From Pseudomonadota bacterium (lineage in GTDB: Bacteria > Pseudomonadota > Gammaproteobacteria > Xanthomonadales > Xanthomonadaceae), in assembly GCA_023388355.1 (NCBI GenBank), contig JAEWGI010000005.1:1-32868 (forward strand): DNA of 32,868 bases. Direction: 5' to 3'. The position numbers and the translations under genes are program-made. Below the pieces are notes generated by a model. That model ran no database searches. It saw only the letters and a list, made by a program, of their open reading frames with translations, and was not told the origin of the DNA. Shown here in pieces: positions 1-32,868 of this stretch (position 1 is its first letter; each line of letters starts with the position of its first letter).

Positions 1-1338
1 TGGGGCTTCGCCGCGACCAACGGCCTCGGTACCGACGCGGTCGCCGCGGCGGCCCGCCAGGCCACGGCCATCGCACGCGCCAATGCCTCCATCCAGGCGC
101 ATCCGGTGCAGCTCGCCCCCGCGCCCGGGCTGGGCGAGCGCAGCTGGCGCACGCCGCTGCGCCGCAACGGCATGGAGGTGCCGGTGCAGGAAAAGCTCGA
201 GCACCTGCTCGAGGTCAACGGCGCGGCCATGGCCGCCGGCGCGGACTTCATCGAATCGAACCTCTTCCTCGTCAACGAACAGAAATACTTCGCCTCCACC
301 GACGGCTCCTGGATCGACCAGGACGTGCATCGCATCTGGGCGCCGTTCACGGTCACCGCGGTCGACAAGGCCAGCGGGAAGTTCCGCACGCGCCAGGGCC
401 TGGGCGCGCCGGTGGGCATTGGCTACGAGTACCTGGACGGCGACGCCTCCGGGAAGGTCCATCTGCCCGGCGGCCTGGTGCAGTACCGCGACTCCTACGA
501 CATGATCGAGGACGCGGTGGCGGCGGCGAGGCAGGCGCGCGAGAAGCTCGTGGCGCCCTCGGTGAAGCCCGGCCGCTACGACCTCGTCCTCGACCCGTCC
601 AACCTCTTCCTCACCATCCACGAGAACGTCGGCCATCCGCTCGAACTCGACCGCGTGCTCGGCTACGAGGCCAACTACGCCGGCACCAGCTTCGCCACCC
701 TCGACAAGCGCGAGTCCGGCTACCGCTGGGGCAGCGAGCGTGTGAACTTCGTGGCCGAGCGCACCACGCCCGGCACCCTCGGCGCGGTCGGCTATGACGA
801 CGAAGGCGTGGAAACGCGGCGCTGGGACCTGGTCCGCGACGGCGTCCTGGTCGACTATCAGACGATCCGCGACCAGGCCCACATCCTCGGCAAGACCTCG
901 TCCAACGGCTGCTGCCATGCCGACTCCTGGTCGAGCGTGCAGTTCCAGCGCATGCCCAACGTCTCGCTGCAGCCGGGCCAGGCGCCGCTGTCGGTCGAGG
1001 AGATGATCGGCGGCGTCGAAGACGGGATCTGGATCCACGGCCGCGGCTCGTATTCCATCGACCAGCAGCGCTACAACGCCCAGTTCGGTGGCCAGCTCTG
1101 CTACGCGATCAAGGACGGGAAGCTGGCCGGCATGGTCGAGGACGTGGCCTACCAGATCCGCACGCCCGAGTTCTGGAACGCCTGCAGCGCGATCTGCGAC
1201 CGGCGCGACTTCCGCCACGGCGGCTCCTTTTTCGACGGCAAGGGACAGCCCTCGCAGGTTTCCGCGGTCTCGCACGGCTCGAGCACGACGCGCTTCGACG
1301 GCATCAACATCATCAACACCGCGCGTAACCTCGGCTGA
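1..1338 (+). CDS. TldD-type metallopeptidase homologue (copy 1, 5' truncated by window)
   Basis: The reading frame is open from base 1, so the protein starts before the window. It is a TldD/PmbA (peptidase U62) family member. The zinc motif HENVGH is at bases 619-636, and a late Cys in FWNACSAICD followed by GKGQPSQ matches the region that supplies the third metal ligand in E. coli TldD (family knowledge). TldD acts with a TldE partner as a protease that trims unfolded or modified peptides such as microcin B17 precursor and CcdA. This copy is closely similar along its whole visible length to the next gene, so the two are a tandem duplication. Its N-terminus, and so whether it also has a Tat signal, cannot be seen. 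A hairpin at 1399-1428 separates it from copy 2. Confidence 0.9.
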   Translation, partial: WGFAATNGLGTDAVAAAARQATAIARANASIQAHPVQLAPAPGLGERSWRTPLRRNGMEVPVQEKLEHLLEVNGAAMAAGADFIESNLFLVNEQKYFASTDGSWIDQDVHRIWAPFTVTAVDKASGKFRTRQGLGAPVGIGYEYLDGDASGKVHLPGGLVQYRDSYDMIEDAVAAARQAREKLVAPSVKPGRYDLVLDPSNLFLTIHENVGHPLELDRVLGYEANYAGTSFATLDKRESGYRWGSERVNFVAERTTPGTLGAVGYDDEGVETRRWDLVRDGVLVDYQTIRDQAHILGKTSSNGCCHADSWSSVQFQRMPNVSLQPGQAPLSVEEMIGGVEDGIWIHGRGSYSIDQQRYNAQFGGQLCYAIKDGKLAGMVEDVAYQIRTPEFWNACSAICDRRDFRHGGSFFDGKGQPSQVSAVSHGSSTTRFDGINIINTARNLG

Positions 1339-1398
1339 GGCCGGGACCCTGCCATTGGTTTATTGACCCCCCGCGAGGGGCATGGCAAGAATCGGGAC

Positions 1399-1428
1399 GG
1401 CCTGCGGGATGCAACGGCACCGCAGGCC
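1399..1428 (+). terminator. Hairpin between the two TldD genes (possible terminator or attenuator)
   Basis: GGCCTGCGG (1399-1407) is perfectly repeated in inverted form as CCGCAGGCC (1420-1428) with a 12-nt loop. It lies between the stop of copy 1 and the proposed start of copy 2. There is no T-run after it, only TT, so it may tune read-through rather than end transcription. A smaller CCCC-GCGA-GGGG hairpin lies just upstream at about 1369-1380. Confidence 0.4.
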
Positions 1429-1461
1429 TTCCAATCCACGCGCACTCACCGGGGAACCGCC

Positions 1462-3096
1462 TTGGACCGACGTGACTTCCTGACCATCAGCGGCATCGGC
1501 CTGGGTGGCCTGATGCTGCCGTCCATGTTCACCCGCGCCATCGCCGCGGAAGAACTCGCCACCAGCATCGACGTCGGCCGCAAGAAGATGCTCGCCGACG
1601 CGGCGCTGGCCGCTGCGCGCGAGTCCGGCGCCAGCTACGCCGACGTCCGCATCGGCCGCTACCTGCGCCAGTTCGTGATCACCCGCGAGGACAAGGTGCA
1701 GAACGTGGTCAACACCGAGTCCACCGGCGTCGGCGTGCGCGTGATCGCGAACGGCGCCTGGGGCTTCGCGGCCACCAACAGCATGACGCCCGACGGCGTG
1801 GCCGGCGCCGCGCGCCAGGCCGCGGCCATCGCCCTGGCCAACGCGAAAACGCAGACCGCACCGGTGCGCTTCGCCGCCGCGCCCGGCCACGGCGAAGTCT
1901 CCTGGCGCACGCCCATCCGCCGCAACGCGATGGAGGTTCCGCTCAAGGAGAAGGTCGACCTGCTGCTGGGCGTCAACGCCGCGGCCACCAATGCCGGCGC
2001 CGACTTCGTCAACTCGATGCTGTTCCTGGTCAACGAGCAGAAGTACTTCGCCTCAACCGACGGCTCCTACATCGACCAGGACGTGCACCGCATCTGGGCG
2101 CCGATGACGGTCACCGCCATCGACAAGTCCAGCGGGAAATTCCGCACGCGCGACGGCCTGTCCTCGCCCATGGGCCTGGGCTACGAATACTTCGACGGCG
2201 ACCCGGCGCAGAAGTTCGTCTCGCCCAACGGCGTGGTGAACTACGGCCACTCCTACGACATGGTCGAGGACGCGGTGGCGGCGGCGAAGCAGGCGCGCGA
2301 GAAGCTCACCGCGCCTTCGGTCAAGCCCGGCCGTTACGACCTGGTGCTCGATCCCTCGCACACCTGGCTGACCATCCATGAATCCGTCGGCCATCCGCTC
2401 GAGCTCGACCGCGTGCTCGGCTACGAGGCCAACTACGCCGGCACCAGCTTCGCCACCCTCGACAAGCGCGAGTCCGGCTTCCGCTACGGCAGCGACGAAG
2501 TGACCATCTTCGCCGACAAGACCCAGCCCGGCAGTCTCGGCGCCGTGGCCTACGACGACGAAGGCGTGGCCTGCAAGCGCTGGGACCTGATCCGCGACGG
2601 CATCCTGGTCGACTACCAGACCATCCGCGACCAGGCCCACATCCTCGGCAAGACCGAGTCCGATGGCTGCTGCTACGCCGACTCCTGGTCGACCGTGCAG
2701 TTCCAGCGCATGCCCAACGTCTCGCTCGCGCCGGGCAAGGCGAAGCTGTCGGTGGACGAGATGATCAAGGACGTCGAGGACGGCATCTACATCGTCGGCG
2801 ACGGCTCGTTCTCGATCGACCAGCAGCGCTACAACGCCCAGTTCGGCGGCCAGCTGTTCTATGAAATCAAGGACGGCGCCATCACCGGCATGATCGAGGA
2901 CGTGGCCTACCAGATCCGCACCCCGGAATTCTGGAACGCCTGCGTGGCCGTCTGCGACGAGTCCGACTACCGCCTGGGCGGTTCGTTCTTCGACGGCAAG
3001 GGCCAGCCCTCGCAGGTCTCGGCGGTCTCGCACGGCTCGAGCACCGCGCGCTTCAACGGCATCAACGTCATCAACACCGCCCGTTCGCTCGGCTGA
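1462..3096 (+). CDS. TldD-type metallopeptidase homologue (copy 2) with twin-arginine signal
   Basis: TldD/PmbA family protein of 544 aa if read from TTG at 1462. That start is chosen because GGGGAA precedes it and because it places a Tat-like signal at the N-terminus: DRRDFLTIS, a hydrophobic stretch GIGLGGLMLPSMF, then a likely cleavage after AIA. The frame stays open to a TTG at 1363, but the added residues look non-coding. HESVGH at residues 306-311 is the metal motif, and a late Cys (FWNACVAVCD, then GKGQPSQ) could be the third ligand. TldD needs a TldE partner, and one starts 18 bp downstream. E. coli TldD is cytoplasmic, so a Tat signal here is unusual and implies a periplasmic or membrane-associated role. 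The signal is read by eye. Confidence 0.9.
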   Translation: MDRRDFLTISGIGLGGLMLPSMFTRAIAAEELATSIDVGRKKMLADAALAAARESGASYADVRIGRYLRQFVITREDKVQNVVNTESTGVGVRVIANGAWGFAATNSMTPDGVAGAARQAAAIALANAKTQTAPVRFAAAPGHGEVSWRTPIRRNAMEVPLKEKVDLLLGVNAAATNAGADFVNSMLFLVNEQKYFASTDGSYIDQDVHRIWAPMTVTAIDKSSGKFRTRDGLSSPMGLGYEYFDGDPAQKFVSPNGVVNYGHSYDMVEDAVAAAKQAREKLTAPSVKPGRYDLVLDPSHTWLTIHESVGHPLELDRVLGYEANYAGTSFATLDKRESGFRYGSDEVTIFADKTQPGSLGAVAYDDEGVACKRWDLIRDGILVDYQTIRDQAHILGKTESDGCCYADSWSTVQFQRMPNVSLAPGKAKLSVDEMIKDVEDGIYIVGDGSFSIDQQRYNAQFGGQLFYEIKDGAITGMIEDVAYQIRTPEFWNACVAVCDESDYRLGGSFFDGKGQPSQVSAVSHGSSTARFNGINVINTARSLG

Positions 3097-3114
3097 CCGG
3101 CACAGGAGAACACC

Positions 3115-4449
3115 ATGAGCATCTTTACCGAAGCCGAAGCCAGGGCCATCCTCGACAAGGTCGTCGCCCTGTCCACGGCCGATGAATGCACCGCAACCCT
3201 GTCCGGCGGCAACAACGGCAACATCCGCTTCGCGCTCAACGACGTGTCCACCAGCGGCATCGTCGACAACGTCGAGCTGGCGGTGTCGGTCGCGTTCGGC
3301 AAGCGCGTGGGCACCGCGACCATCAACGAGTTCGACGACGCCGCGCTCGAGCGCGTGGTGCGGCGCGCCGAGGACCTGGCGCGGCTGGCGCCGGAGAACC
3401 CGGAGTTCATGCCGGCGATCGGCAAGCAGGCCTATACGCCGACCGGCACCCATAGCGCCGCGACCGCGGCGATCACGCCCGCGTACCGCGCCCAGGTGGC
3501 GGCCGATTCCATCGCTCCCTGCCGCGAGGCCGGCCTGGTGGCGGCGGGCTTCCTGGAGGACAGCCGCTCGTTCACCGCGATCGCCAACAGCAACGGCAAC
3601 TTCGGCTACCAGACCTCGACCGGCGCCGACTACACCTGCACCGTGCGCACCGAGGACGGCCGCGGTTCGGGCTGGGTGGGGCGCAACGTCACCGACGTCT
3701 CGAACCTCGACGCGTCGGCCAGCATCGGCGTCGCGATCCGCAAGGCGCGCGAGTCGGCCGACGCCAGGGCGCTGGAGCCGGGCAAGTACACCGTGGTGCT
3801 CGAGCCGCACGCGGCCGCCGGCCTGATCTCGTTCATGATGTACTACTTCGACGCACGCCAGGCCGACGAGGGCCGCAGCTTCCTGTCGAAGAAGGGCGGC
3901 GGCAACAAGCTTGGCGAACAGGTCTACGACCCGCGGGTGAACATCTGGGCCGATCCGGCCGATCCCGACGCGCCGGTGCTGCCCTGGGACGCGGAGGGCA
4001 TGGCCCGCAAGCGCATGCCGGTGATCCAGGACGGCAAGATCGCCAACATGCTGTATTCGCGCTACTGGGCGCAGCAGCAGGGCCGCGAGCCGGTGGCCAC
4101 GCCGGGCAACCTGATCATGTCCGGCGGCACCAAGTCCACCGCCGACCTGGTGCGCGAAACCGAGCGCGGCATCCTGGTCACGCGCACCTGGTACATCCGC
4201 ATGGTCGATCCGCAGACCGTGCTGCTCACCGGCCTGACGCGCGACGGCACGTTCTACATCGAGAACGGGCAGATCCGGCACCCGGTGAAGAACTTCCGCT
4301 TCAACGAATCGCCGGTGATCATGCTCAACAACATCGACGAACTCGGCCGTCCGGTGCGGGTGAGCGGCGATGAATCGCGCTTCGCCATGATGATCCCGCC
4401 GATGCGCCTGCGCGATTTCACCTTCACCTCGCTCTCCGACGCGGTGTGA
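3115..4449 (+). CDS. TldE/PmbA-type partner of the TldD homologues
   Basis: A 444-aa TldD/PmbA family protein without an HExxxH motif, as expected for the non-catalytic TldE (PmbA) half of the heterodimeric protease. The start ATG has a clear AGGAGA site 6-9 bases upstream. The N-terminus (MSIFTEAEARAILDKV) is amphipathic and shows no signal peptide, unlike TldD copy 2 immediately upstream. If the pair works outside the cytoplasm, this subunit would have to be carried through the Tat pore bound to its partner. It could instead serve either of the two upstream TldD copies. The operon position, 18 bp after TldD copy 2, strongly supports pairing. Confidence 0.9.
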   Translation: MSIFTEAEARAILDKVVALSTADECTATLSGGNNGNIRFALNDVSTSGIVDNVELAVSVAFGKRVGTATINEFDDAALERVVRRAEDLARLAPENPEFMPAIGKQAYTPTGTHSAATAAITPAYRAQVAADSIAPCREAGLVAAGFLEDSRSFTAIANSNGNFGYQTSTGADYTCTVRTEDGRGSGWVGRNVTDVSNLDASASIGVAIRKARESADARALEPGKYTVVLEPHAAAGLISFMMYYFDARQADEGRSFLSKKGGGNKLGEQVYDPRVNIWADPADPDAPVLPWDAEGMARKRMPVIQDGKIANMLYSRYWAQQQGREPVATPGNLIMSGGTKSTADLVRETERGILVTRTWYIRMVDPQTVLLTGLTRDGTFYIENGQIRHPVKNFRFNESPVIMLNNIDELGRPVRVSGDESRFAMMIPPMRLRDFTFTSLSDAV

Positions 4450-4472
4450 CCCGGCCTCGCAACCACCGTGCC

Positions 4473-4512
4473 CCCTCCCCCGCGCGCGGGGGAGGGCAGG
4501 GGTGGGGGCAGC
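4473..4512. repeat. REP-like GC-rich palindrome with G-rich tail
   Basis: A perfect 24-nt palindrome at 4473-4496 has 12-base arms beginning CCCTCCCCCGCG. It is followed by a G-rich tail, CAGGGGTGGGGGC. The palindrome-plus-tail design recurs at 5359, 5455 (inverted), 19484 and 19588. It lies in the gap between the TldE and DUF4159 genes. Such elements are common and non-coding in GC-rich gammaproteobacteria. The stem could also act on the transcript. Confidence 0.75.
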
Positions 4513-4603
4513 CACCGGCCTGGAGCAGATCGTCGGATCCTCCGCGCCCGTCCCGCCGCCCGTGCACCTCCGTGGGGCTTTCGCCCACATGAGCGGTGCA
4601 CGC

Positions 4604-5317
4604 ATGAACCGGGCGCAGTTCCTGCGCCTGGGCCTCGGTGCTGCCGCCGGCGCGTGGTTGGCAACGAAGTCTCTTGACGCGCATGCCGCCGGCGCGGCCA
4701 GCTACGACTTCTGGTTCACCCGCCTCAAGTACGACTCCGGCAACTGGGACGTCGACGAGCGCATGCCGTCGAACCTGATCACTTCGCTGATCGACTACAC
4801 CGGGCTGCGCGTGGACCCGGAGGAGCACGTGGTCGAGCTGGCCGACCCGAAGATGCTGTCGGCCCCGTTCTGCTACCTGGCCGGGCACAAGCTGGTCGAG
4901 TTCAACCCGGCCGAGCGGCGCAACTTCGAGCGCTACGTGCGCAACGGCGGCTTCGTGCTCGTGGACGACTGCAACCACGACATCGACGGCCTGTTCGCGA
5001 AATCGTTCGAGGCGCAGATGGCCGCGATCTTCGGCCCGCGCGCGCTCGGGAAGCTGCCCGACAGCCATCCGCTCTACAGCAGCTTCTTCCGCTTTCCCGA
5101 CGGCCCGCCGACCACCAGCTTCGAGCTCAACGGCTGGGGCGACGACCTGGTTCACGACTACCTCAAGGGCATCAGCATCGACGGCCGGCTCGGCGTGCTC
5201 TACAGCAACAAGGACTACGGCTGCGAATGGGACTACGACTGGCGCAACAAGCGCTTCCTGGCCGAGGACAACACGAAGTTCGCGGTCAACATCGTGGTCT
5301 ACGCGCTGACCGCATGA
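4604..5317 (+). CDS. DUF4159 domain protein with Tat-like signal sequence
   Basis: About 237 aa from ATG 4604; ATG 4589, five codons upstream, is equally possible and neither has a strong ribosome site. The N-terminus [20 protein letters not shown] resembles a Tat leader in which the second Arg of the pair is lost, followed by AHA as a possible cleavage site. The mature part ([19 protein letters not shown], then [10 protein letters not shown] and [16 protein letters not shown]) is typical of DUF4159. This family has a flavodoxin/amidotransferase-like fold, has no established function, and is commonly found beside MoxR/DUF58 genes. Here it sits between the TldD/E genes and moxR, suggesting it belongs to the same envelope-associated machine. 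Confidence 0.85.
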
Positions 5318-5355
5318 GCAGTCCGCCGTCCCGCCGCAGCAGCGATCCCGCCTCT

Positions 5356-5482
5356 GCTCCCTCCCCTTCAAGGGGAGGGCCGGGGCGGGGATGGTGTCGC
5401 AGGCGCATGCGCCACACCCAGCCGCATCATTCCAGTCACACCATCCCCACCCAACCCTCCCCTTGAAGGGGAGGGCTTCGGC
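5356..5482. repeat. Pair of REP-like palindromes in inverted orientation (BIME-like)
   Basis: Two near-identical palindromes lie in the DUF4159-moxR gap. The first (5359-5379) has arms CCCTCCCCTT/AAGGGGAGGG around one base and a GGGGATGGTGT tail. The second (5455-5475) has the same arms around one base but is inverted, with the complementary ACACCATCCCC before it. Between them is GGCGCATGCGCC (5402-5413), a perfect 12-nt palindrome. The whole unit can fold as one long cruciform or RNA hairpin. Because moxR starts 18 bp downstream, the structure would be in its leader if the cluster is one transcript. Confidence 0.8.
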
Positions 5483-5499
5483 ACCCAACGGATCTTCCA

Positions 5500-6498
<999 letters not shown>

Positions 6499-6512
6499 GC
6501 GTCGCGACCACC

Positions 6513-7409
6513 GTGGGCTGGGATCCCGTCACTCCGGGTCTGCGCGCGCAGCTGCGCGCGCTGCGCATCGCCTCGCGCCGCGGCAGCCCGCTGCGCGGCG
6601 GCGGCGAGCACCGCAGCCGCGACAGGGGCGCGGGACTGGAGTTCTCGCAGTACCGCGGCTACGAGCCCGGAGACGAGCTGCGCCGCATCGACTGGAAGCT
6701 GTACGCGCGCAGCGACCGCTACTTCGTGCGCGAGGCCGAGCGCGACAGCCCGCTGGCCGTGTGGATCATGCTCGATGCCAGCGCGTCCATGGCGCAGGCC
6801 GACGAAACCCGGCCCGACTGGTCGCGGCTGGATGCGGCCAGGGCGCTGGCGGCCTGCATCGCCGAGGTCGCGCTGCGGCAGGGCGATCGCGCCGGGATGG
6901 TGGCGCTGCGCGATGACGCGATCGCGTTCGCGCCCGCCGCCGCCGGCAGTCGCCAGCGCGAACGGCTGCTGTTCGAACTCGACCGCGTGCAGGCCGGCGG
7001 CGGCGTGCCCGACGAAGCGCGGCTGCGCCCGCTCTGGGAGCGCATCGCGCCCGACGACCTGGTGGTGGTGCTGGGCGACCTGCTCGATCCCGCGGTGCCC
7101 GACCTTGCGGTCCGCCTGGCTGCCGCGCGCCGCGAGGTGCTGGCGATCCAGCTGCTGACCGTGGCCGAGCGGGATTTCCCGTTCGACGACGGGCGCCGCT
7201 TCATCGATCCGGAAACCGGTGAAGCGCTGCCGGGCGACGCACGCGCGCTGCGCGCCGGCTTCCTCGCGCGTTTCGGCGAGGCGCAGCAGCGCCTGCACGC
7301 GCGGCTTGCCGAAGCCGGCATCCGTCGCGCCGTACACGTGCTCGACGAGCCGCTGCTGCAGCCGCTGCGGCAGCTGTTCGCGGCCGGCCCGGGAAGCGCG
7401 GAGGCATGA
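6513..7409 (+). CDS. DUF58 domain protein (vWA-like MoxR partner)
   Basis: 298 aa from GTG 6513, 14 bp after the moxR stop; this is the first plausible start after that stop, and the upstream open frame only shadows moxR. It contains the DUF58 signature: LEFSQYRGYEPGDELRRIDW (residues 42-61), then ARSDRYFVREAE, then the MIDAS-like LDASASM with D88, S90 and S92. DUF58 proteins are cytosolic or peripheral partners of MoxR ATPases. The last four bases overlap the next start (ATGA), indicating translational coupling. Confidence 0.93.
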   Translation: MGWDPVTPGLRAQLRALRIASRRGSPLRGGGEHRSRDRGAGLEFSQYRGYEPGDELRRIDWKLYARSDRYFVREAERDSPLAVWIMLDASASMAQADETRPDWSRLDAARALAACIAEVALRQGDRAGMVALRDDAIAFAPAAAGSRQRERLLFELDRVQAGGGVPDEARLRPLWERIAPDDLVVVLGDLLDPAVPDLAVRLAAARREVLAIQLLTVAERDFPFDDGRRFIDPETGEALPGDARALRAGFLARFGEAQQRLHARLAEAGIRRAVHVLDEPLLQPLRQLFAAGPGSAEA

Positions 7410-8557
7410 ACCCGGTGCTGCTGCTGCCGGCGGGACTGGCCGCGCTCGCCGCGCTGGCGCTACCGCTGCTGATCCACCTGGCGCGGCGCCAGCAGCAGCG
7501 GCCGACCGTGTTCGCCGCCCTGCGCTGGCTGCGCGCCCGGCCGAAGCCGCGGCGCCGCATCCGCTTCGACGAACGCTGGCTGCTGGCCCTGCGCCTGCTG
7601 CTGCTGGCGCTGCTGGCGGTGCTGCTCGCCCGGCCGGCGCTGCTGGACGTGGTGGACGCGCGCCCGCGCGTGCTGGTGGTGCCGGGCGTGGACGCTTCGG
7701 CGGTCGCCGACCTGCGTTCGGATCGGGAGCTGGATGCGCGCTGGCTGGCACCGGGCTTTCCCCCGCTGGATGAAGCGGCACCCGCAGGCGGTACCGCGAC
7801 CGCCAGCCTGCTGCGCGAGTTCGATGCCGCGCTTGCACCCGCCGCATCGCTCGCCGTGCTGGTTCCCGAACGCATGATCGGCGCCGACGCCGCACGCCTG
7901 CAGCTCTCGCGCAGCGTGGACTGGCGGAGCGTGGCTGGCGGCGCCTGGCCGGAGCCGGCGGTCGACGCGGCGCCTGCGATCGCGATCCGCCACGACGACG
8001 CGCATCGCGGCGGCGCGCGTCATCTGCAGGCCGCGGCGCTTGCCTGGCAGGACGGGGAAGGGGCGCAGGTCGACGTGGCGGAGTCGGCGGACCTGCCGGC
8101 GAAGGATGGCGCGGCGCTGGCCTGGCTGCATCCCGGCGCGCTGCCGCACGAAGTGTTGCGCCGCGTGGAGCAGGGCGGGACCGCGCTGCTGCCGGCCGAT
8201 GCGCGGCTGCCCGACGGCGTCGAGCCGACCGTGGCGTGGCGCGACGACGGGGGCGAGCCGCTGCTGCACGTCGCGCGCCTCGGAAAGGGCAGGGTGCTGC
8301 AGCTGACGCGCGCGCTGACGCCCGCTGCGATGCCGCAACTGCTCGATCCCTCCTTCCCGCATGCGCTGCGCGACCGGCTGCTGCCCGCGCCCGCGCCGAC
8401 CGCAGTCGCGGCGAGCGACTACGCGCCGCATGCGGGCGCCGCCGCGACGGTGCCGTCGCCGCTGGACCTGCGGCCCTGGCTTGCGCTCGCGATCGCGCTG
8501 CTGTTCCTGCTCGAACGCTGGCTGGCGACCTCGCGCCGGCGCGGAGCGGCGGCATGA
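7406..8557 (+). CDS. BatA-like membrane protein (BatA N-terminal domain)
   Basis: 383 aa. The N-terminus has the BatA_N arrangement: a transmembrane helix at about residues 4-25, a basic loop (LARRQQQRPTVFAALRWL ... RPKPRRRIRF), then a second helix at about 58-78. A final helix lies near the C-terminus (LRPWLALAIALLFLLERWLA). The domain after helix 2 should be vWA-like, but where a full MIDAS (DxSxS) is expected it reads VPGVDASAVAD, so metal-dependent adhesion is probably lost. Most of the protein would face the periplasm. It overlaps both neighbours by ATGA, making a tight unit with DUF58 and the next membrane protein. Confidence 0.85.
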   Translation: MNPVLLLPAGLAALAALALPLLIHLARRQQQRPTVFAALRWLRARPKPRRRIRFDERWLLALRLLLLALLAVLLARPALLDVVDARPRVLVVPGVDASAVADLRSDRELDARWLAPGFPPLDEAAPAGGTATASLLREFDAALAPAASLAVLVPERMIGADAARLQLSRSVDWRSVAGGAWPEPAVDAAPAIAIRHDDAHRGGARHLQAAALAWQDGEGAQVDVAESADLPAKDGAALAWLHPGALPHEVLRRVEQGGTALLPADARLPDGVEPTVAWRDDGGEPLLHVARLGKGRVLQLTRALTPAAMPQLLDPSFPHALRDRLLPAPAPTAVAASDYAPHAGAAATVPSPLDLRPWLALAIALLFLLERWLATSRRRGAAA

Positions 8558-10743
8558 GCGCCGTCGCCGCGCTCGACCGCGCATTGCATCGCGTGCGTCG
8601 CCGGGCCGCGCTCGATGCGCTGCTCGCCTGGCTGCCCCTGCCGCTGGCGCTGGCCGCATCGCTGTGGCGCCCGGCGGGCCCGGTGCCGGCGCTGGCGGTG
8701 GCCGCGCTGGCGCTGCTGGCGGTGGGTATCGCGGCGGCGTACCGGCTGCGCCGCTTCGACCGTCGATGGCTGGCGCTGCGCCTGGACGCCGCGCGCCGCG
8801 ACCTCGACGACAGCAGCGCCCTGCTGTTCGCCGAAGCGGCCGCGCTCTCGCCGCTGCAGCGTCTCCAGCGCGAGCGCCTCGAACAGCGCCTGCGCGAACG
8901 CGCCGCGCCGGACCTGCGTCCGCCGTGGTCGATGCGCGCGATCGCATTGGCCTGGCTTGCGCTCATTGCCGTGTGCCTGGCCGCGGCGCTCTGGCCGGCG
9001 CCGCGCGCCGTGCCCGGCGCCGCGCCGGCGCCCGCGCGCGATGCGCCCGTGGCGTCCGAACCGCGGCTGCTCGAGCAGTCGCTGCAGGTGCGGCCGCCCG
9101 CCTACACCGGTCTGGACGCCACGTCCACGTCCTCGCTCCACGCCGAGGCGCCGGTCGACAGCACGCTGCAGTGGACGCTGCGCTACGCGCCGCAGCCCGC
9201 CGCGGTCGAACTGGTGTTCCACGACGGCAAACGCCTTGCGCTGCGGCGCGAAGGCGACGCCTGGACCGCCCGCCACGTGCTGCGCGCGTCCACCCTGTAC
9301 CGCGTCGTGCCCGACGGCGTGGCCGGTGCGGACACATCGCCGCTGCATCGCCTCGACGCGATCGCCGACCAGCCGCCGCGCGTGCGGGTGATTGCGCCCG
9401 AACGCGGACTGACGCTGATGACGCGGGGGCAGCGCGACTGGACGCTGCAGTTCGAAGCCGGCGACGACCACGGGGTGTCCGCGCGCGCGCGTCTGCTGGT
9501 GACGCGCACCGAGGGCACCGGCGAGAACATCCGCTTCCAGGACCACGTGCGCGTGCTGCAGGGCCGCGGCGATGCGCGCACGAAGCGCTTCGCGGTGAGC
9601 CTGAAGCCGGCCGACTTCGGCCTGCAGCGCGGCGAGGACCTGGTCGCGCGCCTGGAGGTCAGCGACAACCGTGCGCCGCAGCCGCAGCTCGCGCGCAGCG
9701 CCAGCGTGATCCTGCGCTGGCCGCCCGAGCCGGTGCTGGGCGCCGAAGGCCTCGACGGGCTGGCGCGCCAGGTGCTGCCGGCGTACTTCCGCAGCCAGCG
9801 CCAGGTCATCATCGACGCCGAGGCGCTGCTGCAGGAGCGGCCGCGCCTGCGGGCGGACGAGTTCGAACGGCGCTCCGACCTGCTCGGCGTCGACCAGCGC
9901 CTGCTGCGCCTGCGCTACGGCCAGTTCCTCGGCGAGGAAAGCGAAGGCGGACGCCCGCTGCCGACCAGCGACCTGCCCACCAGCGACCTGCCGGTCGACG
10001 ATGGCCACGACGATGACGCCCACGACCACGCCGACGATCCGGCACGGGCGCCCGGAGACGATCACGACCACGGCGACCCCGGCGCCGGACAGCCAGCCGG
10101 CTTCGGCAAGGTCGACGACGTGCTCGAGGCGTTCGGCCACACCCACGACATCGCCGAGGCCGCGACCCTGCTCGATCCGCAAACCCGGGAAACCCTGCGT
10201 GGCGCACTGCGCGAGATGTGGCAGTCGGAGCTGCACCTGCGCCAGGCCAGGCCCCACGAAGCCCTGCCGTACGCGTATCGCGCGCTGGAGCTGATCAAGC
10301 AGGTGCAGCAGGCCGAGCGCATCTACCTGCCGCGGGTCGGCACCCGGCTGCCGCCGATCGACCAGTCGCGGCGGCTGGGCGGCGATCGCGAAGGCCTGCG
10401 CAATCGTCCGCTGCCGCCGCTGGTCGCGGCCACCGGGGAAGACGCGCTCACCGCGGCCTGGCGATCGCTGGAAGACGTGCGAGCGGACACGCTGCCGGCC
10501 ACGCTCGACGCGCTGCAGGCCTGGGCTGAAGCGAATCGCGATCGCCTCGACGACCCGCTGGCCTGGATCGCCGCGATCGACGCGCTGCGCCAGAATCCCG
10601 GCTGCGACGAATGCCGCGCGAGCCTGCGCGGCCTGCTGTGGAGTGCGATGCCGCGTCCGTCGGGCGGATTCGCACCGCGCGTGGACGATGCCGCCGCGCG
10701 CCGCTATCTCGATGCGCTGCACGACGCGGAGGACGCGCCATGA
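8554..10743 (+). CDS. Large DUF4175-like membrane protein with His/Asp-rich segment
   Basis: 729 aa from ATG 8554 (ATGA overlap with the upstream gene). There are hydrophobic segments at about residues 24-38, 46-62 and 131-148, then a long soluble part containing an Ig-like stretch (LQVRPPAYTGLDATSTSS) and a later helical part (LREMWQSELHLRQARPHEALPYAYRALELIKQVQQAERIYLPRVG in pieces). The layout resembles the DUF4175-type proteins found in MoxR clusters; the family assignment is from memory of the pattern, so moderate. Residues of about 469-512 form a low-complexity acidic and His-rich loop (two LPTSD repeats, then DDGHDDDAHDHADD and DDHDHGD), which looks able to bind divalent metal. Likely function: a structural periplasmic component of the cluster. 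Confidence 0.7.
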   Translation: MSAVAALDRALHRVRRRAALDALLAWLPLPLALAASLWRPAGPVPALAVAALALLAVGIAAAYRLRRFDRRWLALRLDAARRDLDDSSALLFAEAAALSPLQRLQRERLEQRLRERAAPDLRPPWSMRAIALAWLALIAVCLAAALWPAPRAVPGAAPAPARDAPVASEPRLLEQSLQVRPPAYTGLDATSTSSLHAEAPVDSTLQWTLRYAPQPAAVELVFHDGKRLALRREGDAWTARHVLRASTLYRVVPDGVAGADTSPLHRLDAIADQPPRVRVIAPERGLTLMTRGQRDWTLQFEAGDDHGVSARARLLVTRTEGTGENIRFQDHVRVLQGRGDARTKRFAVSLKPADFGLQRGEDLVARLEVSDNRAPQPQLARSASVILRWPPEPVLGAEGLDGLARQVLPAYFRSQRQVIIDAEALLQERPRLRADEFERRSDLLGVDQRLLRLRYGQFLGEESEGGRPLPTSDLPTSDLPVDDGHDDDAHDHADDPARAPGDDHDHGDPGAGQPAGFGKVDDVLEAFGHTHDIAEAATLLDPQTRETLRGALREMWQSELHLRQARPHEALPYAYRALELIKQVQQAERIYLPRVGTRLPPIDQSRRLGGDREGLRNRPLPPLVAATGEDALTAAWRSLEDVRADTLPATLDALQAWAEANRDRLDDPLAWIAAIDALRQNPGCDECRASLRGLLWSAMPRPSGGFAPRVDDAAARRYLDALHDAEDAP

Positions 10744-12584
10744 GCCTCCAGCACTGGGTGGCGCTGGTGCTGGCGCTGGCCGCGGCGCTGGGCTGCCTGC
10801 GGCAGTGGCGGGCGCACCGGCGCGACCCGCGCCGGCCACGTGCCTGGCGCCTGCTGGTGCTGCTGGCGCTGCAGCCGATCCTGGCGGCCGCACTGTATCC
10901 GGTGCTGTTCCCGCCGCAGCGCGCGGTCGATCCGGACACGCTGGTGCTGCTCACCGAGGGCGCCAGCGCCGCCGACGCAGCGACTGCGGACGGCGTCGCG
11001 CTGGCGCTGCCGGAAGCGCGCGACGCGGGCACCGTGGCGCGCACGCCCGACCTCGCCACCGCCCTGCGCCGGCATCCCGGCACGACCCGCGTGCAGGTGC
11101 TGGGCGCGGGCCTGGTTGCGCGCGATCGCGATGCCGCGCGCGGGCTTGCGGTCGCGTTCGAGCCGCCGCCGCTGCCGTCCGGTATCGTGCGCCTCGCGCT
11201 GCCGTCGCGGGTGATTCGCGGGCTGGCCTTCGCAATCGATGGACAGGCCGAAGGCGCACCCGGAGGCAGCGTCGAACTGCGCGACCCGGCCGGCCGCCGC
11301 GTGGACGCGGCCGCGCTGGACGACGACGGACGCTTCCGCGTGCACGGCCCGGCGATGGAAACCGGCACCGCCCGGTTCGAGCTGCGCCTGCTGGACGCGG
11401 ATGGCGCAACGCTGGCGCAATCCGACGTGCCGCTGGGGATCGAACCGCCTGCGTCGCCGCGGGTGCTGCTGCTGGCCGGCGCGCCCGGCCCGGAAACGCG
11501 CGCACTGCGGCGCTGGCTGGTCGATGCCGGCGCGCAGGTGCAGGCGCGCATCGCGCTGGGCGGCGGCCTGCAACTGGGCGCCGCGCCGCTCGGCGAGGCG
11601 GCGCTGGCCGAGGCCGACCTGGTGATCGCCGACGCGCGTGCCTGGTCCGGCCTGGGCGAAGGGGGCCGCGACCGCGTGCTGGCCGCGGTACGCGAAGGCA
11701 TGGGCCTGCTGCTGCGCGCCGACACGCCGCTGTCCGCCGCCTCGCTGCGCGGCGTGGCCGCAAGCGGCTTCGCCATCGACGGCGGCGCGGGCAGCGCGGC
11801 ATGGCCGCTGCCGTTCGCGGACATGGAGGACGAGCAGGCGCTGCGCGCATGGCTGGGCAGCGGCAGCGCCGATGCACCGTTCGATCCGGAGTCGCAGGCG
11901 CCGCTGCCGCCGCTGTCGCGTCGCAGCTGGCGGGTGCGCGGTGCGCAGGCGATCGCGTTCGCGCCCGCGTCCGATGGCGGGGTGCCGACGGGCTGGTGGC
12001 GCAGCGAGGGCCGCGGCCGGATCGGCCTGTGGACCCTGCTCGACAGCTATGTGCTGCGGCTGCACGGCCGCGCGGACCTGCACGACAGGCTCTGGAGTCG
12101 CGCGGTCGGCACCCTGGCGCGGGCGCGGGCCGATGCGCTGCCGGTCGTGGAAGTCGACGCGCGCATCGGCGAGCGCATGACGGTGTGCGGCTGGCCCGAG
12201 GGCGCCGTGGTCGAAGCGCCGGACGGCGGCATGTTTCGGCCGCTGGCCGATCCGGCCACCGGCAGCCGCCGCTGCGCCGGAATCTGGCCGCAGGTCGCGG
12301 GCTGGCATCGGCTGCGGGTGGCGGACGCGGATGCGGAGCGCCGGTTCCACGTTGCCGCCGCCGATTCCGACCCGCCACGGCGCCTGGCCGCGCTGCGCGA
12401 CGCCACGCTCGCGATGGCCGGTTCCGCGCCGCGAACGCAGCGGGCCGCGGATGCGGTTGCGACCGTCGCCGGCCCTGCGTGGCCATGGCTGCTGCTCTGG
12501 CTGCTGCCGGCCGCGCTTGCATGGTGGCTGGAACGCTCCCGCCTGGGCCTGGCCAGCCGCGACGATTCCTTCCGGCACCCGTAG
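10740..12584 (+). CDS. Membrane protein with amidotransferase-like middle domain, last gene of the MoxR cluster
   Basis: 614 aa from ATG 10740 (ATGA overlap). Helices are predicted by eye at about residues 5-23 and 37-57 and near the C-terminus (WPWLLLWLLPAALAWWLE). The middle has a beta-sandwich-like stretch (VELRDPAGRRVDAAALDDDG) and a Rossmann-like stretch, RVLLLAGAPGPETRALRRWL, followed by LVIADARAW and GMGLLLRADTP. This resembles the class I amidotransferase-like fold seen in proteins at the end of BatA/MoxR clusters, but I see no catalytic Cys-His-Glu triad. Probably a non-enzymatic periplasmic/membrane component. It ends the tight cluster; a 261-bp gap follows. Confidence 0.75.
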   Translation: MSLQHWVALVLALAAALGCLRQWRAHRRDPRRPRAWRLLVLLALQPILAAALYPVLFPPQRAVDPDTLVLLTEGASAADAATADGVALALPEARDAGTVARTPDLATALRRHPGTTRVQVLGAGLVARDRDAARGLAVAFEPPPLPSGIVRLALPSRVIRGLAFAIDGQAEGAPGGSVELRDPAGRRVDAAALDDDGRFRVHGPAMETGTARFELRLLDADGATLAQSDVPLGIEPPASPRVLLLAGAPGPETRALRRWLVDAGAQVQARIALGGGLQLGAAPLGEAALAEADLVIADARAWSGLGEGGRDRVLAAVREGMGLLLRADTPLSAASLRGVAASGFAIDGGAGSAAWPLPFADMEDEQALRAWLGSGSADAPFDPESQAPLPPLSRRSWRVRGAQAIAFAPASDGGVPTGWWRSEGRGRIGLWTLLDSYVLRLHGRADLHDRLWSRAVGTLARARADALPVVEVDARIGERMTVCGWPEGAVVEAPDGGMFRPLADPATGSRRCAGIWPQVAGWHRLRVADADAERRFHVAAADSDPPRRLAALRDATLAMAGSAPRTQRAADAVATVAGPAWPWLLLWLLPAALAWWLERSRLGLASRDDSFRHP

Positions 12585-12612
12585 GCAAGCTCAGTGCCGA
12601 TCATTCCTGTTG

Positions 12613-12666
12613 GTCATTCCCGCTTGACCAGCTTGAGGCTGTTGCAAAGCGATTTGCGGGAATGAC
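12613..12666. repeat. Inverted repeat with TCATTCCCGC ends (MITE/REP-like stem)
   Basis: GTCATTCCCGC (12613-12623) and GCGGGAATGAC (12656-12666) are perfect 11-base inverted repeats around a 32-base loop. A partial third copy of the motif, TCATTCC, lies at 12601-12607. The same TCATTCCCGC motif is a frequent dispersed repeat in Xanthomonadales genomes (from memory). It lies in the gap after the MoxR cluster and could also help end that transcript. Apart from this and the promoter at 12785, I see nothing in the 12585-12845 gap. Confidence 0.6.
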
Positions 12667-12784
12667 GACGATTGGATCCGGTCGCGATCGTCGCGTCCGT
12701 CGCGAACCCGCAGCCTGCCCGCGTGCGCCCGTGCGGCTGCGACCGGTGCGTGTCGTCGGCGGCGGCGATCGCGGTTGAAGCGCG

Positions 12785-12815
12785 TTTACACACGGCGGTC
12801 GGGTGCGAGTATTCT
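12785..12815 (+). promoter_or_regulatory. Candidate sigma70 promoter for the GFA-family gene
   Basis: TTTACA (12785-12790) and TATTCT (12810-12815) are separated by 19 bp, in an otherwise GC-rich gap. The start codon is 30 bp after the -10, with ACGGAG as the ribosome site between them. Confidence 0.5.
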
Positions 12816-12845
12816 CGACACCGGTTCCGACACGGAGTTCGTGCC

Positions 12846-13196
12846 ATGGCGAGGTACCAGGGCAGCTGCCACTGCGGGAGGATCGCGTTCGAGGTGGAGG
12901 GCGAGGTGTCCTCGGTCATCGACTGCAACTGTTCGATGTGCCGGCGGCGCGGCGGGCTGCTGGCCGCGTTCCCGCGCTCGGCGCTGACGCTCACGACGCC
13001 GCAGGAAAACCTGTCCACCTATCGATTCAACCGCGAGGCGATCGGGCATCACTTCTGCGCGAACTGCGGGATCGCCACCTTCAGCGAAGGCAAGGGCCGC
13101 GACGGCGCGGTCATGGCCATGGTCAACGTGCGCTGCCTGCCCGATGTGGACCTCGCGGCGCTGGAGGTGACGGATGTCGACGGCGCCAGCTTCTGA
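12846..13196 (+). CDS. GFA-family (CENP-V/GFA) zinc protein
   Basis: 116 aa from ATG 12846, preceded by ACGGAG. The open frame extends upstream to 12672 but that part is non-coding in style. Cysteines C8, C10, C27, C29, C32, C71 and C74, in the patterns CHCG, CNCSMC and CANCG, are the zinc-binding set of the glutathione-dependent formaldehyde-activating enzyme fold. Members include S-hydroxymethylglutathione synthase, but most small paralogues have no proven substrate, so a formaldehyde role should not be assumed. The 3' end overlaps the next gene by 23 bp. Confidence 0.9.
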   Translation: MARYQGSCHCGRIAFEVEGEVSSVIDCNCSMCRRRGGLLAAFPRSALTLTTPQENLSTYRFNREAIGHHFCANCGIATFSEGKGRDGAVMAMVNVRCLPDVDLAALEVTDVDGASF

Positions 13197-14088
13197 TCCG
13201 CACCACGCCGGCGGCATGACGGCAAGGCCCGCGGCGCGGCGTCGCCTGGACTGCGCTGCGGTTTCGCTGCGGAACCTGCGGTTGAGCCTTGCAGCGGTGC
13301 TGTCGCTGCTGCTTGCCGCCTGCAGCGATCCGGATATGTCCGAGCGCGGCCAGGCGGCGATGGGCGCAGCTGCCCCGGCGACAATGCCGGCGGAGGCCGC
13401 GGCCGATGGCGGCGACGATGCCGCGGACGCCTCGTTCCTTGCCTACGAGCACACTGCGTCGATCACGCTGCCGGCGGACGCCATCGGCGCGCGCATGCAG
13501 GAGGCGCAGCAGGCCTGCACGTCGGCGCGATTCGGCGCCTGCGTGGTGCTGAACGTGCGCCAGCAGGGCGGCGACTGGCCCTCGGGCACGCTCGGCATGC
13601 GGATCGCGCCGCAGGGCGTGGAGCCGATGATCGCACTGGCCAGCGCCGGCGCCGACCTCGGCAGCCGCAGTACCCACGCCGAGGATCTCGCGGTGCTGGT
13701 GCGCGACAACGACCTCGCCCGCGAGCGCCTGGCCAAGGAGCGCGAGCGGCTGCAGGAGTTCGCCGCGCGCCGCGACCTGGCGGTGGCCGACATGATCGCG
13801 CTCTCGCGCCAGCTGGCCGACACCGAGGCGCAGATGGAGCGGGCCGAGCGCGAGGCGGCGCAGCATCGCCGGCGGATCGAAACCCAGCTGCTGACCCTGG
13901 AGTTCAGGCCGACGTCGACCCAGGCCAACCGCAACGAGATCTGGCTGGCGATCCGCGATTCGGGGCAGACGCTTGCCGGCGGCGTGGCCTGGACGATCCG
14001 CGCGCTCGCGTTCTCCCTGCCGCTGCTGGTGCTGGTCGCCGTCGTGCTCGCCTGGCGCCGGCGCTCTCGCCGCCGCAGGCAGGGCTGA
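13174..14088 (+). CDS. DUF4349 domain lipoprotein
   Basis: 304 aa. ATG 13174 is chosen because GGAGGTGA lies 4-11 bases before it, although this makes a 23-bp overlap with the previous gene; ATG 13216 is an alternative. The lipobox LLLAAC places the lipidated Cys at residue 50, a long leader that favours the second start on protein grounds. The mature part has the DUF4349 layout: a beta-rich stretch with two cysteines (AQQACTSARFGACVVLNV), then GSRSTHAEDLAVLVRDN, a coiled coil of about 70 residues (LAKERERLQEF ... AQMERAEREAAQHRRR), a conserved strand QLLTLEF, and one C-terminal helix (AFSLPLLVLVAVVLAW) with a basic tail. The function of the family is unknown; the protein is anchored in the envelope at both ends. 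Confidence 0.87.
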   Translation: MSTAPASDPHHAGGMTARPAARRRLDCAAVSLRNLRLSLAAVLSLLLAACSDPDMSERGQAAMGAAAPATMPAEAAADGGDDAADASFLAYEHTASITLPADAIGARMQEAQQACTSARFGACVVLNVRQQGGDWPSGTLGMRIAPQGVEPMIALASAGADLGSRSTHAEDLAVLVRDNDLARERLAKERERLQEFAARRDLAVADMIALSRQLADTEAQMERAEREAAQHRRRIETQLLTLEFRPTSTQANRNEIWLAIRDSGQTLAGGVAWTIRALAFSLPLLVLVAVVLAWRRRSRRRRQG

Positions 14089-14091
14089 GGC

Positions 14092-14136
14092 CGCGGCACC
14101 TTGCCGCGCCGTCCGCCTCGCCGGGTTTGAACCCGG
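14092..14136 (+). terminator. Two hairpins after the DUF4349 gene
   Basis: CGCGGCA/TGCCGCG (14092-14098 and 14102-14108, 3-base loop) starts 3 bases after the stop codon, and CCGGGT-TTGA-ACCCGG (14121-14136) follows. There is no T-run, so termination is only suggested. The second stem could instead be an operator for the aldo/keto reductase gene that starts at 14188. Confidence 0.4.
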
Positions 14137-14187
14137 TCCGGGAGTGTCGCAGACTCGGGATCCCGTCGATCCTCCGGAAGGGCCAGC

Positions 14188-15141
14188 ATGACCACGCGCC
14201 GTGATTGCCTGAAGTTTTCGCTCGCCGCGGCGATTGCCGCTGCGGTCCCGCACGGACGCGCGTTCGGCGCCGGCGAAGCGCCGCTGCTGACGCGTGCGGT
14301 GCCCAGGAGCGGCGAGCAGCTGCCGGTGGTGGGGCTGGGCAGTTCGGCGACGTTCGCCCAGGTGGCGCGCGGCGAGGATGTCTCGGCCCTGCGCGAGGTG
14401 CTGCGGACTCTGATCGCGGGCGGCGGCCGGGTGTTCGATACCGCGCCGTCCTACGGCGCGTCCGAGGAGGTGGCCGGCACGCTCGCGCGCGAGCTGGGGA
14501 TCGGCGAGAAGGTGTTCTGGGCCACCAAGCTCAACGCGGTGCCGCGTGGCGGCGACAGCGCCGATCCGGCCGCGGCGCGCGAGCAGCTCGAGACCTCCTT
14601 CCGTCGCTTGGGCAAGGATCCGCTCGACCTGGTGCAGGTGCACAACCTGGCCGACATCCCGACCCAGCTCGCCCTGCTGCAGCGCTACAAGGCAGACGGA
14701 CGCATCCGCCACGTCGGCGTGACCTCGACCAGCAAGCAGGCCTATCCGCGCCTGGTCGAGGTGATGCGCAACGAGGAGATCGACTTCATCGGCGTCGACT
14801 ACGCGATCGACAACCGCGACGTGGAGGAGGTCATCCTGCCGCTGGCGCTCGAGCGCAGGATCGGCGTGCTGGTGTACCTGCCGTTCGGCCGCACCCGGCT
14901 GTGGAGCCGGATCGGCGAGCGCCCGCTGCCGGAGTGGGCGGCGGAGTTCAACGTCGGCTCGTGGGCGCAGTTCATGCTCAAGTTCGTGATCGCGCATCCG
15001 GCGGTGACCTGCGTCACCCCGGCGACCAGCAAGCCGCACCACATGGTCGACAACCTCGGCGCCGGCCTCGGCCTGCTGCCCGACGAGGCGCAGCGCAGGC
15101 GCATGGTCGAGTTGATCGAGGCATTGCCCGCGGCGGAATGA
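14188..15141 (+). CDS. Aldo/keto reductase with twin-arginine signal
   Basis: 317 aa. The leader MTTRRDCLKFSLAAAIAAAV has the RRxCLKF Tat pattern and a likely cleavage near AFGA. The catalytic tetrad of the aldo/keto reductase barrel is visible: D84 and Y89 in FDTAPSYG, K114 in WATKLN and H152 in VQVHN. Such enzymes reduce carbonyls with NADPH. Export through Tat, folded with cofactor bound, is consistent with the signal. The physiological substrate is unknown. The start ATG has GGAAGGG upstream. It converges with the small gene on the minus strand. Confidence 0.92.
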   Translation: MTTRRDCLKFSLAAAIAAAVPHGRAFGAGEAPLLTRAVPRSGEQLPVVGLGSSATFAQVARGEDVSALREVLRTLIAGGGRVFDTAPSYGASEEVAGTLARELGIGEKVFWATKLNAVPRGGDSADPAAAREQLETSFRRLGKDPLDLVQVHNLADIPTQLALLQRYKADGRIRHVGVTSTSKQAYPRLVEVMRNEEIDFIGVDYAIDNRDVEEVILPLALERRIGVLVYLPFGRTRLWSRIGERPLPEWAAEFNVGSWAQFMLKFVIAHPAVTCVTPATSKPHHMVDNLGAGLGLLPDEAQRRRMVELIEALPAAE

Positions 15142-15159
15142 GGCCCGGATCGGCGCGGC

Positions 15160-15456
15160 TCATTCCTGCTCGTCGGCCTCGATCTCGACGAAGGCGTCGA
15201 GGTCGAAGGCCAGTGCCTCGACGGCTTCGCGCACGCGGCGCGCGGTCGAGGGGTTGGGAACCTCCACCTCCACCTCGTGGGTGTCCGCGCCACGCGAGTC
15301 GTGCAGGCCGGCCGAGCTGGAGTCGGGGTCGTCCATGTGCGGCATCAGGTCCCCGACTTCCTCGACGTGCTCGATGCCGTCCAGGCTTTGCAGCAGGTTC
15401 ATGATCGCGCGCACATGGTCGTCGTTGCCGGCGATGCGGAAGCGGAGCTGGGCCAT
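15160..15456 (-). CDS. Small acidic protein with ferredoxin-like fold pattern, function unknown
   Basis: 98 aa. I do not recognise a named family. The sequence reads as two beta-alpha-beta halves: RFRIAG / DDHVRAIMNLLQSLDG / IEHVEEVGD, and HEVEVEVP / STARRVREAVEALAFDL / AFVEIEADE, joined by a Ser/Asp-rich linker. This order is that of ferredoxin-like (ACT or small regulatory) domains, an inference from pattern only. It has no signal or helix through the membrane, so it is probably cytosolic. It lies downstream of the cyclophilin gene on the same strand with an 83-bp gap. Confidence 0.75.
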   Translation of the reverse strand: MAQLRFRIAGNDDHVRAIMNLLQSLDGIEHVEEVGDLMPHMDDPDSSSAGLHDSRGADTHEVEVEVPNPSTARRVREAVEALAFDLDAFVEIEADEQE

Positions 15457-15539
15457 CGGATCCTCGACTGCGTGTGGGGCAGATGCAGGCTAGGCCGGCG
15501 TCGGCAAACGCGGCGTGAGGACCGGGGCGACGACGACGT

Positions 15540-16466
<927 letters not shown>

Positions 16467-16539
16467 GGCGGGGTTCCGGGACGGGATCGATCCCGATTGT
16501 GGCCCGTTCGCGGCCCCGCACGACTAATGGCACATCCAC

Positions 16540-16545
16540 TATAGA
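16540..16545 (+). promoter_or_regulatory. Candidate -10 box of the PadR gene
   Basis: TATAGA lies in the only AT-rich patch of the divergent gap, inside the short palindrome CTATAG. Its end is 15 bp before ATG 16561, so the leader would be only about 8-10 nt. No good -35 or ribosome site is seen. PadR proteins often repress their own gene, and this patch is the natural operator site. Confidence 0.4.
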
Positions 16546-16560
16546 GAACTCCGCAATAGC

Positions 16561-16962
16561 ATGGACGCCATTCGGAGATCCGGCGTGGACGAAGGCGAAG
16601 ACCAGGGCGCGGCGCAGCTGCGCAAGTTCCAGAAGGAGCTGAGCGCGGGCACGGTCTCGCTGGCGCTGCTGGCGGTGCTGGCCGCGTCCGGCGAGCCGAT
16701 GTATGGCTACCAGATCGCCAAGACCCTGGAGCGTTTCGGCGAAGGCGTGCTGGCCGGCAAGCAGAGCGCGCTGTATCCGGTGCTGCGCAACCTGCAGGCG
16801 GCCGGACTGCTGGACAGCTTCGTCGAGCCCTCGGATGCCGGGCCGCCGCGGCGCTACTACCGCATCACCGGCGCGGGGCAGGGGACCCTGCGCGACTGGG
16901 CCGCCGCATGGCGCGCGACCCGGGATTCCGTCGACGCCGTCCTGGAGGGGACACACCAATGA
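16561..16962 (+). CDS. PadR-family transcriptional regulator
   Basis: 133 aa. It has the PadR winged-helix pattern: TVSLALLAVLAASGEPMYGY, QIAKTLERFGEGVLAGKQSA, LYPVLRNLQAAGLLDS, and the wing PPRRYYRITGAGQGTL. PadR regulators respond to small molecules or cell stress and usually control an adjacent membrane or transporter gene. Here the stop codon overlaps the start of the next gene (ATGA), and a PadR coupled to a membrane sensor-like gene is a recurrent pair. The N-terminal 25 residues are an acidic extension before the helix-turn-helix domain. Confidence 0.92.
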   Translation: MDAIRRSGVDEGEDQGAAQLRKFQKELSAGTVSLALLAVLAASGEPMYGYQIAKTLERFGEGVLAGKQSALYPVLRNLQAAGLLDSFVEPSDAGPPRRYYRITGAGQGTLRDWAAAWRATRDSVDAVLEGTHQ

Positions 16963-17867
16963 ACACCCGCAAGCTGCCGACCACGATTCCGGAATACCTG
17001 GAGCGCCTGCGCCGTTCGCTGGCCGGCGCCGACCCGGCGCTGGTGCAGGACGCGCTCTACGACGCCGAGGAATACCTGCGCTCGGAGCTGGCCGAACAGT
17101 CCGGGCGCAGCGAGGCCGAGGTGATCGCCGCGGTGGCGTCCAGCTACGGCGCGCCTGACGAGGTCGCCGACATCTACCGCGACACCGAGGTCAAGGTGCA
17201 GACCGCATTGCGCCCGCCCGTGCCCCCGCCGCGCGGGTCCGCGATGGGGCGCTTCTTCGGCGTGTTCGCCGACCCGCGCGCCTACGCCTCGCTGTTCTAC
17301 ATGCTGCTGTCGCTGGCGACCGGCATCTTCTACTTCACCTGGGTGGTGGCGGGCTTCTCGGTCTCGCTGGGACTGTCGATCACGATCGTCGGCATTCCGC
17401 TGCTGATCCTGTTCTTCGGCTCGGTGCGCGTGCTGTCGCTGGTGGAAGGGCGGATCGTGGAGGTGATGCTGGGCGAGCGCATGCCGCGGCGGCCGCTGTA
17501 CACGGTGCGGGGGCGCACGATCTGGCAACGCATCGGCGACATGTTCACCGATGCGCGCACCTGGTCGACGATGCTGTACATGCTGCTGATGCTGCCGCTG
17601 GGCGTGGCCTATTTCACGATCGCGGTGACGCTGCTGGCGGTCTCCCTGTCGTTCGCGTTGAGCCCCCTGGCGCTGCTGCCGGGCGTGTACGTGAATGTCT
17701 GGATGTTCGGTCTCGACATCCCCGAACAGGCGCCGTGGCTGCTGCCTGTGCTGAGCGTCATCGGGGTGGCGCTGCTGTTCGCCACCATGCACATCGCGCG
17801 CGGCATCGGGCGCCTGCACGGCCTGCTGGCCAAGCACCTGCTGGTCAAGACCGCGCAATACGCGTGA
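16959..17867 (+). CDS. Membrane protein with DUF1700-like N-terminus and sensor-like membrane domain
   Basis: 302 aa from ATG 16959, preceded by GGAGGGG. Residues 1-80 form a helical cytosolic domain (YLERLRRSLAGADPALVQDALYDAEEYL in part, then ASSYGAPDEVADIYRD) of the type linked to PadR genes. Then come two similar halves of paired helices, each starting with F-x-D-x-R-(A/T)-(Y/W) (FADPRAYASLFYMLLS and FTDARTWSTMLYMLLM), so the membrane part looks internally duplicated. This fits the putative sensor family that couples to PadR. The role is unknown; it is likely the target of the PadR protein, or the part that controls it. Confidence 0.85.
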   Translation: MNTRKLPTTIPEYLERLRRSLAGADPALVQDALYDAEEYLRSELAEQSGRSEAEVIAAVASSYGAPDEVADIYRDTEVKVQTALRPPVPPPRGSAMGRFFGVFADPRAYASLFYMLLSLATGIFYFTWVVAGFSVSLGLSITIVGIPLLILFFGSVRVLSLVEGRIVEVMLGERMPRRPLYTVRGRTIWQRIGDMFTDARTWSTMLYMLLMLPLGVAYFTIAVTLLAVSLSFALSPLALLPGVYVNVWMFGLDIPEQAPWLLPVLSVIGVALLFATMHIARGIGRLHGLLAKHLLVKTAQYA

Positions 17868-17904
17868 TGCGGGCCGGCGCCCGCGGCTCGAGCCACGGTG
17901 CGCG

Positions 17905-19257
17905 TCAGCGGCGCGGCGGCCGCCGGGTGCTGGCTTTCGCCACCTTGCGTGGCGCGGACTTCTTCGCCGTCGGGCCGGCGGCACGCGTCCGCGCGGGTGC
18001 CTTGCGGGCCCGCGGCGCCACGTGCGCGGAGATGAAGTCGCGCACCTTCGGGTACACCTGCTCGCGCCAGCGGCGGCCGCTGAAGATGCCGTAGTGGCCC
18101 GCCGGCACGGTCAGGTGTTCGCGATCGCGCCTGGGGATCGAAGTGCACAGGGCGTGCGCGGCGCGGGTCTGGCCGAGGCCGGAGATGTCGTCGAACTCGC
18201 CCTCGATCGTCATCAGCGCGGTGCCGCCGATCGCCGCCGGGTCGACCCGCTCGCCGGCCACGTCCCACAGCCCGCGCGGCAGCAGGTGCTCCTGGAACAC
18301 CACCCGGATGGTGTCGAGATAGTACTCGGCCGGCATGTCGAGCACGGCGTTGTACTCGTCGTAGAACCTGCGGTGCGATTCGGCGTCCTCGAGGTCGCCC
18401 TTGACCAGGTTCTGGTAGAAATCCCAGTGCGACATGAAGTGCCGCTCCGGGTTCATCACCATGAAGCCGGTGTGCTGCAGGAAGCCCGGGTACACGCGCC
18501 GGCCGGCGCCCGGGAAGTGTCCCGGCACCGGATGGATGACGTTGTTCTCGAACCACCACAGCGGCTTCTGGGTGGCGAGGTTGTTGACCGAGGTCGGCGA
18601 TTCGCGCGGGTCGACCGGGCCGCCCATCAGCACCATCGAGCGCGGCGTGTCCTCACCGCGCGCGGCCATCAGCGCGATCGCGGCCAGCACCGGCACGGTG
18701 GGCTGGCACACGCCCATCACGTGCAGGTCCTTCGCGCCGATCAGGCGGATGAAGTCCTGGATGTAGCCCACGTAGTCGTCGAGCGAGAACGCACCGGCAT
18801 CCTTCGGCACCATGCGCGCGTCGACCCAGTCGGTGACGTAGACCTTGTGGTCGCGCAGCATGGTGCGCACCGTATCGCGCAGCAGGGTGGCGTGGTGGCC
18901 CGAGAGCGGGGCCACGATCAGCACCGGCGGCTGGCCGCGCATTTCGGAAATGGTGTCGGCATCGTCGGTGTAGCGCTTGAAGCGCCGAAGCTGGCAGAAC
19001 GGCCGCGAATCGACCGTTTTCTCGATCACCGGGTAGGTCTCGCCCTCCCATTCGATCGAATGGATGTCGAAGGCCGGTTTCTCGTAGCCCTTGCCGACCC
19101 GGTAGAGCAGCTCGTTGGCCGCCGCCACGCGCTGGGCGCCGGGCATCGCCGACAGCCAGCTGCCGGCGGCGGAGAAGGCCTTGGCGTTGGCTTCCGCCCA
19201 ATAGGTGAGCGGTGTCATCCAGGAGCGGGTGAATTCGTGGAACTGGTACATGAGCAT
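17905..19257 (-). CDS. phaZ: Intracellular polyhydroxybutyrate depolymerase (Cys-type)
   Basis: 450 aa from ATG 19257 (MLMYQFHEF); ATG 19251 is possible, and the frame runs on to 19293 without support. The protein matches intracellular PHB depolymerase: alpha/beta hydrolase with the nucleophile elbow GVCQPT (C184) in place of a Ser lipase box, as in the C. necator PhaZa1 type, plus GEFDDIS for the Asp region and PAGHYGIFSGRRW for the His region. It releases 3-hydroxybutyrate from cytoplasmic PHB granules. A 36-residue tail (415-450), rich in Arg, Lys, Ala and Pro, extends it beyond the usual length and may bind DNA or granules. A palindrome fitting a PHB-repressor site lies about 20 bp upstream. 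Confidence 0.95.
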   Translation of the reverse strand: MLMYQFHEFTRSWMTPLTYWAEANAKAFSAAGSWLSAMPGAQRVAAANELLYRVGKGYEKPAFDIHSIEWEGETYPVIEKTVDSRPFCQLRRFKRYTDDADTISEMRGQPPVLIVAPLSGHHATLLRDTVRTMLRDHKVYVTDWVDARMVPKDAGAFSLDDYVGYIQDFIRLIGAKDLHVMGVCQPTVPVLAAIALMAARGEDTPRSMVLMGGPVDPRESPTSVNNLATQKPLWWFENNVIHPVPGHFPGAGRRVYPGFLQHTGFMVMNPERHFMSHWDFYQNLVKGDLEDAESHRRFYDEYNAVLDMPAEYYLDTIRVVFQEHLLPRGLWDVAGERVDPAAIGGTALMTIEGEFDDISGLGQTRAAHALCTSIPRRDREHLTVPAGHYGIFSGRRWREQVYPKVRDFISAHVAPRARKAPARTRAAGPTAKKSAPRKVAKASTRRPPRR

Positions 19258-19277
19258 GGGTGTGTGACCGCACAGGG

Positions 19278-19294
19278 TGCTGCGTCGCAGCATA
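19278..19294 (-). promoter_or_regulatory. Palindromic operator candidate (PhaR-like) over the phaZ -10 region
   Basis: A perfect 15-base palindrome TGCTGCGTCGCAGCA (19278-19292) contains CTGC-GTC-GCAG, the CTGC-N3/4-GCAG pattern that I recall for the PHB-responsive repressor PhaR of Paracoccus. Read on the minus strand it overlaps TATGCT (19289-19294), a possible -10 box of phaZ. Its position, ending 21 bp before the start codon, is right for repression. Whether a PhaR exists in this genome is not shown by the window. Confidence 0.5.
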
Positions 19295-19477
19295 CCGTAT
19301 CGAACGGTGGCGCATGTCGATGGCGGCGCAGGAAAAAACTGAACGCCGTCGGTCGACGCCGGGGTGCCGCTCGGCGGCTAGGGTGTGCGTTTCGCAGCGG
19401 GGTGCCGGCCTGTTCCCGGTTGCTCTCCCACGTGCTGTGACACCGGCAAGGCAGCCGACGCACACAAGCGCCGCCGC

Positions 19478-19672
19478 CTTGCTCCTTCCCCCGCGTGCGG
19501 GGGAAGGTCGGGATGGGGGCGCGCGTCGCAGGCGCGCGTGAACGGTACGCGGCGACCTGTGCCCCCACCCAGGGCAACCGCCCTGCTCCTTCCCCCGCGT
19601 GCGGGGGAAGGTCGGGATGGGGGTGCGCGCCGCAGGCGCGCGTGAAGTGGCGTGGCAACCCGTTTGCCCCCA
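19478..19672. repeat. Tandem direct repeat (104-bp period) of a REP-like unit
   Basis: Two copies spaced 104 bp apart each contain a 24-base hairpin (arms CCTTCCCCCGC / GCGGGGGAAGG around GT, at 19484-19507 and 19588-19611). This is followed by the identical tail TCGGGATGGGGG and then a GCGCGC...GCAGGCGCGCGTG stem. Similarity continues into the spacer (both have TGCCCCCAC near the end) but is lower there. Open frames across this stretch are repeat-derived and judged non-coding. Confidence 0.8.
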
Positions 19673-19711
19673 CGCCAACCCGTCCGGCCCGGCGCAGCGC
19701 GCCGGGCGTCC

Positions 19712-19750
19712 GGATGGTCCGCGCGGCGGTGCCGCGCAAACGGACCATCC
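19712..19750. repeat. Long bulged hairpin downstream of the methyltransferase gene
   Basis: GGATGGTCCG (19712-19721) pairs with CGGACCATCC (19741-19750). Directly inside, CGCGGC (19722-19727) pairs with GCCGCG (19731-19736) around loop GGT, leaving a 4-base CAAA bulge on one side. The 16-bp stem is perfect apart from the bulge. It lies about 90 bp after the methyltransferase stop on the minus strand and could end or stabilise that transcript; no T-run follows. A smaller CCCCGC-AA-GCGGGG hairpin is next to it at 19757-19770. Confidence 0.6.
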
Positions 19751-19836
19751 TCACCCCCCCGCAAGCGGGGCAGGGAGCAGCTCCCGCCCCGTTGTCTGGA
19801 ACGAACGGCCCCCGCGAATGGGAGAACAACCTGCTT

Positions 19837-20433
19837 TCAGGCCGGGGCCAGCTCCAGCCCCGCCGCGTCGGCCGCCAGCGCCGGCGCCAGCCAGCAGTGC
19901 GAGCCGAGCTGGCGCAGGCCCAGCGCGGCGAAGCGGCGGCGGTAGAAGGCTGCCGGGCGGGCCTGGAAGTCGACGTCGTCGCCCACGGTGACGTCCTCGC
20001 GGGTGAAGCATTCGAGGAAGGCCACGCCGCCGCACAGCTCGGCCAGCCCGGGCAGGCCGCGGTCGAGTTCGCGCAGCGGCAGGTAGTGCATCACGTCGCT
20101 GCACACCAGCAGGTCGACCGGCGGGCAGGGGCGCAGGCTGGCGAAGTCGGAAAAGCGCGCCAGCTGCAGGTTGCGGCGGCGGCCGTAGCGTTCGATCGCG
20201 TAGCGGCTGGAGTCGAAGCCGAGATACTGGAGCTTCGGCCGCAGGCGCAGCAACGGCGCGCGCCACGCGCCTTCGCCGCAGCCGATGTCGAGCACGCTGC
20301 GCAGCGGGCGCTCGAGGTGGTATTCGGCGGTGGCCACGGCGAGCGCGACCTTGCGCGCCAGCCGCTGCGCGCCGCCGATGCCGCGGCCGCGATACCAGGT
20401 GTCGAAGTAGCGGCGGTCGTAGCGCTTGGCCAT
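19837..20433 (-). CDS. Class I SAM-dependent methyltransferase
   Basis: 198 aa. Motif I is SVLDIGCGEGAW (residues 46-57), the acidic end of strand 2 is LGFDSSRYAIER, and motif IV is DLLVCSDVMHYLP. These define a Rossmann-fold methyltransferase using S-adenosylmethionine. A short basic N-terminus (KRYDRRYFDTWYRGRG) precedes the fold, typical of small-molecule methyltransferases. The substrate cannot be read from the sequence. It is divergent from the HemJ-like gene across an 87-bp gap and is followed by the repeat-rich non-coding stretch. Confidence 0.88.
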   Translation of the reverse strand: MAKRYDRRYFDTWYRGRGIGGAQRLARKVALAVATAEYHLERPLRSVLDIGCGEGAWRAPLLRLRPKLQYLGFDSSRYAIERYGRRRNLQLARFSDFASLRPCPPVDLLVCSDVMHYLPLRELDRGLPGLAELCGGVAFLECFTREDVTVGDDVDFQARPAAFYRRRFAALGLRQLGSHCWLAPALAADAAGLELAPA

Positions 20434-20458
20434 CGGAAGTCGGTCCGCAAGGGGCGGC

Positions 20459-20464
20459 TACAAT
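20459..20464 (+). promoter_or_regulatory. Candidate -10 box (TACAAT) for the HemJ-like gene
   Basis: GGCTACAATAGCGCG in the divergent 87-bp gap has a good extended -10 of the type often seen in xanthomonads. The matching -35 is not clear. The start codon is 56 bp downstream, with GGAGACGC before it. Confidence 0.5.
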
Positions 20465-20520
20465 AGCGCGCCCGTCGCCCTGCGTGCCGCAGGCGCGGCC
20501 GCGCACCGCCGGAGACGCGC

Positions 20521-20937
20521 ATGTACCTGTGGACCAAATCCGCGCACCTGCTGTTCGTGATGGCGTGGGTGGCGGCGGTGTTCTACCTGCCGCGGATCCT
20601 GATCAACCTGGTCGAGGCCGCCGGCGAGCGCGCGGTGCAGGAACGGCTGTGGCTGATGGGGCGACGCCTGTACCGCTTCGGCCACGTGATGTTCGGCCTG
20701 GCGCTGGTGGCCGGGCTGGCGCTGTGGCTGCATTTCGGCATCGTCGGCGGCTGGCTGCACGCCAAGCTGGCGCTGGTGGCGCTGATGCTGGCCCACTTCA
20801 TCCTCGCGGGCCGCTGGCTGGCCGCGAATGCGCGCGGGCGCGCGCTGCCATCGACGCGGACGCTGCGCATCTTCAACGAGCTGCCGGTGCTGGGCTTGCT
20901 GCTGGTGATCTGGCTGGTGCTGGCCAAGCCGTTCTGA
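20521..20937 (+). CDS. hemJ: HemJ/CopD-like integral membrane protein (UPF0093 type)
   Basis: 138 aa with four hydrophobic helices. The beginning MYLWTKSAHLLFVMAWVAAV, then FYLPRILINL, the middle WLHAKLALVALMLAHF and the end RIFNELPVLGLLLVIWLVLAKPF match the HemJ pattern, including His9 and the conserved K-L-A-L segment. HemJ converts protoporphyrinogen IX to protoporphyrin IX in haem synthesis in bacteria lacking HemG and HemY, and the related CopD domain is used in copper uptake. HemJ is preferred because of length and the NELP...KPF ending. The start has GGAGACGC just upstream. Confidence 0.75.
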   Translation: MYLWTKSAHLLFVMAWVAAVFYLPRILINLVEAAGERAVQERLWLMGRRLYRFGHVMFGLALVAGLALWLHFGIVGGWLHAKLALVALMLAHFILAGRWLAANARGRALPSTRTLRIFNELPVLGLLLVIWLVLAKPF

Positions 20938-20950
20938 GCCGGGGCGCGGC

Positions 20951-22165
20951 TCAGGCGCGGTTGCGCCGGCGGGTGTCGCGGTGCACGTCGTGGGTGGCCA
21001 CGCCGAGGCTGCGGTCGGGCAGGGCGAAGTATTCCGGGCGCTGCAGTGTCAGCTCCATGTCGCGCATCCCGCTGTTCCAGTGCTCGTTGAGCGGAATCTT
21101 GCCGAAGGCGTAGTCCTTGCTTTCCTGCTCGTGCGGCGCGGCCTGGTAGATCAGGTGGATGATGTTGAACACGCGGTCGTCCAGCCACGGCGAAAGCGCC
21201 TCGTCCAGCTGCGGGGGCAGGCGCCGGTCGGGCAGCTGTTCGATCAGTTCGCGCAGCGCGGTGCGCAGGCGCTGCGCCATCTCCACCATCTGGGTGCCGT
21301 GGCGGGTGCGGCTGGAGTAGCGGATGTCCTTGACCCGCTCCATCACCTCCAGCATCGACTGCGGCCGCTCGCCGCGCGCGCTCCACAGGTCGACCTGGAG
21401 CGCAAGCGTGTCCTCGTGCGGGTGCACGCCCAGGATGTACTCCAGCGGCGTGTTGGACACCACGCCGCCGTCCCAGTACGGCTCGCCGTCGATCTCCACC
21501 GCGGGGAAGGCCGGTGGCAGCGCGCCCGAGGCCAGGACGTGCTCGACCCGGATCGGCTCGAGCGCGCTGTCGAAGTAGCGGAAGTTGCCGGTCACCACGC
21601 TGGTCGCGCCCACGGTCAGGCGCACGCTGCGGTCGCGGTTGATGCGGTCGAAGTCGACGAAGCGCAGCAGGGTGTCGCGCAGCGGGCCGGTGTCGTAGAA
21701 GCTGGTGGCCGCGTCGCTGCCGTCGCGGAACAGCAGCGGCGAGAGCGTGCGCACGCGGAAGAAGCCGCGCTGTCCCTGGGCGAGGGCGCCCAGCGCGCTC
21801 ATGTTGCGCGACCACGACAGCAGCCCGTGGTGTTCGGGCATGGCCGCCAGCAGGGTGCGTATCCCCAGCGCCGGCAGCGCCAGCGGCCCGGCCGGTTCGG
21901 AAATGTGTTCCCAGAAGCCGCGCAGCCGCTGGACGCGTTCGTCCGGCGCGCTGCCGGCGATGATCGCGGCGTTGATCGCGCCGATCGAAATGCCCGCCAG
22001 CCAGGTCGGGACAATGCCGGCCGCGTGCAGGCGTTCGTACACGCCGCACTGGTAGCCGCCCAGCGCGCCGCCGCCCTGCAGCACCAGTGCGATGGTGGGA
22101 TAGCGCTCCAGTTCGCGGACGATGGCCGGATTCGTCGCCGCGATTCGGGTGTCGGTGTCCGCCAC
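20951..22165 (-). CDS. Patatin-like phospholipase with DUF3734-type C-terminus
   Basis: 404 aa from GTG 22165, which is 2 bp after the stop of the hydroxybutyrate dehydrogenase gene; the longer open frame upstream only shadows that gene. It has the patatin set: oxyanion loop LQGGGALGGYQ, nucleophile elbow GISIGAINA, and catalytic Asp in YWDGGVVSNTPLEY. The C-terminal third (VFNIIHLIYQAAPHEQESKDYAF in part, MRDMELTLQRPEY) is the DUF3734 type. Patatins are Ser-Asp dyad acyl hydrolases. Tight coupling to a 3-hydroxybutyrate dehydrogenase suggests an acyl hydrolase used in PHB or granule-lipid turnover, but that is inference. Confidence 0.92.
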   Translation of the reverse strand: MADTDTRIAATNPAIVRELERYPTIALVLQGGGALGGYQCGVYERLHAAGIVPTWLAGISIGAINAAIIAGSAPDERVQRLRGFWEHISEPAGPLALPALGIRTLLAAMPEHHGLLSWSRNMSALGALAQGQRGFFRVRTLSPLLFRDGSDAATSFYDTGPLRDTLLRFVDFDRINRDRSVRLTVGATSVVTGNFRYFDSALEPIRVEHVLASGALPPAFPAVEIDGEPYWDGGVVSNTPLEYILGVHPHEDTLALQVDLWSARGERPQSMLEVMERVKDIRYSSRTRHGTQMVEMAQRLRTALRELIEQLPDRRLPPQLDEALSPWLDDRVFNIIHLIYQAAPHEQESKDYAFGKIPLNEHWNSGMRDMELTLQRPEYFALPDRSLGVATHDVHRDTRRRNRA

Positions 22166-22167
22166 GG

Positions 22168-22953
22168 CTACTGCATGAACCAGCCGTGGCTGACCACGAT
22201 GCTCTGTCCGGTCAGCGCGTTGGTCTCGAATGCCGCCAGCGTCAGCGCGACGTTGGCCACGTCGTCGACCGTGGTGAATTCGCCGTCGACCGTGTCCTTG
22301 AGCATCACGTCGCTCACCACCGCCTCCTCGCTGATGCCCAGCTCCTTCGCCTGCTCCGGGATCTGGCGGTCGACCAGTGGCGTGCGCACGAAGCCCGGAC
22401 AGATCACGTTGGCCCGCACGCCGGCGGCCGCGCCTTCCTTCGCCACCGTGCGCGCCAGTCCGAGCAGGCCGTGCTTGGCGGTCACGTACGGCGCCTTGAG
22501 CTTCGAGGCCAGGTGCGAGTGCACCGAGCCCATGTAGATGATCGCGCCGCCCTCGGCGCGCCGCTCCATGTCGCGCAGGCATTCGCGCGTGGTCAGGAAG
22601 GCGCCGTCGAGGTGGATGGCGAGCATCTTCTTCCAGTCGGCGAGGCTGAAGTCGGTGAGCTTGTTGACGATCTGGATGCCGGCATTGGAGACCAGCACGT
22701 CGACCCGGCCGTGGCGCGCGATGACGGCGGCGACACCGTCGACCACCTGCTGCTCGTCGGTGACGTCCATGGCCACGGCCATGGCATCGCCGCCGGCGTC
22801 GCGGATCGCCTGCGCGGTGGACTCGGCGGCCTCCACCTTGAGATCGGCGATGGCGACCCTGCCACCGGCCGCGGCATAGACCTCGGCGATGCGCCGGCCG
22901 ATCCCGCTGGCCGCGCCGGTGACGACGCAGACCTTGCCGTCGAGTCGGGTCAT
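22168..22953 (-). CDS. bdhA: 3-hydroxybutyrate dehydrogenase
   Basis: 261-aa short-chain dehydrogenase/reductase. The NAD-binding loop is TGAASGIG (residues 12-19), SNAGIQ follows, and the catalytic residues are S143, Y156 and K160. The C-terminal half has the signature of D-3-hydroxybutyrate dehydrogenase: [20 protein letters not shown], then [17 protein letters not shown] and [16 protein letters not shown]. It oxidises 3-hydroxybutyrate to acetoacetate, the step after PHB depolymerase, whose gene lies 3 kb away on the same strand. AGGAG sits six bases before the ATG. The patatin gene follows 2 bp after the stop, so the two form an operon. Confidence 0.95.
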
Positions 22954-23298
22954 GGGGGGCTCCTGGGATGGGGAATCTCAGGATAGCGCCAAAGCGTGAT
23001 GGACCCGGCGGCGCCGGAGCGGGTCGGGGTGACAGGCCTGCCTTGGACGTCGTCATCGCTGCGCCCGACGGCAGGCATGGCGCCTCCTGGCGATACATGG
23101 TGGCCGGCGGCTTTGCCGGCACGGGCTCCGTGCTTCGCATCCCACATCCGACGTGCCCATCGTGCAGCAGACGACGGATCGGGCGGAGTGCCTCGTCTAC
23201 ATCCATGTCACGCCGGATGGCACGCACGTCGCCCGCATCGGGCCGCGCCTCGCGTGCGGGCGCTGTTTTCTCGTCAATGCAAGCAAAGGGGATCGGAT
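22954..23298. other. Non-coding gap between bdhA and phoD
   Basis: About 345 bp between divergent genes. It contains the AGGAG ribosome site of bdhA (minus), a short GCCGGC...GCCGGC repeat around 23103-23120 and the AAGGGGA ribosome site of phoD at 23286-23292. Open frames across it have no recognisable protein features. No clear promoter pair was found. The unusual length for this window suggests regulated promoters here. Confidence 0.5.
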
Positions 23299-24842
23299 AT
23301 GCGCAGGCGCAACCTGTTGAAGGCGATCGGGGCAGGAACGGTCGGGTTGGCGATCGCTCCGTCCCTCGTGGCCAGGACGCTGGCCGCGTATCCGTTCGCG
23401 ATCGGCGTGGCCGCCGGCGACCCGGCCGCCGACGGATTCGTGATCTGGACCCGCCTGGTGACCGCGCCGCTCGAGGAGCACGGCGGCGTTCCGCCGGTGC
23501 GCATCCCCGTGGACTGGGAGGTGGCGGCCGACGAGGGTTTCTCGAAGGTGGTGGCCAGGGGACAGGCGATCGCCAACCCGGAGCTCGGCCACTCCGTGCA
23601 CGTGGAGGTCCAGGGCCTGCAGCCGCACCGCCACTACTGGTACAGGTTCCACGCCGGCGGCGAGACCAGCCGGATCGGGATGGCGCGCAGCCTGCCCGCC
23701 GCCGCCGAGATGCCCCCGCGCTTCCGCTTCGCGGTGGCCGGCTGCCAGCACTACGAGCATGGCCACTTCAATGCCTGGCAGATGCTCGCGCAGGAGCCCG
23801 ACCTGGACCTGGTGTTCCATTACGGCGACTACATCTACGAGGGCGGGCCGGGGCAGCTCGGGCCGCGGCCGAACGGGGTGATCGGGGTGCGCCAGCACGT
23901 CGGCGGCGAGATCTACAGCCTGGACGACTATCGCCCCGCCACGCCCAGTACAAGAGCGACCCGCAGCTGCAGGCGGCGCATGCGGCCTGCGCCTTCGCGT
24001 CCAGCTTCGACGACCATGAGGTGGACAACAACTGGGTCGGCGACATCTCCGGCGAGGCGGTGGATCCGCAGATGTTCCAGCTGCGGCGCATGGTGGCGAT
24101 GCAGGCCTGGTACGAGCACATGCCGGTGCGCCGCGCGCAGTTCCCGCTGCTGACGGGCATGACCGCGCACCGCCGCCTGGACGTGGGCAGGCGGCTGCGG
24201 ATGCACGTGCTCGACACCCGCAGCTACCGCAGCGACCAGCCCTGCGAGGACGGCAGGATCCAGCCCTGCCTGCGCGAGGCGCGCGTGGCCGGATCGGTAC
24301 TGGGCACGGGCCAGGAGCGGTGGCTGGACGATGGACTGGGCAACGACGCGGTCTGGAACGTGATTGCCCAGCAGCTACTGGTGATGCCGTTCGACCGGCG
24401 CGGCCCGGGAGAGGAGCATCCGCGCCTTGGCACCGACATCTGGGACGGCTACCGGTCGGCGCGCGATCGCCTGATCGGATCGATCCGCAAGCGCGATCTG
24501 AAGAACGTGGTGATCGTCTCCGGCGACTATCACCGCAACATCGTCGGCGAGCTGCCGGTGCGCGATACCGAACCCGACGGCGAAAAGGTCGCGGTCGAGT
24601 TCCTCGCCACCTCGATGTCGTCCGAGAACCCGAACAACCTCCCGGTCGACTTCGTCCTGGGCAACAACCCGCACGTCCAGCTGTACAGGGACGAACGCGG
24701 CTACCACCTGCACGAGATGACGCCGCGGCAGCTGGTCACCGAGGTCAAGGCCGTCGACCAGAACCGGACCGTCGGCGGCAAGCTCGCGCGCGTGCAGCGA
24801 TTCGTCGTGTCGCCGGACGCGCCGCGGCTGCAGCAGGCCTGA
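23299..24842 (+). pseudogene. phoD: PhoD-type alkaline phosphatase interrupted by an apparent one-base deletion
   Basis: ATG 23299 has AAGGGGA upstream and starts a Tat leader (MRRRNLLKAIGAGTVGLAIA). The first frame reads as PhoD up to YSLDDYR near 23933, including FHYGDYIYEG with metal ligands. The protein then continues only in another frame from RHAQYKSDPQL through FASSFDDHEVDNNW, SGDYHRNIVGE and EFLATSMSSEN to the stop at 24842. At 23931-23940 the bases TCGCCCCGCC look like CGC-CGC-CGC with one G missing; restoring it gives an unbroken protein of 514 aa, normal for PhoD. PhoD is a Ca/Fe-dependent exported phosphodiesterase/phosphatase for phosphate scavenging. It may be a recent pseudogene or a sequencing error; all metal-site motifs are intact, which favours a recent or artefactual event. 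Confidence 0.9.
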
Positions 24843-24880
24843 TCCGTCCGGCCTTGGCGGCCGCGGCGAAGTCGCGCGGT

Positions 24881-24902
24881 CGCCGGACGGCTGCGTCCGG
24901 CG
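24881..24902 (+). terminator. Hairpin after phoD (possible terminator)
   Basis: CGCCGGAC (24881-24888) and GTCCGGCG (24895-24902) form a perfect 8-bp stem with a 6-base loop, 38 bp after the phoD stop. No T-run follows. Confidence 0.4.
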
Positions 24903-24964
24903 GCCGCATCGCCAGCCGTGGCGCGCTCGGGTAAGGTGGCGGCCCCGCTTCCCGCCCCGTACCG

Positions 24965-26293
24965 ATGTCCCTCGTCCGAGCCTGGCTGGCGATTCCCTTC
25001 TGGCAGCGCGTCGCCGCCGGCTTCGTGCTGGGCGCGCTGGCGGGCTGGCTGATGGGGCCGGCCGCGCAGACCTGGTTCGGGCCGCTGGGCACGGTCTACG
25101 TCAACCTGATCAAGATGATCGCCATCCCGCTGGTGTTCTTCGCGGTGGTGAGCGCGGTGGGCTCGCTCGCGGGCCAGCGCTCGATCGCGGGGCTGGCCGG
25201 GCGCACCTTCCTGTGGTTCGCGATCACCGCGGTGCTGGCGGTGGCAGTGGGGCTGGCCTTCGGCTGGCTGTTCAAGCCCGGCCTGGGCGTGGACGCGGCC
25301 AGCCTCAAGGTGGCCGAAAGCTACCGCCCACGCGAGATACCCGGGCCGCTCGACGTGCTGGTCAACATCGTGCCGGAGAACCCGTTCCGCGCCCTGGCCG
25401 CGCTGGGCGCGGGCAAGGCCGCGGACGGGCGGAACGTGATCGTTCCCAGCAACTTCACCATCCTGCAGGTGATCTTCTTCGCCGGCCTGATCGGCTTCGC
25501 CCTGGTCAGGCTGGGCGCGAAGACCGACCGGCTGCGGGCGCTGTTCGACGAGGGCCGCGAGCTGATGATCCAGGTCACCCGCTTCGTGCTGGAGGCCACG
25601 CCGCTGGGCACCTTCGGACTGATCGCCGCGCTGGTGGGCAGCTACGGCTTCGGCCAGCTGGTGCCGCTGGGCAAGTTCGTGATCGCGCTGTACGCGGCCT
25701 GCGCGTTCCACGTCATCGTCGTCTACGGCGGCCTGCTGCTGGCGCACGGGCTCAATCCGCTGAAGTTCCTGCGCGGCGCGGCGCCGGCGATGCAGATCGG
25801 CTTCGTGGCATCGAGCAGCTTTGCCGCGCTGCCGCTGTCGCTGACCTCGGCCACCCACAACCTGGGGGTCGACAAGGACTACGCCAGCTTCGCCGTGCCG
25901 CTGGGCGCGAGCATCAAGATGGACGGCTGCGGCGCGATCTACCCGGCGCTGTCTGCGGTGTTCATCGCCCAGTTCATGGGCCTGGAGCTCTCGTCGGGCC
26001 AGTACTTCATCATCGCCCTGGCCTCGGTGCTGGGCAGCTTCGGCACCGCCGGGGTGCCGGGCACGGCGGTGATCATGGCCACGGTGGTGATCGCCGCAGC
26101 CGGCCTGCCGCTGGAGGTGATCGGCATCCTCTACGCCATCGACCGCATCCTCGACATGATGCGCACCATGACCAACGTCACCGGCCAGGTGCTGGTGCCG
26201 GTGCTGGTGGCGCGGCAGACCGGGTTGCTCGACCGCGGGGTCTACGAGCGCGCCTCCAGCAACGTCGGCGTGGAGGCAGGGGAGCAGGGCTGA
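24965..26293 (+). CDS. Dicarboxylate/amino acid:cation symporter (DAACS family)
   Basis: 442 aa with about eight membrane helices and two re-entrant loops. Family marks are the early KMIAIPLVFFAVVSAVGSLA, the Ser-rich hairpin loop GFVASSSFAALPLSLTSA, the substrate/cation site PLGASIKMDGCGAIYPA, and the late loop FGTAGVPGTAVIM. These match GltP/DctA/SdcS-type transporters that take up glutamate, aspartate or C4-dicarboxylates with H+ or Na+. An inserted loop at about residues 105-155 (FKPGLGVDAASLK and following) is normal in the family. The substrate is not decided by the sequence. The start follows CGTACCG with no strong ribosome site. It converges with the BASS gene. Confidence 0.93.
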   Translation: MSLVRAWLAIPFWQRVAAGFVLGALAGWLMGPAAQTWFGPLGTVYVNLIKMIAIPLVFFAVVSAVGSLAGQRSIAGLAGRTFLWFAITAVLAVAVGLAFGWLFKPGLGVDAASLKVAESYRPREIPGPLDVLVNIVPENPFRALAALGAGKAADGRNVIVPSNFTILQVIFFAGLIGFALVRLGAKTDRLRALFDEGRELMIQVTRFVLEATPLGTFGLIAALVGSYGFGQLVPLGKFVIALYAACAFHVIVVYGGLLLAHGLNPLKFLRGAAPAMQIGFVASSSFAALPLSLTSATHNLGVDKDYASFAVPLGASIKMDGCGAIYPALSAVFIAQFMGLELSSGQYFIIALASVLGSFGTAGVPGTAVIMATVVIAAAGLPLEVIGILYAIDRILDMMRTMTNVTGQVLVPVLVARQTGLLDRGVYERASSNVGVEAGEQG

Positions 26294-26347
26294 GCCCTCC
26301 CGCAAGCGGGTGAAGCGGGGTCGGCCCGGGCCTGCCTTGCGGTGGCT

Positions 26348-27235
26348 TCAGGAACGATGGACGCCTGCATCGTCGGCGCCAGCCCGACCCCGCGACGCCC
26401 ACCACGCGAATCCCGCCGCGGTGAAGAACATCAGCAGGCTGTACACCGCCGCCGGCACCGACATCGCCGCGCTGTCGAGCACGCTGAGCGCGATGAAGAT
26501 CGCCAGGGTGCCGTTGTGGATGCCGATCTCCATGGCGATGGCCACCGCCTGCTTCTTCGGCAGGCGCAGCGCCAGCGGCGCCGCGTAGCCCAGGCCCATG
26601 CTGGCCAGGTTGAACAGCAGGCAGGCCAGGCCGACCACCGCGAACCAGGCCAGCAAGGTGTCCCAGGCCTGGACCACCGCGGCCACGATCAGCAGCGCCA
26701 GCACCAGCACCGACAGCAGCCGCACCGGCTTTTCCATGCGCCCCGCGAAGCCCGGCGCAAAGCGGCGCACCGCCATGCCGATCGCCACCGGCAGGATGAT
26801 GATCGCGGCCACCTCGACGATCTTCTGCACCGGCGGCGGCACGTACTGGCCCGCGCCCAGGAAGTACTCCAGCGACAGGTTGAGGATCACCGGCAGGGTG
26901 GCCAGGCACAGCAGGCTGTTGATCGCGGTCAGGGTGATGTTGAGGGCGACGTCGCCGTGGGCCAGGTGGCTGTAGATGTTGGCGGTGGCGCCGCCGGGCG
27001 AGGCCGCCAGCAGCATCAGGCCCACCGACAGCTCCGGCGGCAGCCGGAACAGCAGCGCCAGCGCGAACGCCACCCACGGCAGCACGCCGGTCTGCAGGAA
27101 CAGGCCCAGCAGCACCGCGCGCGGATAGCGCGCCACGCGCCGGAAGTCGTCGATCGTCAGCCCCAGGCCAAGGCCGAACATGATCACGCCCAGCGCAAGC
27201 GGCAGCAGCAGGGTCGTCAGCAGGGAGGACTGCAT
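26348..27235 (-). CDS. Bile acid:sodium symporter (BASS) family transporter
   Basis: 295 aa, nine to ten helices. The family pattern is visible in LGLTIDDFRRVARYPRAVLLG, LMLLAASPGGATANIYSHLA (a sodium-site loop) and AMEIGIHNGTLAIFIAL (the second crossover, E-x-G-x-x-N). Bacterial BASS proteins move organic anions such as pantoate or bile-acid-like compounds with Na+; the substrate here is unknown. It follows a small membrane-protein gene by 25 bp on the same strand, so the two are probably co-transcribed. The 54-bp gap at its 3' end contains only a weak CCCGC-AA-GCGGG hairpin at 26299-26310. Confidence 0.93.
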   Translation of the reverse strand: MQSSLLTTLLLPLALGVIMFGLGLGLTIDDFRRVARYPRAVLLGLFLQTGVLPWVAFALALLFRLPPELSVGLMLLAASPGGATANIYSHLAHGDVALNITLTAINSLLCLATLPVILNLSLEYFLGAGQYVPPPVQKIVEVAAIIILPVAIGMAVRRFAPGFAGRMEKPVRLLSVLVLALLIVAAVVQAWDTLLAWFAVVGLACLLFNLASMGLGYAAPLALRLPKKQAVAIAMEIGIHNGTLAIFIALSVLDSAAMSVPAAVYSLLMFFTAAGFAWWASRGRAGADDAGVHRS

Positions 27236-27260
27236 CGGCGGACTCCGTGGGAAACGGGGC

Positions 27261-27683
27261 TCAGCGGTCGACGCGCAGGTCGCGGGGCGTGGCCAGCCGC
27301 GCGGCCAGCCAGGCCAGCGGCACGGGCAGCAGGACGCCGGCCACCGTCATCCAGGCCGGGTGTGGCAGCAGCGCGGCATTGAGCAGCACGCCGGCCACGA
27401 TCAGCCCGCCGACGCACAGCGCGGCACCGACGCGACGGCGACCGCCGATCCGGGACGCAACCAGGGCGCCGGTGAACGAGGCCAGCGCCCAGGCCATCAA
27501 GACCCAGAGCTTCTTGCCCAGGGTGGCGGATTCGACCAGGCGGGCGAGGTCCTGTTCGTTGTCGAGCTGGATCCCGGGCGGCAGCGGAAACAGCGACATG
27601 CCCAGGTATTCGACCAGCAGCATCGTGGCCAGCGCGACCACCAGCCCCAGCAGCACGGCGACCACGGTCCGGATCATCGGCAT
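27261..27683 (-). CDS. Small four-helix membrane protein of unknown function
   Basis: 140 aa from ATG 27683; ATG 27677 two codons on is better spaced from the AAGGGG ribosome site. Helices are seen at about residues 5-25, 58-78, 87-107 and 111-130, with an extended loop after helix 1 (LGMSLFPLPPGIQLDNEQDL). There is no named domain that I recognise. The gene precedes the BASS transporter with a 25-bp gap, suggesting a shared transcript. It lies just after the terminator at 27753-27782, so it likely has its own promoter in the 27684-27752 stretch. Confidence 0.8.
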   Translation of the reverse strand: MPMIRTVVAVLLGLVVALATMLLVEYLGMSLFPLPPGIQLDNEQDLARLVESATLGKKLWVLMAWALASFTGALVASRIGGRRRVGAALCVGGLIVAGVLLNAALLPHPAWMTVAGVLLPVPLAWLAARLATPRDLRVDR

Positions 27684-27752
27684 CCCCTTCCCTCGAGTGC
27701 CGGCAGTGTACGCATTCCGGCTGCGACCGGAGCCGTGACGACGCGGGGCCCG

Positions 27753-27782
27753 AAAAACGCGAAGGCCGCCTCGCGGCGGCCT
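27753..27782 (-). terminator. Intrinsic terminator of the first NlpC/P60 gene
   Basis: AGGCCGCC (27763-27770) and GGCGGCCT (27775-27782) form a perfect 8-bp stem with a 4-base loop. On the minus strand the stem is followed by TCGCGTTTTTCG, giving a run of five T. It lies 25 bp after the stop of the NlpC/P60 gene. It is the clearest intrinsic terminator in the window. Confidence 0.75.
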
Positions 27783-27807
27783 CCGGCATCACGGCTTGCG
27801 GCGACGC

Positions 27808-28509
27808 TCAGCCTTCGGTGGCGAGGCCGGCCACGCGGCGCGCCTGCACGAACTTGCGGCTCCAGTAGCCGGTGTCCAGCTCGGAGACGGTCACGTCGCG
27901 GCCGGTGCGCGGGGCGTGCAGGAAGCGGCCCTCGCCGATGTAGATGCCGACATGGTCGACGCGCTTGCCGCGGCGGCCGAAGAACACCAGGTCGCCGGGC
28001 ACCAGCGAGGTGCGTTCGACCTGTTCGCCGTCGCGGGCCATGTCGCGCGAGATACGCGGCAGCTCGATGCCCAGCGCGGTGCGGAAGACATAGCCGACCA
28101 GGCCGCTGCAGTCGAAGCCGGATTCGGGGCTGGTGCCGCCCCAGCGGTAGGGCGTGCCGAGCAGGGCCAGGCCGCGCTTGAGCAGGGTCTGGGCGCCACC
28201 TTCCTCCTGCACCTCCTCGGCCGGCGCGGCGGCCTGCAGCGCGGCGGCGGCGGCAAGGATCTGCTGGTCGATGTCGCTGGCGAACAGCACGTCGCGGCTG
28301 GACGCGCGCAGCGGGTCGGCAAGCAGGGTGCGGGTGACCGAGGCGGGGGCGGCGAGGCTGTCGGCCGAGTCGGCCGCCAGGCCGGGGGCGGCAAGTGCCG
28401 GTGCCGAGGCCAGCGTGAGCAGGGCGCCTGCGAGGAGGAGTCGCAGGCCCTGTCCGGGCGGGTTGGAACGATGGAGGGTCCGGCCGGACGGGGCGTTTTC
28501 AGGCGTCAC
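27808..28509 (-). CDS. NlpC/P60 (C40) cell-wall peptidase, copy 1
   Basis: 233 aa from GTG 28509. The N-terminus (LRLLLAGALLTLASAPALA) is a likely Sec signal after about 20 basic residues. The C40 domain spans about residues 108-225: GTPYRWGGTSPESGFDCSGLV with the catalytic C134, VDHVGIYIGEG with H186, and RFLHAPRTG with H198. These enzymes cut peptide stems of peptidoglycan, often at D-Glu-DAP bonds. A linker of about 60 residues rich in Ala lies between signal and domain. A CRP/Clp-like site and promoter lie upstream; a paralogue is next door. Confidence 0.92.
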   Translation of the reverse strand: MTPENAPSGRTLHRSNPPGQGLRLLLAGALLTLASAPALAAPGLAADSADSLAAPASVTRTLLADPLRASSRDVLFASDIDQQILAAAAALQAAAPAEEVQEEGGAQTLLKRGLALLGTPYRWGGTSPESGFDCSGLVGYVFRTALGIELPRISRDMARDGEQVERTSLVPGDLVFFGRRGKRVDHVGIYIGEGRFLHAPRTGRDVTVSELDTGYWSRKFVQARRVAGLATEG

Positions 28510-28566
28510 GCGGGCTTCACGAGGAGCGGATCAGCGGCGGAGTTTGCACGAGTGAAAGTGGCGTGA

Positions 28567-28597
28567 TGTTAAATCCGGGTTAGACAAAGCTGTCCAA
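28567..28597 (-). promoter_or_regulatory. Candidate sigma70 promoter of NlpC/P60 copy 1
   Basis: On the minus strand TTGGAC (28597-28592) is followed by 18-19 bp and then TTTAAC/TTAACA (28573-28567). The patch is AT-rich in a GC-rich window. The leader to GTG 28509 would be about 50 nt. Confidence 0.5.
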
Positions 28598-28600
28598 GTG

Positions 28601-28616
28601 CGTGATTTCGCTCACG
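28601..28616 (-). promoter_or_regulatory. CRP/Clp-like binding site
   Basis: CGTGA-TTTCGC-TCACG is a perfect inverted repeat with the GTGA-N6-TCAC core of CRP-family sites; the xanthomonad c-di-GMP-responsive protein Clp uses this same core. It ends just upstream of the candidate -35, centred near -48 relative to the predicted start, a usual activator position. Confidence 0.5.
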
Positions 28617-28643
28617 ATCCCAAGGGGGTGGTGCGGCCTTCGT

Positions 28644-29252
28644 TCAGCGCAGGACGCGCTTGGCCCCGCTGTAGTGCCGTCGCCAGTAGCTGCCGTCGAG
28701 ATGGTCCAGGCGCACCGTGCCGCCGGTGCTGGGGGCGTGCACGAAGCGGCCCTCGCCGACGTAGATGCCGACGTGGCTCACCTGCGCGCCGCTGCCGAAG
28801 AACACCAGGTCGGCGGCGGCGAGGTGGCGTGGCTCGATCTTCGGGCCCTGGTAGGCGGCCAGGTCGCGCGAGGTGCGCGGCAGCCGCAGGTCGAGCATGT
28901 CGCGAAACACGTAGTTGACCAGGCCGCTGCAGTCGAAGCCGCTCTCGGGGGTGTTGCCGCCGTAGCGGTAGGGGGTGCCGACCAGGCTGATCGCGCGCAT
29001 CAGCACCGCGTTGGCCGCGGCCGGATCCTGCGGTGCCACCACCGGCCAGTCGCGGCTGGCCGGCACGGTCGCGGCCGCGCGCGGGGTGGGGCGCACGTCG
29101 TCGCGGCCGCAGCCGGCCAGCAGCGCCAGCACGGCGAGCAGCGCAAGCGGGCGCCGCCAGTGCGGGCGACGGGTTGGCGTTGGCGCGGCGGAGGCCGGAT
29201 AATGACCGGCTCCGTCGTCCGTGGCGGGGATGCGGGCGCGGAGACATTGCAT
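28644..29252 (-). CDS. NlpC/P60 (C40) cell-wall peptidase lipoprotein, copy 2
   Basis: 202 aa from ATG 29252, chosen because AGGA lies eight bases before it; ATG 29261 and 29321 are in the same frame. A basic stretch (PTRRPHWRR) and hydrophobic run end in the lipobox LLAGC (C48), so the protein is probably an outer-membrane lipoprotein. The C40 domain carries GTPYRYGGNTPESGFDCSGLV (C108), SHVGIYVGEG (H160) and RFVHAPSTG (H172). It is the paralogue of the previous gene, and both end in GxYWxxxxxxAxRV. The two are separated by 134 bp containing the promoter of copy 1, so they are separately transcribed. Confidence 0.9.
   Translation of the reverse strand: MQCLRARIPATDDGAGHYPASAAPTPTRRPHWRRPLALLAVLALLAGCGRDDVRPTPRAAATVPASRDWPVVAPQDPAAANAVLMRAISLVGTPYRYGGNTPESGFDCSGLVNYVFRDMLDLRLPRTSRDLAAYQGPKIEPRHLAAADLVFFGSGAQVSHVGIYVGEGRFVHAPSTGGTVRLDHLDGSYWRRHYSGAKRVLR
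29174..29203 (+). promoter_or_regulatory. Candidate promoter of the SlyD-like gene
   Basis: TTGGCG (29174-29179) and GATAAT (29198-29203) are 18 bp apart, with the start codon 117 bp after the -10. The promoter would lie within the 5' coding part of the divergent NlpC/P60 gene, which weakens it or suggests that gene starts further in. Confidence 0.35.
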
Positions 29253-29319
29253 GCGCTGCATCCTGCACGGGCCGTCCCGTCCAGACAAGCCGCGGCCCGC
29301 GCCGCGCCAGCGAGCGCCC

Positions 29320-29802
29320 ATGAAGATCGAGAAAGACCGCGTCGTCCGTTTCCACTACACCGTCTCCGAAGCCGGCCAGGCGCCGCTGGAGTCGTCGAAG
29401 GAGGGCGGGCAGCCGCTGACGATCCTGGTCGGCCACGGCAACATCATCCCGGGGCTGGAGAAGGCGCTGGACGGGCGCGAGGCGGGCGAGAGCTTCTCGG
29501 TCGACGTCGCCGCCGCCGAGGCCTACGGCGAGCGCCGCGACGGCCTGACCCAGCGCGTGCCCAAGAAGCACTTCGGCGCGCAGAAGCTGGCTCCGGGCCA
29601 GCAGGTTGTGCTCAACACCAACTTCGGTCCGCGTGCGGTGACGGTGCAGAAGGTGGGGCTGAGCGTGGTCGACGTCGACCTCAACCACCCGATGGCCGGC
29701 AAGGACCTGCACTTCGACATCGAGGTGGTGGACGTGCGCGACGCCGAGCAGGCCGAGATCGAGCACGGCCACGTGCACGGCGACGGCGGCCACCAGCACT
29801 GA
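29320..29802 (+). CDS. slyD: SlyD-like FKBP-type peptidyl-prolyl isomerase
   Basis: 160 aa from ATG 29320. The FKBP part holds VVRFHYTVSEAG, then LVGHGNIIPGLEKAL, and the inserted chaperone flap (GLTQRVPKKHFGAQKLAPGQ and VDVDLNHPMAGKDLHFDIEV) marks the SlyD type. The tail GHVHGDGGHQH is a short metal-binding His-rich end; SlyD uses such tails to supply nickel and other metals. It acts in the cytoplasm as folding helper and proline isomerase. An open frame upstream to 29221 has no support. The position of the start codon was set by the SlyD-like MKIEKDRVV beginning. Confidence 0.93.
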   Translation: MKIEKDRVVRFHYTVSEAGQAPLESSKEGGQPLTILVGHGNIIPGLEKALDGREAGESFSVDVAAAEAYGERRDGLTQRVPKKHFGAQKLAPGQQVVLNTNFGPRAVTVQKVGLSVVDVDLNHPMAGKDLHFDIEVVDVRDAEQAEIEHGHVHGDGGHQH

Positions 29803-29934
29803 GCCCGCCGCTGCGCGCAGGATCCGGCCCGTGGCACAGACTACGGCGGCATCCGCTGCCGATTCCGGTGCCGATACCGGCGCGGTCGCTGGCCTGCCGC
29901 GCGCCGTGGCAGTGAACCCCACGGGGCGGAAGCC

Positions 29935-31179
29935 TTGAGCGCGATCCCGCCGCCGCTGCCGTCGGCGCCCGGGCCGGTCGATGCCGCGCAGCGCATCCAC
30001 GCGCTCGATGCGGTGCGCGGATTCGCCCTGCTCGGCATCTTCCTGATGAACATCGAGTGGTTCACCCGCCCGGCGCAGCGGATGGGCAGCGGCATCGATC
30101 CGGCCGCTTCGGGAATCGACCACGTCGCGGCGCTGGCCGTGTACGTGCTGGTGCAGGGCAAGTTCTGGGTGCTGTTCTCGCTGCTGTTCGGCATGGGCTT
30201 TGCGCTGATGGCCGAGCGCGGACGGCAGGGCCCGGCGTTCCGCCGCATATACCTGCGGCGCTGCCTGGCGCTGCTGGGCTTCGGGCTGGCGCACGCGCTG
30301 CTGCTGTGGACCGGCGATATCCTCCTGGGCTACGCGCTGGCCGGCCTGATGCTGCTGGCGCTGGATGGAATTCCGCGCCGTGCCTGGCCCTGGATGGGCG
30401 TTGGCCTGTACGTGACGGTCGCGACGATGATCGCGCTGGGCGGGCTGGCGCTGCTGGCGATGCCGCCGGAAATGCTGGAGGCGATGGAGGCGGAGGCGGC
30501 CGGGCTGGATGCCGCCGCCGAGGCGGCCTCGGCCGCATTCGCCCACGGCGGCTGGTGGCAGGCCACCGCGCAGCGCGCGCACGATTTCGCCACCATCAAC
30601 CTGCCCGGGCTGATGACCCTGCTGCCGCTGGCGCTGGGCGTTTTCATGCTCGGCGCCTGGCTGTACCGCGGCGGGCGGATGGATGACGTGGCCGCGCACC
30701 GCGGCTGGTTCGTGCGGCTGGCCGCGTGGACGCTGCCGGTTGGCGCGGCGCTGACGGCGGCGTCGCTGGCGGTGGGCACCAGCTTCGACGGCATGCACGA
30801 GCCGGGGCCGATGACCCTCGCGCTCGGGCTGTTGACGCTGGGCAGCCTGCCGCTGGCGCTGGGCTGGCTGTCGCTGCTGGCGATCGCGCTGGGCACGCGC
30901 GCGCTGGCGCGCCCGCTGCTGTGGCTGGCGCCGGCCGGGCGCATGGCGCTGACCAACTACCTGCTGCAGTCGCTGGTCGCCTCGACCCTGTTCTATGGCT
31001 ACGGCTTCGGGCTGTGGGGGCAGGTGGGGCGCGCGGGGCAGACCGGCATCGCGCTGGCGGTGTTCGCGCTGCAGGTGGTGGCCAGCCGTGCCTGGCTTGC
31101 GCGCTACCGTTTCGGGCCGATGGAATGGCTGTGGCGATGGATCAGCTACGGCGCACGGCCGCCGATGCGCATCGCCTGA
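29935..31179 (+). CDS. DUF418 domain membrane protein
   Basis: 414 aa from TTG 29935, preceded by GGCGGA. The start of the family is RIHALDAVRGFALLGIFLMN. About ten helices follow, with FWVLFSLLFGMGFALMAERG and RRCLALLGFGLAHALLLWTGDIL typical of the N-terminal half; the C-terminal DUF418 domain has GRMALTNYLLQSL and RFGPMEWLWRWISYG. Family members resemble acyltransferase-3 membrane proteins and are suspected of moving or acylating molecules, but no function is proved. The start codon is uncertain; no ATG is available in frame upstream. Confidence 0.9.
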   Translation: MSAIPPPLPSAPGPVDAAQRIHALDAVRGFALLGIFLMNIEWFTRPAQRMGSGIDPAASGIDHVAALAVYVLVQGKFWVLFSLLFGMGFALMAERGRQGPAFRRIYLRRCLALLGFGLAHALLLWTGDILLGYALAGLMLLALDGIPRRAWPWMGVGLYVTVATMIALGGLALLAMPPEMLEAMEAEAAGLDAAAEAASAAFAHGGWWQATAQRAHDFATINLPGLMTLLPLALGVFMLGAWLYRGGRMDDVAAHRGWFVRLAAWTLPVGAALTAASLAVGTSFDGMHEPGPMTLALGLLTLGSLPLALGWLSLLAIALGTRALARPLLWLAPAGRMALTNYLLQSLVASTLFYGYGFGLWGQVGRAGQTGIALAVFALQVVASRAWLARYRFGPMEWLWRWISYGARPPMRIA

Positions 31180-31204
31180 CGCCGGCGCCGCAATCGCGCG
31201 CCGT

Positions 31205-31210
31205 TACACT
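31205..31210 (+). promoter_or_regulatory. Candidate -10 box of the DadA-like gene (leaderless)
   Basis: TACACT in GTTACACTGCGCGG ends 6 bp before ATG 31217, so the predicted transcription start is at or next to the A of the start codon. No ribosome site is visible before the ATG. Confidence 0.45.
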
Positions 31211-31216
31211 GCGCGG

Positions 31217-32473
31217 ATGGTTGAACGCAGCGATGTCCTCGTCATTGGCGCCGGCGTGTCCGGGCTGGCCAGCGCCCTGTGCCTGCTCGAACGCGGGCGC
31301 AGCGTGCGCGTGATCGACGCCGGGCGCGTGGGTGGCGGCAGTTCGCACGGCAACTGCGGCACGCTCACGCCCAGCCACGCCGGGCCGCTGCACGCGCCGG
31401 GCACCGTGGCCAGGGCGTTGCGCTGGATGCTCACGCCGGATGCGCCCTTCTACGTGCGGCCGCGCCTGGATCCGTCGCTGTGGCGATGGATGCTGCGCTT
31501 CGCCGCGCGCTGCAACCCGCGCGACTGGGACGCTTCGGCGCGCGCGCGCGCGGCCATCCTCAACGCCTCGCGCCAGGCGTTCGCGCAGTGGATCGCGGGC
31601 CACGGCCTGGACTGCGAATTCGCCGAGTCCGGCGCCGACTGCGTGTTCCGGGACCCGGCGCAGATGGAGGACTACGTGCGGCAACTGCCGGCGCTGGCGG
31701 ACATGGGCATCGATTCGCGGGTCATCGACGGCCGCGACTACGTGGCGCAGGATCCTGCGCTGCGCGAGGGCGTGGCCGGCGCGGTCCACTACCCGGGCGA
31801 TGCGCAGCTGCGCCCCGACCGCTACGTGGTCGGACTGGCGCGTGCGGTCGTCGCCGCCGGAGGCATCATCGAGACGCAGTGCGAAGCCACGCAGGCCGAA
31901 GCGCTGGACGACGGCATGCGCGTGCAGACCTCGCTGGGCCCGCGCGCCGCGCGCGACGTGGTGCTGGCCGTGGGCGCCTGGTCGCCGCTGCTGGCGCGCT
32001 CGCTCCGGCTGGGCTGGCTGCGCGGTGCGATGCAGCCGGGCAAGGGCTACTCGATCACCTATTCGCGGCCGTCGCTGGTGCCGCGCCGACCGATGACGCT
32101 GTTCGAACGCAAGGTCTGCGTGACCGTCTGGGACGACGGTTTCCGCCTCGGCAGCACGATGGAATTCTCCGGCCACGACACCAGCCTCAACCGGCGCCGC
32201 CTCGACGCGCTCGAGCGCGGCGCGGCCGAGTACCTGCACCAGCCGGTCGGGCCGGTGCGGCGCGAGGAGTGGTACGGCTGGCGGCCGCTGTGCTGGGACG
32301 ACCTGCCGATCATCGGCCGCGCGCCGGGCCACCCGCACCTGTGGCTGGCCACCGGCCACGGCATGCTGGGCGTGAGCATGAGCCCGGCCACCGGGCGCCT
32401 GCTGGCCGAACTGGTGGTCGGCGACGCGCCGCACATCGATCCCGTCCCGTATTCCCCGGAGCGCTTCGCATGA
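31217..32473 (+). CDS. FAD-dependent amino-acid oxidoreductase (DadA-like)
   Basis: 418 aa from ATG 31217. The FAD-binding motif VLVIGAGVSGLASALCLLER is at residues 7-26, then GGGSSHGNCGTLTPSHAGP, VLAVGAWSPLLARSL and, near the end, GHPHLWLATGHGMLGVSMSP, with WYGWRPLCWDDLPIIGRAP before it. This is the DadA/DAO pattern of D-amino-acid dehydrogenases, related to glycine and hydroxyproline oxidases. The exact amino-acid substrate is unknown. The stop overlaps the start of the glutathione reductase gene (ATGA), so translation is coupled. A very short or absent leader is suggested by the -10 box. Confidence 0.9.
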   Translation: MVERSDVLVIGAGVSGLASALCLLERGRSVRVIDAGRVGGGSSHGNCGTLTPSHAGPLHAPGTVARALRWMLTPDAPFYVRPRLDPSLWRWMLRFAARCNPRDWDASARARAAILNASRQAFAQWIAGHGLDCEFAESGADCVFRDPAQMEDYVRQLPALADMGIDSRVIDGRDYVAQDPALREGVAGAVHYPGDAQLRPDRYVVGLARAVVAAGGIIETQCEATQAEALDDGMRVQTSLGPRAARDVVLAVGAWSPLLARSLRLGWLRGAMQPGKGYSITYSRPSLVPRRPMTLFERKVCVTVWDDGFRLGSTMEFSGHDTSLNRRRLDALERGAAEYLHQPVGPVRREEWYGWRPLCWDDLPIIGRAPGHPHLWLATGHGMLGVSMSPATGRLLAELVVGDAPHIDPVPYSPERFA

Positions 32474-32868
32474 ACCAGCCGGTCCTGGATTTCGACCTCG
32501 TCGTGCTTGGCGGCGGCAGCGGCGGACTGGCTGGCGCCTTCCGTGCGGCCGGCCACGGCGCGCGGGTGGCCCTGCTGGAACCGGGTGAGCTTGGCGGCAC
32601 CTGCGTCAACGTCGGCTGCGTGCCGAAGAAGGCGATGTGGCTGGCGGCCGACCTGGCCGAGCGCATTACGCTCGCCGCGCAGCTCGGGTTCGACGTGCCC
32701 GCCGCGCCGCAGGTGGCGTGGCCGCGGCTGCTGGAGCGCCGCCAGCGCTACATCGACGGCATCCACGCCAGCTACCGGCAGCGGCTGCAGGACAGCGGCG
32801 TGGCGCACATCGCCCAGCGCGGCCGCCTGCTCGACGCGCGCACCGTGGAGTGCGATAACGGCACGCGG
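32470..32868 (+). CDS. gor: Glutathione reductase, N-terminal part (truncated by window)
   Basis: 133 residues are visible and the frame is open to the last base. The FAD loop is VVLGGGSGGLAGAFRAAGHG and the redox-active disulfide is GGTCVNVGCVPKK, the class I pyridine nucleotide-disulfide reductase signature in its glutathione reductase form (N between the two Cys-flanking residues, V before G). RRQRYIDGIHASYRQRL further on also matches glutathione reductase rather than lipoamide or mercuric reductase. The enzyme reduces GSSG with NADPH in the cytoplasm. It overlaps the DadA-like gene by ATGA; a joint role in handling H2O2 made by the oxidase is possible. Confidence 0.88.
   Translation, partial: MNQPVLDFDLVVLGGGSGGLAGAFRAAGHGARVALLEPGELGGTCVNVGCVPKKAMWLAADLAERITLAAQLGFDVPAAPQVAWPRLLERRQRYIDGIHASYRQRLQDSGVAHIAQRGRLLDARTVECDNGTR

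What the first reader, a model, noticed from the sequence alone, without database searches (positions are those of the whole stretch)
1..12584. TldD-TldD-TldE-DUF4159-MoxR-DUF58-BatA-DUF4175-like-amidotransferase-like cluster as one envelope system
Nine consecutive same-strand genes join a heterodimeric peptidase pair to a MoxR AAA+ machine with its vWA-type partner and three membrane proteins. MoxR/DUF58 and TldD/TldE are each known, but a joint role is not established to my knowledge. Several members are exported or membrane-bound, so a plausible model is MoxR-driven assembly of an envelope complex that handles or matures peptides. The MoxR-to-end part is tightly coupled by ATGA overlaps.
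Basis: partly seen in the sequence, partly recalled or inferred. Interest (0 to 1): 0.72.

Follow-up and report, generated by a model that had tools for sequence, protein, structure and literature searches.

The report
Exported TldD/E peptidase with MoxR machine
Some proteobacteria carry a second copy of a known peptide-cutting enzyme that looks built to work outside the inner membrane, and its genes sit beside those of an energy-driven membrane machine, which suggests one envelope system whose job is still unknown.

Summary
The nine genes are there, on one strand and in order; the window cuts TldD1 at its 5' end. Strand and order hold in the 89 loci annotated (window plus 88; 79 complete, 10 partial).

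The link reaches beyond close relatives but belongs to one subtype. In 299 Pseudomonadota genomes, the cluster's TldE and its DUF4159 type occur in the same 9, in one cluster each. The 63 genomes with the long, BatA-fused DUF4159 type show no TldD near it. Three more genomes found by TldE alone carry the cluster.

New here: these TldDs look exported. All 168 with a readable start have a twin-arginine motif, and 171 of 171 have Asp where 25 of 25 relatives without the motif keep the metal-ligand Cys. TldE shows no signal. Best reading: folded TldD/TldE leaves through Tat, TldE as passenger, and works in the periplasm beside the MoxR-DUF58-BatA complex. Co-location is strong; export, coupling, substrate and the role of ATP are inferred.

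The operon was noted as uncharacterised in Stenotrophomonas (PMC7688217). 'Amidotransferase-like' has weak support, 'DUF4175-like' none.

The parts
1..1338 (+). TldD1, metallopeptidase subunit, 5' end outside the window; HENVGH at 619-636, FFDGKGQ at 1228-1248
   Evidence: PF19289 7.6e-27; motifs located; falls in a 20-row Lysobacteraceae TldD1 group, support 100/99
1462..3096 (+). TldD2, Tat-type start LDRRDFLTISG (probable TTG start 1462); HESVGH at 2377-2394, FFDGKGQ at 2986-3006
   Evidence: PF19289/PF01523/PF19290; start and motifs
3115..4449 (+). TldE (PmbA), no signal peptide seen, no HExxxH
   Evidence: Pfam; ATG preceded by AGGAG; no TM-like stretch
4604..5317 (+). DUF4159 protein with a Tat-like N-terminus MNRAQFLRL (one arginine missing); DDCNHDID and CEWDYD motifs
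   Evidence: PF13709 4.3e-54; motifs; model resembles 4i66, then ThuA-like folds
5359..5475 (.). 31-nt inverted repeat (87% complementary) in the DUF4159-MoxR gap, REP/MITE-like; probably not part of the system
5500..6498 (+). MoxR AAA+ ATPase, GVPGLGKT (Walker A) and LLADEL (Walker B) present
   Evidence: PF07726 5.2e-63; motifs
6495..7409 (+). DUF58 (vWA-like, DASAS motif), no TM-like stretch; start CTG 6495 or GTG 6513
   Evidence: PF01882 9.3e-35
7406..8557 (+). BatA-type membrane protein: two N-terminal TM helices, probably a third at the C-terminus (by eye); no vWA family hit
   Evidence: PF07584, TIGR02226; TM scan
8554..10743 (+). g8, three N-terminal TM-like stretches, then a large, probably periplasmic part with a His/Asp-rich loop at about 9997-10090
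   Evidence: no Pfam family; side of the membrane is inferred
10740..12584 (+). g9, two N-terminal TM-like stretches, probable Ig-like and GATase/GIFT-like domains, probable C-terminal TM helix (by eye)
   Evidence: no confident Pfam family; AF2 model pLDDT 76.8, pTM 0.56; weak Foldseek match to OST48

Best explanation
This is one envelope system built around an export-adapted TldD/E metallopeptidase. One or two TldD paralogues (HExxxH plus a probable Asp third ligand) pair with a catalytically empty TldE in the cytoplasm. The folded pair leaves through the Tat translocon on TldD's signal, TldE travelling as a signal-less passenger. In the periplasm the hollow peptidase trims unfolded peptides or protein N-termini. 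It works beside a membrane complex of BatA, g8, g9 and DUF4159, which the cytosolic MoxR-DUF58 pair assembles or remodels with ATP. Shown by sequence: gene content and order, co-occurrence, Tat motifs, the Cys-to-Asp change, absence of a visible TldE signal. Inferred: actual export, the passenger step, the physical link to MoxR, the substrate. MoxR most likely acts as maturation or export-assembly chaperone; this step is the least certain.
For: Strand and order conserved in 89 of 89 loci, 79 of them complete. Cluster-type TldE (>700 bits) in 9 of 299 genomes, the same 9 that hold the short DUF4159 type, within one cluster in each. Three further genomes found by TldE alone carry the cluster. 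Tat motif in 168 of 168 TldDs with readable starts (147 also pass a stricter script and the other 21 show the motif in the printed sequence) and in 236 of 240 listed database relatives, the other 4 having shorter N-termini. FDGKGQ in 171 of 171 cluster TldDs and 240 of 240 relatives. All 25 TldDs read that lack the motif keep Cys: 18 housekeeping and 7 others. TldE: 0 of 89 HExxxH; 88 of 93 starts have a Shine-Dalgarno-like site directly before the mature sequence. E. coli TldD/E is active only as a pair, with metal held by two His and Cys454 (PMC5810440, summary and passages). Three separate TldD duplications in a 53-row tree stayed in the cluster. TatC in 9 of 9 cluster genomes. Precedent: MoxR1 is reported to interact with the peptidase RipA and mediate its Tat transport (PMC12067865 passage).
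Against: A MoxR-DUF58-DUF4159 core lives without TldD/E nearby in 63 of the 72 DUF4159-bearing genomes (MoxR and DUF58 seen in all 11 such loci read), so the core has a function of its own. DUF4159 has RR in only 33 of 91, RA in 49, other residues in 6, and no signal at all in 3, so its location is unsure. Cluster TldDs keep other cysteines (119 of 168 a WNxCxxxC pair, 97 of 168 a C-C/ADS motif), which weakens a redox rationale for losing the Cys ligand. Hydropathy of the first 45 residues of TldE (up to 1.41) overlaps the low end of the TldD signals (from 1.17). A plain alignment with E. coli TldD puts Phe, not Asp, at Cys454. MoxR of the cluster was not resolved as one clade. g9 was not recognised in one of the three test genomes. 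No interaction, transcript or localisation data were generated. TldE could stay in the cytoplasm.
Confidence: 0.6

Rival explanations
1. Only TldD is exported. TldE stays in the cytoplasm, and the periplasmic peptidase is a TldD homodimer or a TldD1-TldD2 pair.
For: No signal seen on TldE in the loci read; two TldDs per locus are common (60 D-D-E and 10 D-E-D of 89); PMC5810440 mentions a reported active archaeal TldD homodimer.
Against: Nine loci with at least 3.9 kb of upstream sequence have a single TldD with TldE, and L198 a tenth. TldE follows TldD by a median of 21 nt in 90 pairs. The E. [quoted passage not shown]
Confidence: 0.15
2. Two independent modules share a regulator: a Cmd-like envelope-integrity machine (MoxR to g9) and an exported peptidase, co-located but not physically coupled.
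For: The core exists without TldD/E nearby. Gaps in the 5' half are larger and variable (medians 105 nt TldE-DUF4159, 39 nt DUF4159-MoxR), whereas MoxR to g9 is near-overlapping.
Against: One-to-one co-occurrence in 299 genomes. DUF4159, which follows BatA in one protein in the Rhizobium locus, is a separate gene between the tld genes and MoxR in the 79 complete loci.
Confidence: 0.2
3. MoxR-DUF58 is a metal insertase for TldD, as NorQD is for nitric oxide reductase; the His/Asp-rich loop of g8 buffers the metal.
For: MoxR-vWA pairs are described as serving target remodelling and metal insertion (PMC13036017, start of abstract in the listing; PMC12657314 passage). g8 has 4-13 His in its richest 40 residues in 82 profile hits (split genes count twice), against means of 0.9-3.1 and maxima up to 6 in other cluster proteins.
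Against: E. coli TldD/E apoenzyme regains activity on adding metal (passage). The core also exists without TldD nearby. g8's loop would lie in the periplasm, while Tat cargo is normally metallated in the cytoplasm (recalled).
Confidence: 0.12
4. A RiPP-type maturation cluster in which TldD/E removes a leader peptide and the membrane proteins export the product.
For: TldD/E matures microcin B17 in E. coli (PMC5810440).
Against: No RiPP modification family among the nine genes. The same nine-gene content recurs across Lysobacteraceae genera, unlike a strain-specific product cluster. A precursor peptide was not searched for.
Confidence: 0.03

Closest known systems
E. coli TldD/TldE (PmbA) metalloprotease (PDB 5nj5 and relatives)
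   Same: Same domains; HExxxH in TldD, none in TldE; sequence match to 5nj5 over most of the protein
   Different: Tat-type start on TldD, Asp instead of Cys as probable third ligand, one or two TldDs per TldE, linked to MoxR; E. coli tldD and tldE lie apart, with no MoxR in the 14 and 10 kb fetched around them
cmdA-D operon of Rhizobium leguminosarum (RL3499-RL3502), known here through passages of other papers; the primary paper was not held
   Same: A Rhizobium locus (L143) has MoxR, DUF58, a BatA-type membrane protein with DUF4159, and a GATase1_like protein
   Different: DUF4159 fused to BatA; no TldD/E and no g8 found in L143; g9 versus its 689-aa protein not significant by profile. Equating L143 with RL3499-RL3502 is inference from gene content
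S. maltophilia operon NIPOLPBK_01784-01792 (PMC7688217, passage read)
   Same: Uncharacterised operon with two TldDs, a MoxR-like ATPase, a putative protease, a membrane protein and hypotheticals; some of its genes down in biofilm in all isolates. S. maltophilia loci here have the cluster
   Different: Identity rests on gene content and species; the paper's sequence was not compared. The passages read do not mention export or a ligand change
MoxR1-RipA of mycobacteria (PMC12067865 passage)
   Same: A MoxR ATPase gene near an envelope peptidase that it is reported to help through Tat
   Different: RipA is an NlpC/P60 peptidase, not a TldD; the primary paper was not held
NorQ-NorD and other MoxR-vWA pairs
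   Same: MoxR with a vWA-type partner
   Different: Different targets; metal insertion was not tested here

Membership tests
TldD/E (PmbA/TldD) metallopeptidase | Three PmbA/TldD domains in TldD and TldE | tested here: met
   all three in TldD2 and TldE; TldD1 domain 1 lies outside the window
TldD/E (PmbA/TldD) metallopeptidase | HExxxH in TldD only | tested here: met
   164 of 164 TldD, 0 of 89 TldE
TldD/E (PmbA/TldD) metallopeptidase | Cys third metal ligand (E. coli Cys454) | tested here: not met
   Asp by comparison with close relatives; Phe in a plain alignment with E. coli; no Cys either way. PMC5810440 says Asp can substitute in some members, so this marks a variant, not exclusion
TldD/E (PmbA/TldD) metallopeptidase | Heterodimeric peptidase activity | not testable with these tools
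   needs protein
Tat substrate (TldD) | RRxF-type motif followed by a hydrophobic stretch at the N-terminus | tested here: met
   168 of 168; no dedicated signal predictor was available
Tat substrate (TldD) | TatC in the host | tested here: met
   9 of 9 cluster genomes; the window's own genome is not held
Tat substrate (TldD) | Export depends on Tat | not testable with these tools
   needs an export assay
Tat substrate (DUF4159) | Twin arginine | tested here: inconclusive
   RR in 33 of 91 (28 by pattern, 5 by eye), RA in 49, others 6, no signal in 3
MoxR-vWA pair | MoxR AAA+ with Walker motifs beside a vWA-type protein | tested here: met
Bat operon (Bacteroides aerotolerance) | vWA-bearing BatA/BatB, BatD, TPR protein | tested here: not met
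   window BatA matches only PF07584; no BatD or TPR family among the nine genes; only the DUF58 protein has a weak vWA hit below its cut-off
Cmd-type operon (R. leguminosarum) | MoxR, DUF58, BatA-DUF4159, GATase-type protein in this order | tested here: inconclusive
   MoxR, DUF58 and BatA in order; DUF4159 separate and before MoxR; g9 not significant
DUF4175 (g8) | Pfam DUF4175 match | tested here: not met
   no such hit for the window protein at E<=10, nor for three relatives

The most novel reading that the evidence does not exclude
An ATP-coupled periplasmic proteolysis machine: a self-compartmentalised TldD/E peptidase, adapted to the periplasm by a Tat signal and a Cys-to-Asp ligand switch and carried out as a hitchhiking pair, is docked on an inner-membrane complex through which cytosolic MoxR-DUF58 transmits ATP-driven motion to load or gate it.
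Probability: 0.25. Interest if true: 0.82.

Novelty: new variant of a known kind. Interest (0 to 1): 0.6.

Why it matters
It points to a whole TldD/E group moved to the periplasm, with a metal-ligand change that tracks the export motif, and gives an uncharacterised, biofilm-regulated operon a testable mechanism. It also gives the MoxR-DUF58-DUF4159 core, known mainly from envelope phenotypes, a defined enzyme partner in one branch, so that MoxR's target there can be sought directly.

Tried and rejected
Link of g9 to the Rhizobium 689-aa GATase1_like protein: aligned over the expected region, but probability 0.3%, E 0.21. g9 Foldseek hits are low in TM-score (best TMq 0.23 among the 50 shown).

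First view that a standalone DUF4159 always means TldD: rejected. In the window's class, six genomes hold 13 standalone DUF4159 genes of another type, and none of the 13 loci shows TldD or TldE (several are short contigs, and the profiles found no DUF4159 in 2 of the 13, L173 and L178). A lone TldD/E pair in G189 looked like an exception, but it lacks the Tat motif and keeps Cys.

RiPP cluster: no supporting family. Viral contigs: no relative of DUF4159. Plasmids: two distant DUF4159 records. L051 (Asticcacaulis MAG, 76% identity) may be misbinned; it is counted among the 80 loci but not used as evidence of spread. MoxR tree (34 rows): cluster sequences not resolved as one clade (2 changes; one change in 23% of bootstrap trees), so a single origin is not shown. 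Promoter and terminator scan: one weak promoter-like site and nothing above expectation that helped. A first stricter Tat count used a wrong distance limit and passed only 46 of 168; the corrected one passed 147, and the 21 others show the motif in the printed sequence.
Full report
Observation. The nine genes are real. Pfam names the first seven: two TldDs, TldE, DUF4159, MoxR, DUF58 and a BatA-type membrane protein. The last two, called g8 and g9 here, match nothing at E<=1e-3 and only weak, unrelated families at E<=10. TldD1 runs off the left edge. GC is 71.7%, and the nearest named relatives are Luteimonas. No whole genome is held for the window. DUF58/BatA, BatA/g8 and g8/g9 overlap as ATGA; MoxR/DUF58 does not.

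Conservation of the locus. A scan of genome contigs found 515 relatives of TldE and kept the best 80. The hits above 60 bits in each locus lie on one strand. Complete orders: 60 D-D-E, 10 D-E-D, 9 D-E, each followed by DUF4159-MoxR-DUF58-BatA-g8-g9; 10 are partial. Two of the 9 D-E loci (L025, L066) are cut by the contig end, so a second TldD may be missing there. BatA, g8 and g9 diverge fast (often 40-50% identity to the window outside the closest Luteimonas), yet the order holds.

Specificity of the association. Of 299 Pseudomonadota genomes, 72 have DUF4159: 9 in short frames (up to 300 aa) and 63 in long ones (578-1222 aa). The BatA fusion in the long type was checked by Pfam in one Rhizobium locus. 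All 9 short ones lie in a cluster with TldD/TldE; 8 were fetched as 20-kb loci and read, and G001 was checked by coordinates and its named locus L003. Of the 63, 13 genomes have no TldD hit and 50 have one elsewhere. I compared the coordinates by eye: the closest pair on one contig is about 55 kb apart (G085); pairs on different contigs cannot be measured. Eleven of the 63 were read directly and none shows TldD. In the reverse direction, a profile of cluster-type TldE finds 11 of 299 genomes at E<=1e-20, of which 9 exceed 700 bits, the same 9; the next is 368 bits (G189), which lacks the Tat motif and keeps Cys, and one is 83 bits (G132, not examined). In a sample of 369 genomes of the window's class, 11 match DUF4159: 4 already known cluster genomes, 6 with a different standalone type, and 1 below the cut-off. 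None of the 13 loci of those 6 shows TldD or TldE. Of the 6, 4 have TldD elsewhere and 2 have no hit.

A test outside the sample. TldE alone, searched in 99 genomes of the order of G269, gave 5 at E<=1e-20 and 4 above 700 bits. The three not seen before were read: all have TldD, TldE, DUF4159, MoxR, DUF58, BatA-like hits and g8; two also have g9. In the third (L198) a 513-aa frame lies where g9 should be, but the profile does not recognise it. In 60 genomes of the order of G296, only G296 itself exceeds 700 bits, so the cluster is sparse there. The TldD of G269 has its nearest named relatives in Paraglaciecola, Alteromonas, Colwellia, Thalassotalea and, further down the list, Aliikangiella (lineages); the neighbourhoods of those named proteins were not seen. 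So the association spans at least Lysobacteraceae, an Alteromonadales-type lineage and Oxalobacteraceae.

Export-type TldD. All 162 TldDs with readable starts in the first set and 168 of 168 in the wider one have a twin-arginine motif followed by a hydrophobic stretch; 147 pass a stricter script and the other 21 show it in the printed sequence. Among the 240 listed database relatives of two divergent members, 236 have it within 45 residues; the 4 others have shorter N-termini. HExxxH is in 164 of 164 and FDGKGQ in 171 of 171 cluster TldDs and 240 of 240 relatives. E. coli TldD holds its metal with two His and Cys454 (PMC5810440, summary and passages). A plain alignment with E. coli puts Phe at Cys454, one residue before the Asp. 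Closer relatives align without gaps: TFTCGKAEPVQVAPVSHG (G189) and AFNCGKGQPGQVAPVSHG (Nonomuraea) against SFFDGKGQPSQVSAVSHG. All 25 TldDs read without the motif have Cys: 18 housekeeping ones, 8 of them from cluster genomes, E. coli, G189, three plasmid-borne (the Deinococcus start checked), G387 and G503. PMC5810440 already notes that Asp may substitute in some TldDs, for example Gemmatimonas; the link to the export motif is what I add. Literature searches showed no title, abstract start or opened passage reporting Tat-exported TldD; one search listed 25 of 74 papers, and most listed papers were not opened. A 53-row tree separates the 51 cluster TldDs from the two Cys-type relatives (100/100; drawn with a midpoint root, and the two outer branches are very long), with separate duplications in Lysobacteraceae, G124 and Massilia.

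TldE and DUF4159. TldE starts at once with its mature sequence. Of 93 starts, 88 have a Shine-Dalgarno-like site. The most hydrophobic 15 residues in its first 45 average 0.89 (up to 1.41), against 1.70 (from 1.17) for TldD signals, so the ranges overlap at the edge. Four RR matches near TldE lie upstream of the start in the examples printed. E. coli proteolytic activity needs both TldD and TldE, so co-export as a folded pair is the simplest reading; Tat hitchhiking is recalled from other systems. DUF4159 is unclear: RR in 33 of 91 (28 by pattern, 5 by eye), RA in 49, other residues in 6, and no signal in 3. Its model (pLDDT 72.6) matches 4i66 best, then ThuA-like folds; that 4i66 is a DUF4159 protein is recalled.

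Membrane parts. A simple scan gives BatA, g8 and g9 two, three and two N-terminal TM-like stretches. g8 carries a His/Asp-rich stretch (4-13 His per 40 residues in 82 hits). g9 models as Ig-like and GATase/GIFT-like parts with weak matches.

Function. PMC7688217 (passage) describes what is probably this operon in S. maltophilia as not yet characterised; some of its genes are down in biofilm in all isolates. The R. leguminosarum operon that I equate with the core is linked to envelope and cell-shape defects (passages in PMC5700661). MoxR1 is reported to help the peptidase RipA through Tat (passage). From these I favour MoxR-DUF58 as maturation or assembly chaperone of an exported TldD/E complex. 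This last step is inference. Other phyla were not surveyed.

Noticed in passing
window 5359-5475: Inverted repeat with palindromic CCCTCCCCTT(C/G)AAGGGGAGGG units in the DUF4159-MoxR gap; a related G-rich block lies in the TldE-DUF4159 gap at 4489-4507. Looks like a REP/MITE-type insertion.
   Followed up: partly
window about 9997-10090: His/Asp-rich loop in g8, present in various lengths in relatives; possible metal-binding stretch.
   Followed up: partly
L123, L197, L198: DUF4159 in these lineages starts with the mature sequence and shows no signal, so it may be cytosolic or a second passenger.
   Followed up: partly
L122 (G124): This genome has only the three cluster TldD/TldE hits and no housekeeping pair by PF19289.
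   Followed up: no
L166-L178: A third DUF4159 type (up to three copies per genome) in six genomes of the window's class, in three loci near MoxR-DUF58-BatA, with no TldD found beside it.
   Followed up: partly
L141, L138: Cys-type TldD/TldE pairs lie beside ABC transporter genes (dipeptide type annotated in Burkholderia; a solute-binding-like protein by eye in G189).
   Followed up: no
window 12672-32473: Downstream genes: GFA, DUF4349, aldo/keto reductase, PadR with HAAS/Sensor protein, PhoD phosphatase, dicarboxylate symporter, DUF418, DAO oxidoreductase, and several long frames without Pfam match.
   Followed up: no
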